Both the position numbers and the translations under genes were made by a program. Source: Cloacibacillus sp. (lineage in GTDB: Bacteria > Synergistota > Synergistia > Synergistales > Synergistaceae). Taken from it: a stretch of DNA of 55,887 bases. Location: the NCBI GenBank assembly GCA_036655895.1, contig JAVVPF010000021.1, positions 1 to 55,887 of the forward strand, in the 5' to 3' direction. Every line of letters starts with the position of its first letter. The first letter of the stretch is position 1. Shown here in pieces: positions 1 through 55,887 of this stretch. The notes beneath the pieces are model-generated. The model worked only from the letters and a program-made list of their open reading frames with translations, was not told the DNA's origin and searched no databases.

Positions 1-2
1 TT

Positions 3-179
3 TCTTTGTTGCGCGGGTTTGTAATCATCGTCCCCGCGGCCTTCCTCTTCTCATATACCTCCGCAATGACAGGCGTCTGGTGTGCGCTGCCTGCAACAGA
101 ACTGGCAACGGCCGCACTCGGCCTCTGGCTCTATCGGCTGCGTAAGAAGACAAAAGGCGACGGCGCAAGCTATGTTTAA
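3..179 (+). CDS. MATE family efflux transporter, C-terminal end (cut by window edge)
   Basis: An open frame enters from the left edge and ends at a TAA at 177-179, giving 58 residues. It holds one hydrophobic segment (VIIVPAAFLFSYTS), then a GVW-LP-TE pattern, a second hydrophobic segment (ATAALGLWLY) and a basic tail (RLRKKTK). This is the usual end of a MATE Na+ or H+ antiporter, whose last helix pair carries a G-V-W-x-A-x-P-x-A/T-E signature. The start and the first roughly 390 residues lie outside the window. It is short and read by eye, so membership in another multi-helix exporter family is possible. The gene converges on rarA, with a bidirectional hairpin between them. Confidence 0.6.
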   Translation, partial: SLLRGFVIIVPAAFLFSYTSAMTGVWCALPATELATAALGLWLYRLRKKTKGDGASYV

Positions 180-224
180 GCATGGCGCGCATACATATAT
201 AGCGTATAAAGGAAGAAAAATAAA

Positions 225-248
225 AAAGGGGAGGCAAGACTCCCCTTT
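225..248 (-). terminator. Rho-independent terminator for rarA, possibly bidirectional
   Basis: A perfect 9-bp stem (AAAGGGGAG / CTCCCCTTT) encloses a 6-nt loop. On the minus strand it is followed by a T-rich run (complement of 211-227), 13 nt past the rarA stop. The plus-strand side is also T-rich, so it may serve the convergent MATE gene too. Confidence 0.8.
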
Positions 249-260
249 GCATTTATTTTC

Positions 261-1574
261 TTACTTTTCCGTTTCGTTTTTATCCGCTGAGAACCTTTTC
301 CAGAGGCGTTTCAGGCGGTCTTTTATTTTTATTTCGGCGCCCAGCTCCTCCGGGAAGTAGAAGCGGCGCATTTCGGGGAGGTAGGCCTGCGGCGTCCAAT
401 GGCCGGGGCTGTCGTGGGGATAGACGTAGCCTTCTCCGTCGTTTCTCAGGTGGCTTGGCACCTCCATTATGTTTCCGTCACGGACGTTTTGCTGTGCGGC
501 TTTTATCGCAAGGTAGGCGCTGTTGCTTTTGGGGGCGGCGGCAAGATATATGACGGCTTCAGAGAGGATGAGGTTTGCCTCCGGCATCCCAACGCGGTCT
601 ACGGCGGCTGCGGCGTTCTGCGCGACGACGAGCGCCATCGGGTCTGCCAGCCCTATGTCTTCCGCCGCAGAGATGCAGAGGCGGCGCGTGATGAAGCGTA
701 TGTCGTCTCCGCCTTCGAGCATCCGGGCCAGCCAGTATAGCGCGGCGTCCGGGTCTGAGCCGCGTATGCTTTTTATCAATGCGGAGATGACCGCGTAGTG
801 GTCGTTTGAGTTTCTGTCGTAGCGTTGGGTGGCGGAGCCTACGCTTTCGCGCAGTATCTCTTCCGAAAGCAGCGAGCCGCCGCCCATCGCGGCGGCGGTG
901 ACGGCGGTTTCAAGGCGAGTAAGCGCCTGGCGCGCGTCGCCTCCGGCAAGCGCCGCTATTTTTTCTATTATGCCCTCCTGCGCTGTGACGCCGAGGCGTC
1001 CGAGGCCGCGGTCTTCGTCGGTCATGGCCCTTGTCAGCAGCGCCGCAAGCTCCTCCGTCTTTAGAGGCTCCAGCGTGTAGACTATCATTCGTGAAAGCAG
1101 CGTCTTGTTTATTTCAAACCACGGATTTTCGGTGGTAGTTCCGACGAGTATCAGGTCCCCTGTCTCCACGGAGGGCAAAAGCACGTTCTGTTGTTTGCTG
1201 TTGAAGTGGTATATTTCGTCTACAAAGGCTATGGCCGAGAGTCCGGAGCTCCTTTTTTCCGCGCGCGCACGTTCCACCAGGTCGCGCAGCGTCTCCACCT
1301 TCGCGCTGACGGCGTTTATTTCAAGCAGCGTGCGCCCTGTAGCGCGAGCCATGAGGCGCACAAGCGTCGTCTTTCCGACGCCGGGCGGCCCGTATAGGAT
1401 GCAGCTTGGCGCGCGTCCGCCTTCAAGCAGAAGGCGCAGCGCCTTTCCTTTTCCAAGAATGTGGCTTTGCCCGGCGTATTCGTCAAGCGTCCGCGGGCGC
1501 ATCCGTTCGGCTAATGGGATCTCGAATCCTTCCCCGCCTTCGTCCTGAAAGTCGAAAAGGCCGCTTTCCGCCAT
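261..1574 (-). CDS. rarA: Replication-associated recombination protein A (RarA/MgsA AAA+ ATPase)
   Basis: This 437-aa protein is a clamp-loader-like AAA+ ATPase that acts at stalled replication forks and single-strand gaps. The Walker A motif GPPGVGKT is at residues 62-69. The Walker B/box region reads DEIYHFN at 119-125, where the family usually has DEIHRFN. The sensor/arginine-finger stretch TTTENPWFEIN and the C-terminal tetramerisation domain (KSIRGSDPDAALYWLARML) are both present. Length is normal for the family. The ATG overlaps the stop of the upstream HAD gene by one base (TAATG), which implies translational coupling. The operon ends at the hairpin at 225-248. Confidence 0.95.
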   Translation of the reverse strand: MAESGLFDFQDEGGEGFEIPLAERMRPRTLDEYAGQSHILGKGKALRLLLEGGRAPSCILYGPPGVGKTTLVRLMARATGRTLLEINAVSAKVETLRDLVERARAEKRSSGLSAIAFVDEIYHFNSKQQNVLLPSVETGDLILVGTTTENPWFEINKTLLSRMIVYTLEPLKTEELAALLTRAMTDEDRGLGRLGVTAQEGIIEKIAALAGGDARQALTRLETAVTAAAMGGGSLLSEEILRESVGSATQRYDRNSNDHYAVISALIKSIRGSDPDAALYWLARMLEGGDDIRFITRRLCISAAEDIGLADPMALVVAQNAAAAVDRVGMPEANLILSEAVIYLAAAPKSNSAYLAIKAAQQNVRDGNIMEVPSHLRNDGEGYVYPHDSPGHWTPQAYLPEMRRFYFPEELGAEIKIKDRLKRLWKRFSADKNETEK

Positions 1575-2560
1575 TATTTTATCTTTTTGCGTTCAATGAA
1601 GCGCATCAGGTCTAAGGAATTTTTCGGCGCGGCGCATACTTCCTCCGCCTCCGTAACTATCTCCGCCATCGGAAAACGGCTGGCCAGGAATCTGCTGACG
1701 ACGTCGAACCAGAGTTCGCCCATCTCAGCCGGCGCAAAAGAGGCGCTCTTTTTCCATTCTTCCGGCGTCATTCTGCGTTCTGGGTCTATGCGGAAGCTGC
1801 CGACGCCCAGTGCCGCGGCGCGCATGAGCCAACAGTCCGCGTTGGGCGAGGTGTCGTCGGGCAGAGCGAAGCAGAGCTGCGCCGCGTTGGCAAGCCAGCG
1901 CTCGCCCTTTTTGGCGAATATCTCGCGGTATTCCCACGGCACGAGCGGCTTTGGCTCTTTCAGCTCTGCCACTAGGTCTTCAAGTGTTGGATAGGTGACG
2001 TCTGCCCAGGCGTCCCACTCCGCGGTATCTCTCTGTACAAGCGCCGCGCGCATCCCGGCTCTGCGGGCGCCCTGCAGGTCGTAGAGGAAATCCCCGATGT
2101 AGATGCAGCTGCTTGGGGCCGCACCCATCTCCGCCGCGGCCGCGTTCAGCGCGCGCGGGTCGGGCTTCACCCACGGAAAATTATCTCGCCCCCACGTTTT
2201 TTCGGGCAGCTCAAAACCTATCGCCGCGGCGCCGCGTCTTATTACATCCATGCAGTTGCGTGAAAGTATGCAGTACGGCACATCGTGCGAATCAAGCCAC
2301 TCTATCAGCTCAAAAGCGCCGGGCACAGGCGTCGCCTGTTCAGCGCCCGCCATCTCAAGTTCCTTGAGCTCCGCGAAAAATTCGGCGCGCAGCCCCTCCG
2401 GTAAAGTTTCAGCCTCTTCAAGAAGCATGGCGCGACGCCCGCCGTAATATTTCTCCCTGATGCCCGAGAAATCAAGCCTTGTCTCCGCCAGCACTCCGTC
2501 CCAGTCTAAAAGGAATCCCGCGCATACCGCAGGACTCCAATATGGTTTTTCTATTTGCAT
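1574..2560 (-). CDS. HAD superfamily hydrolase with a C-terminal extension
   Basis: The protein is 328 aa. The N-terminal part is a HAD phosphatase of the phosphoglycolate-phosphatase type: motif I is LLDWDGVLAET (nucleophile D19, D21), followed by a cap region, motif II near SRN, the lysine in WVKPDP, and motif IV in IYIGDFLYD. This covers about residues 1-215. The last ~110 residues (from about KPLVPWEYRE) match no domain I know and make it longer than usual. A GGAGG lies 6 bases before the ATG. It is the first gene of a two-gene unit with rarA. The substrate cannot be inferred; a small phosphate ester is likely. Confidence 0.8.
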   Translation of the reverse strand: MQIEKPYWSPAVCAGFLLDWDGVLAETRLDFSGIREKYYGGRRAMLLEEAETLPEGLRAEFFAELKELEMAGAEQATPVPGAFELIEWLDSHDVPYCILSRNCMDVIRRGAAAIGFELPEKTWGRDNFPWVKPDPRALNAAAAEMGAAPSSCIYIGDFLYDLQGARRAGMRAALVQRDTAEWDAWADVTYPTLEDLVAELKEPKPLVPWEYREIFAKKGERWLANAAQLCFALPDDTSPNADCWLMRAAALGVGSFRIDPERRMTPEEWKKSASFAPAEMGELWFDVVSRFLASRFPMAEIVTEAEEVCAAPKNSLDLMRFIERKKIK

Positions 2561-3023
2561 CGTTTCCTCCAGCTATTTCCCATAAAATAATCCATCACGA
2601 CTACGTGCCCAAAGTGACCCCAGAAAACTTTTAATATCTATATTATACCTGAAGTGCGAACATTTAGGGCTATATCTAATTTATTTTCCGCAAAGTCGAA
2701 AAAAACCCGCGCGATTTCCCAAACGAAGCCATCAAAATACTTGCATTATATGAAAAAAAACATTACACTTGTTGTTGCTTATTGCGCCGATGTCATTACA
2801 CGGAAGGGACGTGAGACGAAAATTGAAAAAAAACACTGGTGTCTGGTGTGACAGACATGGAGGGAAACTCCAAAACTTCTGCAAAGTATCTTCCTGCCCG
2901 CTTTCTTCCGGCTTAATGGCTAAAGCTGCAAAAATGTCAGCTTTGATGTTATATGGCGAGTATCTGCGCATATGACGTCTTCCTTGGATTTTTCAATTCT
3001 ACAAATCTGAGGGGGCATATACA
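2561..3023. other. 463-bp intergenic region between the divergent HAD and ABC-transporter units
   Basis: I see no credible gene here. On the minus strand a perfect -10 box (TATAAT, complement of 2642-2647) stands about 80 nt before the HAD start, with no convincing -35. On the plus strand the last 190 nt form a possible structured leader. It has small stems at 2841-2856 (GTCTG/CAGAC) and 2922-2945 (AAAGCTG/CAGCTTT), then a strong GAGGGGG ribosome site before the ATG at 3024. It matches no riboswitch class I know. Confidence 0.4.
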
Positions 3024-3812
3024 ATGAACGTTACAAACAAACCGTTGATAGTCATTGAGAATTTAAACAAAAGTTTTGAGGATGGAGAAGTCCTCAGAAA
3101 CATCAGCTTTACCATACGCGAGGGCGACCTCGCCTCTATCATAGGACCTTCCGGATGCGGAAAGTCCACGTTTTTGCGCTGCATCAACTGCCTTGAACTT
3201 ATGGACTCAGGCTCTGTCACCGTGGCCGGCGTCACCGTGTCCCGCAAACCTGGCGAAACGCCGAGCGACGCGATGCTGCAGACGGTACATGAGCTGCGCA
3301 CCGAGGTAGGCATGGTCTTTCAAAGCTACAACCTCTTCCCAAACAAGAACCTGCTGCAGAACATCATGCTTGCGCCAATGGTCGTAAAGGGCATGAAGAG
3401 CGACGAGGCCCACGAACTTAGCATGAAGATGCTGCAAAAGGTCGGGCTTGAAGGCTTCGCGCATAAATATCCGTCTACTCTCTCCGGCGGACAGAGCCAA
3501 CGCGCAGCGATTGCGCGAGCGCTTGCTATGAACCCGCGCGTCATGCTTTACGACGAGCCTACCTCCGCGCTTGACCCGGAGCTTGTCGGCGAAGTTTTGC
3601 AGGTCATGAAGGACCTTGACGCCGAGGGCATGACACAGATAATCGTTACGCACGAAATGAAGTTCGCAAGAGACGCTTCGGACTATATCATTTTCATGGA
3701 CAAGGGCGAGATCGTCGAGTACGAAGACGGCGACGTCCTGTTTGAGAACCCGAAGAACGAACGCACGCGCTCGTTCCTTCGTCATTTTGTAAACGCCGGG
3801 GTGACATGCTGA
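3024..3812 (+). CDS. Polar amino acid ABC transporter, ATP-binding subunit (GlnQ/HisP type)
   Basis: This 262-aa ATPase energises uptake of polar amino acids. The Walker A motif GPSGCGKS is at 41-48. The signature is LSGGQSQR at 153-160 (usual form LSGGQQQR), and Walker B VMLYDEP is at 173-179. An inserted loop around residues 73-88 (RKPGETPSDAM) is longer than in E. coli GlnQ. The stop codon overlaps the start of the fused binding-protein/permease gene, so the two are an operon. The GAGGGGG site 9 nt upstream supports the start. Confidence 0.93.
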   Translation: MNVTNKPLIVIENLNKSFEDGEVLRNISFTIREGDLASIIGPSGCGKSTFLRCINCLELMDSGSVTVAGVTVSRKPGETPSDAMLQTVHELRTEVGMVFQSYNLFPNKNLLQNIMLAPMVVKGMKSDEAHELSMKMLQKVGLEGFAHKYPSTLSGGQSQRAAIARALAMNPRVMLYDEPTSALDPELVGEVLQVMKDLDAEGMTQIIVTHEMKFARDASDYIIFMDKGEIVEYEDGDVLFENPKNERTRSFLRHFVNAGVTC

Positions 3813-5386
3813 TGAAAAAGTTTATTGCGCTTATTGCGCTTATAATGGCGCTGGCAATGCCGGGCGCACTCTACGCGGCAGACGCCGCCGCGCCCGCCGC
3901 GGGCGAAAAACTGCTGCGCTGGGGCGGAGACTCCGAAGGCGGATTCCCGTACATGTTCTCCGACCCGAAGGACCCGAAGAAGCTCATCGGCTTTGAGGTG
4001 GACATAGTAGACGCCATAGCCAAGGAACTGGGACGCCGCCCGGTATACGTCAACAACGCGTGGGACAACCTTATCCCGGGCCTTGAACGCAACCTTTACG
4101 ACATCGCCATCAACGGGCTGGAAGTGACTCCGGAGCACGAAGAGACGGTAAACTTCTCAATCCCCTATTACAAGACTTACCTGCAGCTCGCCGTCCGCAA
4201 AAAGGACAACTCCGTCAAGACATTGAAGGACCTTAAGGGAAAGGTAGCGGGCACGCTCAAAGAAAGCTACGCGCAGCAGATCCTCGAAGAGGTCAGCGGC
4301 ATCAACATCCGCACCTACATCGTCGAGGCCAACACCTATGAGGACTTGGCAAACGGACGCCTTGACGCGGCTCTCTTCGACCAGCCCATCGCACTCTACT
4401 CCGCCGGCTTCAACCCCGAGATAAAGTTCGTGGGGCCGCCGATCGGAGAAATCACCTACGCCATCGCCCTCCGCAAGAAGGACAAGGCGCTTCTGGGCGA
4501 GATAAACGCAGCCCTCGTCAAACTCCGCGACAACGGTACGCTGCGCGCGATATATGACAAATGGAACCTTTGGACGCCGGTTATGGCGACGACCTTCAAC
4601 GACTTCGACCCGCCGAAGTTCGAGCCTATCTTCTACAACGAGTGGGCGGAGGCTCACCGTCCAAACCTCACGATAGAAAAACGGCTCCAGCGCTACTGGG
4701 ACGTAATGCCGATGTTCGCGCACGGCGCGCTCGTCACGATGGAGGTCTCAATAGTCGCCATGGTCATCGCGATATGCCTGGGCCTCGCGCTTGCCGTCAC
4801 GCGCGTATTTGCGCCGCGCTGGCTTGCGATGATAGCGACATGGTACGTCGAGATAGTCCGCGGCACTCCTGTTTTGATACAGCTCTTCTTCATCTTCTAC
4901 GGACTTCCGTCCATCGGAATAAAGTTCTCTCCCTTCTGGGCTGGAGCTATAGGCCTTGGCCTCAACTACGCTGCCTACGAGGCTGAAGTATACAGGACGG
5001 GACTGTTTGCCATCCCAAGGACTCAATGGGAATCGGCGCTTGCGCTGGGCATGACGAGATGGCAGGCGATGCAGCAGGTGATACTGCCGCAGGCCGTCCG
5101 CGTAGTCATTCCGCCTATCACGAACGACTTCATCTCCCTGCTCAAGGACTCCTCGCTCGTCTCCATCATCACGATGGTGGACCTGACGAAGGTCTACGGC
5201 CAGGTGTCGGCCACCTACTACGACTACTTCGGCCCCGGCATCATCGTAGCCGTCATCTATCTGCTGCTCGGGCTGCCCTTCGTGCGCTTCGCAAGGCACA
5301 CGGAAAAGCGCCTCGCCGCGGTGGAAAAGGACGGCAAGCAGGGGCACAGGGAAAATATCTACAGAAACAGTACGCGCTACATCTAA
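3812..5386 (+). CDS. Amino acid ABC transporter, substrate-binding protein fused to permease
   Basis: This 524-aa protein joins two parts that are usually separate. It starts with a signal sequence (MKKFIALIALIMALAMPGALYA). A family-3 solute-binding domain follows at about residues 30-255 (GFEVDIVDAIAKELGRR, NGLEVTPEHEE). A linker leads to a GlnP/HisM permease domain at about 290-500, with the EAA loop YRTGLFAIPRTQWESALALG. The binding domain is thus tethered to the membrane. An ATG at 3806 is also possible, but the one at 3812 overlaps the upstream TGA (TGATG) and sits at a better distance from GGGG. Polar or charged amino acid uptake is likely; the exact substrate is unknown. A hairpin follows. 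Confidence 0.92.
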   Translation: MKKFIALIALIMALAMPGALYAADAAAPAAGEKLLRWGGDSEGGFPYMFSDPKDPKKLIGFEVDIVDAIAKELGRRPVYVNNAWDNLIPGLERNLYDIAINGLEVTPEHEETVNFSIPYYKTYLQLAVRKKDNSVKTLKDLKGKVAGTLKESYAQQILEEVSGINIRTYIVEANTYEDLANGRLDAALFDQPIALYSAGFNPEIKFVGPPIGEITYAIALRKKDKALLGEINAALVKLRDNGTLRAIYDKWNLWTPVMATTFNDFDPPKFEPIFYNEWAEAHRPNLTIEKRLQRYWDVMPMFAHGALVTMEVSIVAMVIAICLGLALAVTRVFAPRWLAMIATWYVEIVRGTPVLIQLFFIFYGLPSIGIKFSPFWAGAIGLGLNYAAYEAEVYRTGLFAIPRTQWESALALGMTRWQAMQQVILPQAVRVVIPPITNDFISLLKDSSLVSIITMVDLTKVYGQVSATYYDYFGPGIIVAVIYLLLGLPFVRFARHTEKRLAAVEKDGKQGHRENIYRNSTRYI

Positions 5387-5410
5387 ACCCTATATTTATC
5401 CGCATATAAA

Positions 5411-5449
5411 AAATGGCAGGCCGGAAAATTTACCGGTCTGCTATTTTTT
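5411..5449. terminator. Bidirectional terminator between the ABC operon and recD2
   Basis: A 9-bp stem (5416-5424 with 5433-5441, one G-T pair) is flanked by A-run on the left and T-run on the right, so it can end transcripts from both converging units. Confidence 0.8.
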
Positions 5450-7743
5450 TATTCCATAAACAGGCCGTCGTTTGCCTTTTGGCTCAGACGCTCTTTGAGG
5501 CGCGTGTATCTAGTGCGCGTCTTGTCGTTCTCCACGGCGATGCGTATCGCCTTCTTCTGTCCCACTATGACGACAAGTTTTTTTCCGCGCGTTATCGCGG
5601 TATATAGAAGGTTTCTTTGCAGCAGCACGTAATGCTGGGTCAAGAGCGGGATTATGACGGCGGGATATTCGGAACCCTGCGACTTGTGTATCGAGACGGC
5701 GTAGGCGTGTACCAGCTCTTCCAGCTCCGAGAAATCATAGGTGACGATGCCCGTGTCCATCCTGACGGTGATGGACGATTCTTCGCCGTCCACCTTTGTG
5801 ATGATGCCGATATCCCCGTTATAGACATCTTTGTCATAATTATTTTTTATCTGCATCACTTTGTCGCCCTCTTTGAAGACGCGTTCAAGACGCTGCACGG
5901 AGGCGCCGGCCCGTTTGTTCAATATCTTCTGGAGCTCTGCGTTGAGCCTCTTCGTGCCGACCGTCCCGTTGTGCATCGGCGCTAGCACCTGTATGTCGTT
6001 TATCGGGTCGAAATTAAAACGCTTTGGGATGTTGTCGGCGACAAGCCGTTCGACGGTCTTAAGCACCATATCTTCAAAAATTTTCCGGCAGTCCTCTTCA
6101 GGCAGCCCCGGCGCGTTCACCTTAGGCTCTATAAAATAAAAATCCGATAATTCAAGGCTCTGATCCTCCGGCAGTATCGGCATCTCGCCGTTGTTGACGC
6201 GGTGCGCGTTGACGATTATCCGGCTCTCCTTGCCCTGACGAAATATCTCGGTGAGCATAACGACAGGAACGGAGGCTGAATCTATCAGGTCTTTCAGCAC
6301 GTTGCCGGGCGAGACTGATGGGAGCTGATTTACGTCGCCGACGAAGATGAGGGAGGCGCTCTTAGGCATGGCCTTCAAAAGATGATGAAAGAGTATCTGG
6401 TCTATCATTGAAGCTTCGTCTACGATAAGCAGGTCGCACTCAAGCGGGTTCGTCTCGTTGCGCATGAAGGAGCCGCCGCTGCCGGGAGCGCCTACATATT
6501 CAAGCAGACGATGGATGGTCTTCGCCTCATGGTCTGTTGCCTCCGCCATGCGCTTCGCCGCGCGCCCCGTGGGAGCGGCAAGCAGCACGCGGAAACCGCC
6601 AGCCTCGCGCATTCTAAGAGCCGCGCGGATTATCGTAGTCTTTCCCGTTCCGGGGCCGCCCGTTATCACCATCACTTTGGAATTTACGGCGCGTATTACG
6701 GCCTCGCGCTGAGCCGGAGCAAGCGTTATGCCCATCTCGCGTTCAAGCCAGGGCAGCATCTTGTCGCAGTCGACGCACTGACTGTTATACGGCGCGGCTA
6801 TTATGGCGCGCAGGTTTTTCGCGGAGGTCGTCTCTGCGTAGTAGAAGGCCGGAAGGTATACCGCCTCTTCCTCTTTCCCGTCGCCGTCGGTGAACTTCTC
6901 AACTATTATCTCTTCTGCAAGACGCGCCGCCTCTATGCCGTCGGCTGCCATCTCTTTTTCGACCTGGAGCGTCTTTGCCGCGTTGTCGGTGAGCATGCCT
7001 ATTGGCGCGTAGACGTGGCCGTCCGTTATAAGCTGGTTTAGCACATGCTGCACGCCCGCGCGGACGCGCAGCGGAGAATCTATGGAAAATCCAACTTTGC
7101 GCGCGATCTTGTCCGCTATCGCAAAACCTATGCCGGGGATGTCGAGCGCAAGACGGTAGGGGTTCTCTTTGAGCACCTCTTTAGTGCCGGCGCCGTACTG
7201 CCGGAAGATACGCATCGCGTAGCCCGTGCCGATGCCGTAGCCCTGCAGAAAGACCATTACTTCGCGGATCTCGCGCTGCGCCTGCCAGCCGTCGGCTATC
7301 GCCTCAGCCTTTTTTTCGCTTATGCCCTTTATCAAGGCAAGGCGGTCCGGTTCTTCGTCGAGCACCCGCACCGTATCCTCGCCGAATTTATCGACGATTT
7401 TTTTCGCCATCGCGGGGCCGAGGCCCGGGATGAGGCCGGAGCCGAGAAATTTTTCTATACCGGCCGCAGTAGCGGGCATCGTAGATTCGCATTTGTAAAC
7501 GTGAAACTGCATGCCGTATTTCGCGCTGCGCTCCCACCGGCCCGTGAGAGTCAGCATCTCGCCCTGCGCCGGTTCCGCCATAAGTCCAACCGCGGTGATG
7601 AGGTCGGCGTGGTCGCGCACGCTAAGGCGGAGAACGGTATATCCGTTCTCCGCGTTGTGAAAGGTTATACGTTCCGCCTGTCCGGCAAGTTCTACCATGC
7701 CCTCCGGCGAAGCGGATTGATTTTCTTTAAGGTTCTCCGTCAA
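5449..7743 (-). CDS. recD2: RecD2-type SF1B DNA helicase
   Basis: This 764-aa helicase belongs to the RecD2/YrrC group that works without RecBC. The N-terminal OB-like region is followed by helix-hairpin-helix repeats at about 100-215 (FLGSGLIPGLGPAMAKKIV; IPGIGFAIADKIA). The motor carries Walker A GGPGTGKT at 362-369 and Walker B LLIVDEASMID near 440. The C-terminal UvrD-like motif includes VSIHKSQGSEYPAV and YTAITRGKK. Length and order fit the family. It lies 9 nt behind the amidohydrolase gene and is probably co-transcribed with it and pepA. It probably functions in DNA repair and genome stability. Confidence 0.95.
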   Translation of the reverse strand: MTENLKENQSASPEGMVELAGQAERITFHNAENGYTVLRLSVRDHADLITAVGLMAEPAQGEMLTLTGRWERSAKYGMQFHVYKCESTMPATAAGIEKFLGSGLIPGLGPAMAKKIVDKFGEDTVRVLDEEPDRLALIKGISEKKAEAIADGWQAQREIREVMVFLQGYGIGTGYAMRIFRQYGAGTKEVLKENPYRLALDIPGIGFAIADKIARKVGFSIDSPLRVRAGVQHVLNQLITDGHVYAPIGMLTDNAAKTLQVEKEMAADGIEAARLAEEIIVEKFTDGDGKEEEAVYLPAFYYAETTSAKNLRAIIAAPYNSQCVDCDKMLPWLEREMGITLAPAQREAVIRAVNSKVMVITGGPGTGKTTIIRAALRMREAGGFRVLLAAPTGRAAKRMAEATDHEAKTIHRLLEYVGAPGSGGSFMRNETNPLECDLLIVDEASMIDQILFHHLLKAMPKSASLIFVGDVNQLPSVSPGNVLKDLIDSASVPVVMLTEIFRQGKESRIIVNAHRVNNGEMPILPEDQSLELSDFYFIEPKVNAPGLPEEDCRKIFEDMVLKTVERLVADNIPKRFNFDPINDIQVLAPMHNGTVGTKRLNAELQKILNKRAGASVQRLERVFKEGDKVMQIKNNYDKDVYNGDIGIITKVDGEESSITVRMDTGIVTYDFSELEELVHAYAVSIHKSQGSEYPAVIIPLLTQHYVLLQRNLLYTAITRGKKLVVIVGQKKAIRIAVENDKTRTRYTRLKERLSQKANDGLFME

Positions 7744-7752
7744 CAGAGGCTC

Positions 7753-9378
7753 CTATTTGATGCAGCGGATATGCCCGTCTACGACCGTGAGGCCGGTATT
7801 CATGTTCAAAAGCTCGTTTTCAGGAACCTGGAACGGATCCTGCATAAAGGCGGTGAGGTCAGCCGCCTTGCCCGGCTCCAGCGTGCCGCGCCACGGCAGC
7901 TCGCAGCAGACGTTCGCGCCTCCGCTTGTGTAGAGGGCGAAGGCCTCGACTCTGTCGACGCACTGCAGCGGCATCCAGCCGTGTTCCGGTTCGTTGTTCG
8001 TATCCTGCCTCAAAATCGCGGCGCGTATGCCGACAAACGGGTTCAGCGATTCCGTAGGCGCGTCAGATCCCGCGCCGACGGGAATGCCGGCGTTTAGAAG
8101 CGATTTCCACGCGTAGCTCCATCTGGCGCGGTCTGTGTCGAGGCGCGAAATGACGATGGGCCAGTCGGAGGTGACGAAGGCCGGCTGTATGTCCGCCATG
8201 ACGCCAAGCGACGCCATGCGCGAATAAAGGTCGGCCGCGCCGACCTGACAATGCACTATCCTGTGCGCGATGCCGCTGTTGGCCGCGCTCTTCGCGGATT
8301 CCACGGCGTTGAGGCAGCGCTCTATAGCGCCGTCGCCGATAGCGTAAAAGGCGGCCTGCATCCCTGCCTCCTGCGCGGTGAGCACGAGCCTGTTCAGCTC
8401 GCCCTGAGAATGTGCGTAGACGCCGCGGTTGCCGGGGTCGTCCGAGTATTCCTCGCGAAGCGCCGCCGTGCGCGCGCCAAGCGTGCCGTCGACGTGTATT
8501 TTGAGCGGACCTGAGCGGAAATAATTCCCTCCGCGTCTGTTGTATCCGTTTTCTATGAAGGCAGAAAGAGCCTCCTCGTCGCGCAGATGCCATTGCTGCG
8601 CGACGCGCAGCGGCATTTTTCCTTCGTTTTCCATCGCCTCATAGAGGTCAAAAACGCCCTCCGTGCGGCCGATGAGCTCCAGATCGTCCGTTTGGACGGA
8701 GGTTATGCCGTACCCAAGCATTTTTTCCGTGGCGAGCCGGTACCAGCGTTTCAGCGTCTCTGTCGAATGTTCCGGGATATTGAGGCGCACCCAGTTGACG
8801 GCGGCCTCGCTCACGACGCCGTTTGGTTCGCCCTTTTCGTCGGTGTGGATTATGCCGCCGGAGATCTTAAAGCCGCTTGAGATTTTTAATATCTGAAGCG
8901 CCTTGCTGTTGAGAGCCGTGATATGTCCGCACGAGCGCTCGAAGCAGAGCGGGATGTCGGTCGAGATGAGGTCGAGGTCGTGACGGTTCGGGAAACGGTT
9001 TTCCGCCATTCTGTTCTGATCCCAGCCGCGCGCGAAGAACCAACCGTCCACAGCGATAGGGTTGCCGGAGAGAAAGTGCCTCCCCTTGCCTATTATTTCG
9101 TCTATTGAGCGAGCGTCGCTCAAATCTAAAGTCTCTATACTGCGCCCCGCCGCCAGCAGATGATTGTGCGTATCTGTAAAGCCGGGCAGTATATAGCGCC
9201 CCTTCATATCCAAAACGACCGTCTTCGTATCGCATAACTCAAGTATCTCTTTGTCCGAGCCGAGCTTTTTGATTATCCCTCCGCGCGCGAAGAGCGCCTG
9301 CGCGCGGCCCGGATAGGCCATCGGGTAGATGACGCCGTTTATCAACGCTATTGAATCTGTCCTGATGCTTTCATTCAT
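7753..9378 (-). CDS. Amidohydrolase of the YtcJ/NfdA-like metal-dependent family
   Basis: The protein is 541 aa. The metal-binding HxH is in GFTDTHNHLLAAG, close to residue 70, followed by the family pattern ARGWDQN. Further motifs are GALKI-type HVDGTLGARTAAL, YAIGDGAIE, AHRIVHCQ and GSDAPTE, ending in the composite β-domain PGKAADLTA. These place it in amidohydrolase family 3. Known relatives act on N-formyl, amide or carbamoyl bonds, but the substrate here is open. The next gene upstream, pepA, ends 75 nt away, which suggests a peptide or amide salvage unit. It is unlikely to be HutI, which has its own gene at 47.5 kb. Confidence 0.85.
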   Translation of the reverse strand: MNESIRTDSIALINGVIYPMAYPGRAQALFARGGIIKKLGSDKEILELCDTKTVVLDMKGRYILPGFTDTHNHLLAAGRSIETLDLSDARSIDEIIGKGRHFLSGNPIAVDGWFFARGWDQNRMAENRFPNRHDLDLISTDIPLCFERSCGHITALNSKALQILKISSGFKISGGIIHTDEKGEPNGVVSEAAVNWVRLNIPEHSTETLKRWYRLATEKMLGYGITSVQTDDLELIGRTEGVFDLYEAMENEGKMPLRVAQQWHLRDEEALSAFIENGYNRRGGNYFRSGPLKIHVDGTLGARTAALREEYSDDPGNRGVYAHSQGELNRLVLTAQEAGMQAAFYAIGDGAIERCLNAVESAKSAANSGIAHRIVHCQVGAADLYSRMASLGVMADIQPAFVTSDWPIVISRLDTDRARWSYAWKSLLNAGIPVGAGSDAPTESLNPFVGIRAAILRQDTNNEPEHGWMPLQCVDRVEAFALYTSGGANVCCELPWRGTLEPGKAADLTAFMQDPFQVPENELLNMNTGLTVVDGHIRCIK

Positions 9379-9452
9379 ATTTAAAATGTTCCCTGTCCCG
9401 TCTTATTGGTCTATGTGCCTCGTCTTGCGGCGCGGCAGTGGTTTTTGTAAGA

Positions 9453-10916
9453 TTAAAGTTCTTTGATGAGGCGGACGAGAGTCCTCGCGCCAAACCCAGA
9501 GGCTCCGTCGACGTAATAGCTGTACGGCTTCTTTACGAAGTCCGCCGCCGCGATGTCAAGATGCGCCCACGGAATGTCTTTTGAGACGAAAGCCTCAAGG
9601 AACATAGCCGCCGTTATCGCGCCGCCGTAGCGGCTGCCGCAGTTCACAAGGTCGGCAAACGGGCTTTTCAGCTGTTTTCTGAGGCTCGGGTCATTCATCG
9701 GCATCTTCCAGAAACGTTCTCCGCTTGCGGCGGAGGCCGCAAGAAGTTTGTCGCCGAAGGCGTCGTTGTTTGTAAAAAGCCCGGCCGTCGTTGCGCCAAG
9801 CGCTACGGCGCACGCGCCTGTAAGGGTCGCTATATCGACTATCATGTCCGGCGCGAGCTCTGTGGCGTAGGCCAGAGCGTCCGCCAGAGTGAGGCGGCCT
9901 TCTGCGTCGGTGTTGTTTATCTCAACCGTCTTGCCGTTTCTTGAGGTCAGGATGTCGTCTGGTCTGTAGGCGTCGCCTCCGGGCATGTTCTCCGCGGCGG
10001 CTATGATGGCCGTCACCTTCCACGGCAGCTTCATTTCCGCTACGGCGCCGATAGCTCCCAGCACGACGCAGGCGCCGGTCTTGTCGCCCTTCATCGTCGT
10101 CATGAAATCGGCGGGCTTGATGTCGAGGCCGCCGCTGTCAAAGGTTATGCCCTTGCCGACGAGCGCCACGTGTCCCTTGGCCGCGCCCTCCGGTTCATAG
10201 GAAAGCACGACGAAGCGCGGCGGGTTCTTTGAGCCTCGGCCCACAGCGTAGAAGAGGCCCATTTTTGCTTTCTGTATGCGTTCTTCGTCCCATATCTCGC
10301 AGCTCATGCCGTGCTTTTGCGCAAGCGCCGCAGCCCGCTCCGCAAGAGTAACAGGGTTTACGGCGTTTCCCGGCTCGTTTGCAAGAGCGCGCGCGAAGAG
10401 CTGCGCTCCGGCGATGGAGCGGCCCTCTTCCAAGGCCGCTGCGTCCGCGTCGATAAAAATTATATCAGAGGCCTCTGTGAATTTATCCTTTTCATCCTTT
10501 GCCTTGTACTTGACAAAACGGCTGGAAGCAAGAGCCGCGCCCTCAGCGGCCGCGCGCGAGCGCGCTGGGCACGAAGCCTTCGGCATCGTCACGGAAAAGG
10601 CGCTGATTCCTTTTTCTGCGGCGGCGCGGGCTATTTTAAAGGCGGCCTCGCGGATGCGTTCTTCCGTCTCAGAGGCGTCGGAGCCTGTGCCCGCCGCTAT
10701 GACGTACTTCACATTTTTATCGGCCAGCGGAATGACGAGCGACGAGCCAGCCTCGCCTTTGTAGCCGTGATTGACTATCACCTTGCGGCAGAAATCGCGC
10801 ATCTCGCCGCGAAGCGGATCAAGCGCGATCTGCTCCGGCTCGGCCTCTTCAACGATTATGCCGATTATCGGCAGCGTCTCTGCGTTGAAATTTTCCGGCT
10901 GTATTGTAATTGACAT
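9453..10916 (-). CDS. pepA: Leucyl aminopeptidase (M17 family, PepA)
   Basis: This 487-aa cytosolic aminopeptidase releases N-terminal residues from peptides. The C-terminal catalytic half has the two-metal motifs VGKGITFDSGGLDIKP and MKGDKTGA, and the M17 signature NTDAEGRL. These supply the Lys, Asp and Glu ligands and the catalytic Lys/Arg. The N-terminal macro-like domain is typical in length. An AGGAGG lies 8 nt before the ATG. In a proteolytic anaerobe it would feed amino acids into fermentation. It is the first gene of a leftward unit. Confidence 0.95.
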   Translation of the reverse strand: MSITIQPENFNAETLPIIGIIVEEAEPEQIALDPLRGEMRDFCRKVIVNHGYKGEAGSSLVIPLADKNVKYVIAAGTGSDASETEERIREAAFKIARAAAEKGISAFSVTMPKASCPARSRAAAEGAALASSRFVKYKAKDEKDKFTEASDIIFIDADAAALEEGRSIAGAQLFARALANEPGNAVNPVTLAERAAALAQKHGMSCEIWDEERIQKAKMGLFYAVGRGSKNPPRFVVLSYEPEGAAKGHVALVGKGITFDSGGLDIKPADFMTTMKGDKTGACVVLGAIGAVAEMKLPWKVTAIIAAAENMPGGDAYRPDDILTSRNGKTVEINNTDAEGRLTLADALAYATELAPDMIVDIATLTGACAVALGATTAGLFTNNDAFGDKLLAASAASGERFWKMPMNDPSLRKQLKSPFADLVNCGSRYGGAITAAMFLEAFVSKDIPWAHLDIAAADFVKKPYSYYVDGASGFGARTLVRLIKEL

Positions 10917-11191
10917 TTATATTTCCTCCTGAACTTAACTTTCATTTAACCTTCACTATAATGATAACATAGGTAGTCTATTATTGCACATATTTTTACT
11001 TCGTAAAGCATAATGAGACGCTATCTTTTCAGCTCGCCTTCATCCGCGGCGGCGGAGCGCCGCGCTTTGTTTCATAAAAATCCCCTATTAAAAAGCATCC
11101 CGCACCGCCGCTTTTGCCGGTATCTGATTTTAATTATTTCAGCTATACTTAGCGGAGCAAGAAAAGCGTTTAATGGAGGACTTATATCATT

Positions 11192-12583
11192 ATGAAAAAA
11201 AATTACGACGCGGTAATAGTGGGTGCCGGCCCCGCCGGGCTTTTCGCCGCAATGGAGCTGGCCGGCAGAGGACTTAAAGTGGCAGTCGCCGACAAGGGAC
11301 GCCCTATAGATAAACGGATATGCCCGATGAAGGCCGGAGCTTCGGAGTGCGTACACTGCCGGCCGTGCAACGTCGTCTGCGGCTGGGGCGGCGCGGGCGC
11401 TTTCAGCGACGGAAAGCTGACGCTGACGCCGGAGTTCGGCGGCAACCTCGAGGAATACTGCGGGCGCGCGAAGCTGCTCGAACTTATAAAAGAGGCGGAC
11501 GAGATGTATCTGCGCCACGGAGCGAGCACCACGCTCTTTGAGCCTGGCGGCGAGCTGGCAAAACAGGTCATCGCAAAGGCGCTTCAGGCAGGCCTTGACA
11601 TAATCCCCGCCACAATCCGCCACATGGGCACCGACCGCTCGAAGTTTATCTTAGGCGCCATGTACGAGACGATGAAAGACAACTGCGAGGTCTTCACGAA
11701 CACCGCGGTAGACCGCGTGCTGCTTGCGGCGGACGGTTCCGCGGCTGGAGTGGCCCTTGAAAACGGCGACGAACTGCTCGCGCCTAAGGTGCTTCTTGCG
11801 CCGGGACGCGAGGGCGCGGCGTGGATGGAAAAGACGGTGCGCGCGCTCGGGCTTGAGATAGAGTCTCTGCCCGTCGACATCGGCGTGCGAGTTGAGATAC
11901 CCTCCGCGTGGGCCGAGGACATCACCGACCAGTTCTACGAGATAAAGGCGATACTCGATACGCCCACCTTCGACGACCGTGTGCGCACCTTCTGCATGTG
12001 CCCGCACGGAGAGGTGACGACGGAGTTTCAGAGCCATCACAACATCCTCACAGTAAACGGCCATTCAAACCGCGAAAACGACAAAAAGACGCAAAACACA
12101 AACTTCGCGATATTGCTCTCCACCAAATTTACAAAACCGTTCAGCGACCCTATAGGCTACGGCAGCCACATCGCGCGCCTTGCGAACATGCTGGGCGGCG
12201 GCATTCTTGTGCAGCGCCTAGGCGACCTCCGCAAGGGGCGGCGCTCGACGCACGAGCGCATAGCGCGCGGCCTCGTGACGCCCACATTGACCAGCGCGGA
12301 GCCGGGCGACCTCGCCTGCGTGTTGCCCTACCGGCATCTCGTGGGCATCATGGAGATGCTTTCCGCGCTCGACCACATCATCCCTGGAATCAACGGCAGC
12401 CATACGCTGCTCTACGGCGTCGAGGTAAAGTTCTACAGCCTTAAGGTGGCGCTGGACAAAGGCCTCCAGACGACGATACCGGGGCTGTACGCCGCGGGAG
12501 ACGGCGCAGGAGTCACGCGCGGCGTCATACAGGCCTCCGCAAGCGGACTCTGGGCGGCGCGCGCGATGACAGAAAGCCGCTGA
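11192..12583 (+). CDS. FAD-dependent NAD(P)/FAD oxidoreductase (COG2509-like)
   Basis: This 463-aa flavoprotein has an N-terminal Rossmann motif (VIVGAGPAGLFAAMELA) at about residues 9-25. A cysteine-rich segment (CPMKAGASECVHCRPCNVVCGWGG) follows, then SDGKLTL, and a C-terminal FAD-binding GLYAAGDGAGVTRGV. This arrangement is that of the uncharacterised FAD-dependent dehydrogenases found across anaerobes. The clustered cysteines could hold an Fe-S centre, but they are also common in relatives without proof of one. The ribosome site is TGGAGGA, 10 nt before the ATG. The reaction is unknown. A weak hairpin separates it from the K+ channel gene. Confidence 0.85.
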   Translation: MKKNYDAVIVGAGPAGLFAAMELAGRGLKVAVADKGRPIDKRICPMKAGASECVHCRPCNVVCGWGGAGAFSDGKLTLTPEFGGNLEEYCGRAKLLELIKEADEMYLRHGASTTLFEPGGELAKQVIAKALQAGLDIIPATIRHMGTDRSKFILGAMYETMKDNCEVFTNTAVDRVLLAADGSAAGVALENGDELLAPKVLLAPGREGAAWMEKTVRALGLEIESLPVDIGVRVEIPSAWAEDITDQFYEIKAILDTPTFDDRVRTFCMCPHGEVTTEFQSHHNILTVNGHSNRENDKKTQNTNFAILLSTKFTKPFSDPIGYGSHIARLANMLGGGILVQRLGDLRKGRRSTHERIARGLVTPTLTSAEPGDLACVLPYRHLVGIMEMLSALDHIIPGINGSHTLLYGVEVKFYSLKVALDKGLQTTIPGLYAAGDGAGVTRGVIQASASGLWAARAMTESR

Positions 12584-12596
12584 AAATAAAACAGGC

Positions 12597-12630
12597 CTCC
12601 GCGGGCCGAGCCTTCGTCCCGCGGAGCTTT
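12597..12630 (+). terminator. Stem-loop between the oxidoreductase and K+ channel genes
   Basis: A 9-bp GC-rich stem (CTCCGCGGG / CCCGCGGAG) is followed only by CTTTAC, so termination would be partial. Some read-through into the channel gene is likely. Confidence 0.5.
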
Positions 12631-12649
12631 ACTCGATGGAGGGGTAACA

Positions 12650-13612
12650 ATGAGGCCGCAGCTGCGCAAGAGGCTCATCTTTATTTACGAGGTCATTCTG
12701 CCGATACTGGCTATTTTTTCAATGCTTTCTCTAATAGCGCTCGGCGAGAAATATTTTCACCCAGAAGAGCAGCCTGTGGTCCTCTATGTCGTCGACCATC
12801 TGATATGGCTTGTCTTCACGGTCGATTTCTGTATAAGGATATGCTTTGCCACAAGCTTTAAACTCTTCATAGCTACGCATCTGTCGGAATTTATATCAAT
12901 AGTCCCGTCGTCTCCATTCATTTTCGTTTTGTATCTGCTTGATTTGTCGCGCTGGCAGACGAGCACCTTCGTCCTTATGGAAATCATCTTCCTCGTCAAG
13001 TTCCTCGCCTACTTAGGGCGCTGTTATTCAATGCAGAGCAGGTTCTTCAAAACAAACCTGCTGCACTACGCGGGCGGCATAACGATAGTTTCGCTCGTCG
13101 TAGCGGCTCAGCTATTTTCCATCTGCGAAGAGATAAGCTACGGCAATTCTATATGGTTTTCTCTGGTGACGATGAGCACCACCGGCTACGGCGACATCGT
13201 GCCGCATACGGACGGGGGCAGGATGGTCGCCATCTTTCTAATGGTGGCGGGAGTTGCCTGCATCACAGCCTTTACGAGCATTCTTGCTTCGCGCATCCTA
13301 AAAGCGCCAGACAGGATGAACTCAAAAAACCCGCATATAGAGGCGATAGAAACGCAGATACGGCGCTTCGCTCTGCTTTCGGAGGACGAGGTGGAAGAGA
13401 TGTGCATCATCTTGAAAGACCTTAAAGCGCACCAGAAGGTGACGGGAAAACTTGTCGCCGAAGAGATACGCGACTTCAACGAAAAAGAAGAAAAAAAGCT
13501 CTGGAGCAGCCTTCCGGTCGTCCGCTGGGTGCGCGCGAAATGCGCCGGCTTCATGGACGACAGCATAGAGATAGACCGAGACCTGTCAGAAAAAAAAGAA
13601 AAAGAAGATTAG
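12650..13612 (+). CDS. Voltage-gated-type potassium channel subunit
   Basis: This 320-aa membrane protein shows six hydrophobic segments, with the pore loop and selectivity filter TMSTTGYGDIVP near residue 185. TTGYGD is the K+ channel signature. A hydrophilic C-terminal tail of about 110 residues is rich in Glu and Lys and looks helical or coiled-coil. The S4-like segment has few basic residues (LLDLSRWQTS), so voltage sensing is doubtful. The start is fixed by GGAGGGG 7 nt upstream. It would set membrane potential or osmotic K+ balance. Confidence 0.9.
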   Translation: MRPQLRKRLIFIYEVILPILAIFSMLSLIALGEKYFHPEEQPVVLYVVDHLIWLVFTVDFCIRICFATSFKLFIATHLSEFISIVPSSPFIFVLYLLDLSRWQTSTFVLMEIIFLVKFLAYLGRCYSMQSRFFKTNLLHYAGGITIVSLVVAAQLFSICEEISYGNSIWFSLVTMSTTGYGDIVPHTDGGRMVAIFLMVAGVACITAFTSILASRILKAPDRMNSKNPHIEAIETQIRRFALLSEDEVEEMCIILKDLKAHQKVTGKLVAEEIRDFNEKEEKKLWSSLPVVRWVRAKCAGFMDDSIEIDRDLSEKKEKED

Positions 13613-13640
13613 CCGCGCCGCAGAGAGCGCGGAAGATACA

Positions 13641-13683
13641 AAAAGAGACGGCCCCATGTTTTTGCGGGGCCGCCTCTTTTTGT
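13641..13683. terminator. Bidirectional terminator between the K+ channel and NSS transporter genes
   Basis: A stem of AAGAGACGGCCCC with GGGGCCGCCTCTT (one mismatch) has A-run on the left and T-run on the right and lies between converging genes. Confidence 0.85.
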
Positions 13684-13698
13684 ATGAGCAGTTGGTTT

Positions 13699-15108
13699 TT
13701 AGAACTTGACGATGCCGAGCGCGTTGAGGAAGATTATCAAAACGAGCACGGGCGTCACATAGCGAAGCAGCACGCGGATGAAGTTTACCCTGTTCTGGTT
13801 GGGGAGCATCCCGTTGTTCGTCAGTTCCGCGAAGAAATCTTTCGGCTTCAGGATATAGCCGGTGAAGATAGCGATAAGGATGCCGCCGATGGGCATCGTG
13901 AGGTTTGACGAGATATAGTCAAAGAGGTCGAAGAAGCCCTTGCCAAAGAAGGTGAGCCCGCCGAAATAACCGCTGCCGTCGGCCGAACCCGCGGCAAGCA
14001 CGCCGACCGCGCCTATAAGCACGCAGTTGATGATGGCGGCCTTTTTGCGCGGCATGTTAAATTCTTCGGCCATCCACATGGTCGGCACCTCGACGAGAGA
14101 GAGCATCGCTCCGTTTGCGGCAAAGGCCGTCAGCAGGAAGAAGGCGAAAAGCAGCACCTGTCCGAAAGGCATCTGCGAGAAGACGAGCGGGATGGTGATG
14201 AAAAGCAGACCGGGGCCGGCGCCAGGCTCTACGCCGAAGGAAAAGACCGTCGGGAAAATGGCGAGGCCTGCGAGCATTGAGACGCAGATGTCCGCGATCG
14301 CTATCTTAAGCGGCGATATCGAAAGGTCGGCGTCTGAGGTGAAGTATGAGCCGTAGGTGATCATCGTGCCCATTCCGAGCGAAAGCTTAAAGAAGGCAAG
14401 CCCCATAGCGCCTAGCACGACGGCCGGCGTCACCTGCGCGAAATCGACGTGGAAGAGGAAGCGGAGGCCTTCGCCCGCGCCCGGAAGCGTCAGCGCACGT
14501 ATGACGCAGATGATGAGCAGCAAAAATAGCGCCGGCATCATGACCTTTATCGCGCGTTCAATGCCTCTGGAGACGCCCATTGAAATTATCGTCCCGACAA
14601 CCACAAGCACTATGACCTGCCAGAATATCGGGGCGAGCACCGTCCATGAGAAGAAGGACTGACTCGCTCCGCCTACGCCGATAGTCTGCGCGAAGAGAGC
14701 GCCCGCGCCCTCCTTTGTGATGTTCGTGAAAGCGCCAGTAGCCGCCTTGAAGGTGTAGCAGTAGACCCAGCCCGCGACGCAGCTGTAGAAGAACATGATG
14801 AGATATGCGGAGAGCGCGCCCATAAAGCCGATACCGGCCCACGGAGTGCGCGCGTTTCCTGTGAGCTTTTTAAAGGCGCCTACGGCGTTCATGCGCGAAC
14901 GGCGTCCAATGACGAATTCGCTTATCATGATAGGCACCGCCACGCAGAAGACGAAGAACAGATAAATCACCAAAAACGCGCCGCCGCCTCCGGTGCCGGT
15001 CATATACGGGAATTTCCATATATTCCCTAGTCCGACAGCGGAACCCAGCGCAACCATCAGAGCCGCTAAAGTTGAACTGAAACCATCTCGTTTGCTCTCA
15101 GCAGACAT
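13699..15108 (-). CDS. Sodium-dependent neurotransmitter-symporter family (NSS/SNF) transporter
   Basis: This 469-aa protein has about 11-12 hydrophobic segments. The N-terminal NSS signature is clear: ALGSAVGLGNIWKFPYMTGTGGGGAF (the Na+ and substrate site of TM1), then SEFVIGRRSR. Bacterial homologues (LeuT, TnaT, MhsT) import neutral, aromatic or branched amino acids with Na+. It has the short bacterial form. An AAGGAGAG site lies about 10 nt before the ATG. It stands alone as a transcription unit. Substrate specificity cannot be read from the sequence. Confidence 0.93.
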   Translation of the reverse strand: MSAESKRDGFSSTLAALMVALGSAVGLGNIWKFPYMTGTGGGGAFLVIYLFFVFCVAVPIMISEFVIGRRSRMNAVGAFKKLTGNARTPWAGIGFMGALSAYLIMFFYSCVAGWVYCYTFKAATGAFTNITKEGAGALFAQTIGVGGASQSFFSWTVLAPIFWQVIVLVVVGTIISMGVSRGIERAIKVMMPALFLLLIICVIRALTLPGAGEGLRFLFHVDFAQVTPAVVLGAMGLAFFKLSLGMGTMITYGSYFTSDADLSISPLKIAIADICVSMLAGLAIFPTVFSFGVEPGAGPGLLFITIPLVFSQMPFGQVLLFAFFLLTAFAANGAMLSLVEVPTMWMAEEFNMPRKKAAIINCVLIGAVGVLAAGSADGSGYFGGLTFFGKGFFDLFDYISSNLTMPIGGILIAIFTGYILKPKDFFAELTNNGMLPNQNRVNFIRVLLRYVTPVLVLIIFLNALGIVKF

Positions 15109-15146
15109 CGTAAAAATCTCTCCTTTAAATAGTTAAAATAGCTACG

Positions 15147-15208
15147 TAAAAAAATGATAAAGCACCTTACGGTTTTATGATTTTACACCAACCGGACTGC
15201 TTTATCAT
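15147..15208 (-). terminator. Rho-independent terminator downstream of the racemase gene
   Basis: ATGATAAAGCA (15154-15164) pairs with TGCTTTATCAT (15198-15208). An inner GGTT/AACC stem lies in the loop. On the minus strand the stem is followed by seven T residues. Confidence 0.75.
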
Positions 15209-15240
15209 CTGCTAAAACATATTATTTTTGAGATTTATGC

Positions 15241-16332
15241 CTATTCAAATATTTTAGCGACATACGGCGAGGTCGACGACGAAAGCATCGCCGTGTAATC
15301 CGGCCTGAAGCGCAGAACGTCGCCCACTTTCAGCTCTGGGCGCTCCTCTATGTCAACCAGCAGGTGGTCGCTTGAGGCGGTTATTATATGCACGCCGGCG
15401 TCAAGCGGCGCAAGTCCCGCGATATTCACATCCTGTTTGCCCACGGCCAGTATCCCGCGTCTGCGGTCTCCCCTGTCCTCAAAGACGGGAATGTTTCCAA
15501 AGGCGTCGTGCCCTATCTCCCCAACCGGAAGCGTCGGCTTCGTGCGCACCTCGACAAGCTCCGCCTCTAGCTGCATCGTATCCTGATTCAGCCCGTCCAG
15601 CGTCACGCCGAAGGCGGTGTCTCGGCCAAGGAGCATCGCCTCGCCTATCCTCAGGTTGTTTATCCCAGATGGCATCTGTCCGCGTCTCATCTGAAGGAAT
15701 GAACAGGTGCCGCCGCCTGAATATATTTCAAGCGAAACACCAAGCGCCTTTTCAAGCGCCTCGCCGCAGCCGGCAAGCGTCTGTAAGTTTTCCATCGTGG
15801 GCTGCACGCCGCTTGCGCAGGAGAAGTTCGCGCCGACGCCCGCTATTTTCATATAGCCGTCAAATTTCGGCATCTCAAATGCCGCGCGCTCCGCCTCTTT
15901 GAACCAAAAGCCTTCGCGAAGGTCGCCCATATCCATCATCACGACGCATTTTACCGTTTTTTTCTTTTTTTCGCATATCGAAGCAAGCAGCTCCATAGTG
16001 CCGATGTCAGAGATGAGCGTGTAGTCGCAAAGCTCCGCAAGCTCTTCCAGCTCCGAGCGCATCGGTATGCGGATGAGCGCAAAGTCCGCTTTCACGCCGG
16101 CCTCTTTCATCTTCCTGATGTTGTCGAGCCGGCTGTCTCCGATGACGCGTATGCCGCCGTCCACAAAGGCGCGCGCCGCCTCCGGGAAGGCCGATATACC
16201 CTTTGAGATGCCCCACAGAGCTATCCCGTGCGCCGCGCACTCTGCCGTGAGCGCCGCCGCGTTTTCTCTTATTTTATCAAGCCGCACGCGAAGGAGCGGA
16301 TATTTTACACCTTTGATTTCTTCGCTTCCCAT
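15241..16332 (-). CDS. Alanine/ornithine racemase family PLP-dependent enzyme
   Basis: The protein is 363 aa from this start. It has the N-terminal TIM-barrel of fold-III PLP racemases, with the PLP lysine in GISKG (K44), then GDSRLDNIRKMK, LIRIPMRSE, MMDMGDLREG and the Gly-rich YSGGGTCSF. This pattern is that of ornithine racemase (Orr) and relatives rather than Alr. I prefer the ATG at 16332 over the one at 16356. GGAGAG lies in front of it, and the -10 box at 16368-16373 would leave almost no leader for the upstream ATG. It is divergent from a threonine dehydratase gene, which suggests amino-acid isomer fermentation. Confidence 0.88.
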   Translation of the reverse strand: MGSEEIKGVKYPLLRVRLDKIRENAAALTAECAAHGIALWGISKGISAFPEAARAFVDGGIRVIGDSRLDNIRKMKEAGVKADFALIRIPMRSELEELAELCDYTLISDIGTMELLASICEKKKKTVKCVVMMDMGDLREGFWFKEAERAAFEMPKFDGYMKIAGVGANFSCASGVQPTMENLQTLAGCGEALEKALGVSLEIYSGGGTCSFLQMRRGQMPSGINNLRIGEAMLLGRDTAFGVTLDGLNQDTMQLEAELVEVRTKPTLPVGEIGHDAFGNIPVFEDRGDRRRGILAVGKQDVNIAGLAPLDAGVHIITASSDHLLVDIEERPELKVGDVLRFRPDYTAMLSSSTSPYVAKIFE

Positions 16333-16367
16333 CTCAAGCACTCTCCATTTTATCAATATGAGAAAAT

Positions 16368-16373
16368 ATTATA
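16368..16373 (-). promoter_or_regulatory. -10 element for the racemase gene
   Basis: TATAAT on the minus strand, preceded by TG one base upstream (GTTGTATAAT). No clear -35 is seen. Its position supports the downstream racemase start at 16332. Confidence 0.4.
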
Positions 16374-16449
16374 CAACTTTAAATTTAAATTTCTATGCTG
16401 TGTGCTAATATAGAGAATATTATACCATTATATTCGAGGGGGAATTTTT

Positions 16450-17430
16450 GTGGCGGAACTTCCAATCGATCCCTGCATCACAGATGTCGTAAAGGCATAT
16501 AAATTTTTAAAAGAGAGAGTGCGGCGCACGCCGACCGCCTATTCCCACGCGCTCTCAGAACACGCAGGCGCGCCGGTATTCCTCAAGTTGGAGAACCAGC
16601 AGCTCTGCGGCTCTTTCAAAGTTCGCGGCGCTCTCTACAAAATGAATTCGCTGACGCAGGAGGAGCGCGCAAAGGGCGTAGTCACCTGTTCAAGCGGCAA
16701 CCACGGACAGGGGGTGGCGATAGCGGCAAAAGAGCTGAAGATCCCCGTAAAAATATTTGTTCCGCGCGACTGCCCGGAGACGAAGAAAAATTCCATCATG
16801 TGGCGCGGCGGCGACTTTGTTGAGCTGGTGGTGACGGAGGGCGACTATGACTTCGCGGAGGCGGCCTCGCACAAGTATGCCGCGGAGCACGACGTAACCT
16901 ACGTCTCCTCGTTTGAAGACGCGACCGTCATAGCGGGACAGGGAACGGCGGGCTTTGAAATGTTCATGGACGAGCCTGACATCGAACTGCTGCTTATCCC
17001 CGCTGGCGGCGGCGGCCTTATGAACGGCGTCTCCATCGCGGCGAAGGCGCTTGCCCCAAACGTCGAAATATGGGGAGTGCAGTCCGAGGCCTCCGACCCG
17101 TGGGTGAAATCCTGGGACGACGGCGTCGTAAAAGAGGTCGTCTACTCCGAAACGCTGGCCGACGGACTTGCGGGCTACATACCGCAAAGCCTTCTCACCC
17201 TCGCGAAAAAACGCGTCAAGGGGATACTTGAAATAACCGAAAAAGAGCTGGCGGAGGCGATAGCCTTCATGCACCGCGAAGAACACCTCGTAGTCGAGGG
17301 CGCGGGCGCCGTAGGCATTGCGGCGCTTCTTACCGGAAAAGCTCCCGTAAACGGGCGCAAGACGGGCGTAGTAGTCTCCGGCGGCAACATAGACGAAAAA
17401 AAACTGATGAAAATTTTAGCGGCGCACTAA
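16450..17430 (+). CDS. Threonine dehydratase-like PLP enzyme (threonine/serine ammonia-lyase)
   Basis: This 326-aa fold-II PLP enzyme deaminates L-threonine (or serine) to a 2-oxo acid and ammonia. The PLP lysine is in SFKVRGA (K57). The substrate loop is SSGNHGQG (81-88), and the phosphate-binding Gly loop is PAGGGGLMNG. It lacks the C-terminal ACT regulatory domain of biosynthetic IlvA, which points to a catabolic (TdcB-like) role. The start is GTG behind GAGGGGG. The 2-oxobutyrate produced could be oxidised for ATP. It is divergent from the racemase gene. Confidence 0.9.
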   Translation: MAELPIDPCITDVVKAYKFLKERVRRTPTAYSHALSEHAGAPVFLKLENQQLCGSFKVRGALYKMNSLTQEERAKGVVTCSSGNHGQGVAIAAKELKIPVKIFVPRDCPETKKNSIMWRGGDFVELVVTEGDYDFAEAASHKYAAEHDVTYVSSFEDATVIAGQGTAGFEMFMDEPDIELLLIPAGGGGLMNGVSIAAKALAPNVEIWGVQSEASDPWVKSWDDGVVKEVVYSETLADGLAGYIPQSLLTLAKKRVKGILEITEKELAEAIAFMHREEHLVVEGAGAVGIAALLTGKAPVNGRKTGVVVSGGNIDEKKLMKILAAH

Positions 17431-17455
17431 AGGGCCGCGCACACAGAAAAAACAA

Positions 17456-17491
17456 AAGGCCGGAACCTTCAGCAAAGAAGGTTCCGGCCTT
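17456..17491. terminator. Bidirectional terminator after the threonine dehydratase gene
   Basis: A perfect 15-bp stem (AAGGCCGGAACCTTC / GAAGGTTCCGGCCTT) has a 6-nt loop. It lies between converging genes and is followed by GTATTTTAC on the plus strand. Confidence 0.85.
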
Positions 17492-17513
17492 GTATTTTAC
17501 ATTGCGCCGCCTC

Positions 17514-18182
17514 TTACGAGAGGCTTGGGATAGACGGTATCTTAAGCTCGGGCACCGGCCCCAGCACCTCTTTCGTCGCGTCCAGCTCCATGTCGAAGAG
17601 CGCCTGCGTTATGCGCATCTGCGTAAGGTCGTCCGTCTCGTAGCTTATTGAAAAGCGTCTGTAGCCGAATTTCTCCGCGAAGAAGGAGAGGTTTGAGCTT
17701 TTTCTGCCGGAAGAGGCCTGAAAGCAGCGGTTCAGCTTTTCAAGAAAATCCGCTTCGTTGAAGAACGGGTCTTCGTTGATCAGCATCAGCACCTTGCACT
17801 CGTCGACGAGGACGTCGCCGCTCCATATATCGCAGAGCGTAAGCCCCGCCATAAGCCCCGGGTAGAGGCGCAGCAGAGGAATGACTGTGTGCTCGATCTT
17901 TTCGGAGTACGAAAAGACCATGGTGAAGCCCAGCTCCAGCCCCGAGTTGCGCACAGGGTCTATTATGTTCTGACGCACCATCGTGCCGATGTTGCCGCTC
18001 TGAAAGCTGCGCAGACAGAGAAACTCGCTCTTCATTTCAAGCGCAAGCCCCGCCACGCTGCCAAGCAGCGGATTGAACATCGTGTTGACCGTCACAGGCG
18101 AATAATCTTTTCCGTAAGGAACCCACTGCGCGATGTCTATGTCGATATTTTGATCCCAATAGGGAAGAATAGAATTTATCAT
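17514..18182 (-). CDS. Protein of unknown function (222 aa)
   Basis: I do not recognise this protein. It is soluble, with no signal peptide or clear membrane segment. It has mixed α/β composition with a Trp-rich N-terminus (ILPYWDQNIDIDIAQWVPYG). There is a central hydrophobic stretch (HTVIPLLRLYPGLMAGLTLCDIW) and a Pro-rich tail (VLGPVPELKIPSIPSL). Codon usage looks like its neighbours. An AGGAGG 8 nt before the ATG makes expression credible. It stands just downstream of the TIGR02757 gene on the same strand, 66 nt away, so co-transcription is possible. It could be specific to this lineage. Confidence 0.7.
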   Translation of the reverse strand: MINSILPYWDQNIDIDIAQWVPYGKDYSPVTVNTMFNPLLGSVAGLALEMKSEFLCLRSFQSGNIGTMVRQNIIDPVRNSGLELGFTMVFSYSEKIEHTVIPLLRLYPGLMAGLTLCDIWSGDVLVDECKVLMLINEDPFFNEADFLEKLNRCFQASSGRKSSNLSFFAEKFGYRRFSISYETDDLTQMRITQALFDMELDATKEVLGPVPELKIPSIPSLS

Positions 18183-18248
18183 GCCGCGGCCTCCTTTTTA
18201 TGCAATCAAAAGATTATAGCATCTACTGCGCTCCCGCGTAAAATTATT

Positions 18249-19061
18249 TTATTTTTGCGCCCACTTCGCAAATAGCTCCTCTACGGACATCTCCTCGCGG
18301 ATGCCGTAGCGGGTGAGCGCGAAATCATATTTCACGGGGTCGTCCGGCGATATTTCAGAAAAACGCGCCGTTATCTCCGCCGCCGTCCTGCCGTTTGCGC
18401 TCTTTGAGGAACAGAGGCCGAGCGTGGAGGAGATATTGAACATGTGCGTGTCAAGCGGGATGAGCAGCTCCGCGGGAGAAAGGCAGCTCCAGCCGCCCGG
18501 GTCCACGTCGTCGCGCCGCACCATCCAGCGCAGGTAGAGCGCCATGCGTTTGCAGGCGCTTCCCTTCGACGGACGCGGCAGCAGGAAAATATTTTCCCTG
18601 TTCATCGCGTCGTTGAAGGCGGCCGAAAAATTTTCCATGCCATGCTGTATGTCGCCGTCGTAGCCCGCGACAAAAAGCCGCTCCAAAGAGCCGTACCGCC
18701 TAAGCAGGGAACCTGCCGCGTCAAGAAACAGCGACATCTCCATGCAGTCCGTGAAGCGGTGGACGAACGAACCAAGCGCCTTTTTATGGTCTTCAAGGCC
18801 GCTGTTTTTCAGGTACTCCGAAGGAGAGGGGCCAAGGACGCCGAGCACGCGCTTTACGCTCTTTAATATCTGCGCCACCTTGCCGTAGGCCAGCCCTGAA
18901 GCTATGAGGCCGACCGCCTCCCTGTCCGCGCTTTCGTCGTAATCATACAAAAATTGAAGCGGATCGGGAGAAACGTAGATCCGCTTGTTGTAGTCGTCGT
19001 AGATTTTTTCAAATATATCGCGGCTTGCTATGCGCGCCGCGCGTTCTTCAAGCGGCTTCAA
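18249..19061 (-). CDS. TIGR02757 family protein
   Basis: The 270-aa sequence matches what I know of TIGR02757. The N-terminus contains DPLQFLYDY and EAVGLIASGLAYGKVAQIL, the centre has FVHRFTD, and the C-terminal part has KRMALYLRWMVRRDDVDPGGW and PLDTHMFNIS. The last two resemble the HhH-GPD fold of DNA glycosylases, and a distant relation is plausible, but no activity is known to me. The start is a TTG that follows the stop of the upstream flavin reductase gene by one base, which implies translational coupling. No ATG alternative exists near the N-terminus. Confidence 0.85.
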   Translation of the reverse strand: MKPLEERAARIASRDIFEKIYDDYNKRIYVSPDPLQFLYDYDESADREAVGLIASGLAYGKVAQILKSVKRVLGVLGPSPSEYLKNSGLEDHKKALGSFVHRFTDCMEMSLFLDAAGSLLRRYGSLERLFVAGYDGDIQHGMENFSAAFNDAMNRENIFLLPRPSKGSACKRMALYLRWMVRRDDVDPGGWSCLSPAELLIPLDTHMFNISSTLGLCSSKSANGRTAAEITARFSEISPDDPVKYDFALTRYGIREEMSVEELFAKWAQK

Positions 19062-19062
19062 T

Positions 19063-19587
19063 TTATTTTACTGCGTTGAAGCCGAAGGTGGGCGCCGTCT
19101 TCGGGGACTTGCCTTTCTTGAGGCTGTGGTAATCCGCATAGGTGAGCGGGATCGCCTCCTTGAAATATTTGGCGCTTATGACGCGGCCAACGAACATTAT
19201 GTGGCTCGGCATCTCAACGACCTTCTCCACCTCCGCGTCAAAGGCGGCGATGGTCCAGTCCTCGATGAGCGGAGCGCCAGTTGCGCCGCGCTCGAACTTT
19301 ACGTTTGCAAATTTGTCGATGTCGCGCCCGGATTTAAAACCGAACTGCCCGATAAAGGTCATCGGGACATCCTGCTCAAGAACGGAGACGGAAAAAACTC
19401 CGCTGTCCATTATCATGCCGGTCGTGAGGTTCGCCTTGTTCAGACAGGTGGCGACGCATATCGGTTCCGCCGTTATCTGCATGACTGTGTTGGCTATCTG
19501 CCCGTTGAGCCTGCCCTTTAAGTCCGTGCTTACGATATACATTCCGTAGGTGAGCGAAAAGAGCGCCTTCATATCTATCTCTGCCAT
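19063..19587 (-). CDS. Flavin reductase-like FMN-binding protein
   Basis: This 174-aa protein matches the flavin reductase-like domain found alone or at the N-terminus of high-molecular-weight rubredoxins. Typical points are LTYGMYIVST at the N-terminus, the flavin contacts GQIANTVMQIT and VATCLNKANLT, FSVSVL and GQFGFKSGRD. It ends right after the domain with no rubredoxin or flavodoxin part. A GGGAGG lies 8 nt before the ATG. It is likely used for NAD(P)H-dependent flavin or oxygen/peroxide chemistry. It lies upstream of the TIGR02757 gene and next to ferritin, which would fit an oxidative-stress role. Confidence 0.85.
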   Translation of the reverse strand: MAEIDMKALFSLTYGMYIVSTDLKGRLNGQIANTVMQITAEPICVATCLNKANLTTGMIMDSGVFSVSVLEQDVPMTFIGQFGFKSGRDIDKFANVKFERGATGAPLIEDWTIAAFDAEVEKVVEMPSHIMFVGRVISAKYFKEAIPLTYADYHSLKKGKSPKTAPTFGFNAVK

Positions 19588-19626
19588 CTATATGCCTCCC
19601 GGAAAATAAAATATGCCTTTTAAAGA

Positions 19627-19659
19627 GGGCCGGCTTTAAAGATATTTACCAGCCGGCCC
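19627..19659 (-). terminator. Terminator-like hairpin after the ferritin gene
   Basis: A perfect 9-bp stem (GGGCCGGCT / AGCCGGCCC) has a 15-nt loop. On the minus strand it is followed by CTCTTTAAAA, a modest T-run. It separates ferritin from the flavin reductase gene. Confidence 0.6.
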
Positions 19660-19667
19660 GTGATTTA

Positions 19668-20159
19668 TTATGCTCTTGCGCCGAGTTCCTTGTCCAGCAT
19701 CACGAGAGAGATGGGAATGTCGCCGAGCCTCTTGAACTTCGCCACTATCTCCATGCACTGCTCTTCTTCCTCGACCTGCTCTTTGATGAACCAGTTCAGC
19801 ATTTCGCGCGTCGCGTAATCTTTGAGTTCCATTGAAAGATCTACGAGGCCGTAGATGAGCGAGGTCACCTTCTGCTCGTGGCCCAATGCCTGCTCGAAAA
19901 TCTCCGTAGCGCACTTCCATTCGCAGCGCGGAGCGGGAATGGCTTCAAGAATGACGCGGCCGCCGCGCTCAGAGATGAAGTTATAGAACCTCTGTGCGTG
20001 CTCCTGCTCCTCCGCGAACTGCTTCTTCATCCAGTGGGCGCAGCCGGGAAGGTCGTTTGCGTCAAACCATGTAGCCATTGAGAGATACAGATAAGCCGAG
20101 TCAAGTTCCGCCTGTATCTGTCCGTTAAGTGCCGCCTGCATTTTTTCGCTGATTATCAT
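19668..20159 (-). CDS. Ferritin (non-haem, FtnA-like)
   Basis: This 163-aa four-helix protein stores iron as ferric mineral. Ferroxidase ligands are visible: E17 region in QIQAELDSAYLYLSMA, EEQEHAQRFY (E and H of the di-iron site), then ALGHEQKVTSLI and EQVEEEEQCMEI. Length and order fit bacterial ferritin rather than bacterioferritin, because there is no haem methionine in the usual place. An AGGTGAG precedes the ATG. A promoter with good boxes stands about 75 nt upstream. Confidence 0.95.
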   Translation of the reverse strand: MIISEKMQAALNGQIQAELDSAYLYLSMATWFDANDLPGCAHWMKKQFAEEQEHAQRFYNFISERGGRVILEAIPAPRCEWKCATEIFEQALGHEQKVTSLIYGLVDLSMELKDYATREMLNWFIKEQVEEEEQCMEIVAKFKRLGDIPISLVMLDKELGARA

Positions 20160-20234
20160 CTAAAATCTCACCTTTCAATATTATGTTGACATGCCGCTTT
20201 TAAATCTTCCATGTAATTCAAAATCATTATAAAT

Positions 20235-20262
20235 ATCATAGCGCAGATAGCTGTAAAGTCAA
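20235..20262 (-). promoter_or_regulatory. Promoter of the ferritin gene
   Basis: Minus-strand boxes are TTGACT (complement of 20257-20262), a 16-bp spacer, and TATGAT (complement of 20235-20240), about 75 nt before the ferritin ATG. Confidence 0.55.
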
Positions 20263-20339
20263 GATAAAAATGCCTGTTTTTTCGTTTTGTTGTTAATGTA
20301 AAATTTTTACCGGCTTGCCGCGTTTTTATTTTTTTATTT

Positions 20340-20368
20340 TTGCGATAGCGGTGCAATTAGAGTACAAT
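20340..20368 (+). promoter_or_regulatory. Promoter of the tandem GNAT genes
   Basis: TTGCGA at 20340-20345, a 17-bp spacer, and TACAAT at 20363-20368, about 40 nt before the first GNAT start. Confidence 0.55.
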
Positions 20369-20406
20369 AAGGTAAGACCATAATTGACGTTCGGGGGGTC
20401 CGGCTT

Positions 20407-20901
20407 TTGGAAATCAGACCGGTAATGTTAAAAGACGCGGAAGCAATAGCGTCCATCAGACGGCGGGACGGTGTCAGAGAGGGCGTGCTCGCTCTTTCCA
20501 GCGACAGGATCAGCGTTACGACAGATTTTATCAGCTCGCTCACAAGCGGTGACAGAGCCTTTGTCGCCGAGGAGAACGGAGAGGCTGCGGCCTTCGCCGT
20601 AATTGTGAAGAACAGGGAACCTCACAGGGAACACTCCGCCTCAATCGCGATAATGGTGGACCCAGATTTTCAGCAGATGGGCATAGGACACAAACTAATG
20701 AGGCGCATCGTGGAATGCGCGGACGACGAACTTAAGCTGCACAGGCTCGAACTGCTCGTGCTGACGGACAATGAGAGGGCTATCAGCCTCTATAAAAAGT
20801 TCGGCTTCATGGTAGAGGCCACCAAATGGCACGCCGCCGTTGTGCGCGGCCTCTTCGTAAACGAATATTCGATGGGACGCCTGCGCGGGGAGGGCAAATA
20901 G
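20407..20901 (+). CDS. GNAT family N-acetyltransferase
   Basis: This 164-aa acetyltransferase has the acetyl-CoA loop VDPDFQQMGIGHKLMRR (the Q/R-x-x-G-x-G/A motif A) and the C-terminal LTDNERAISLYKKFGF motif. These are typical of RimI/PhnO-like proteins. The start is TTG behind a GGGGGG tract. The acceptor substrate cannot be told. Its stop is two bases before the ATG of a second GNAT of similar length, so the two are co-translated paralogues. Confidence 0.85.
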   Translation: MEIRPVMLKDAEAIASIRRRDGVREGVLALSSDRISVTTDFISSLTSGDRAFVAEENGEAAAFAVIVKNREPHREHSASIAIMVDPDFQQMGIGHKLMRRIVECADDELKLHRLELLVLTDNERAISLYKKFGFMVEATKWHAAVVRGLFVNEYSMGRLRGEGK

Positions 20902-20903
20902 CT

Positions 20904-21404
20904 ATGAGAATACGGCCCGTAACGCAAAGCGACGCAGAAAGCATCTGCAAGATCAACGACAGCGTCAAAGGGGATAAAAATTTACACATCACAAACTCTC
21001 TTTTTATGGACGCGGAAAGCCTTATCGAAAATCTCACGGCGCTGGATCACATGATGGTGCTTGAAACGGAGACGGAGCCGCGCGAGATATGCGCCGCTGT
21101 GCTGCTTATCGTAAACAGGCAGATATTCCTTCGCCGCATGGCGACGCTTCGTATAATCGTCGACCCGAAATGGCAGGGACAGGGGCTTGGCAAGCTGCTT
21201 ATGGAGACGGCTCTGCATCTCGCAGACGACGAACTGATGATGGAACGCGTTGAGGTGGAGATACCGACCGACAACGTAAACGCGCTCAAATTATGCAAAT
21301 CGACCGGCTTCAAGGTCGAAGGCGTGGCAAAAGATTTTATGATGACGCCTGACGGCCGCTACGTCGACGCCTATTTGATGGCGCACTGCAGAAACGTAAA
21401 ATAA
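20904..21404 (+). CDS. GNAT family N-acetyltransferase (second of a tandem pair)
   Basis: The protein is 166 aa from the ATG at 20904. A longer open frame exists back to 20826 but would overlap the first gene. The ATG at 20904 follows GGGGAGG and begins MRIRPVTQSD, parallel to MEIRPVMLKD in the first copy. Motif A is VDPKWQGQGLGKLLMET and the C-terminal motif is TDNVNALKLCKSTGF. The two copies are clearly related but well diverged. Their substrates may differ, or they may form a heterodimer. Confidence 0.85.
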   Translation: MRIRPVTQSDAESICKINDSVKGDKNLHITNSLFMDAESLIENLTALDHMMVLETETEPREICAAVLLIVNRQIFLRRMATLRIIVDPKWQGQGLGKLLMETALHLADDELMMERVEVEIPTDNVNALKLCKSTGFKVEGVAKDFMMTPDGRYVDAYLMAHCRNVK

Positions 21405-21456
21405 AACAGAGGCGCCGCCCGCTTCACGCGATTTGCTGCGGTGCTTGCGTAAAAAT

Positions 21457-21510
21457 AAAAGAAGGCCTCTTTTGAGCCGCTATTTTGCGACGAAAGAGAC
21501 CTTCTTTTTG
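21457..21510. terminator. Bidirectional terminator after the GNAT pair
   Basis: A 15-bp stem with one C-A mismatch pairs AAAGAAGGCCTCTTT with AAAGAGACCTTCTTT around a 19-nt loop. T-run follows on the plus side and A-run precedes. Confidence 0.75.
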
Positions 21511-21538
21511 TTTTGATGTTTGTTCCGTGTTTACGTGT

Positions 21539-22891
21539 TTAGCAGAAATACCACGCAAACGGCGCAAGCAGGAAGATGGAAAGCACCGCGCGGATGAAGT
21601 ATATCCCCGTCAGCTTCCAGAAGCCAAGCGGTATCGATGACTGGAGGATAAGCACGCCGACCTCAGTCATGTAGATGAGCCCCGTGCCAGAGATACAGGC
21701 GCACATGAACTTCGCGGCGACGGCCGTGCGGCCAGAGCCCACCACAGCGGCCAGGAACTGGTCCGCGTAGGCAAGCAGGAAGGCGGGCGCCACCTGATTT
21801 GCCTCTGGGATGCGCATGAGGCTGAGGCACCACGCAAAGGGCATAGAAAGCACCTGAAAGACCGGCGTGTTGTTCGCAATGATGAGCACGACCGTGCCCC
21901 ACGCCACAACGAGCGGCATCGTGCTGACGACAAGAGAAACGAAGGTCTTCACGCCAGAGTCCACCGTCATCGCCGTGGTCTGTTTTGAGGAGCGCTCCAT
22001 CGCAAGCTTCAGCCCCCATTCACCGAGCGTGTAGCCGGCAGGTATATCGTCTCCGATGCGCTGCTTGCCCGCCTTGCCCGAGAAGGTGTCCGGCATTGAC
22101 GAGAGCGGCCATATACGCGGCATGATGAGCGCCAGTATGAAGGTGACGGCATATACCGCCGCCATTATCTGGAAATACATGTTCGGAAGTCCGACGAAAT
22201 CCGCCATTACGTAAATATAGGCGATGCTGATGACGGAGAAGGCCGTCGTTATTATTGAAGCTTCGCGGTCTGAATAGTAGCCCTGGTCGTGTACCTTCGT
22301 CGTTATTACGACGGCGACGGAGCAGCTTCCGACCCAGGAGGCAAGGCAGTCCACAGCGGAACGTCCGGGCAGCTTAAAGAGCGGCCCCATAACCGGACGC
22401 GCGTAGGTGCCGACATATTCCATAAGTCCGTAGTCGGTAAGAAGAGGCACGACTCCGGCAAGCACGATGAAGATTATAAGAAGCGCGGGAGCAAGGATGA
22501 TGGCGGGCGTGCCTCCGTTGTCCATGTTCCATATCACTTCGGGGCCTATCTTGAAGAAAATGACGATGTAGAGCGCGGCGCCCAGAAGACGCGAGGCGAG
22601 CCAGAAGGGCTTCACAATAAGAAGCTCACCCCAAAACGGGTTGGCGACGACCTTTTCAGGCTTCGCCATAGAGGCCCAGAGCGAGGCGACAGCTGAGAGC
22701 ACGACGAGGACCATAGCCGTTCCGGGAAGCCACGGCTTTAAAAGCGCCTTTCCCCAGTCGATGGCTATGCCAAGGATGGTGTTGAGGCTGCCATTCATCG
22801 GAATGGGCAGCAGAAATACGAGCGCGCCTATAAACGACGGCACGATGAAGTGCATGAGCTGCGATGTTGTGTAATGTTGTTTCTCCAGCAT
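21539..22891 (-). CDS. YjiH family membrane transporter (nucleoside-recognition 'gate' domain)
   Basis: This polytopic protein is 450 aa from the ATG at 22891, with about ten hydrophobic segments. It begins MLEKQHYTTSQLMHFIVPSF. It carries gate-domain motifs found in YjiH and spore maturation-like proteins: MEYVGTYARPVMGPLFKLPGRSAVDCLASWVGS, and near the C-terminus AVVGSGRTAVAAKF and ISGTGLIYMTEVG. An upstream in-frame ATG at 22927 has no ribosome site; GGAAG precedes the chosen one. The substrate is unknown. In anaerobes YjiH is often next to peptidase or amino acid genes. Confidence 0.8.
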   Translation of the reverse strand: MLEKQHYTTSQLMHFIVPSFIGALVFLLPIPMNGSLNTILGIAIDWGKALLKPWLPGTAMVLVVLSAVASLWASMAKPEKVVANPFWGELLIVKPFWLASRLLGAALYIVIFFKIGPEVIWNMDNGGTPAIILAPALLIIFIVLAGVVPLLTDYGLMEYVGTYARPVMGPLFKLPGRSAVDCLASWVGSCSVAVVITTKVHDQGYYSDREASIITTAFSVISIAYIYVMADFVGLPNMYFQIMAAVYAVTFILALIMPRIWPLSSMPDTFSGKAGKQRIGDDIPAGYTLGEWGLKLAMERSSKQTTAMTVDSGVKTFVSLVVSTMPLVVAWGTVVLIIANNTPVFQVLSMPFAWCLSLMRIPEANQVAPAFLLAYADQFLAAVVGSGRTAVAAKFMCACISGTGLIYMTEVGVLILQSSIPLGFWKLTGIYFIRAVLSIFLLAPFAWYFC

Positions 22892-23039
22892 TGTTATTAC
22901 TTCCTTCCATAAAAACGGTAAATTCAAAGAGATTAATAATTACCTTTGGTTTATTTTATTTCCAAAAACGCACCTACCCTTCCGGTCGAATTTATTGCGT
23001 AATCATAATACAATGTTGATAATATGGCAACATTAAAAT

Positions 23040-24458
23040 TTAATCGAAAATTTTACCCGGATTCATAATGCCGTTTGGGTCAAGCGCTGACTTTATCTTC
23101 TTCATCAGCTCTATATTCTGCGGCGGGCAGAGCTTTGCGAAATAGTCGCGGCGTTTGCTGCCGATGCCGTGCTCCCCGCTGATCACGCCGCCCAGCTCGT
23201 AGGTGAGTTTGAATATTTCCCATTCTATCTCAGCCTCCACGCGCTCCCACTCGTCTATCGACATCGCGGCGGGCTTCAAAATGGTTGGATGAAGGTTGCC
23301 GTCGCCCGCATGCCCGAAGTTCGCTATCCTTACGCCGCGGCGCGACTCTATCTCCTGGATGCCGCGCACCATCTCAGGAATTTTTGATATCGGCACTACT
23401 ATGTCCTCGTCCGCCTCGACAGGGTCCGTGACGCGCAGCGCCTCGTCTATGTTGCGGCGCACCGCCCAGATGCGTTCGCGCGTAGAGCGCGTGTCGGCCA
23501 CGTAGATCTCAAGCGCGCCCTCTTTTGAGAGTATCTCGCCGGCGCGCTCTATGTCCATGTCGAGCGCCTCCTGATTTCCGCCGTCCACCTCAACGAGCAG
23601 CGCCGCCTCCACGCCCTCCATCGGCAGCTCTTCGTTGAGGAAGCCGCAGGCCTTTGTGTAACAGTAGGCGTCCATGTATTCTATCGAAGAGGGCACGACG
23701 CCGCTTCCCGTCATCATCTTCGGCACGGCGCGTATCGCGGTCTCTGTGTCGGAAAAGAGTGCTAGCAGCGCGGCGCGGCTGTTCAAGAGCGGCTGAAGGC
23801 GCAGGATTATCTTCGTCACATATCCGAGAGTCCCCTCCGAACCCACAAAAAGTTCTTTCAGGCTGTAGCCGGAGACGTCCTTCATCAGCTTGCCGCCAAG
23901 CGTTATGATCTCGCCGGTGGGGAGCACCACCTCAAGGCCTACCACATAACGCATCGTGACGCCGTACTTGACTGCGTTTCCGCCGCCCGCGTTTTCCGCG
24001 ACGTTCCCGCCGATGTGGCAGGAGAGCACGCTCATCGGGTATCCTGTGTAGGCCAGCCCCTTTTCCGCGGCGGCCGCGTTTATCTCGCTTGTGATTACGC
24101 CTGGTTCCGTTACTGCGACAAGGTTTTCCGCATCTATTTCGATTATATGGCAGAGGCGTTCGTCTGAAATTACGATCCCGCCGTGCAGCGGAAGCGCGCC
24201 TCCCGAAAGTCCGGTGCCGCCGCCGCGCGGAGTGACCGGGACTTTGCTTCGGTTTGCTATTTTTAATATTTCGGAGACCTGGCCCGCGTCGCACGGAGCC
24301 ACGACTACCTCCGGCATGTACCGCTGTTCGGCCCTGAGCGTCAGCGTCTCGTCGCGCGAACAGGCCTCGCGCTTTTCTTCCGAGGTCCAGACGTTTGCTG
24401 CGCCGACCGCGTCCGCCAGCTGCTCTATTATCTCTTTCGTTACATATCCATATTCCAA
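23040..24458 (-). CDS. glcD: FAD-linked 2-hydroxyacid oxidase/dehydrogenase, GlcD-like
   Basis: This 472-aa member of the vanillyl-alcohol-oxidase fold oxidises D-2-hydroxyacids such as glycolate or lactate. The FAD-binding signature PVTPRGGGTGLSGGA is at about residues 74-88, followed by AVTEPGVITSEIN and GGNVAENAGGG. The C-terminal catalytic region has NFGHAGDGNLHPTIL and GVISGEHGIGSKRRDYF. The start is TTG at 24458, 9 nt after GGAG; no in-frame ATG exists nearby. It stands alone here, without GlcE/GlcF or an EtfAB pair, so its electron acceptor is unknown. A link to the hydroxyacid locus at 29-32 kb is possible but unproven. Confidence 0.9.
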   Translation of the reverse strand: MEYGYVTKEIIEQLADAVGAANVWTSEEKREACSRDETLTLRAEQRYMPEVVVAPCDAGQVSEILKIANRSKVPVTPRGGGTGLSGGALPLHGGIVISDERLCHIIEIDAENLVAVTEPGVITSEINAAAAEKGLAYTGYPMSVLSCHIGGNVAENAGGGNAVKYGVTMRYVVGLEVVLPTGEIITLGGKLMKDVSGYSLKELFVGSEGTLGYVTKIILRLQPLLNSRAALLALFSDTETAIRAVPKMMTGSGVVPSSIEYMDAYCYTKACGFLNEELPMEGVEAALLVEVDGGNQEALDMDIERAGEILSKEGALEIYVADTRSTRERIWAVRRNIDEALRVTDPVEADEDIVVPISKIPEMVRGIQEIESRRGVRIANFGHAGDGNLHPTILKPAAMSIDEWERVEAEIEWEIFKLTYELGGVISGEHGIGSKRRDYFAKLCPPQNIELMKKIKSALDPNGIMNPGKIFD

Positions 24459-24565
24459 ATTACAACGCTCCGTTTCCGTGACGAACTTTATTTTTAAAAA
24501 TAATGATATATTATAATAGCATTTATGGCTGGCGGGAAATTTATAAAACAGAGGCAGTGGATAAA

Positions 24566-24757
24566 ATGAACGGAAAAAACAGAGCCGACGTCAGAGTCGG
24601 CGCGAAGGTAAAAATAGTCCTTAAGGCGGACCAGCGCAGCGGAAAGCTTACAGAAGGCGTCGTTGCGCGCCTTCTCACAAAAAGCGCGACGCATCCGCAC
24701 GGCATAAAGGTGATGCTTGAGGACGGGCAGGTAGGCCGCGTCCAGGAAATAGAATAA
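24566..24757 (+). CDS. YwbE family protein
   Basis: This small 63-aa basic protein begins MNGKNRADVRVGAKVKIVLK and ends GQVGRVQEIE. The pattern RSGKLTEGVVARLLTKS-HPHGIKV is that of the YwbE family, a compact KOW/SH3-like β-barrel of unknown function. The ATG at 24566 follows GAGG. A -10 box TATAAT stands at 24512-24517 without a clear -35. The TSUP permease gene starts 40 nt downstream and may be co-transcribed. Confidence 0.85.
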   Translation: MNGKNRADVRVGAKVKIVLKADQRSGKLTEGVVARLLTKSATHPHGIKVMLEDGQVGRVQEIE

Positions 24758-24797
24758 CGGCAGATCATTTATTTCTGTAAATACAAGGAGTTTGTTT

Positions 24798-25580
24798 ATG
24801 GGCAGCGAATTTACAATATCAGCCTCTTCAATGATAATTTTATGCTTTATGGTCTTTCTTGCGGGATTTGTGGACGCCTCGGCCGGCGGCGGCGGCATCA
24901 TATCGCTCCCGGCCTATATTTTTACGGGGATGCCTGCGCATTACGCGCTTGGCTGCAATAAATTTTCAAGCGCCTCCGGCACGACGCTTGCCGTCTTTAA
25001 ATTCTGGAAGGGCGGCGCCGTGGATATGCGCGCCGCGCTTATCGCGGCGGCCGGCTCCTTCATCGGCTCCGCCGTCGGAACAAAGGCGGCGCTGATGCTG
25101 AGCGACCAGACGATAAAGACTATGCTGCTCGTCATTCTGCCATGCGCGGCCGTCATCATAATGTTTCGGCGCAACATGGGCGAGGCGGACAGGTCGCATG
25201 AGATCGGCCGTGCGAAGGCGACGGCCCTTGCCGCTGTCATAGGCCTGCTCATCGGCGGCTACGACGGGCTCTTCGGCCCTGGCACTGGGACATTTGCCAT
25301 CATCGCCTTTTCGATGCTTATGAAATATGACTTGAAGACCGCCTCCGGCAACGCGAAAATTTTGAACCTGGCCTCGAACTACGCCTCGTTCATCACATTC
25401 GCCGCGGCCGGAACGATAATCTATTCCGTGGCCATACCAGCCGCGCTCTGCAACATCGCTGGCAGCTATTTCGGCTCGCACTGCGCGCTCACTCGCGGCG
25501 CGAAATTCATCCGTCCCATGATGGCGGCAGTTATCACCCTTATAATGCTGAAACTTCTCTGGGACATCCTTTCACATTAA
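24798..25580 (+). CDS. TSUP (TauE/SafE) family membrane permease
   Basis: This 260-aa protein has about eight hydrophobic segments in two related halves: FVDASAGGGGIISLPAYI in the first, and GGYDGLFGPGTGTFAIIAF in the second. These paired Gly-rich signatures define the TSUP family, whose members move sulfite, sulfoacetate, taurine-derived or other small organic anions. The ATG at 24798 lies 7 nt after AAGGAG, while an upstream TTG is too close to it. The substrate cannot be told. Its stop is only 20 nt from the convergent MATE gene and there is no terminator between them, so the transcripts probably overlap. Confidence 0.88.
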   Translation: MGSEFTISASSMIILCFMVFLAGFVDASAGGGGIISLPAYIFTGMPAHYALGCNKFSSASGTTLAVFKFWKGGAVDMRAALIAAAGSFIGSAVGTKAALMLSDQTIKTMLLVILPCAAVIIMFRRNMGEADRSHEIGRAKATALAAVIGLLIGGYDGLFGPGTGTFAIIAFSMLMKYDLKTASGNAKILNLASNYASFITFAAAGTIIYSVAIPAALCNIAGSYFGSHCALTRGAKFIRPMMAAVITLIMLKLLWDILSH

Positions 25581-25599
25581 GAACCGGGACCCAGCGTTT

Positions 25600-26958
25600 T
25601 TAGCGTCTTCTTCTTATCGTCTTCATCGCCCACGTAAAGCAGCCAAGATGAGCCGCGAACGTTATTATCCATGAGACGGGATATGAGAGGTAGAGCACGG
25701 TTATCGTGTGCAGCGACGGTATCTGAAATATCGTGGCTATCCACAAAAGACGCAGGCCGCAGACGCCAAGCAGCGTGACAACCGTCGGCATAACGGAGTA
25801 GCCCATTCCGCGCAGCGCGCCCACCATGCCGTCCATCATGCCGCAGACGGCGTATGTCGTAGAAAGTATCCAAAGCCGGTCCATGCCGGCCTTTATGACC
25901 GCTTCGCTTGAAGAGTATACGCCAAGCAGCGCGTGCCCGAAGAGGGCGGCACCAAGGCCGAGCGTGCAGCCTACGGCTACGATACATATCTGCCCCGTCT
26001 TTAAAATGTTGTATATCCTTTTTATATGCCCCGCGCCTATATTTTGACTGGTGAAGGATATTATCGCCTGATAAAAGGCGTTCATCGCAAAGTAGACGAA
26101 CATCTCTATGTTTGCGGCGGCTGAGCTTCCCGCCATTATGACCGCGCCGAACGAGTTTATCGAGGACTGGATGACGACGTTTGAAAGAGCAAAGAGCACT
26201 CCCTGTATCCCGGCAGGCAGACCTATTTTCAATATCTTGACCAGCTTTGGAACGCTTATGCGCATTTCGGAGGGAACAAGGCGGATGCCGCCGCTTTCGC
26301 GCAGCAGGCAGCGCACAACGAGCGCCGCGGAGACGCACTGTGAAATGACCGTCGCTATCGCAACTCCGGCCACGTCAAGATGCAGATTTATCACGAAAAA
26401 GAGATTGAGCAGCACGTTTATGACGCCGGCAAAAAGAAGATAATAGAGCGGGCGCCTCGTGTCTCCGACCGCGCGCAGCACGGCGCTGCCGAAATTATAG
26501 ACCATAACTGGGGTCATGCCGAAAAAATAGATGACCAGATAGAGCGTGGCAAGCCCGAGCACCTCGTCCGGCGTCCGCATCGCAATAAGTATCCTGCGGG
26601 CGCCCGCCACTCCTATGACGGTAAGCAGAAGGCCGCTTATCACCCCCAGCATTATCGAGGTGTGCACCGTCTTAGCAAGAGCCTCCTCTTCCTTCGCGCC
26701 GTAGTAGCGCGCGGCGAGAACGTTCGTTCCTACGGAAAGCCCTATAAAGAGATTCGTCAGAAGGCCTATCAAAGAGGTGTTCGAGCCGACCGCGGCGAGA
26801 GAATTGTCGCCGGCAAAGCGTCCTACGACTATGATGTCAGCCGCGTTGAAAAGCAGCTGCAAAATGCTGGAACACATAAGCGGCACCGCAAAAAGCAGCA
26901 TCTTGGGCAAAATAGCACCGCTGCACATATCTATTTCATATTTTTTATTATTTTCCAT
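25600..26958 (-). CDS. MATE family efflux transporter
   Basis: This 452-aa protein has twelve hydrophobic segments in two repeats. The N-terminal half begins LPKMLLFAVPLMCSSILQLLFNAADIIVVGRF, which is the canonical MATE start, and later has GAVIMAGSSAAANIEMFVYF and SFTSQNIGAGHIKR (start of the second repeat). It exports cationic drugs or metabolites with Na+ or H+. The ATG at 26958 is chosen; a TTG five codons upstream is possible, and neither has a strong ribosome site. It is the second MATE gene of the window. Confidence 0.92.
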   Translation of the reverse strand: MENNKKYEIDMCSGAILPKMLLFAVPLMCSSILQLLFNAADIIVVGRFAGDNSLAAVGSNTSLIGLLTNLFIGLSVGTNVLAARYYGAKEEEALAKTVHTSIMLGVISGLLLTVIGVAGARRILIAMRTPDEVLGLATLYLVIYFFGMTPVMVYNFGSAVLRAVGDTRRPLYYLLFAGVINVLLNLFFVINLHLDVAGVAIATVISQCVSAALVVRCLLRESGGIRLVPSEMRISVPKLVKILKIGLPAGIQGVLFALSNVVIQSSINSFGAVIMAGSSAAANIEMFVYFAMNAFYQAIISFTSQNIGAGHIKRIYNILKTGQICIVAVGCTLGLGAALFGHALLGVYSSSEAVIKAGMDRLWILSTTYAVCGMMDGMVGALRGMGYSVMPTVVTLLGVCGLRLLWIATIFQIPSLHTITVLYLSYPVSWIITFAAHLGCFTWAMKTIRRRR

Positions 26959-27019
26959 TGACACAAAGATCAAACCGCCGTTTCTGTAAATTTCAAAACA
27001 TTATTTGGAACGAGCGACA

Positions 27020-27048
27020 AGGCCGCGTGGAAATCTCACCCGCGGCCT
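27020..27048 (-). terminator. Hairpin downstream of the aminotransferase gene
   Basis: An 8-bp perfect stem (AGGCCGCG / CGCGGCCT) with a 13-nt loop lies 43 nt after the aminotransferase stop. There is no T-run, so termination is uncertain. Confidence 0.4.
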
Positions 27049-27090
27049 CATCGTCTTATGCTATTTTATTGGCTTTGCGAAAAACGTCCG

Positions 27091-28278
27091 CTATTTTTTC
27101 ATGCCTTCGACGGCCGCCTTGATTCTTTTCATACCCTCTTCGATGTAGTCATACTCGCGGCAGTAGGCAAGACGTATATGGCCCGGCATTCCAAAAACTT
27201 CGCCCGGCACCGCGGAGACTCCGGCCTCTTCGAGCAGCCATGAACAGAAGGCAAAGCCGTCCATTCCGAGCGCGCTTATCCGCGGGAAGGCGTAAAAAGC
27301 GCCGGTGGGCGTGATAGCCTCAAAACCCTCTATATTATTGAGCCACTTCGTCACCATGTCGCGGCGGCGCTTGTACTCCGCCACCATCTTTTTGACGTCC
27401 TCGCCGGCCTCGGTCAAGGCGACCGCAACGCCTGCCTGCGCGAACGCGTTGGCGCAGGTGGTGAGGTTCTGGTGGCACTTATTGACGTAGGGGCACATAG
27501 CCTTCGGCGCTATTATCCATCCGATGCGCCAGCCTGTCATCGACCATGTCTTTGACGCGGCGGAGACCGTCACAGTGCGCTCCGCCATTCCCGGAAGGCT
27601 TGCGATGCTCACATGCTCGCCGTCGTAGAGGAACTTTTCATAACATTCGTCGGAGATGACCCAGAGGTCCTTTTCTATGGCAAGCGCCGCTATCTCTTCC
27701 AGGTCCGCGCGTGAGAGCACCGCGCCGCTTGGGTTGTTCGGAGAATTTATGAGCAGCACCTTCGTCTTCGGAGAGACGAAGGCTGCGATATCCGCCGCGC
27801 GAAGCCTGAAACCGTTTTCCATCGTAGTCGGGATTGCCGTAAGCACAGCTCCCGTAAGCGCAATCTCGTCGGCGTAGGCCGAGAAGTACGGCGCTGGGAT
27901 CAGCACCTCGTCGCCCGGGTCAAGCAGCGTCAGCAAAGAGGCCGTAAGCGCCTCCATCGCGCCGTTTGTAATGACGACGTTCTTGTCGGCGTCTACCTCC
28001 ATGTTGTTTTCCGCGCGGTATTTCGCGGCGACGGCCTTACGGAGATCCTCCGCGCCCTGCATATTAGTGTAATGTACGTTGCCGGCGTCAAGCGCGCGCT
28101 TGACCGCCTCTTTGGCGCACTGCGGCGAGTCGAAGTCGGGACGCCCCAGCTCCATGTGGATTATGCTCTTGCCGGCGGCCTCCAGTTCGTCCGCGCGGCC
28201 GAGTATCTCGCGTATGCCTCCGGCCATTGCGATAGATTCCATACGTTTGTTCGGGAATTTCATTTTAGTTGTCATCAT
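27091..28278 (-). CDS. PLP-dependent aminotransferase, class I (aspartate aminotransferase-like)
   Basis: This 395-aa fold-I aminotransferase has LINSPNNPSG (substrate and PLP ring contacts), SDECYEKFLYDG (PLP N1 Asp), and SKTWSMTGWRIGW with the PLP lysine. The N-terminal pattern IHMELGRPDFDSP fits the Iγ subgroup. It would exchange amino groups between amino acids and 2-oxo acids, the first step of amino-acid fermentation. The GGGAGG lies 7 nt before the first of two adjacent ATGs. It lies just downstream of the GntR regulator gene, same strand, 83 nt away, so the regulator may affect it. Confidence 0.92.
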   Translation of the reverse strand: MMTTKMKFPNKRMESIAMAGGIREILGRADELEAAGKSIIHMELGRPDFDSPQCAKEAVKRALDAGNVHYTNMQGAEDLRKAVAAKYRAENNMEVDADKNVVITNGAMEALTASLLTLLDPGDEVLIPAPYFSAYADEIALTGAVLTAIPTTMENGFRLRAADIAAFVSPKTKVLLINSPNNPSGAVLSRADLEEIAALAIEKDLWVISDECYEKFLYDGEHVSIASLPGMAERTVTVSAASKTWSMTGWRIGWIIAPKAMCPYVNKCHQNLTTCANAFAQAGVAVALTEAGEDVKKMVAEYKRRRDMVTKWLNNIEGFEAITPTGAFYAFPRISALGMDGFAFCSWLLEEAGVSAVPGEVFGMPGHIRLAYCREYDYIEEGMKRIKAAVEGMKK

Positions 28279-28361
28279 GATCTGCCTCCCTGTATCTTTA
28301 TCGTTCTATTATATGCTTGGGGCATCGACTTGAAATCCGGCCGGCGCAAAGAGAGAGCGCG

Positions 28362-29024
28362 CTACCGAAGGAAATAATCCTTCATTATATAACCTTCGCT
28401 GTTTACCACATGGTCGTAAAGACATTGATAGAGCAGCTTGGGATTTCGTTCCTTTATACAGTTGATTATCTTCACATGCTGCTCCAGAGAATTTTTGATA
28501 TCGGCGAGCGACTGCACCGAAAGCCGCTGGAAGCGTTTTATCTGTACATGATAATTGTCCAAGATAACGCCGATGCGCTTGTTGGTGGCGTACTTGGAAA
28601 TGGTGAAATGCAGCGCGAGATCGAGATCCGCCACACGCGACATATCAAGCGGGAGGCCTTTTCTTTCAAGCTCGCAAAGCTCCGCCCACTGAACGTCAAG
28701 CTCGCCGATCACGGCATCCGGTATGCGGTTTGCCGCCGTGAGAGCGGCGAACGGCTCAAGCAGCTTTCTTATATCATATATCTCGCGCACGTCTTCCAAA
28801 GATATTTCTGAGACAAAGGCGCCCTTTAGCGGGACTATCTTTATGTAGCCGTCCTGTTCGAGCACGCGCAGCGCCTCGCGTACAGGCGTGCGGCTCACAC
28901 CAACTTCATTTGCAAGCCATGTTTCAGGCAGAGGTTCGCCCATTTTAAGCCGCCCCGCGTCCACGCCGTCCTTTATCCAATCATAGGCCTTTATCCAGAC
29001 TGCTTTGTCGTTTTTATTTGCCAT
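28362..29024 (-). CDS. GntR family transcriptional regulator, FCD (FadR-C-like) subfamily
   Basis: The protein is 220 aa. The winged helix at about residues 1-75 has GEPLPETWLANEVGVSRTPVREALRVLEQDGYI, the GntR recognition-helix signature. A helical FCD ligand-binding domain follows, with metal-binding histidines plausible in LALHFTISKYAT, LDNYH and SLEQHVKII. Ligands of this subfamily are mostly organic acids. I choose the ATG at 29024; a GTG four codons earlier overlaps the ribosome site GGAGAG. The gene is divergent from the larA-acnX-TRAP unit, and identical palindromes lie on both sides of the divide. Confidence 0.92.
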   Translation of the reverse strand: MANKNDKAVWIKAYDWIKDGVDAGRLKMGEPLPETWLANEVGVSRTPVREALRVLEQDGYIKIVPLKGAFVSEISLEDVREIYDIRKLLEPFAALTAANRIPDAVIGELDVQWAELCELERKGLPLDMSRVADLDLALHFTISKYATNKRIGVILDNYHVQIKRFQRLSVQSLADIKNSLEQHVKIINCIKERNPKLLYQCLYDHVVNSEGYIMKDYFLR

Positions 29025-29056
29025 GCAGCAATTCACTCTCCATATTTAGTACATGC

Positions 29057-29064
29057 TGTATACA
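29057..29064. promoter_or_regulatory. TGTATACA operator at the GntR gene
   Basis: The perfect palindrome TGTATACA lies directly after a minus-strand promoter (TGGACA, 16 bp, TATAGT, the -10 being the complement of about 29071-29076). It would cover the transcription start, which fits autoregulation. Confidence 0.6.
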
Positions 29065-29140
29065 TCTACTATAATGATTTTTTGATTTTTGTCCATACTT
29101 ACGGCGCTTTAATCAACGAAAGTGCCCTTTGATTTACGTC

Positions 29141-29169
29141 TTGACAATTATCGTGCACACTATTATTAT
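29141..29169 (+). promoter_or_regulatory. Promoter of the larA-acnX-TRAP operon
   Basis: TTGACA at 29141-29146, a 17-bp spacer, and TATTAT at 29164-29169. A second palindrome, GTGCAC, lies in the spacer at 29153-29158. The leader to the LarA start is about 120 nt. Confidence 0.65.
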
Positions 29170-29245
29170 CTTTTTATAAAAATCCAGATGATTTAACATG
29201 ACGGCATATACAAAATCAGTTGTGTGGATTTAAAGTTTTTAGTCT

Positions 29246-29253
29246 TGTATACA
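29246..29253. promoter_or_regulatory. TGTATACA operator upstream of the larA-like gene
   Basis: This is the same 8-bp palindrome as in front of the GntR gene, here about 77 nt downstream of the predicted -10 and 45 nt before the LarA ATG. That position suits a roadblock repressor or a second promoter. Confidence 0.6.
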
Positions 29254-29297
29254 GATTGCGTACTGCAAAAAACAATATTTGATTGGAGTGGCGGGCA

Positions 29298-30587
29298 ATG
29301 AAATATACGATCCCCTACGGAAAAACGACCGTAGAATTTGAGACGAAGGGCCGGACCGTCCTCTTTAACGGAGAGACGACCTGCCTGCCTGCGACGCCGG
29401 ATTTTAAAAACGACCTTCTTGCCGCGCTTGCCGCGCCCATCGCCTCGTTGCCGCTCGCGGAACTTGCGCGCGGCAAAAAAAATATCCTTTTCCTTGTAGA
29501 AGACAACACGCGCGACACGCCCCTTGACCTAATGCTTCCTATCATAGCCGACTATTTGAACGCGCACGGCGTGCCCGACGCGAATGTCAGTTTTATGACC
29601 GCACCCGGAACGCACCGCGTTATGACGGACGAAGAGGTGGAAAAAAAGCTCGGCCCGGAGATAGTGCGCCGCTTCCGCGTCTACCAGCACGACGCCACGA
29701 AGAGCGAAGATATTGAGGATCTCGGCGAAATAGAGGTCGCCGGCTACAAACTGCCGGTCCACATAAACCGCAGGGCGCTTGAGGCCGACCTTCTCGTCGG
29801 CGTCGGCAACATCGTGCCGCACAGCGACGCCGGTTTTTCGGGAGGCGCGAAGATAGTTCAGCCAGGCGTCTGCGATTTCGTCACAACACAGGCGACGCAC
29901 AGAGGCGCGGGGCTTTGCTCCGACATTCCTCTTGGCATGGAAAGCGGCAACCCGTGCCGCATGGGAATAGACGCCGTAGGCAGAATGGCGCGTCTTGCCT
30001 TTATCATCAACGTGGTAAAAAACTATAACGACGAAGTGACCGGCTTTTTCTGCGGCGACTGCATTGAGGCGCACCGCGCCGGAGTGGCCGCGGCAAAGGA
30101 TTCTTACAGCGTAAAGATAGAAGAACAGGCCGACATCGTCGTGGCAAGCTCCTCGCCTGACGACATCGACTTCTGGCAGGGCATCAAGGGGCTTACCGCG
30201 GCCTATTTCGCCGTGAAGCCCGGCGGCGTGATAATACTGGCCGCTCCGTGTTCGGAGGGGCTTGTACATAATCATCCGCTCTACGCTCACTGGCTCGGAA
30301 GCTCCGAAGAGGAGATAAAAGCCGCGATAGAAGAGGCCTCCCCTTACGATATGGAGACGGACACCATCTCCGCGGTGGTGGCGCTCGGCAGCAGACGCGT
30401 GCTAAAACGCGCTTCGGTCTACATGATGAGCGGCGGCCTTTCCAACGAAGCAATAAAAGCGATGGACTATATCCCCGTAGATTCAATACAAGAGGCGCTT
30501 GACGTAGCGCTTGCCGAAAGGCCCGGCGCTACGATAGGCATCCTGCCAAAAGCCGGCATCTCATTGCCCATAGTGATAAAGAGATAA
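29298..30587 (+). CDS. LarA-family nickel-pincer-dependent 2-hydroxyacid racemase/epimerase
   Basis: The protein is 429 aa. Lactate racemase uses a nickel-pincer nucleotide bound to a lysine. All four residues known from Lactiplantibacillus LarA (H108, H174, K184, H200) have counterparts here: H106 in TAPGTHR, H175 and K185 in IVPHSDAGFSGGAKIVQPG, and H201 in ATHRGAG. The enzyme should therefore be active if the cofactor is supplied. LarA homologues act on lactate, malate, 2-hydroxyglutarate, phenyllactate and sugar acids, so the substrate here is open. The ATG at 29298 lies 9 nt after GGAG. Aconitase X genes follow after 21 nt. LarB, LarC and LarE are not in the window. Confidence 0.9.
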   Translation: MKYTIPYGKTTVEFETKGRTVLFNGETTCLPATPDFKNDLLAALAAPIASLPLAELARGKKNILFLVEDNTRDTPLDLMLPIIADYLNAHGVPDANVSFMTAPGTHRVMTDEEVEKKLGPEIVRRFRVYQHDATKSEDIEDLGEIEVAGYKLPVHINRRALEADLLVGVGNIVPHSDAGFSGGAKIVQPGVCDFVTTQATHRGAGLCSDIPLGMESGNPCRMGIDAVGRMARLAFIINVVKNYNDEVTGFFCGDCIEAHRAGVAAAKDSYSVKIEEQADIVVASSSPDDIDFWQGIKGLTAAYFAVKPGGVIILAAPCSEGLVHNHPLYAHWLGSSEEEIKAAIEEASPYDMETDTISAVVALGSRRVLKRASVYMMSGGLSNEAIKAMDYIPVDSIQEALDVALAERPGATIGILPKAGISLPIVIKR

Positions 30588-30608
30588 AATATAGAAAGGC
30601 GGTATCAC

Positions 30609-31826
30609 ATGTTTTTAACTGATGAAGAAAAACGGATACTCGACGGAGCCGAAGGCGTTGGAAGACAGAAGGCTATGGAGCTGCTTTACGCGCTCGGCCT
30701 CACCTTTGACGCGGAAAAGCTCATCCCCGTCAAACGCGCTCACGTTGCTTTGAGCGGCCAGGAGGGCGACACCTACTGGTGCGAACTGCTCGTAAACGGA
30801 GGCGCGGTATGCGCGGTGCCCCCGACGACGAACCCCTACTGGGACACCCGCTACCTGACGAAGTTCTTCGACGTGACGAAGGAAGAACTTGAACTCGCAG
30901 AGCGCACAGGCGACGTCTACCGCCGCATCGGCGCGAAACTCACCTACCACTGCGCGCCCGGCGTCTGCTCAAACGTACCGTTCTTCGGCGAACACATCGC
31001 CTTCTCAGAGTCCAGCGCGACGCCGTACGTCAACTCCGCCATAGGCGCACGCAGCAACCGCGAATCATCGGTGAGCGCGCTCGCCGCGGCTGTCATCGGC
31101 AAGACGCCCTACTACGGCTACCATCTTGACGAAAACAGACACGGAGATTTCCTCGTGGAAGTGGACGCCGATCTGCGCGAAAGCTACGACTGGGGCATAC
31201 TGGGCCACTGCGTCGGCAAGATAGCCGGCTCGCGCAACCCCGTCCTTAAATTCAAAGAAAAGCCGCGTCCGCGTCCCGAAGATTTCCTTTATTTCGGCGC
31301 CGAGGCCGCGACGAGCGGAGCTGTAGCTATGTACCACATGGTTGGAGTGACGCCTGAGGCGCCGACCATCGAAGCCGCCTTCGGAGGCAGGAAGATCCCG
31401 TCCGCCGAATACGTCATCACAAACAAAGAGCTCAAGGCCGAAGAGGATTCTCTGACGCCGGCGACCGGCAAGATCAACCTCGTCATGCTTGGATGCCCTC
31501 ACTACACCTACGACCAGCTTCTTGAAGTGGAACGGCTCTTTGCGGGAAGGCACTGCGACAACGGCACGGCCTTCTGGATACTCGCCGAGTCGGGCGCGGT
31601 GGAGCTTGCGGAGCGTTCACACCTGCGTCAGCGCCTTGAACTGCTGGGCGTCCGCATGGTCGGAGACACCTGCATAGACGAGCCCTGCTGGAAATCGTTC
31701 GAAGGGGCGCTTGGCGTCACCGACTCTCCGAAGTGCGCCTATTACCGCGAACGCCGCGGCCAGCCATTCGCCATCCGCAGGCTTTCGGAATGTGTAGAGG
31801 CAGCAGTAAAAGGGAGGCTCGACTAA
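30609..31826 (+). CDS. Aconitase X catalytic (large) subunit
   Basis: This 405-aa protein was formerly grouped as DUF521. The family motifs are clear: APGVCSNVPFFGEHIAFSESSA, YVNSAIGARSNRES, ALAAAVIGKTPYYGYHLDENR, and LGCPHYTYDQLLEVERLF near the C-terminus. Known members dehydrate cis-3-hydroxy-L-proline (bacteria) or mevalonate 5-phosphate (archaea), using an Fe-S cluster. It is the split (type II) form, with the small subunit encoded next. The gene stop overlaps the next ATG (TAATG), so the subunits are made together. Its pairing with a LarA homologue suggests a hydroxy acid other than hydroxyproline, but this is inference. Confidence 0.9.
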   Translation: MFLTDEEKRILDGAEGVGRQKAMELLYALGLTFDAEKLIPVKRAHVALSGQEGDTYWCELLVNGGAVCAVPPTTNPYWDTRYLTKFFDVTKEELELAERTGDVYRRIGAKLTYHCAPGVCSNVPFFGEHIAFSESSATPYVNSAIGARSNRESSVSALAAAVIGKTPYYGYHLDENRHGDFLVEVDADLRESYDWGILGHCVGKIAGSRNPVLKFKEKPRPRPEDFLYFGAEAATSGAVAMYHMVGVTPEAPTIEAAFGGRKIPSAEYVITNKELKAEEDSLTPATGKINLVMLGCPHYTYDQLLEVERLFAGRHCDNGTAFWILAESGAVELAERSHLRQRLELLGVRMVGDTCIDEPCWKSFEGALGVTDSPKCAYYRERRGQPFAIRRLSECVEAAVKGRLD

Positions 31827-32254
31827 TGGATAACATGAAAACGTATAAATGCCGTTCGATAGTGCGCGGAAGCGGCGCGGGCGAGGCCGTCGTATCAAAG
31901 GACGCGATGTGCTTCTATCTGACAGACCCAAAGACCGGCGTCGTCATTGAAAGAAACCACGCCATCCAGGGCAAAAGCATCGCCCACAAGATACTTGTGG
32001 TGCAGTCGGGCAAGGGAAGCTCCGTCGTACAGGTCGACGGCTTCTACCAGCTCTGGGTAAAGGGCAACCTTCCGGCGGCCATAATCGTAAGAGAAGCAGA
32101 ACCGGTAATAGTTTCATCCGCGGTCGTAGTCGGCTCGACAATGGTAGACCGTCTTGAGGCGGACCCTTTTGAGGCCATCGAAGACGGCGACTATGTAGAG
32201 GTCGACGCGGACGCGCAGGAAGTCCGCGTATGGAAGGGAGGAAAGCGCGCATAA
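31826..32254 (+). CDS. Aconitase X swivel (small) subunit, DUF126
   Basis: This 142-aa protein corresponds to the mobile swivel domain that closes over the aconitase X active site. Visible motifs are TDPKTGVVIERNHAIQGKSI, KILVVQSGKGSS, LPAAIIVREAEP and SSAVVVGSTMVDRL. The serine in GKSI is the expected substrate contact. An ATG overlapping the large-subunit stop follows GGGAGG by 8 nt. A longer in-frame reading back to 31733 lies inside the large-subunit gene and is not needed. Confidence 0.9.
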   Translation: MDNMKTYKCRSIVRGSGAGEAVVSKDAMCFYLTDPKTGVVIERNHAIQGKSIAHKILVVQSGKGSSVVQVDGFYQLWVKGNLPAAIIVREAEPVIVSSAVVVGSTMVDRLEADPFEAIEDGDYVEVDADAQEVRVWKGGKRA

Positions 32255-32310
32255 GACCCGTTGGCAGCTTTATTGACTCATCAAACTAATAAACAGGGAG
32301 GAACATTGTA

Positions 32311-33294
32311 ATGAAAAAACTTCTGGCAGCAGTTATGTTCATGGCAATAATGACAGCGTCCGCGGCCTTCGCGGCGCCTGAGTACACCATCAAGGTAGGC
32401 TACATCGGCTCTGACACGCATCCCACGATGCAGGCGATGAAGGTCTTCGCGAAGGACGTAGACAAAGGCTCAAAGGGAAAGATCAAAGTCGAACTTTACC
32501 CGAACGCCCAGCTCGGCGGCGACCGCGAACTGACCGAAGCGGTGCAGATGGGCACGATCCAGATGGCCATCCCCTCAACTTCAGCTCTCGCCGGCTTTGA
32601 CAAGAGAGTCCAGGTACTTGACCTGCCGTACCTCTTCACAACAAGAAAAGCGGCTTTTGACGCGGTTGACGGAGAACTTGGCAAAAAACTCAACTCCTAT
32701 CTCGATAAAAAAGGCTTCACGATCCTTGGATACCAGGAAAACGGCTTCCGCCACGTAACGAACAGCAAGAGGCCCGTCAAGACCCCGGCAGACCTTAAGG
32801 GACTGAAGATCCGCACAATGGAAAACCCGATGCACATAGCCTACTTCAAGGCGCTCGGCGCAAACCCCACGCCCATGAGCTGGGGCGAGCTTTACACCGC
32901 TCTTCAGCAGGGCACAGTTGACGCGCAGGAAAACCCCTACGCAATGATCGACGACGGCAAATTCTACGAAGTCCAGAAATTCGTCTCGGAGACCGGACAC
33001 GTCTTCTCCTATGAAGTGCTCATCGCCAACAAGAAGTTCATGGACAAACTCCCGAAGGACCTCCGCAACCTCGTGACGGAGTCCGCGGTGAAGGCCATCA
33101 AGATGCAGCGCAGCCTCCTCGAAAAAGAAGAAGCCAACTTCAAAGCCAAGGTCGTCAAGGCCGGCATGAAGGCGAACTCCCTCACAGCGGCTGAGAAGAA
33201 GCCGTTTGTAGAGGCGACGAAGGCTGTTTACAAGCAGTTTGAAGGCGATCTCGGCAAGGAAATCATGGACATCGCAAGAAAGGTTCAGAAATAG
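32311..33294 (+). CDS. dctP: TRAP transporter solute-binding protein (DctP family)
   Basis: This 327-aa periplasmic protein has a signal peptide (MKKLLAAVMFMAIMTASAAFA). The DctP fold motifs follow: GGDRELTEAVQMGTIQMA, DLPYLF, and KGLKIRTMENPMH with the conserved arginine that binds the substrate carboxylate. Next come WGELYTALQQGTVDAQENP and the long C-terminal helix. It delivers an organic acid to DctQM. A GGGAGG precedes the ATG. It follows the aconitase X genes by 56 nt and is followed by an intercistronic terminator, which would give excess binding protein over membrane subunits. Confidence 0.95.
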   Translation: MKKLLAAVMFMAIMTASAAFAAPEYTIKVGYIGSDTHPTMQAMKVFAKDVDKGSKGKIKVELYPNAQLGGDRELTEAVQMGTIQMAIPSTSALAGFDKRVQVLDLPYLFTTRKAAFDAVDGELGKKLNSYLDKKGFTILGYQENGFRHVTNSKRPVKTPADLKGLKIRTMENPMHIAYFKALGANPTPMSWGELYTALQQGTVDAQENPYAMIDDGKFYEVQKFVSETGHVFSYEVLIANKKFMDKLPKDLRNLVTESAVKAIKMQRSLLEKEEANFKAKVVKAGMKANSLTAAEKKPFVEATKAVYKQFEGDLGKEIMDIARKVQK

Positions 33295-33310
33295 CACCTT
33301 TTCTGACGAC

Positions 33311-33350
33311 AATGCGCGCCCTCATCCCAACAGGAGGGCGCGCATTTTTA
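33311..33350 (+). terminator. Intercistronic terminator between dctP and dctQ
   Basis: A perfect 13-bp stem (AATGCGCGCCCTC / GAGGGCGCGCATT) is followed by TTTTA. It lies between genes of one operon, so it likely acts as a partial terminator. Confidence 0.8.
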
Positions 33351-33381
33351 ACACAAGCAAGCGGACAGGGAGGTTTGCATC

Positions 33382-33897
33382 ATGACCGTTAAAAAATTTT
33401 TGGACAACTTTGAAGAATATTTTTGCGTTTGGACCATGGCCATAATGACGGTTCTCGTCTTTTTTCAGGTCGTAATGAGGTATGTATTTTCAAATTCGCT
33501 CTCATGGAGCGAGGAGCTGGCGCGTTTTATATTTCTCTGGCTTTCGTGGATAGGAGCAAGCTACGCCGTAAAAGAGCGCAGCCATTTTCGCGTTGAGATG
33601 TTCGCCAATATGGTAAAGGGCAGAGCTCGCGTTTATTTTGAATACTTCGTTCTCATAGTCTGGTTCGTTTTCAGCTTTATACTGACGTGGCTCGGCACAG
33701 AACTCGTCGTCTTTCTGTACGATACGGGGCAGGCGTCGTCCGCTATGGACATCCCCATGACGTGGCCCTACGCCTCCGTGCCGGTCGGATGCGCGCTTAT
33801 GTGCATAAGGCTCGTCGTAGAAATGTACAAGCTTTACAAGGGAGAGCCGTTAGGCCCCAAACAGACAAAAGAACAGGAAATAGAGGAGATGATATAG
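33382..33897 (+). CDS. dctQ: TRAP transporter small membrane subunit (DctQ family)
   Basis: This 171-aa protein has four hydrophobic helices. Family motifs are VVMRYVFSNSLSWSEELARF and FLWLSWIGASYAVKERSHFRVEM. It pairs with DctM to form the Na+-driven carrier. AGGGAGG lies about 8 nt before the ATG. Its stop is followed after one base by the DctM start. A second, closely similar copy is at 36520-37020. Confidence 0.93.
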   Translation: MTVKKFLDNFEEYFCVWTMAIMTVLVFFQVVMRYVFSNSLSWSEELARFIFLWLSWIGASYAVKERSHFRVEMFANMVKGRARVYFEYFVLIVWFVFSFILTWLGTELVVFLYDTGQASSAMDIPMTWPYASVPVGCALMCIRLVVEMYKLYKGEPLGPKQTKEQEIEEMI

Positions 33898-33898
33898 C

Positions 33899-35179
33899 AT
33901 GGAAGCTATTATACTATTCTCTCTGCTCATAGTTACCATCGCTATGAGCATCCCAATAGGCATAACGCTTGGCATATCCACCGGCCTCGCCATGTGGCTC
34001 ACCTCGGACATACCGATGCTGATGCTGGCTCAGAAATCAGTGACGGGGCTGGATTCATTCCCGCTACTCGCCATCCCCTTCTTCATATTGGCGGGAGCGC
34101 TCATGTGCAACGGCGGCATCTCGCGCCGTCTCGTAAACCTCGCTGAGAGCCTCGTAGGTTACATCACCGGCGGCCTTGCGATGGTCACCGTGCTTGCCTG
34201 CATGTTCTTCGCCGCCATCTCTGGCTCAGGCCCCGCTACAGTATCGGCCATAGGCTCCTTCATGGTGCCCTCGATGAAAGAACGCAAGTACGACGCAGGC
34301 TTTGCCGCGGCCATCACGGCGGCCGCCGGCACGATAGGCGTAATAATCCCGCCTTCAATACCATTCGTCATCTACTGCATCGTAGCCCAGTGCTCGATAG
34401 GCGACATGTTCATAGCGGGCATCGTGCCCGGCGTCATGATAGGTATAGCGCTGATGCTCGTCTGCTACTGCACCGCGAAAAAACGCCACTACGTCAGCGT
34501 CGCGCAGCGTCCCAAACTTGCCGACGTGTGGAGATCGTTCAAAGAGGCCTTCTGGGCGCTGCTCGTTCCCGTCATCATCCTTGGCGGCATCTACGGCGGC
34601 ATCTTCACGCCGACGGAAGCGGCGGTCGTAGCGGTCGTCTATTCCGTATTCATCGGAAAATTCATATACAAAGAACTTGACGGCAAGACGCTCTATGAAT
34701 GTCTGCGCACAACGGGCCTCATCAACGGCGCGACAGAGTTCATGATAGGCCTTTCCATGGCCTTCGCAAGCTACCTTGCAATGGCGCAGATACCGGCGCA
34801 CATCGCATCGTGGATGACGAGCCTTGCGCATACGCCCTTTATGCTGCTTATGGTAATAAATATTTTCCTGCTCATCATAGGCTGCTTCGTGGACAATATT
34901 GCCGCCGTCATCATCCTTACGCCGATACTGCTTCCCGTCGTGAAGGCCATAGGCATAGACCCGATACATTTCGGGCTTATCATCACCGTCAACCTCGCCT
35001 GCGGCTTCATCTCGCCGCCCTACGGCATAAACCTCTTCGTGGCCTCCGCCATCTCGGGAGAGAGCATCGAAACTATCTCAAAGGCTATACTTCCGTCGTT
35101 CTTCGCGATGGTCGCCTGTCTTCTGCTCTTCACCTACTTCCCCATTTTCTCAATGGGGCTGCTCAGCCTGATCCGATAA
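33899..35179 (+). CDS. dctM: TRAP transporter large membrane subunit (DctM family)
   Basis: This 426-aa protein has about 12 helices. DctM landmarks include FPLLAIPFFILAGALM, FFAAISGSGPATVSAIGS, ITAAAGTIGVIIPPSIPFVIY and GIFTPTEAAVVAVVY, with FGLIITVNLACGFISPPYG in the second half. These form the transport core. It completes the first DctPQM system. Compared by eye, it differs from the second copy at about 49 of 426 positions. Confidence 0.95.
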   Translation: MEAIILFSLLIVTIAMSIPIGITLGISTGLAMWLTSDIPMLMLAQKSVTGLDSFPLLAIPFFILAGALMCNGGISRRLVNLAESLVGYITGGLAMVTVLACMFFAAISGSGPATVSAIGSFMVPSMKERKYDAGFAAAITAAAGTIGVIIPPSIPFVIYCIVAQCSIGDMFIAGIVPGVMIGIALMLVCYCTAKKRHYVSVAQRPKLADVWRSFKEAFWALLVPVIILGGIYGGIFTPTEAAVVAVVYSVFIGKFIYKELDGKTLYECLRTTGLINGATEFMIGLSMAFASYLAMAQIPAHIASWMTSLAHTPFMLLMVINIFLLIIGCFVDNIAAVIILTPILLPVVKAIGIDPIHFGLIITVNLACGFISPPYGINLFVASAISGESIETISKAILPSFFAMVACLLLFTYFPIFSMGLLSLIR

Positions 35180-35183
35180 CAGG

Positions 35184-35230
35184 CGCGCGCGGGAAATATT
35201 CTTCGGATATGCTCCCGCGCGCGTTTCTTT
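35184..35230 (+). terminator. Terminator after the first TRAP operon
   Basis: A 10-bp GC stem (CGCGCGCGGG / CCCGCGCGCG) with a 20-nt loop is followed by TTTCTTTT. Confidence 0.75.
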
Positions 35231-35248
35231 TGATGACAATATGACGCC

Positions 35249-35280
35249 TTCACATTAAAATCTAACATTATAAATGTGAA
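35249..35280. promoter_or_regulatory. Inverted repeat in front of the formate/nitrite channel gene
   Basis: TTCACATT (35249-35256) and AATGTGAA (35273-35280) form an 8-bp inverted repeat with 16 nt between, just before the ribosome site. It looks like an operator, or a weak leader hairpin. The cognate regulator is unknown. Confidence 0.4.
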
Positions 35281-35296
35281 CAGGGGGATTTTTTTT

Positions 35297-36133
35297 ATGA
35301 GCTGCAAAACGCCGGCAGAAATTGCCGAATGCGCGGTCAACGCCGCGGTGAACAAAAGCAGGCTTCCGCTCTCCGTGATGTCCGTCATGGGATTTCTCGC
35401 CGGAGCCTATATAGCCATGGGCGGCTATTTTATGACGATCGTCACACAGGACGCCTCGGCCTTTGTGGGAGTAGGGCTTTCGAAGCTCGCGGGCGGCATA
35501 GTCTTCGCGCTTGGGCTGCTGCTCGTGGTGGGCGCAGGCGGCGAACTCTTTACCGGAAACTGCCTCATGCCAATAGGCGTGCTCTCAAACAGGTGTTCGT
35601 GGAGCGGGCTTCTGCGCAACTGGAGCGTAGTCTATCTGACAAACATGGCGGGCGGCCTCTTTTTTGCGCTGCTCATATACAAAAGCGGCGGTATCTCCGA
35701 CAAGGCCGCCGAGACCGCGCTCAACATAGCGGCCGCGAAAGTTTCGATTCCCATAGCTCAGATGATAGTACGCGGCATATTGTGCAACTGGTTCGTCGGG
35801 CTTGCCGTCTGGCTTGCCTTCGGCGCGACGGACATGGCCGGAAAATATATCGCCTGTCTTGTACCGATATCGGCCTTCGTTGCGATGGGCTTTGAACACT
35901 GCATAGCAAACATGTACTTCATCGGCCTCGGCATCATGCTGAAGGGCGACACCGCGCTCATTGAAAGACTCTCCTACCCCGCAGACAAACTTGCGGGAAT
36001 AAATCTCTGCGGCTACCTGAACAACCTCATACCGGTGACACTTGGAAACATTCTGGGCGCCGCGCTGCTTGTCGCGTGCCTCTACTTCGTAGCCTTCAGA
36101 AAATCTCTCACCGACGGCGCCAAAATCTCGTAA
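35297..36133 (+). CDS. Formate/nitrite transporter family channel (FNT)
   Basis: This 278-aa protein has six hydrophobic helices of the aquaporin-like FNT fold. Signatures are FLAGAYIAMGGYFMTIV, GGELFTGNCLMP, RGILCNWFVGLAVWLA and EHCIANMYFIGLGI. FocA and NirC are the best-known members; others carry hydrosulfide or acetate. The ATG at 35297 is preferred over a GTG seven codons upstream because GGGGG lies at the right distance. In this genome formate arises from the histidine/formyl-THF route at 44-55 kb, so export of formate is a reasonable guess. It stands as a single gene with its own terminator. Confidence 0.9.
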   Translation: MSCKTPAEIAECAVNAAVNKSRLPLSVMSVMGFLAGAYIAMGGYFMTIVTQDASAFVGVGLSKLAGGIVFALGLLLVVGAGGELFTGNCLMPIGVLSNRCSWSGLLRNWSVVYLTNMAGGLFFALLIYKSGGISDKAAETALNIAAAKVSIPIAQMIVRGILCNWFVGLAVWLAFGATDMAGKYIACLVPISAFVAMGFEHCIANMYFIGLGIMLKGDTALIERLSYPADKLAGINLCGYLNNLIPVTLGNILGAALLVACLYFVAFRKSLTDGAKIS

Positions 36134-36154
36134 AACAATTTATCTGTATACCTC

Positions 36155-36203
36155 TGCGGCAAACGGCCTCTTTGCTTCTCATGCAAGCAGGCCGTTTGCC
36201 GCA
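36155..36203 (+). terminator. Terminator after the FNT gene
   Basis: A perfect 15-bp stem (TGCGGCAAACGGCCT / AGGCCGTTTGCCGCA) has a smaller TTGC/GCAA stem in its loop. It is followed by TATTC only, so it is strong in stem and weak in T-run. Confidence 0.65.
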
Positions 36204-36322
36204 TATTCGCCGCGTTATCCCCTCAAGCCGCAAAGAGCCGCACTCTTGTCGTTATTTCGCATATTATTAACGATTTATTAAGTATTTTACGCAATTATCA
36301 ATAATTCCCATATATTATAACC

Positions 36323-36351
36323 TTGACTTTTGATATACCTCAGAATATTAT
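36323..36351 (+). promoter_or_regulatory. Promoter of the second dctQM unit
   Basis: TTGACT at 36323-36328, a 17-bp spacer, and TATTAT at 36346-36351. The spacing and -10 are the same as in the larA operon promoter. Confidence 0.6.
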
Positions 36352-36457
36352 GCATCTTAATAACTGACACGAATTAGTTCTTCTTTGACAATTTCATGTT
36401 TTTTGATAAGCATGATCCAACAGCGGTATGAAGAAAGGAGACTTTAAACGATTTAGC

Positions 36458-36465
36458 TGTATACA
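36458..36465. promoter_or_regulatory. TGTATACA operator upstream of the second dctQM unit
   Basis: This is the third intergenic copy of the palindrome found at the GntR and larA promoters. It lies about 105 nt downstream of the predicted -10 and 55 nt before the dctQ ATG. Confidence 0.55.
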
Positions 36466-36519
36466 TAAGGAATACCGAAAACGAAAGAAATAATGACTTT
36501 TGTGGGAGGAATCGTTTCT

Positions 36520-37020
36520 ATGTGGAAGTTCATCGACAATTTTGAAGAATATTTCTGTGTGTGGACCATGGCCATCATGACCATCCTGGTCTTTATACAG
36601 GTTGTGATGCGCTACGTCTTTTCCAATTCGCTGTCGTGGAGCGAAGAACTTGCCAGATATATTTTTCTGTGGCTCTCATGGATAGGTGCAAGCTACGCCG
36701 TGAAGGAACGCAGCCATTTCCGCGTCGAGATGTTCGCCAATATGATAAAGGGCAGCGCGCGCCGCTTCTTTGAAGCCTTCGTGCTCATCGTGTGGTTTCT
36801 TTTCAGCTTCGTGCTGGCGTGGCTCGGCACAGACCTCGTTCTTTTCCTCGCGGAGAGCGGACAAAATTCGTCGGCTATGGAGATACCGATGACGTGGGCC
36901 TACGCCGCGGTGCCTGTAGGATGCGCGCTTATGTGCTTCAGACTTTTGATAGAGATGTACAAACTGTGGAAGGGCGAACCCTTCGGACCAAAAACTGACA
37001 ACGTGGAGGAGATCTGCTGA
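36520..37020 (+). CDS. dctQ: TRAP transporter small membrane subunit (DctQ), second copy
   Basis: The 166-aa protein closely matches the DctQ at 33382-33897, including MRYVFSNSLSWSEELARY and IGASYAVKERSHFRVEMFANM. Differences gather in the last helix and the C-terminal tail. I start it at 36520, 9 nt after GGGAGGA, since the upstream ATG at 36493 has no ribosome site. Its TGA overlaps the DctM ATG (TGATG). No DctP gene precedes it. Confidence 0.9.
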   Translation: MWKFIDNFEEYFCVWTMAIMTILVFIQVVMRYVFSNSLSWSEELARYIFLWLSWIGASYAVKERSHFRVEMFANMIKGSARRFFEAFVLIVWFLFSFVLAWLGTDLVLFLAESGQNSSAMEIPMTWAYAAVPVGCALMCFRLLIEMYKLWKGEPFGPKTDNVEEIC

Positions 37021-38300
37021 TGGAAGCGGTAATCGTATTCTCTATATTGATAGTAACGATAGCGCTCAGCATTCCCATTGGGATCACGCTGGGCCTTGCT
37101 ACGGGACTTGCCATGTGGCTCACCTCCGACATCCCGATGCTGATGCTGGCTCAGAAATCCGTGACGGGACTGGACTCCTTTCCGCTGCTTGCCATTCCGT
37201 TCTTCATTCTGGCGGGAGCGCTCATGTGCAGCGGCGGCATCTCGCGCCGCCTTGTGAACCTGGCGGAAAGCCTCGTAGGTTTCATCACGGGCGGCCTTGC
37301 GATGGTTACGGTGCTTGCCTGCATGTTCTTTGCCGCCATCTCAGGCTCCGGGCCGGCGACCGTATCGGCCATCGGCTCTTTCATGATCCCATCCATGAAG
37401 GAACGCAAATATGACGCGAGCTTCGCGGCGGCCATCACCGCCGCCGCCGGCACCATCGGAGTAATAATCCCGCCCTCGATACCGTTCGTCATTTACTGCG
37501 TCGTCGCGCAGTGCTCCATCGGCGACATGTTCATAGCGGGCATCGTTCCCGGCCTCATCATCGGCTTCGCCCTGATGTTTGTCTGTTTCTGCACAGCTAA
37601 AAAAAGACATTACGTCAGCCTCGCCTCGCGCCCCAAGTTCTCAACGGTGTGGAAGGCCTTCACTGAAGCGATATGGGCGCTGATGGTGCCGGTCATAATT
37701 CTCGGCGGCATCTACGGTGGCATCTTCACTCCGACGGAGGCGGCGGTCGTAGCGGTCGTCTACTCGGTCTTCATCGGAAAGTTCATATACAAGGAACTTG
37801 ACAATAAATCCCTCTACGAGAGCCTTCGCCTCTCAGGGCTGATCAACGGAGCTACGGAGTTCATGATAGGCCTCTCAATGGCCTTCGCGAGCTACCTGAC
37901 GATGGCGCAGATACCGTACCACATCGCCCAGTGGCTCACGGGATTTGCCGACAACCCGTTCATGCTGCTTATGATAATCAACGTATTCCTTCTCATCATA
38001 GGGTGCTTTGTGGACAACATCGCAGCGGTCATCATATTGACGCCCATCTTGCTGCCTGTCGTAAAAAGCATAGGCATAGACCCGATACATTTTGGGCTTA
38101 TCATCACCGTCAACCTCGCCTGCGGCTTCATCTCGCCGCCCTACGGCATAAACCTTTTCGTAGCCTCCGCCATCTCGGGAGAGAGCATAGAAAACATTTC
38201 AAAGGCCATACTGCCCTCCTTCCTCGCAATGGTGGCCTGCCTGCTGCTCTTTACCTACTTTCCTATATTCTCGCTTGGACTGCTGCACTGGATGGGATAA
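37020..38300 (+). CDS. dctM: TRAP transporter large membrane subunit (DctM), second copy
   Basis: The 426-aa protein has exactly the same length as the DctM at 33899-35179, with roughly 88 percent identity by eye. Differences are mostly conservative and cluster at the middle loop (residues about 198-220), residues about 305-325, and the last four residues. The transport motifs are all intact. Lacking its own binding protein, it probably depends on the DctP encoded at 32311, or on one elsewhere. Confidence 0.93.
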   Translation: MEAVIVFSILIVTIALSIPIGITLGLATGLAMWLTSDIPMLMLAQKSVTGLDSFPLLAIPFFILAGALMCSGGISRRLVNLAESLVGFITGGLAMVTVLACMFFAAISGSGPATVSAIGSFMIPSMKERKYDASFAAAITAAAGTIGVIIPPSIPFVIYCVVAQCSIGDMFIAGIVPGLIIGFALMFVCFCTAKKRHYVSLASRPKFSTVWKAFTEAIWALMVPVIILGGIYGGIFTPTEAAVVAVVYSVFIGKFIYKELDNKSLYESLRLSGLINGATEFMIGLSMAFASYLTMAQIPYHIAQWLTGFADNPFMLLMIINVFLLIIGCFVDNIAAVIILTPILLPVVKSIGIDPIHFGLIITVNLACGFISPPYGINLFVASAISGESIENISKAILPSFLAMVACLLLFTYFPIFSLGLLHWMG

Positions 38301-38321
38301 CGCGGCACGCGCCATCCGCCG

Positions 38322-38350
38322 GCCTCTCGCTCTTTGAGAGGCCTTTTTTA
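38322..38350 (+). terminator. Terminator after the second dctQM unit
   Basis: An 8-bp stem (GGCCTCTC / GAGAGGCC) with a 7-nt loop is followed by TTTTTTA. Confidence 0.85.
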
Positions 38351-38448
38351 TTGCCGTAAATTTTCGCGGCGCCAATATTTGCCTTACTTTCCATTATGAA
38401 TATAATGGAGAGAGCAACGTAAAAATTTTTTGCGGGGAGATAGATGCT

Positions 38449-39610
38449 ATGTCGGCGGCTTTTGATTTCGACAATGAAGTGATCGAGTTTACACGGGAGC
38501 TTGTGCAGCTCCAAAGCTATTCGGACCATGAGGGCGACGTGGCGCGGGCCGTTGAGGAGAGAATGCGGCGGCTTGGATATGACGAAGTTCTCATCGACAC
38601 GGCTGGGAACGTCGCGGGCTTTATCGGCGACGGAGGAAAAGACCATACATTTTGATTCCCACATGGACACAGTAGAGGCGGCCGACGCGGACGAATGGGA
38701 GCTTCCGCCCTTTGCCGCCGAAATGAAGGATGGCCGCATCTACGGGCGCGGCTCAGTAGACATGAAGTCCGGACTTGCCGCCTCCATCTACGGCGCGGCC
38801 GCGGCGCGCGACAACGGCTGGACGCGCGGAAAACGCGTCTGCGTCAGCGGCTCCGTCTGCGAGGAGTACTGCGACGGCGAAAACCTGCGCATGATGTACC
38901 GCGAGCTTGACCTGCGCCCTGACTTCGTCGTCATCTGCGAGCCGTCGGACAATGTGATAACGCTGGGGCACAAGGGGAAGATACAGGCGCGCGTCACGAC
39001 GCACGGCATCTCCGCTCACGGCTCCGCGCCGGAAAAAGGCATCAACGCCGTCTATGAGATGGCGGAGATAATAAGCCGCGTGGAGGCGCTCAACAAACGG
39101 CTGACAGAGGAGGGCGCGCCTCACGGAACGATCGTGCTCTCCGACATAAGCTGCGTCAGCGCGTCGCTGAACGCCGTGCCAAGCGAAGCCTCCATCTATC
39201 TTGACCGCCGCCTTGTGCTGGGCGAGACGGAAGAAAAGGTGCGCGCTGAGATGGAAGAACTGATACGGGGCAAGCGCGCGACGTGGGAGCCTGGCACGCT
39301 GCGCCACACAAGCTGGCGCGGAGCGGCGCTCGTCTACGAGCCTGTGCACATGCCGTGGAAAATATCGGAGGAGTCTCCGCTCTTTAAGGCGGCAAACGCC
39401 GCATACGAGGCGGCCTTTGGATCGGCTCCCGAGAAATACGATTTCTGGGACTTCGGCACAAACGCAGTTACGCCCGTCTCAATGGGGATAGCCACCATAG
39501 GCTTCGGCCCCGGCGAATACAAGCTGGCGCACATGCGTGACGAAAACTGCGAGGCGTCGAAGATAGCGGAGGCCGCGCGTTTTTACGCAAATATCATAAA
39601 GGCGCTCTAA
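38449..39610 (+). pseudogene. M20 metallohydrolase (YgeY-like), broken by a +1 frameshift
   Basis: Two overlapping frames together encode one M20 peptidase/deacylase of about 386 aa. The first frame (from the ATG at 38449) gives residues 1-65 and stops at a TGA just after GDGGKDHTF. The second continues with TIHFDSHMDTVEA, RGSVDMKSG, SVCEEYCDGE and the C-terminal lid and zinc residues. The break lies at AAAA (38637-38640): removing one A restores GGKTIHFDSH. It resembles YgeY-type M20 enzymes that cluster with purine or amino acid breakdown genes. It is either a recent pseudogene or an indel error in the assembly. All zinc ligands of the second part look intact. Confidence 0.75.
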
Positions 39611-39617
39611 GACGCCT

Positions 39618-40529
39618 CTATAAATTTCCCACAGCAGTCCGCGCCGCATCTATATGCCGGCGCGGACTGCTGTGAAACGAAATCGCAGGGACGCCGTCTA
39701 TGCTTTTAAAGACGACGCCCTCCCCTTTTAGCGTCACGATGACCCTATCAAGCGCCTCCATAGTTTTTTCAGAAGTGTCGTGCATCAGCACTATGCTTAT
39801 TTTGTGCCTCATGACGCCGCCTGAGATATTCGCGTATATATCGCCCGAAGTGACGCGCGGCGCGGAATCCGCGCCGGAGACGTTCCAGTCGTAATAGCGA
39901 AAGCCCAGGCTTGTCATTTTCGCCGTAAGCGCCGCCCTCACCCTTCTGTTCCAGTTGTTGACGCTGCCGCCGGGAAACCGGAAAATTACAGGCCGCTCCC
40001 CCGCCGCGCTGTAGATGGCCTTCTGCGTCTTATAAAAATCGTCAAGGTAACTGCCGACACTTGCGTAGACCTTGCGGTAGTCGTGCGTATAGGTGTGGAC
40101 GGCAAGCTTGTGCCCCTCCGCCTTCATGCGGCGCACAAGCTCCGGGCGGCGCTCCACATTCTGCCCCACCAGAAAAAAGGTGGCTGGCACATCATATTTT
40201 TTAAGTATGTCGAGTATCCGCGCCGTGTGCACAGAGGGGCCGTCGTCAAAGGTGAGGCAGACGACGCGCGGACTCATGACCGCAAAAGGCGGCGACGGCG
40301 GCGCTATATCCAAAGAGGCGGCGCTGCCCGGCAGAGGGACGTTTTCGGAATAAAGGCTTTCATGCACCTCGGGCGACAGCTTCGCGGCACTTTCCACGGG
40401 CCGCGTCGGCGCTTCGCGCAAAAATAAAAAAACGGCGCAGCAGAGTGCCGCCAACAAAACGCAGAGGAGCGCGCCCAGCTGATATTTCCAGTATTTATTG
40501 TTATTTCCCTGTTTTTTGTAATGCTTCAT
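39618..40529 (-). CDS. Membrane-anchored polysaccharide deacetylase (NodB domain)
   Basis: The protein is 303 aa. An N-terminal transmembrane anchor (LGALLCVLLAALCCAVFLFL) is followed by a NodB/CE4 domain from about residue 85. Motif 1 is CLTFDDGPSVHT (catalytic and metal Asp), motif 2 is HTYTHDY (metal His pair), and motif 3 is RFPGGS. Later motifs YDWNVSGAD and IVLMHDTSE are also present. It would de-N-acetylate peptidoglycan or another envelope glycan from outside the membrane. The ATG at 40529 is preferred over the TTG directly before it. The last 20 codons overlap a long inverted repeat. Confidence 0.92.
   Translation of the reverse strand: MKHYKKQGNNNKYWKYQLGALLCVLLAALCCAVFLFLREAPTRPVESAAKLSPEVHESLYSENVPLPGSAASLDIAPPSPPFAVMSPRVVCLTFDDGPSVHTARILDILKKYDVPATFFLVGQNVERRPELVRRMKAEGHKLAVHTYTHDYRKVYASVGSYLDDFYKTQKAIYSAAGERPVIFRFPGGSVNNWNRRVRAALTAKMTSLGFRYYDWNVSGADSAPRVTSGDIYANISGGVMRHKISIVLMHDTSEKTMEALDRVIVTLKGEGVVFKSIDGVPAISFHSSPRRHIDAARTAVGNL
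39630..39674. repeat. 17-bp inverted repeat at the 3' end of the deacetylase gene
   Basis: CACAGCAGTCCGCGCCG (39630-39646) pairs perfectly with 39658-39674 around an 11-nt loop. It lies within the last codons of the deacetylase gene and just past the M20 gene stop. It looks like a bidirectional terminator stem, but T-runs are poor on both sides. Confidence 0.65.
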
Positions 40530-40706
40530 CAATTATCGTTCGCACCTTGCTTTCAGGGCATGAGAGTAGCACAAAGGCCTCCTATTGAAAACATAGATAT
40601 ACGAAAAAATCACGCACCTCCGGCAATTTGCGCGGCGGAGTGATAAAATGGGGCAAACGGCGAAAGCCATAGCAAAAATCAAAATACGGATCGGCGGGAC
40701 ATTTAA

Positions 40707-41611
40707 ATGAAGACACCTTTTGAAAAAATCGTAGATATAAACGCCGTAGGCCGCGCGGACAACAGCGTCGGCATTGGAGAGCTGTTTTCTCTCGCGGAGG
40801 CGGAAAGGACGGCGCTCGCCCCAGAGAACGGGGCGCGGACGCTGCTGCTTGCGGTCGACGTGCAGCGTGACTTTATGGACGGCGGCGTGCTCGGAGTAAA
40901 CGGCGCGCTTGACGATGTGCGGCGGCTGACGCGCTTCATGTATGACAACATGGAAAATATAACCGAGATAGCCGTCACGATGGACACGCACGCACCGCAG
41001 CAGATATTCCATCCCTGCTGGTGGCGGGGCGAAGACGGCGCGGCACCGGCTCCGTTTACCGTCATCACAAAAGACGACCTCGACCTCGGGCGCTGGACGC
41101 CGCTCTTTGAACCAAAAGAAAGCGCCGCCTACCTTGTTTTTTGGGCGCCGCCGGCAAAAAGCGCCTCTGTATCTGGCCCTATCACTGCATCGCCGGCACC
41201 ACCGGCGCGGCGCTTGAAAACCAGTTCTCCAACATGGCGCACTTTTTTTCAATCGTAAAGGGCGTCTCCGTCAAGAAAATCATCAAGGGCACGCTGCCAG
41301 CGACGGAATTTTACGGCGCAGTGCGCCCCGAATACTCCCCAAACGGACTCTACACCAACGACGCGCTGCTTGACGTCATAAAAAGCTGCCGCAGGGTCGT
41401 CATCGCGGGCGAGGCGAAGGACTACTGCGTCTACGAAACTGTGCGTCAGATATTTGAAGAGCTTGAAAACGAACCGCAGAAACCGGAGATATTCATACTA
41501 GAGGACTGCACAAGCAGCATCCAGTCCCCGGAGGAGGCCGCCGCGCTCTACAGCGGCCTTGCGGAAAAATACGCCTTCCACCTTGTAAGAAGCACCGACA
41601 AATTTTTATAA
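40707..41611 (+). pseudogene. Isochorismatase/nicotinamidase-like cysteine hydrolase, broken by a frameshift
   Basis: Two frames together give a protein of about 301 aa. The first (ATG 40707) has the catalytic Asp in LLLAVDVQRDFMDGG and MDTHAPQQIFHPCWW, and runs to about YLVFW. The second resumes at GAAGKKRLCIWPYHCIAGTTGAAL and holds the nucleophile Cys in VVIAGEAKDYCVYET. The break is at a run of six T residues (41137-41142); a seventh T would restore YLVFLGAAGKKRL. The family hydrolyses amides such as nicotinamide or carbamoylated compounds. It is either a recent pseudogene or a homopolymer error. A normal ribosome site is not obvious. Confidence 0.75.
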
Positions 41612-41617
41612 AAAACA

Positions 41618-41645
41618 CGAGGCCCGGAACATTTCCCGGGCCTCG
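41618..41645. terminator. Bidirectional terminator between the isochorismatase-like and aldo/keto reductase genes
   Basis: A 10-bp stem (CGAGGCCCGG / CCGGGCCTCG) has an 8-nt loop. A-run precedes it, giving a T-run for the minus-strand gene. Confidence 0.75.
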
Positions 41646-41679
41646 CGCCTTATCGCGCGACGCTGAAGAGAGGCGCTTG

Positions 41680-42792
41680 TTATTCGAAGGCTTTTGCCAC
41701 CTTTTTTAATTCGTCGGCTATTGCTATGTGCTGCGGGCAGATACTTTCGCATTTGCGGCATTCTATGCAGGCGGAGGCCTTCGCGTTTGAACGAATTTCG
41801 TTCGCGTAGTAGACGCCGTGCGTGGAGAAGCCCTTGTTGAGCGCGCGCTTGTCCGCGTTATAGAGCGAAAAGTAGAGCGGGATAGGTATATTTTTCGGGC
41901 AGCCTTCGACGCAGTAGCCGCAGGCGGTGCAGGGCACGGCGACCGCTTCGTTGATAATGTCGGCGGCGCGCGCCACGATGTTTTGCTCGTCCGGCGAAAG
42001 CGGCTCAAAGTCGCGCATATAGCCGGTGTTGTCAAGGAGCTGCTCCATATCGGACATGCCGCTCAACACCACCATTACGTTGTCAAAGCTTGCGGCGTAG
42101 CGCACCGCCCACGATGAGGCGGACATATCCGGGCGGCGCTCTTTGAAAAGTTTATCCGCGGCCTCTGGAACTGAGGCGAGCGTGCCTCCCTTTACCGGCT
42201 CCATCACTATCACAGGTTTGTTGTGCTTTAGCGCCGTTTCGTAACATTCCCGCGACTGTATGCTTTCGTTTTCCCAGTCCAAATAGTTGAGCTGGAGCTG
42301 CACGAATTCTATTTCGGGGTGCTCGGTGAGTATCCGGTCAAGCAATTTCGCGCCGTCATGATAGGAAAAACCTATGCTGCCTATCTTTCCCTCTTTTTTC
42401 TTCTGCAGGACAAATTCAAAGCTGTGCAGTTTTTTGGCAAGCTCAAAGCGCTCCACGCCAAGATTGTGGAGCAGGTAGTAATCGAAATGATCAACGCCGC
42501 ATTTTTCTAACTGTTCGTCGAATATCCGCCGCTGCTCTTCTTCTGTAGTTATCATCGACATCGGCATCTTTGTCGCCACGGTAAAAGAATCTCGCGGGTG
42601 GCGTTTGACGACGGCCTCGCGCAACGCCGTTTCGCTCTTGTATCCGCAGTACATCCACGCCGTGTCGAAATAGGTGAAGCCGCGTTCCAAAAAGGTGTCG
42701 GCCATGCGGCACAGCTGTTCGATGTCGATGCTTTCCGCGTCGTTTGGATCGGTGAGCGGAAGGCGCATAAGTCCAAAACCAAGTTTTTTCAC
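41680..42792 (-). CDS. Aldo/keto reductase with two C-terminal [4Fe-4S] ferredoxin motifs
   Basis: The protein is 370 aa from the GTG at 42792, which follows GGGGGA by 6 nt. An open frame extends further upstream but overlaps the neighbouring gene and codes a basic, unlikely N-terminus. The aldo/keto barrel has LGFGLMRLPL, FDTAWMY (catalytic Asp/Tyr), KMPMS and LLHNLG. At the C-terminus CTACGYCVEGCPKNIPI and CIECRKCESICPQHIAI can bind two [4Fe-4S] clusters. This type is common in anaerobes and may use ferredoxin. The substrate is unknown. It lies 32 nt downstream of a related gene. Confidence 0.88.
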   Translation of the reverse strand: MKKLGFGLMRLPLTDPNDAESIDIEQLCRMADTFLERGFTYFDTAWMYCGYKSETALREAVVKRHPRDSFTVATKMPMSMITTEEEQRRIFDEQLEKCGVDHFDYYLLHNLGVERFELAKKLHSFEFVLQKKKEGKIGSIGFSYHDGAKLLDRILTEHPEIEFVQLQLNYLDWENESIQSRECYETALKHNKPVIVMEPVKGGTLASVPEAADKLFKERRPDMSASSWAVRYAASFDNVMVVLSGMSDMEQLLDNTGYMRDFEPLSPDEQNIVARAADIINEAVAVPCTACGYCVEGCPKNIPIPLYFSLYNADKRALNKGFSTHGVYYANEIRSNAKASACIECRKCESICPQHIAIADELKKVAKAFE

Positions 42793-42824
42793 AGATATTT
42801 CCCCCGTCTGTATGTTTAAGTGTT

Positions 42825-43973
42825 TTACTTTCCGAAGATGCTTTTTGCGGCGCGCATGTTTTTCACGACGGATACGGCGAATGGGCAGCGGATTTCGCAG
42901 GCGCCGCATTCCACACATTCACCCGCCTTGTGCGCGAGGATTGCGTAATGTTCGCGCACAGTTTCCGGCACGGCTTTCTGCGCCTTCGCCAGATTCAGGA
43001 ACTTCGTGACTGAGGCTACGTCGATGCCAACGGGGCACGGCGCGCAGTGACCGCAGTACATGCAGTGGCCGCGCCAGCTTATTTTCGGCATCGCGGCAAA
43101 GGCTGCGGCGTAATCCTTTTCTTCGTCGGCGGCGCTTTCGTAGGCGACGCTTTCCATAAGCTGCCCCGCGCTGCGCGCGCCGGACATTACGGTGGCGACG
43201 GCTGGACGCGTCAGCGCGTAGTGGAGGCATTGCAGCGGCGAAAGCGCTACGCCCGCGGGCGAAAGCTCCGCGTCAAGCAGGTCTCCGCCGCCGAAGGCTT
43301 TCATCACTGTGATGCCGACGCCCGCCGCGCTGCAATATTCATAAAGTTCCTCGCGCTCTTTGTCCATGTTCACAAGGGGGCGCTCGTAACTTTCGTCGGC
43401 CCACAGAGCCTCGCAGTTTTCGTTTGACGGCTGAAGGTCGTAGCAAGGGTTGACGGAGAACATCAGCACCTCGATATGCCCGCTCTTTACCGCCGCAAGC
43501 GCGGCGGCGGGGTTGTGGCTGCTGACGCCTATATGTTTTATCTTCCCCCGCGCCTTTAGCCCTTTTGCGTACTCCATGACAGGGCCGTTTTCCACCTCGC
43601 GCCAGTCTGAGACGGAATCGACGTAATGTATCATGCCTATCTCCACGCTCTCCAGCGCAAGCCGCTCAAGAAGGTCTTCGAAGCCGGAGCGCACTTCGCC
43701 TATCTCGCGCGTCCGCTCGTACTGACCGTTTTTCCAAACGGAGCAGAGGTGCGCCTGTATTATAAATTTATCGCGTCTGCCGGAAAGAGCCTCGCCGAGC
43801 ATCGAGCGGTACTTCGGGTGCGGCATGTACAGATCGAGGCAGTTGACTCCATTTTCAAAGGCGCAGTCCACCAACGCTTTAAGATGTTTTCCGTCGTTTT
43901 CGACAAAGCCTTCGCAGCCCAGCCCTATTTCACTCACCATAAGGCCGGTGCGGCCAAGTTCCCGATATTTCAT
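42825..43973 (-). CDS. Aldo/keto reductase with two C-terminal [4Fe-4S] ferredoxin motifs (first of pair)
   Basis: This 382-aa protein begins MKYRELGRTGLMVSEIGLGCEGF, a standard AKR opening. It has CLDLYMPH in place of the usual FDTA-x-x-Y, so the catalytic tyrosine is not in its normal form. Clusters are in CMYCGHCAPCPVGIDV and CVECGACEIRCPFAV. It shares the arrangement of the next gene but is only distantly similar. Together the two could be subunits or sequential enzymes. GAGG precedes the ATG. A terminator separates them from fhs. Confidence 0.88.
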   Translation of the reverse strand: MKYRELGRTGLMVSEIGLGCEGFVENDGKHLKALVDCAFENGVNCLDLYMPHPKYRSMLGEALSGRRDKFIIQAHLCSVWKNGQYERTREIGEVRSGFEDLLERLALESVEIGMIHYVDSVSDWREVENGPVMEYAKGLKARGKIKHIGVSSHNPAAALAAVKSGHIEVLMFSVNPCYDLQPSNENCEALWADESYERPLVNMDKEREELYEYCSAAGVGITVMKAFGGGDLLDAELSPAGVALSPLQCLHYALTRPAVATVMSGARSAGQLMESVAYESAADEEKDYAAAFAAMPKISWRGHCMYCGHCAPCPVGIDVASVTKFLNLAKAQKAVPETVREHYAILAHKAGECVECGACEIRCPFAVSVVKNMRAAKSIFGK

Positions 43974-44038
43974 AGAGTTCGCCTCTTTAATATTTTGATT
44001 TAAACGCCGCCTATATCATAGCAGAAAGCGGCGCAGGC

Positions 44039-44070
44039 AAAAGGCCCGAGAGTTTTCTCCCGGGCCTTTT
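44039..44070. terminator. Terminator at the end of the fhs unit, shared with the AKR side
   Basis: A 10-bp stem (AAAAGGCCCG / CGGGCCTTTT) has a 12-nt loop with A/T ends. It lies 51 nt past the fhs stop. Confidence 0.75.
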
Positions 44071-44120
44071 GCTGATCGTTTGATTTGTTGTTTAATTGTC
44101 TGATTGTGCGCCGCTTCGGT

Positions 44121-45794
44121 TTAGAAGAGGCCGGAGACCTTTCCGCTGGCGTCTACGTCTATGTTGCAGGCGGCGGGGCGTTTCGGCAGTCCGGGCATCG
44201 TCATTATGGAACCGGTTATCGGGATGATGAATCCAGCGCCGGCGGAAAGACGCACTTCGCGCACTGTCAGCGTGAAGTTTGTGGGGCGACCCTTTTTGTT
44301 CGGGTCGTCCGAGATGGAGGACTGCGTCTTGGCCATGCAGATGAGCAAGCCGTCTTTGCCAAGGTCGTGGATTTTCTTAAGGTCTTTCACGGCTTTGTCT
44401 GTGAAGGCAACTCCGTCTGCTCCGTATATCTTTGTGGCGATGGTCTCTATTTTTTCTTTCGGGGAGAGGTTTTCGTCGTAGAGATAGTGGAAGGTGTTCG
44501 GCTTATCGCAGGCTTTGATGACTTCCTGCGCCATTTCAAGACCGCCTTCGCCGCCTTTGGCCCAGATGTCGGATTCCACGACGGGAACGCCGAGCTTCGC
44601 GCATTTGTCCTGGATGAATTTCAGCTCTTCGGCCGTGTCGGTCGGGAAGGCGTTGAGCGCGACAACTACGGGCAGACCGAAGGAGAGCATGTTTTCGACG
44701 TGCTTTTCGAGGTTCGGGATGCCGGCTTCGAGCGCCGCCATGTTAAGCTTGCCGAGGTCTTCTTTCGCGACGCCGCCGTGCATCTTAAGAGCGCGGATGG
44801 TGGCTACTATGACGACCGCGTTCGGCTTGAGGCCTCCGAGACGGCACTTGATGTCGAGGAATTTTTCAGCGCCGAGGTCGGCGGCGAATCCAGCCTCCGT
44901 GACGAAGTAATCCGCAAGTTTCAGACCGTATTTTGTCGCCATGATGCTGTTGCATCCGTGCGCGATGTTCGCGAAGGGGCCGCCGTGGATGAAGGCGGGG
45001 ACGTGTTCGAGGGTCTGCACGAGGTTCGGCTTGATGGCGTCTTTAAGGAGCATCGCCATTGCGCCGTGCGCTTCGAGTTCGCGCGCTGTGACGGGTTTGT
45101 CGTCGTAGGTGTAGGCGACGATTATGTTGGCGAGGCGCTCTTTGAGGTCTGTGATGTCCTTTGAGAGGCAGAGTATCGCCATTACTTCGGAGGCGACTGT
45201 GATGTCGAAGCCGTCTTCGCGGGGCACGCCGTTTGGCTTGCCCCCAAGTCCGATGACGATGTCGCGCAGTGTGCGGTCGTTCATGTCAAGGACGCGCTTT
45301 AACGCTATCTTGCGTGTGTCTATGTTGAGGGGGTTGCCCTGCTGCACGGAGTTGTCGAGCATCGCCGCGAGAAGGTTGTGCGCGGAGGTGATGGCGTGGA
45401 AGTCGCCCGTGAAGTGGATGTTGATGTCTTCCATCGGCACTACCTGGCTGTATCCGCCGCCGGCGGCTCCGCCTTTTACTCCGAATACGGGACCGAGCGA
45501 GGGTTCACGAAGGGCTACGCATGATTTTTTGCCAAGTTTCGCAAGCGCCTGCGCAAGTCCGACGGAGGTCGTCGTCTTGCCTTCCCCCGCAGGAGTCGGG
45601 GTGATTGCGGTGACAAGTATCAGCTTGCCGTCTTCGTTATCCTTTACTTTGTCCCAGAGGCCAAAGGATACCTTCGCTTTATATTTTCCGTAAAGTTCAA
45701 GATCATCTTCCGAGACGTCCAGTTTTTTGGCGACCTCGACAATGGGCTGCATCTGCGCCTGCTGCGCGATTTCAATATCACTCAGAAAAGCCAT
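44121..45794 (-). CDS. fhs: Formate-tetrahydrofolate ligase
   Basis: The 557-aa enzyme interconverts formate + ATP + THF and 10-formyl-THF. The P-loop is [20 protein letters not shown] at about residues 66-85. Other family stretches are [34 protein letters not shown] and [10 protein letters not shown] at the C-terminus. Here it follows the hut genes, so in vivo it probably runs in reverse: formyl-THF from histidine is split to formate with ATP gain. AGGAG lies 9 nt before the ATG. It has its own leader with a possible promoter and hairpin, so it may also be expressed independently for one-carbon supply. Confidence 0.97.
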
Positions 45795-45829
45795 TTAAAC
45801 CAACTCCTGTTATTTTATTTTTTATGACT

Positions 45830-45859
45830 GGTGACTGTGGGTTCAAACCCACAGCCACC
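45830..45859 (-). other. Hairpin in the fhs leader
   Basis: On the minus strand GGTGGCTGTGGG pairs with CCCACAGTCACC (one mismatch) around TTTGAA. A-rich sequence follows, so it is not a terminator. It lies about 35 nt before the fhs start and could affect mRNA stability or translation. Confidence 0.5.
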
Positions 45860-45876
45860 TGTTGATATTCTTGTAT

Positions 45877-45904
45877 TTTATACCATTGGAGCGCCCGATA
45901 GCAA
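45877..45904 (-). promoter_or_regulatory. Possible promoter of fhs
   Basis: On the minus strand TTGCTA (complement of 45899-45904), a 16-bp spacer, and TATAAA (complement of 45877-45882), 83 nt before the fhs ATG. Confidence 0.35.
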
Positions 45905-45976
45905 TATTCTAAATATTGTATAGGGCTATCAGGGCCGTCCGTTTCGACGGTAGTTTGACGCCGCGGGGAATAGGAG

Positions 45977-46870
45977 TTATCCCAGCAGGTGCGTCTCTAT
46001 TATCTGGTTCATGTCGAATTTGCGGACGCGCAGAGAGTGGCGGATGACCTCTTCGAGCGCGGCGAGCGGCAGGGGGCCTACAAGCTCCGCGTCGGCGATG
46101 CCCACGCCGTAACTGTCGGCGAGGGATTTGATGAGGTCGTAGACCACTGGGATGGGCGTTTTTTCAAAGTTTGTAAGGTTCATCGAGACCTGCACCATGC
46201 CGCGCTCTTCAAGCGCAAGTCCGATGGCGCGGCAGTAACGCAGCCCGCCCGTGGAAAAACGCATACGTTTCGCTATCGCCTTCGCTATCTCCAGGTCGTC
46301 GGTGCGCAGGTTGACGTTGTATGCGACAAGCGGGAAGCGAACGCCTGTGACGGTGACGCCTGATTTCGGCACGAAGGCGAAGGGGCCTTCGTCGGGACGC
46401 CACTCTTCGTTCTGCATTTTTTCACTAAGCGCCTCGTACTGGCCTTTTCTGATGTCGACAAGGTTCTGGCGCGACGGCTTTGTCGCAGCGTCTTCATAGT
46501 AGTAGACGGGAACGCCCAGGCCGCCCAGGAATTTTCCGTAGCGGCGCGCTATCTCAAGCGCTTCTTCTTTTTCTACGTTGCGGACGGGCACGAACGGCAC
46601 GACGTCGACAGCGCCCTGACGCGGGTGGCTTCCATGATGCTGGCTCATGTCTACCTCGGCTACGGCCTGTTTTGTGATGTTCATGGCGCCAGCGAGCACG
46701 TCCTCCGGCTCGCCTATCCACGTATAGACGGAGCGGTTGTGGTCCGCGTCGGAGTCAATGTCCATTACCGTGATGTTCGGCGTCGAGGTGAGCGCCTCTG
46801 TTATCCTCTGTATCTTCGCTTCGTCTCTTCCTTCGCTTACGTTCAGTTCACACAGCAGTATCTTTGCCAT
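45977..46870 (-). CDS. ftcD: Glutamate formimidoyltransferase
   Basis: The 297-aa enzyme transfers the formimino group of N-formimino-L-glutamate to THF, giving glutamate and 5-formimino-THF. The family signature is HHGSHPRQGAVDVVPFVPV, with the catalytic histidine region. MAKILLCELNVSEGRDE opens the N-terminal domain and TGLRYCRAIGLAL-like FSTGGLRYCRAIG is in the second. The bacterial single-function form lacks the cyclodeaminase half found in mammals, which is encoded by the upstream fchA gene. It is part of the hutU-hutI-fchA-ftcD run with short gaps. Confidence 0.96.
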   Translation of the reverse strand: MAKILLCELNVSEGRDEAKIQRITEALTSTPNITVMDIDSDADHNRSVYTWIGEPEDVLAGAMNITKQAVAEVDMSQHHGSHPRQGAVDVVPFVPVRNVEKEEALEIARRYGKFLGGLGVPVYYYEDAATKPSRQNLVDIRKGQYEALSEKMQNEEWRPDEGPFAFVPKSGVTVTGVRFPLVAYNVNLRTDDLEIAKAIAKRMRFSTGGLRYCRAIGLALEERGMVQVSMNLTNFEKTPIPVVYDLIKSLADSYGVGIADAELVGPLPLAALEEVIRHSLRVRKFDMNQIIETHLLG

Positions 46871-46903
46871 TTTTTTATCTTCCTTTCTGATTGTTTGATC
46901 GAC

Positions 46904-47470
46904 TTAGTTGACGGACGCTTTGAGCTGACGCGCGGCTTCCGCAAGTTCCGCGTTGATTTCGGGCGTCTTTATGAGAGAAAGGTTCGCCTCGACGTTGAGC
47001 GCCGTGTCGGCAACGGCCATTTTCGCAAGCATGACGCCGGCGTCCATGTCCGAGGCGGCGGCGCCGTTGCAGCGGCCTTCCATCTCTTTGGCTATCTCAA
47101 AGACTTTGAGCGCTCTGCGTCCGTTTTCAAGCGGGACTCTCGCGGCCTGTATCGCGGCCTTTTCGACGGCGGCGCGGCGCGCGGCCTTTTCCTCGTCCGT
47201 TGATTTGGGCAGCGCGAAAGCCGCCTTTATCCCGAGGAATGACTGCGTGTCCGCCACCGCGCCTTCTTTAAATTCCACGACGTACTTGTCCAGGGTATCC
47301 GCTATTTCAAGGTATCTCTCGTCGGTGAGGCCGTATTCTTTGCCAGTTGAGAGGCGCGCCACCATTCCTATGAGGCCGGAGGCCATAGCTCCCGCCACGG
47401 CTGAGGCGGAACCGCCGCCAACTGTGAAATCCCTGCTGTCCATTATTTTTTCAAGCACTTCGTAAAACAT
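46904..47470 (-). CDS. fchA: Formimidoyltetrahydrofolate cyclodeaminase
   Basis: This 188-aa helical enzyme converts 5-formimino-THF to 5,10-methenyl-THF and ammonia. The conserved opening is FTVGGGSASAVAGAMASGLIGMVARLS, the glycine-rich folate-binding stretch. Later DMDAGVMLAKMAV and NVEANLSLI are typical. GGAGG lies 7 nt before the ATG. It sits between hutI and ftcD, and its product feeds the formyl-THF pool used by Fhs. Confidence 0.95.
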   Translation of the reverse strand: MFYEVLEKIMDSRDFTVGGGSASAVAGAMASGLIGMVARLSTGKEYGLTDERYLEIADTLDKYVVEFKEGAVADTQSFLGIKAAFALPKSTDEEKAARRAAVEKAAIQAARVPLENGRRALKVFEIAKEMEGRCNGAAASDMDAGVMLAKMAVADTALNVEANLSLIKTPEINAELAEAARQLKASVN

Positions 47471-47488
47471 ATCTTTACCTCCAAATAG

Positions 47489-48736
47489 TTATTCGGCGAT
47501 GACGCCGTTTTCGACGCTGATTTTGCCGTGTCTTATGACGGCCGACACCGGATTTTCTCCAAGGCGGTAGGCGACGTCTTCGTATGTGGGCAGGTCGAGG
47601 ATTATTATGTCGGCCTGTTTGCCCGCTTCAAGCGAGCCGATTTTTTCGTCGCGTTTTAAGGCGCAGGCGCTTCCGTAGGTGGCGGCGCGCAGCGCTCGTG
47701 CGGGCGTCATGTGGTGTTGGCGGCAGGCGAGGCTTATGATGAAGGGCATCGAGGTGCACCAGCAGCCGGGGCAGCAGTTTGTAGCCATCCCAAGTTCAAG
47801 GCCGGCCTCGTACATGGGGCGCGGGTCAAAGAACAACGTGTGGTTGACGGCAAAGTCTATGCCGGGAAGCACTACACCAGTCACTCCGGCGCGGGCCAGT
47901 TTTTCAAGCGCCGCCTTCGGCGTGTAGTTGAGATGGTCGGCCGACCACATTTTCATATCGGCGGCAAGGTCTTCTCCGCCTACGTAGGAGTAGGCGCCGG
48001 CGTGTATTTTTGGCTCCATTCCGGCGGCGCGTCCCGCGGCAAGTATTTTTTCGCAGTCGTCACGCTCATAATGGCCTTCGTCGCACCAGATGTCGCACGC
48101 CTCGGCAAGCCCGCTTTTGCCAGCTTCGGGGATCATTTCGCCGATGAGCATCTCCATGTACGACTGTTTCGTCATGTCGGGGGCCCAGCCGTGAGCGCCC
48201 AGGAAGGTGGAGGAGATGTCTATCGGCAGCGTTTCGGCCAGCATTTTATTTATTTTGAGCTGGCGAAGCTCGCCTTCGACGTTCAGGCTGTAGCCGCTCT
48301 TGCTTTCAAGCGTCGTCGTGCCGGCTAGTATCATGCGGCGCACGCGGCTTGCGGACTGTTCGTAGAGCACCTCCGTCGGCAGCCCGCGTGTTGCTGAGAG
48401 CGTCACCATTATCCCCATCGGGACGCCGCGGCGCGCCAGCTCTTCGAGGTCGTCCGTCTCTATGCGGGCGCAATATTCTTCAACGCGCGTTCCTCCGAAC
48501 ACGGCGTGGGTGTGGCAGTCTACGAAGCCGGGCATCACGACGCGGCCTGAGGCGTCTATTTTCTTCGTCTCAGGGGCCGCGTATTTCATGACCTCTTCTT
48601 TTGTGCCCGCGGCAAGTATTTTTTCACCGCAGACGGCGACCGCGCCGCCCGCTACGAGCCCTATGGAGTCGGGCGCGTCTTTTGCGCAGGTGAGGAGCTG
48701 CGCCGCGTTTTCTATTATCAGCGTTGCTTTTTCCAT
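47489..48736 (-). CDS. hutI: Imidazolonepropionase
   Basis: The 415-aa metal-dependent amidohydrolase opens 4-imidazolone-5-propionate to N-formimino-L-glutamate. The metal pair is in GFVDCHTHAVFGGTR, and the later ligands are in FLGAHGW, IHAGAY and LPGIDFAV region. SKSGYSLNVEGELRQL is a HutI hallmark. GGAAGG lies 8 nt before the ATG. It is 18 nt upstream of fchA and separated from hutU by a leader that carries a hairpin. Confidence 0.96.
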   Translation of the reverse strand: MEKATLIIENAAQLLTCAKDAPDSIGLVAGGAVAVCGEKILAAGTKEEVMKYAAPETKKIDASGRVVMPGFVDCHTHAVFGGTRVEEYCARIETDDLEELARRGVPMGIMVTLSATRGLPTEVLYEQSASRVRRMILAGTTTLESKSGYSLNVEGELRQLKINKMLAETLPIDISSTFLGAHGWAPDMTKQSYMEMLIGEMIPEAGKSGLAEACDIWCDEGHYERDDCEKILAAGRAAGMEPKIHAGAYSYVGGEDLAADMKMWSADHLNYTPKAALEKLARAGVTGVVLPGIDFAVNHTLFFDPRPMYEAGLELGMATNCCPGCWCTSMPFIISLACRQHHMTPARALRAATYGSACALKRDEKIGSLEAGKQADIIILDLPTYEDVAYRLGENPVSAVIRHGKISVENGVIAE

Positions 48737-48760
48737 GTTATCGCCTTCCGAAATTGACGC

Positions 48761-48796
48761 AAAGCGTGGGGCCGGTAAATATGGCTCCCACGCTTT
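48761..48796 (-). other. Intercistronic hairpin between hutU and hutI
   Basis: A perfect 10-bp stem (AAAGCGTGGG / CCCACGCTTT) with a 16-nt loop and no T-run. It may be a processing or stability element rather than a terminator. Confidence 0.5.
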
Positions 48797-48883
48797 GAGG
48801 TCTGTCTTATATATTTTCCTTAAGCCTCGGCTTTCGCAAGTTTTCGCTTATGGAAACTGTCGGTCGCGTGAAATTTTTTCAGC

Positions 48884-50602
48884 TTACAGCTTGTCGCTTC
48901 CGTCGGGGCCGAAGGTCACTTTCTCGGCGGGCTCCCACCAGAGAGGAACTTTGATGCCTTCAGGGGTGAGCTTGCCTTTGCCATTCGCTACGTCTTTCGC
49001 TGACGTGTATCCGGCCTGAGCGTGGCGGATTACGCCGATCCCTGAGTCGACCGTCATGGCTACTTCGAGGCGCACGTCGGCGTCCGCTGTGCCGTCCGCT
49101 ATCTGGGTCACCCCTGTGTGTACCGCTTCACCCATTGAGTAGTTGGCCTGTATCGCGATAAGGTCGCACATGCCGCAGGCGTTGAGAAGACCGTTGAGCA
49201 TCGGCCAGTCGGAGATGAGGTCGCCGCCGTCGGGCATTCTTTCTGATTCAAATGTGGGGTTGACGATCGAGCCGGAGTCAAGGTTGTCGCGTGAGAAGGC
49301 CACGGGGCCCTTTATCTCGCCCTTCTTGATCAGGTCGTTGACCGCAAGCGCAAACTTCTTTCTCTGACCGAAGCCCATGTAGCAGATACGAGCGGGGAGC
49401 GCTTCGATGGGAAGATGTTTGCTTGCGAGCGGGATCCAGCGGCCGACCACGGGGTCGTCTCCGAAGAGTTCCATTGCAAGTTCGTCCGTCCTCTTAAGGT
49501 CTGACGCTTCGCCGGAGATGCAGGTCCAGCGGAAGGGTCCGCGGCCTTCGCAGAAGAGCGGGCGGATGTAGTCGGCTACGAACGCGGGCAGTCTCATCGC
49601 TTCCGCCTCGGGGAATCCGGCGTCGCGGCATTCCTTGCGGATGCTGGTGCCGTATTCAAACACGGGCACGCCCTTGTCAAGGTACTTGAGCATTACGGCG
49701 AGCTGGCGCTTCATTGTCTCGCGGGCGAGAACAAGGTATTTGTCCATGTCGGCGTTGCGGAGTTCGCGCGCCTGGTCGGGGGTGTAGCCTGACGGGATGT
49801 AGGACACGGGGTCGTGGCAGGGGCACATCTCGGTGAGGACGTCGGGCATGAATCCGATCTCATAGGCGTGCTCGAAGCAGTCCGCAGCGTTGCCGACTAC
49901 GCCGAATGAGCGCGGTGTCTTGGAGGCTACATGCGCCTTCGCTTTTTCGATGGCTTCGTCAAGCGAGCCGACTATTTCGTCGAGGTAATCTTTTTCAACG
50001 CGGCGCTCGAGGGTCTCGATGTCAGCATCGACTACGATCGCGACTCCGCCGTGCATCTTCATTCCCCATGTCTGGTTGCCGCCCATGCCGCCCGCGCCCG
50101 CCGTGAGGAGGATGCGGTTTTCCATGCTGCCGTTGTAGTGCTTGATGCCTACTGCGGCCAGTGTTTCAAATGTTCCTTCGATAACGCCCTGGGTGCCGAT
50201 GTATTCCCACGGAGCCGCTGTGTACTGGGCGAATATTGTGAGGTTCTTCGCTTCGAGGTCATAGAATGTCTCCCATGAGGGACGCATGAAGTTTGTCGTA
50301 GCCATTACAACGACGGGAGCGTATTTGTGCGTTTTGAATACGGCGACGGGCATACCGGACTGTACGACAAGCGTCTCGTCGTCTTCGAGTTCTTTGAGGC
50401 TCTTTACGATTGCGTGATAGGATTCCCAGTTACGCGCGCATTTGCCGTTTCCGCCGTAGATGATCAGCTTTTCAGGATGCTCCGCGTTCTCCATGTTGTT
50501 TTCGAGCATACGGAGGATCGTCTCCTGACGCCACCCTTTGCACCTCAATGTGTTTCCGCGCTGCGCCTTTACCTCATAAAGAATTTCTGCGTTGCCTGCC
50601 AT
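48884..50602 (-). CDS. hutU: Urocanate hydratase
   Basis: The 572-aa NAD+-dependent enzyme turns urocanate into imidazolonepropionate. The start at 50602 follows AAGGAG by 9 nt; a longer frame to 50683 is not needed. Family features are IIYGGNGKCARNWESYHAIV, LTAGAGGMGGNQTWGMKMHGG (NAD+ loop), and the cysteine region RICYMGFGQRKKFALAVND with FSRDNLDSGSIVNPTFES. The Gly-rich HHGGGVG loop of Pseudomonas HutU is replaced here by IQANYSMGEAVHTGVT, so this is a divergent branch of the family. It is the first gene of the hutU-hutI-fchA-ftcD run. Confidence 0.93.
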   Translation of the reverse strand: MAGNAEILYEVKAQRGNTLRCKGWRQETILRMLENNMENAEHPEKLIIYGGNGKCARNWESYHAIVKSLKELEDDETLVVQSGMPVAVFKTHKYAPVVVMATTNFMRPSWETFYDLEAKNLTIFAQYTAAPWEYIGTQGVIEGTFETLAAVGIKHYNGSMENRILLTAGAGGMGGNQTWGMKMHGGVAIVVDADIETLERRVEKDYLDEIVGSLDEAIEKAKAHVASKTPRSFGVVGNAADCFEHAYEIGFMPDVLTEMCPCHDPVSYIPSGYTPDQARELRNADMDKYLVLARETMKRQLAVMLKYLDKGVPVFEYGTSIRKECRDAGFPEAEAMRLPAFVADYIRPLFCEGRGPFRWTCISGEASDLKRTDELAMELFGDDPVVGRWIPLASKHLPIEALPARICYMGFGQRKKFALAVNDLIKKGEIKGPVAFSRDNLDSGSIVNPTFESERMPDGGDLISDWPMLNGLLNACGMCDLIAIQANYSMGEAVHTGVTQIADGTADADVRLEVAMTVDSGIGVIRHAQAGYTSAKDVANGKGKLTPEGIKVPLWWEPAEKVTFGPDGSDKL

Positions 50603-50657
50603 AAAAAACATCTCCTTTTTGTTATTAAGTGCCGTAACACGTATTTGTAAGTTGATG

Positions 50658-50683
50658 TTTATATAATAAACGGCCCCTGTCAA
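50658..50683 (-). promoter_or_regulatory. Candidate promoter of the hutU-hutI-fchA-ftcD unit
   Basis: On the minus strand a perfect TTGACA (complement of 50678-50683) is followed after 14 bp by TATAAA (complement of 50658-50663). The spacer is short, which could mean weak or activator-dependent transcription. Confidence 0.35.
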
Positions 50684-50764
50684 AGAATCGTCACCGTTAA
50701 AAGACGGCGGAGGCGGCCATTTGATGAAAGAGGCGCTGTTTTTGATGATAATTTAATGGTATGA

Positions 50765-50810
50765 AGGCGGCGGCTTTCGCGTCACGAAAAATGACGAAAA
50801 GCCGCCGCCT
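50765..50810 (-). terminator. Long hairpin terminator after the BTAD regulator gene
   Basis: AGGCGGCGGCTTT pairs with the AAAGCCGCCGCCT side, and a nested CGTCA/TGACG stem lies within. It lies 32 nt past the regulator stop. T-run is modest. Confidence 0.7.
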
Positions 50811-50841
50811 GATGGCTGTATGATAGCGTCTGTCTAAAAAA

Positions 50842-53800
50842 CTATTCCGTTTTGTCTTCCGTAAGCCCGAATTTTTCGCAAAGCGTATTCACGCGGTGCG
50901 GGACGGACATCTTGGTGTAAATGGCGACGGCCTCTCTCGCGTATTCTTTTGCCGTGCGCTTTAATATATTGCAAAACTCCGGGGGAAGCGCGCCTTCTTC
51001 AAACATTTTGGCGAGGCAGGCTTTTGCCATCGCGTGCGCCGCTATCCACGAATGTTTTCTTATCGGCTCTGAGAGCAGCTCGCCTATCTCAAGCGAACGG
51101 TAGGCCTCTTCATAGCGCCCTTGCAGGCCATCCGCTATTGATTTTAGGCTGTAGAGTATCGAGCCGCAGCGGCCTCCCTGACATTTTTCAAATATCTCAG
51201 CGCCTCTGTAGATATTTTTATAGAACATCTCCATGTCGCCAAGATCGAGCGCCACGTCGGCGAGGTGCGCGTGGAAGTGGCTGCATCCCCAGAAGAGCCC
51301 GCTTTCTTCGCATGTTTTGATACAGCGGTCAAAATGTTTGACGGCCTCTTTGAAATTGCCCTGCCATTGATAGTTCTCGCCGATGTAGCATTCCGCGGCC
51401 AGGATGCTCAGCGTGTAGCGCTTGCCCAATATCGCCTGTTCTTCAAATATCTCCATTGAACGGCGAAGCACTTTTTCAGATTTTTCATAATCGCCTTTGA
51501 TTTGAAAGGCGACGCCTATGTACCGAAGAGCTATGCCCATGTATTTTTCGCGTTCGTCGTCTTTTGCCGCGCGCAGCATTTCACGGGCGTTGCGCATCAG
51601 CATCTCGGCGTTGTCCGTTTGAAGGAAGAAGTGCCCCATGTGCGAGAGGACGTGTATGTAGATGCTGCTGAAAGAATGTTCTTTGGCCATCTTCTGCGCG
51701 CGGTTTAAGAATATCCGCGCCTTTTCATATTCTCCCCAGCAGATGAGATAGCCGCCGCAAAGCTCTAGGTAGGCCGTCTCCATTTTCAAGACTTCTTCTT
51801 TGTTGTAGGCGTTTATCGAGGAGCGTATCTCAGAGAGCAGGCCGTTCATCTCTTCCATCTTTTTTTCTGTGTCGCGCCTGTCGTGATACGGGTGCGAGCA
51901 GGAGTAGAGCACGTCGTCCTGGACGAGCGGGAATAGGTCGTGATTGAGCGTGATATCGAATATCATTTCGCGCAGATGCTGCGCAAGCACCATTTCGGGC
52001 ATCCCGGCCTTTGTGTAGTGGTATGAGAGCATGGAGCTGAGCGCCGGGTCCCATTTGCGCGGGGAGTACTGCCGGTTGAGCAGTTCCGCAGCTTTTTTAT
52101 GGTATTCGCAGAGTTTGAAGCCGGGAATGGCTCCGTAAACGCATTCGCGCACTTTAGCGTGGCTGAATGTGACGCAGGCTCCGGTTTCTATGCTCTGTAT
52201 CTCTTTTATAAGTTTTTTGTCAAGCAGCTCCTCCGCGGCGGCGTATATCTCGGAGATGGGCTCGTTCATCATTTTCGCGATGGAGGCGATGGAGGCGCCG
52301 GCGCTAAATACGGAAAGTATCCGCAAAAACTCGCGCGGCTTTTCCGTGATCTCGCCAAAACGCGCGAGCATGACGCCGCCCAGCCCCGCGCCGGACAGCT
52401 CCGCGGCGGAGTTGGCCTTCAGCGTTTTGACCATCTCGACGATCATAAGAGGGATGCCTTCGGATTCTTTGAAGAAAAAATCTTCGGATTTGGAGGCCAG
52501 AAGTTTTTTATCAAGGAAGCGGCTGCAAAATGACCGCGTTTCTTCTTTGTTGAGCGGAGACAGCGGAATGTGCAGAAAATCTATGGCGCCCGCGTCCTTC
52601 AGCCGTGTAAGTATCCGAAGCGCGTAGGCGCTGCTTTCGGGGCGGCTTGTGATAAAGATGGTGGACGGCTTTGAGAGGGCGCTTATAAAGACTTCGAGCA
52701 TCTCCGCTGATTTTGTGTCAAACCAGTGCAGGTCCTCCATTACGACGACGGGGCGCCGCGCGCCGGCCGCGTGGCAGACGAGTCGGCTCACCGCGCGCCC
52801 GACTATTATCGGGGTGCGTTCTGAGAGTATCACCGAATCGGCGTTGTAGACGACCCTGCGGTTTGCGAGAAAGTTTGGGAAGACTCCGGCCATGAGAGCC
52901 AAGTTGACGCCGCTTTCCTCCATTGACGCATCGGAGCAGAAAAGCGCCGTCTGGGATACGAGGCTGCTCCATGAGGAGTACGGATAGTTGAGGCCGGCCT
53001 CGTAGGATTTTGTGGCGAGCGTGATGTGCGTGCGCTGGTCAAGGCATGAGGTCATTTTGTTCAGCAGCGAGCTTTTGCCTATCCCAGCCTCGCCGTCTAT
53101 GAAAAAGACCTGCGTCCTGCCGCCCTCTTTTTCGAGGTTTTCGAGGATGAGGCGCTGTTCATCTTTTCTGCCGACAAAGAAGGTATCCGGCGAATCTTCC
53201 GCGGTTCCAGCCTCCGATGAGGCGTTCAGCAGAAACATTCTTTTATAATAGTCCTCGGCGCGGGACGAGGGGGCAAGTGCCAGCTCCTCCGCGAGTTTTC
53301 TTTTGTATTCGCGAAAGAGCGTGCTTGCCTTGGCCGCGCCCCGGCGCGTGAAATAAAGCTCCATCAGTTCAAGAGTAGAGTCTTCGTCGTACGGATCGAC
53401 CGTCACAAGCAGCTCAAGCGAGCTTTCGAGATCGTCTTCGTTCTGCGCGTCATAACAGGCGGTTATGCGCGCCTTTAATTTTTCGCACAGACGCCGCTTA
53501 TACATTGATTTCGCGTAAAGCAGCCAGTTGCCGAAGTCTGGACATTCCGGTATGTCGAAGCCGCGCAGAAGCTCGTCCGCTACGCCGCACGGCAACTCCT
53601 CGTTCACGTCGGCTATCTTGTCTATGACGTCCATGTCGCAGGCGGCGCCGGTCATGGAGACGTTTCTTCTGTCGGAACTTATGCAGTCCTGTGGGAAATA
53701 CTGCTTTAAGAGGTAGAGGGCGTTGCGGAAGTTGTTGTAGGCGGAGTTTTCGTCCTTCGCCCCCCAGAATATGGAGGCAAGCTTTTCTCTTCCCGCCTTC

Positions 53801-53913
53801 CCCTCCACCGCGAGATAGTAAACGATGGCCTCAGCTTTTTTAAGAGGGAGGTGAAGCTGTTGTCCGTCTATCTCTATTGATGGAGCTCCTATCACTTTGA
53901 TTTTAAGATCCAT
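50842..53913 (-). CDS. BTAD-AAA-TPR transcriptional regulator (SARP/AfsR-like)
   Basis: The protein is 1023 aa. An N-terminal winged helix (about 1-95, AEAIVYYLAVEGKAGREKLASIFW) is followed by a bacterial transcriptional activation domain (about 96-230, SLELLVTVDPYDEDSTLELMELY). A STAND/AAA ATPase comes next, with Walker A GEAGIGKS at 274-281 and Walker B RPVVVMEDLHWFD near 375. The C-terminal half is made of TPR-like helical repeats (about 640-1000). Such proteins activate nearby genes when a ligand or partner is sensed. Its place between hutH and hutU makes histidine catabolism the likely target. GAGGGTGG precedes the ATG, and it has its own terminator. Confidence 0.93.
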   Translation of the reverse strand: MDLKIKVIGAPSIEIDGQQLHLPLKKAEAIVYYLAVEGKAGREKLASIFWGAKDENSAYNNFRNALYLLKQYFPQDCISSDRRNVSMTGAACDMDVIDKIADVNEELPCGVADELLRGFDIPECPDFGNWLLYAKSMYKRRLCEKLKARITACYDAQNEDDLESSLELLVTVDPYDEDSTLELMELYFTRRGAAKASTLFREYKRKLAEELALAPSSRAEDYYKRMFLLNASSEAGTAEDSPDTFFVGRKDEQRLILENLEKEGGRTQVFFIDGEAGIGKSSLLNKMTSCLDQRTHITLATKSYEAGLNYPYSSWSSLVSQTALFCSDASMEESGVNLALMAGVFPNFLANRRVVYNADSVILSERTPIIVGRAVSRLVCHAAGARRPVVVMEDLHWFDTKSAEMLEVFISALSKPSTIFITSRPESSAYALRILTRLKDAGAIDFLHIPLSPLNKEETRSFCSRFLDKKLLASKSEDFFFKESEGIPLMIVEMVKTLKANSAAELSGAGLGGVMLARFGEITEKPREFLRILSVFSAGASIASIAKMMNEPISEIYAAAEELLDKKLIKEIQSIETGACVTFSHAKVRECVYGAIPGFKLCEYHKKAAELLNRQYSPRKWDPALSSMLSYHYTKAGMPEMVLAQHLREMIFDITLNHDLFPLVQDDVLYSCSHPYHDRRDTEKKMEEMNGLLSEIRSSINAYNKEEVLKMETAYLELCGGYLICWGEYEKARIFLNRAQKMAKEHSFSSIYIHVLSHMGHFFLQTDNAEMLMRNAREMLRAAKDDEREKYMGIALRYIGVAFQIKGDYEKSEKVLRRSMEIFEEQAILGKRYTLSILAAECYIGENYQWQGNFKEAVKHFDRCIKTCEESGLFWGCSHFHAHLADVALDLGDMEMFYKNIYRGAEIFEKCQGGRCGSILYSLKSIADGLQGRYEEAYRSLEIGELLSEPIRKHSWIAAHAMAKACLAKMFEEGALPPEFCNILKRTAKEYAREAVAIYTKMSVPHRVNTLCEKFGLTEDKTE

Positions 53914-53934
53914 TTTTCCACCCTCTTATACAGT

Positions 53935-53962
53935 TTAATACAATTATTAGACCTTATTTCAA
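53935..53962 (-). promoter_or_regulatory. Possible promoter of the BTAD regulator gene
   Basis: On the minus strand TTGAAA (complement of 53957-53962), a 16-bp spacer, and TATTAA (complement of 53935-53940), 22 nt before the ATG. Confidence 0.4.
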
Positions 53963-54058
53963 AGACATGCTTCTATGCTTCGCTTTAAATTACATTATTG
54001 CCTGACTTATATTTTAAACGATATATGCCATTTAGAAAATACTCTAACAACAACAAAA

Positions 54059-54086
54059 GCGGGCGGCCCTTTAGCGGGCCGCCCGC
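54059..54086 (-). terminator. Terminator after hutH
   Basis: A perfect 11-bp GC stem (GCGGGCGGCCC / GGGCCGCCCGC) has a 6-nt loop. On the minus strand it is followed by TTTTGTTGTTGTT. It lies 31 nt past the hutH stop and separates hutH from the regulator gene. Confidence 0.85.
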
Positions 54087-54117
54087 GCGAAACGACTTGC
54101 GCCGCTTTAGTTTTTTA

Positions 54118-55644
54118 TTATTTGAGCGCGCCAGTCGCCGCTTCCACCGCGCTAAGCAGCGTTTCGTCGGCGATGAGCTGAGCCGCTTTTTTCTGATCCT
54201 TGTAGAAGACTCTGTCCTCTTCCATGAAGTCTACCGCGTCGCGGATGACTTTGTAGGCCGCCGCTGTGCCCTTGCCGAGCTTTCTCTTTTCCTGAAGGTC
54301 GAGCGCCTGCGCCGCGCACATAAGCTCTATCGCAAGCACCATGCGCACGTTCCCAAGTATCTGGGCCGCCTTGCGCGCGCCGATAGTTCCCATGCTGACG
54401 TGGTCTTCCTGACCGGCCGACGTCGGGATGGAGTCGACGCTTGACGGATGAGCAAGCACCTTGTTTTCGGAAACGAGCGCCGCCGCCACATACTGCGGGA
54501 TCATGAAGCCGCAGTTTATCCCGCCGTGCTTCACGAGGAAGGCCGGCAGTCCGTGGTTGAGCGCAGGGTCTATCAGTTTGGCGACGCGGCGTTCGGAGAT
54601 ATTTCCCAGCTCCGATATCGCGATGCCGAGCGTGTCCGCGGCTATCGCCATCGGCTGCCCGTGGAAGTTTCCGCCGGAGAAGACGTCGCCTGTGTCCACG
54701 AGGACGATGGGGTTGTCCGTAACGGCGTTTATCTCGTTGTCGACCACGGAGGCGACGTAATCTATCGCAAGGCGGCTCGCGCCGTGTATCTGCGGAATGC
54801 AGCGCACCGAATAGGAGTCCTGCATACGAAGCTCGCCCTGTTGTGTCATATATTCGCTGCCATCGAGGAGCGTCAGCATATTTTCAGCAACGTCGCTCTG
54901 TCCGGAATGTTTGCGGACGGCCTGAATGCGGTGGTCGTAGGCGTTGATGATGCCGCGCAGCGATTCCGCCGTGAGAGCGCCAATGATGTCCGCCGATTTT
55001 TTCAGCACCTGCGCGTCATAGAGCGCGTGCGCCGCGACTGAGGTCATGCACTGCGTGCCGTTAATGAGCGCGAGGCCCTCTTTCGCGCGCAGTTCAATGA
55101 CTGGGATGCCAGCGCGCTTCATCGCTTCCGCGCCTTCAAGCACCTCTCCTTTATATTCGGCCTCGCCGAGGCCGAGCATCGGGAGCACCATGTGGGAGAG
55201 CGGGCAGAGGTCGCCGCTTGAACCGACGGAGCCTTTTTCGGGGATGACTGGATGCACGCCTTCGTTGAGCATAGCAAGCATCGTCTCTATGACGACGGGG
55301 CGCACTCCCGAGAAACCGTTCAGCAGCGAGTTGGCGCGCATGACGAGCATCCCGCGCACGACGTCGGTCGGCAGAGGATCGCCCACGCCGGCTGCGTCGG
55401 CCAGAATGAGCTTTATCTGAAGAAGGTTTATCTCATCTTCGGCGATAGCCACGTCAGAGAATTTTCCAAAGCCGGTGTTGATGCCGTACATCGGACGTCC
55501 GCCCGCGACAAGCTTCTCCACCAGAGCGCGTGATTTTTTGACATCCTCCATAGCGGCGGCGCATGCAGAAACAGAAGCGCCCTTTCTCGTTATCTCTATA
55601 AGAGTGTCAAGCGTCAGATCCTTACCGTTCAGTACAATATTCAT
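54118..55644 (-). CDS. hutH: Histidine ammonia-lyase
   Basis: This 508-aa enzyme removes ammonia from L-histidine to give urocanate, the first step of the pathway. Family residues are Y53 in MYGINTGFG, then GSVGSSGDLCPLSH, YSVRCIPQIHGA and GGNFHGQP. The MIO cofactor tripeptide is S142-S143-G144, whereas the usual form is Ala-Ser-Gly; the position equals that of Pseudomonas HAL. I start it at 55644 behind GGGAGA; an ATG at 55662 behind a G-run is also possible. It is the first hut gene in the direction of transcription and has its own terminator. Confidence 0.95.
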   Translation of the reverse strand: MNIVLNGKDLTLDTLIEITRKGASVSACAAAMEDVKKSRALVEKLVAGGRPMYGINTGFGKFSDVAIAEDEINLLQIKLILADAAGVGDPLPTDVVRGMLVMRANSLLNGFSGVRPVVIETMLAMLNEGVHPVIPEKGSVGSSGDLCPLSHMVLPMLGLGEAEYKGEVLEGAEAMKRAGIPVIELRAKEGLALINGTQCMTSVAAHALYDAQVLKKSADIIGALTAESLRGIINAYDHRIQAVRKHSGQSDVAENMLTLLDGSEYMTQQGELRMQDSYSVRCIPQIHGASRLAIDYVASVVDNEINAVTDNPIVLVDTGDVFSGGNFHGQPMAIAADTLGIAISELGNISERRVAKLIDPALNHGLPAFLVKHGGINCGFMIPQYVAAALVSENKVLAHPSSVDSIPTSAGQEDHVSMGTIGARKAAQILGNVRMVLAIELMCAAQALDLQEKRKLGKGTAAAYKVIRDAVDFMEEDRVFYKDQKKAAQLIADETLLSAVEAATGALK

Positions 55645-55711
55645 CGTTATTTCTCCCTTCATTGATTAAGCCCCCCGGCAAAACCTATGACGAATCTTAG
55701 AAATCGCTTAC

Positions 55712-55717
55712 ATTATA
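55712..55717 (-). promoter_or_regulatory. -10 box of the hutH promoter
   Basis: TATAAT on the minus strand (from GTTTTATAATG), 68 nt upstream of the hutH ATG. No consensus -35 is visible, in line with activator control. The remaining bases to the window end show no gene. Confidence 0.45.
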
Positions 55718-55887
55718 AAACAAAAGATGCAAACTGTTGTACATTTCTTATTTTCCTACTTTTCCATCAAATCTCCATCAAAAAAAGAAAGCGCCGCGTC
55801 AAAGTGAATAAAAGAGCTTTGATATTTTTCTAATACCCACCGCCTATCCTCCATATATAAGCAAGCCCCCCTCGTTGGAACCTTTTA

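Follow-up and report, generated by a model that had tools for sequence, protein, structure and literature searches.

Gene content of the locus

The window (the whole 55,887-nucleotide stretch that was analyzed) carries, between positions 28362 and 38300, the gene set that a sequence-only reading had named there: a GntR/FCD regulator, a LarA homologue, both subunits of aconitase X (AcnX), and a DctPQM transporter, all found by Pfam and alignment with their catalytic residues kept. The regulator gene (28362..29036, minus strand; Pfam GntR and FCD) is divergent from that of the LarA homologue, a nickel-pincer 2-hydroxyacid racemase/epimerase (29283..30587, plus strand; Pfam Lar_N and LarA_C). This is followed on the plus strand by the AcnX large subunit (30609..31826; Pfam AcnX, 400 bits) and the small, swivel subunit (31823..32254; Pfam, with the catalytic Ser motif GKGSS), the start of the latter gene overlapping the stop of the former by 4 bp, and then by the Pfam-assigned TRAP solute-binding protein DctP (32311..33294), DctQ (33382..33897), and DctM (33899..35179). 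The same span also includes, again on the plus strand, a FocA/formate-nitrite transporter (35276..36133; Pfam), kept in loci L076, L091, and L092, and a second DctQ (36493..37020; Pfam; present in L091 and L092 too) followed by a second DctM (37020..38300), a pair without a DctP of its own.

Two features lie close by, outside this span. A class I aminotransferase gene (27091..28278, minus strand) is found 83 bp behind the GntR gene and co-directional with it, and is about 77% identical, at an equivalent position, in L076 and L091. The other is a complete hut-type operon (44121-55662), hereafter hut', entirely on the minus strand. It encodes formate-tetrahydrofolate ligase (FTHFS, 44121..45794), whose gene adjoins the LarA-AcnX-TRAP locus in genome G159; glutamate formiminotransferase (FTCD, 45977..46870), whose homologues at linked loci are Pfam FTCD; formimino-THF cyclodeaminase (FchA, 46904..47470), named from its sequence and operon position and kept in the linked hut operons of relatives; imidazolonepropionase (HutI, 47489..48736; TIGR01224, 340 bits for a cut-off of 298); a variant urocanate hydratase (HutU', 48884..50683; TIGR01228, 605 bits for a cut-off of 375); a large BTAD/AAA/TPR regulator (50842..53913), kept in L086, L090, and L150; and a variant histidine ammonia-lyase (HutH', 54118..55662; TIGR01225, 653 bits for a cut-off of 539).

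Predicted regulation

The motif TGTATACA occurs in three exact copies in the window, against 0.13 expected. Two of them, predicted GntR operators, lie between GntR and LarA, at 29057..29064 on the GntR side, with an equivalent position in relatives, and at 29246..29253 on the LarA side. The third (36458..36465) stands upstream of the second DctQ-DctM pair, and none of the three window sites lies ahead of the hut' operon. The GntR/FCD protein is likely a local repressor, with the predicted operators flanking its divergent promoter region.

The LarA homologue

All seven cofactor and catalytic residues of LarA (D72, R75, H108, H174, K184, H200, and K298 in L. plantarum numbering) are kept and, as the host genome has genes for LarB, LarC (split into LarC1 and LarC2), and LarE at other sites, the nickel-pincer cofactor can be made. 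The specificity positions read H-S-D / W / V-V. They include an Asp at position 176, two residues past the catalytic His, which is kept in nearly all AcnX-linked copies and is missing from two divergent ones, L019 and L059. The TAL-repeat PDB matches of another divergent copy (L005) were discarded as an artefact of simple repeats.

The top NCBIfam model for this protein is the LarAH6 malate racemase and the top PDB match is Mar2; C4-dicarboxylates are, moreover, often transported by TRAP carriers. A malate/tartrate-type system, with LarA as malate racemase and AcnX as malate or tartrate dehydratase, could be read from this. It is nevertheless very improbable, as LarA reaches only 293 bits for a LarAH6 cut-off of 500 (243 of 462 for LarAH5), the malate-binding H/Q-K pair of malate racemases (positions 358/359) is replaced by V-V, and K173 of Mar2 corresponds to Asp. 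The scores for lactate racemase and LarAH10 (274 and 270 bits) likewise stay below the NCBIfam cut-offs (460 and 540). Judged by its scores and residues, the window LarA is placed outside every characterized LarA subgroup, with a new specificity signature.

The aconitase X

Membership in aconitase X is indicated by a PF04412 score above the cut-off, the swivel subunit, the Fe-S cysteines (C115, C296, and C355 of the large subunit), and the catalytic Ser/Glu/Lys, the large subunit showing E134, S135, K375, and Y379. The window enzyme falls in a separate clade (100/100), apart from the archaeal enzymes. Landmark residues of both characterized types are absent: Asp203 of proline-type AcnX is replaced by Ala (209 bits for an NCBIfam cut-off of 700), and the phosphate-binding loop of mevalonate 5-phosphate dehydratase (G48-V49-S50-N53) is deleted, so that the protein is assigned by its sequence to neither type. 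It is perhaps one of the IIc-IIf subclasses, left uncharacterized in PMC8184944. H45 and D54 are invariant in the window clade, D54 being found in 54/54 sequences at the position of the phosphate-binding loop of the mevalonate enzyme. What looked like AcnX fusions, about 1000 aa long at L063 and L066 and 546 aa at L067, were rejected as out-of-frame readings, since tblastn resolved the region into distinct genes for GntR, a D-2-hydroxyacid dehydrogenase, and AcnX.

Conservation of the LarA-AcnX-TRAP unit

The survey sample comprised 188 Synergistota genomes and a few Bacillota loci, and adjacency was defined as a LarA or LarA group 22 (NCBIfam) gene at most 8 kb from AcnX on the same strand. 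The pairing to which the sequence-only reading had drawn attention recurs: a LarA-type gene is found near 37 of the 57 loci of the window AcnX clade, on the same strand in every case, versus 0/25 for other AcnX, and a TRAP DctP gene lies beside AcnX at 34/57 versus 0/25 loci. LarA-AcnX adjacency is non-random, and the genes form one conserved unit. The window DctP belongs to a 16-member clade (100/99) that also contains the DctP of the hut-linked L086 and L090. In a set of 26 genomes surrounding the Tepidanaerobacteraceae member, one further, distant match was found. In the class to which G017 belongs, 7 of the 391 genomes searched had matches, the close new ones including L147, a locus linked to TRAP and 2HADH. 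The earlier statement that no described pathway combines the two enzymes agrees with the literature search, in which, the gene-context supplement of PMC7583248 aside, no paper was found to tie LarA to aconitase X, DUF521, or urocanate.

Two groups of relatives suggest other substrates. In one lineage group (L093, L095, L096, L097, L099, L101, and L102), an IlvD paralogue, an extra copy in genomes with several IlvD genes, adjoins GntR co-directionally, which suggests catabolism of sugar-acid-like 2,3-dihydroxy acids. LarA would then epimerize C2, AcnX would take the C3 hydroxyl and C2 hydrogen to give a 2-oxo-3-deoxy acid, the IlvD paralogue would serve the other diastereomer, and an aminotransferase (such as that behind GntR in the window) or a D-2-hydroxyacid dehydrogenase would use the 2-oxo acid. 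This matches the known chemistry of AcnX, in which the C3 hydroxyl is removed together with the C2 proton (PMC8184944). However, the linked IlvD scores above the ordinary IlvD cut-off, the window locus has no IlvD, the Asp residues in the pockets of both LarA and AcnX are a poor match for such acids, and the hut genes inside the L103 operon and near seven further loci are left without an account, making this explanation unlikely.

In a sub-branch of the clade (L061, L073, L083, and L089), the genes are found with IorAB, an ADP-forming acyl-CoA synthetase, a D-2-hydroxyacid dehydrogenase, and LarA group 22, as would suit a general aryl-lactate route of amino-acid fermentation, where phenyl-, hydroxyphenyl-, or indole-lactate would be converted by LarA and AcnX to the aryl-acrylate with no need of coenzyme A; the enoate-reductase-like protein encoded at L059 also fits. 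Nevertheless, this gene set is missing from the branch of the window, where the nearest linked pathway is hut, and the beta proton is not made acidic by a phenyl ring in the way that imidazole can make it, so such a route is less probable still for the window.

Linkage to variant hut genes

In the window, the hut' operon begins 5.8 kb past the LarA-AcnX-TRAP locus, on the opposite strand and beyond the span considered earlier. Two or more hut genes lie within 10 kb of 8/54 loci of the window AcnX clade versus 0/25 others; at the majority of LarA-AcnX-TRAP loci, no hut gene falls within that distance. L103 is a single co-directional run of GntR, AcnX large and small subunits, LarA, DctP, two arginase-family hydrolases (possibly HutG), HutI, HutU', DctQ, and DctM, in which the TRAP operon encloses the hut genes. 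L068 and L072 show the order HutH'-GntR-AcnX-HutU'-2HADH-HutI-FchA-FTCD-AcnX2-TRAP, L077 has LarA flanked by two AcnX genes inside a hut cluster, and about 1.5 kb separates the end of the hut' operon from the LarA-AcnX-TRAP locus in G159. At L059, urocanase, a flavin enoate-reductase-like protein, LarA, and AcnX stand in a row, which fits a 2-enoate product. L017 combines AcnX, a D-2-hydroxyacid dehydrogenase, canonical urocanase, HutI, and FTCD, and no HutH was found in its genome.

The variant enzymes differ at their active sites. His83 of HutH, present in 6/6 ordinary HutH compared, is Asp in HutH' of the window, L068, L072, L077, and L086, and HutU' has RDN and TFES in place of the RDH and NRET of urocanate hydratase. 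The linked acrylate may, therefore, be a ring analogue; S-methyl-thiourocanate is a conceivable true substrate of HutU', but the protein scores under the cut-off of the corresponding model. The host genome has an ordinary hut set elsewhere. With HutH there and HutH' in the window, a role of AcnX as plain HutH substitute was set aside for this organism; AcnX may play that role in G012, G026, and G013/G056. The HutH-lacking genomes are partly incomplete.

Proposed pathway

A free-standing system for hydroxy-dicarboxylates or sugar acids, the compounds that the sequence-only reading had suggested for screening, is not supported, as LarA is devoid of the H/Q-K pair and has the Asp, and relatives place the LarA-AcnX pair in or beside hut genes. 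The leading explanation, given about an even chance, is a module under GntR control that would take up and break down a histidine-type (imidazole-bearing) 2-hydroxy acid and pass its product to hut'. Sequence comparison establishes which genes are present, their catalytic residues, the genes for the cofactor, the operator-like sites, the conserved LarA-AcnX-TRAP unit, and its linkage to hut. From these we infer that LarA and AcnX share a substrate, in which direction dehydration runs, that the product enters at HutU', and which acid is involved. The earlier order of uptake, inversion, and dehydration remains the simplest reading, to which regiochemistry and exact substrate are added by inference.

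DctPQM would import the hydroxy acid, LarA would invert C2 so that both stereoisomers become usable, and AcnX, with an Fe-S cluster (probably [4Fe-4S]) held by three cysteines, would dehydrate the acid to an aryl-acrylate, the leading pair being imidazolelactate and urocanate or an analogue. HutU' would hydrate the acrylate, HutI would then open the ring, and FTCD/FchA would transfer the formimino group to tetrahydrofolate. FTHFS would yield ATP and formate, which FocA, whose place adjoining the locus fits FTHFS-derived formate, likely exports, leaving glutamate and formate as end products of hut'. HutH' would supply the identical acrylate from the amino acid, and in relatives the D-2-hydroxyacid dehydrogenase would connect the 2-oxo acid.

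Gene order in the relatives suggests an acrylate feeding variant histidine breakdown, and the acidic residues in or near the pockets (LarA Asp 176, AcnX D54, HutH' Asp83) suit a basic ring rather than a dicarboxylate. Against the leading explanation count the opposite regiochemistry that imidazolelactate dehydration requires relative to known AcnX, the majority of loci having no hut gene within 10 kb together with the lack of TGTATACA before hut', the second, ordinary hut set, the altered active sites of HutH' and HutU', the IlvD paralogue next to GntR in one lineage group, the two divergent LarA copies that lack the Asp, and the partial incompleteness of the HutH-lacking genomes. Aconitase itself is capable of both dehydration regiochemistries. 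A more specific proposal, a CoA-independent Fe-S aryl-lactate dehydratase of the aconitase superfamily converting imidazolelactate to urocanate or a ring analogue, with a nickel-pincer racemase serving both enantiomers, is put forward more tentatively.

LarA and aconitase X both have many unassigned branches, and each would gain a testable function, their pairing narrowing the search to concrete candidate substrates. If true, the proposal would open a way into histidine degradation that does not depend on an ammonia-lyase, and it would give the window AcnX clade its first function. With urocanate as product, anaerobes including gut and digester Synergistota would gain a second entry into histidine catabolism, from imidazolelactate. 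Imidazole propionate, which is formed from urocanate, has already been linked with disease (PMC13320830), and a urocanate product would bear on the clearance of histidine-derived acids.

Comparison with known systems

With the LarA superfamily (lactate racemase, Mar2, LarAH10), the window LarA has in common its fold family, the full set of residues for cofactor binding and catalysis, and the need for LarB/C/E, but it scores under every equivalog cut-off and, with H-S-D and V/V, matches no characterized group. The window AcnX has the two-subunit layout of type II and, in common with T. kodakarensis AcnX, the three Fe-S cysteines and the Glu/Ser/Lys/Tyr catalytic set. The Stickland reductive routes also convert an amino-acid-derived 2-hydroxy acid into a 2-enoate, using CoA-dependent 2-hydroxyacyl-CoA dehydratases, whereas the proposed route would employ an aconitase-superfamily hydro-lyase; neither a CoA transferase nor a radical dehydratase was seen among the linked genes. 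Finally, enzymes equivalent to those of the Hut pathway (HutH-HutU-HutI-FTCD) are encoded in one operon of the window, with the difference that the active sites of HutH' and HutU' are altered and that the hut operons of relatives include AcnX, LarA, and D-2-hydroxyacid dehydrogenase.

Organization and Conservation of the Locus

All of the genes named in the sequence-only reading were found in its span (28362-38300): a GntR/FCD regulator on the minus strand and, in a single tight run on the plus strand, LarA, the large and small subunits of aconitase X (AcnXL and AcnXS), DctP, DctQ, and DctM. Also within the span are a formate transporter of the FocA type and, without DctP, a second DctQ-DctM pair (36493-38300). 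This pair comes with a TGTATACA site of its own and is kept in two of the compared loci, L091 and L092; one DctP may serve both membrane pairs. A GlcD-type FAD oxidase gene lies close by (23040-24458), as it does in L091, and matches at 44% the oxidase that accompanies LarA-AcnX in L014. At 40707-41611, two overlapping ORFs resemble a single gene broken by a frameshift, isochorismatase-like by eye, the first part having no Pfam match.

AcnX was searched for in 188 Synergistota genomes and found above the cut-off in 57, at about 79 places, whose surroundings were compared. In a tree of 88 large subunits inferred by maximum likelihood, the window enzyme falls in a 55-member clade (support 100/100). 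This clade is separate from the archaeal mevalonate-phosphate enzymes and the Agrobacterium hydroxyproline enzyme, and is made up of subclades A (31 members, including the window) and B (24). The proposed association of LarA with AcnX holds in related genomes: 37 of 57 clade loci have LarA, or a second LarA type (NCBIfam "isomerase group 22") counted with it, no more than 8 kb away on the same strand, versus 0 of 25 others (Fisher 4e-9, which overstates independence because related genomes are in the counts). A D-2-hydroxyacid dehydrogenase (2HADH) occurs at 7 of the 20 clade loci without LarA. It is close to certain that LarA-AcnX-TRAP is a conserved unit.

A further 23-member AcnX clade, with different partners, stands apart. 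A separate AcnX clade occurs with serine-dehydratase-alpha-like proteins at L094, L104, L106, L108, L114, L118, L120, and L121, mostly with ornithine-cyclodeaminase-like proteins and TRAP genes too, and is without the hydroxyproline Asp. Other AcnX genes adjoin divergent aromatic-lyase homologues (32-38% to HutH', the variant histidine ammonia-lyase), with molybdenum hydroxylases at L105 and L110 and trimethylamine-methyltransferase-like genes at L128 and L129; these four loci are perhaps additional AcnX pathways. Genome G000 has a second LarA-type gene, of group 22 (G000:C44:6200-7495, L132), whose neighbours include a sodium symporter and DctP but not AcnX.

Regulation

Exactly three copies of TGTATACA occur in the 55,887 bases of the window, against 0.13 expected, and none of 100 shuffles reached three. 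Two copies (29057 and 29246), on either side of the GntR-LarA intergenic region, are kept at the same positions in L091, L092, L095, L096, L097, L099, and L101, and the third (36458) is immediately upstream of the second DctQ-DctM. Because of this placement and conservation, there is good support for a predicted GntR regulon that takes in LarA-AcnX-TRAP together with the second DctQ-DctM.

Probable Link to a Variant Hut Pathway

At 8 of 54 clade loci, versus 0 of 25 others, AcnX has at least two hut genes no more than 10 kb away; the most informative arrangements are as follows. In L103, GntR, AcnXL, AcnXS, LarA, DctP, two arginase-family hydrolases, imidazolonepropionase (HutI), variant urocanate hydratase (HutU'), DctQ, and DctM follow in one direction. 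L068 and L072 have the order HutH'-GntR-AcnX-HutU'-2HADH-HutI-FchA-FTCD-AcnX-TRAP (FchA, formimino-THF cyclodeaminase; FTCD, glutamate formiminotransferase), while L086 and L151 have AcnX-TRAP back to back with HutH', HutU', 2HADH, HutI, FchA, and FTCD. The hut cluster of L077 includes LarA flanked by two AcnX genes. L017 is a hut-linked AcnX locus in a Bacillota genome, in which no HutH was found.

The window itself carries a complete HutH'-regulator-HutU'-HutI-FchA-FTCD-FTHFS operon (55662-44121), 5.8 kb past the second DctM; in genome G159, about 1.5 kb separates the end of this operon from the corresponding second DctM. The window DctP groups with those of hut-linked L086 and L090 in a clade of 16 members (100/99), and FocA beside the transporter fits formate released by formate-tetrahydrofolate ligase (FTHFS). 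The LarA-AcnX-TRAP unit is probably tied to the variant hut pathway.

A 1023-aa BTAD/AAA/TPR regulator (50842-53913) lies between HutH' and HutU' and accompanies them in L086, L090, and L150, with weak relatives near AcnX in L022 and L023.

Proposed Substrate

LarA acts on 2-hydroxy acids, and the partners 2HADH, or EtfAB with a GlcD-type oxidase (L060 and L062), point to such a substrate. In L103, no enzyme other than LarA and AcnX stands between uptake and HutU', so AcnX would most simply yield the HutU' substrate, an aryl-acrylate, with which the run of urocanase, enoate reductase, LarA, and AcnX in L059 agrees. Conversion of imidazolelactate to urocanate is the leading, though tentative, assignment; AcnX would then remove the C2 hydroxyl and a C3 proton. 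This dehydration is the weakest step of the proposed mechanism. Aconitase itself acts both ways. The characterised AcnX enzymes run the reverse regiochemistry to that needed for imidazolelactate (PMC8184944).

A 2,3-dihydroxy-acid pathway, with AcnX acting in its known mode, is still alive: at seven loci of related genera, GntR is adjoined by an IlvD paralogue, an extra copy in genomes with several IlvD genes, but one that scores above the cut-off of the ordinary IlvD model. AcnX relatives elsewhere may use other aryl-lactates, as suggested by a subclade B branch with IorAB and an ADP-forming acyl-CoA synthetase. For the window, imidazolelactate stays the preferred candidate. The specificity residues of LarA, AcnX, HutH', and HutU' suggest a substrate with a basic or NH-rich ring, and they caution that this ring may be other than plain imidazole.

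Comparison with Known Enzymes

His83 of HutH' is replaced by Asp in all five linked copies and is His in all six ordinary HutH compared, some from the same genomes. The window HutH' (54118-55662) has Ser-Ser-Gly for the MIO-forming Ala-Ser-Gly, which close relatives retain. Aromatic-lyase (PF00221) matches occur in pieces, in split order and two neighbouring frames, at G000:C3:108515-110544 and C12:25422-27495, and in split-order pieces in G158. HutU' has RDN instead of RDH, and TFES or TDES instead of NRET, positions at which the S-methyl-thiourocanate hydratase 8Q9U also deviates; the urocanases linked to L017, L059, and L075 retain the Arg.

As the sequence-only reading had stated for its key residues, the window LarA retains all cofactor-binding and catalytic ones, and the host genome encodes LarB, LarC1, LarC2, and LarE. 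The residue two positions past the catalytic His174 is Lys in Mar2, Phe in lactate racemase LarA, and Asp in nearly all LarA proteins linked to AcnX, and the distant group-22 proteins share this Asp. In the AcnX-linked proteins it is accompanied by Trp294, and the window has V/V at 358/359. The set was matched by none of the characterised groups (PMC7583248, PMC11770544). The window protein is a LarA family member outside every characterised subgroup, and it is unlikely to be a malate racemase.

The window AcnX is likewise a family member outside every characterised subgroup. Compared with the T. kodakarensis enzyme, it conserves the catalytic Glu, Ser, Lys, and Tyr as well as all three cysteines of the cluster. 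While the mevalonate enzyme has a phosphate loop, this is deleted in the window clade, with an invariant Asp54 close by (54/54), and Asp203, which binds the proline nitrogen in the proline enzyme, is here Ala.
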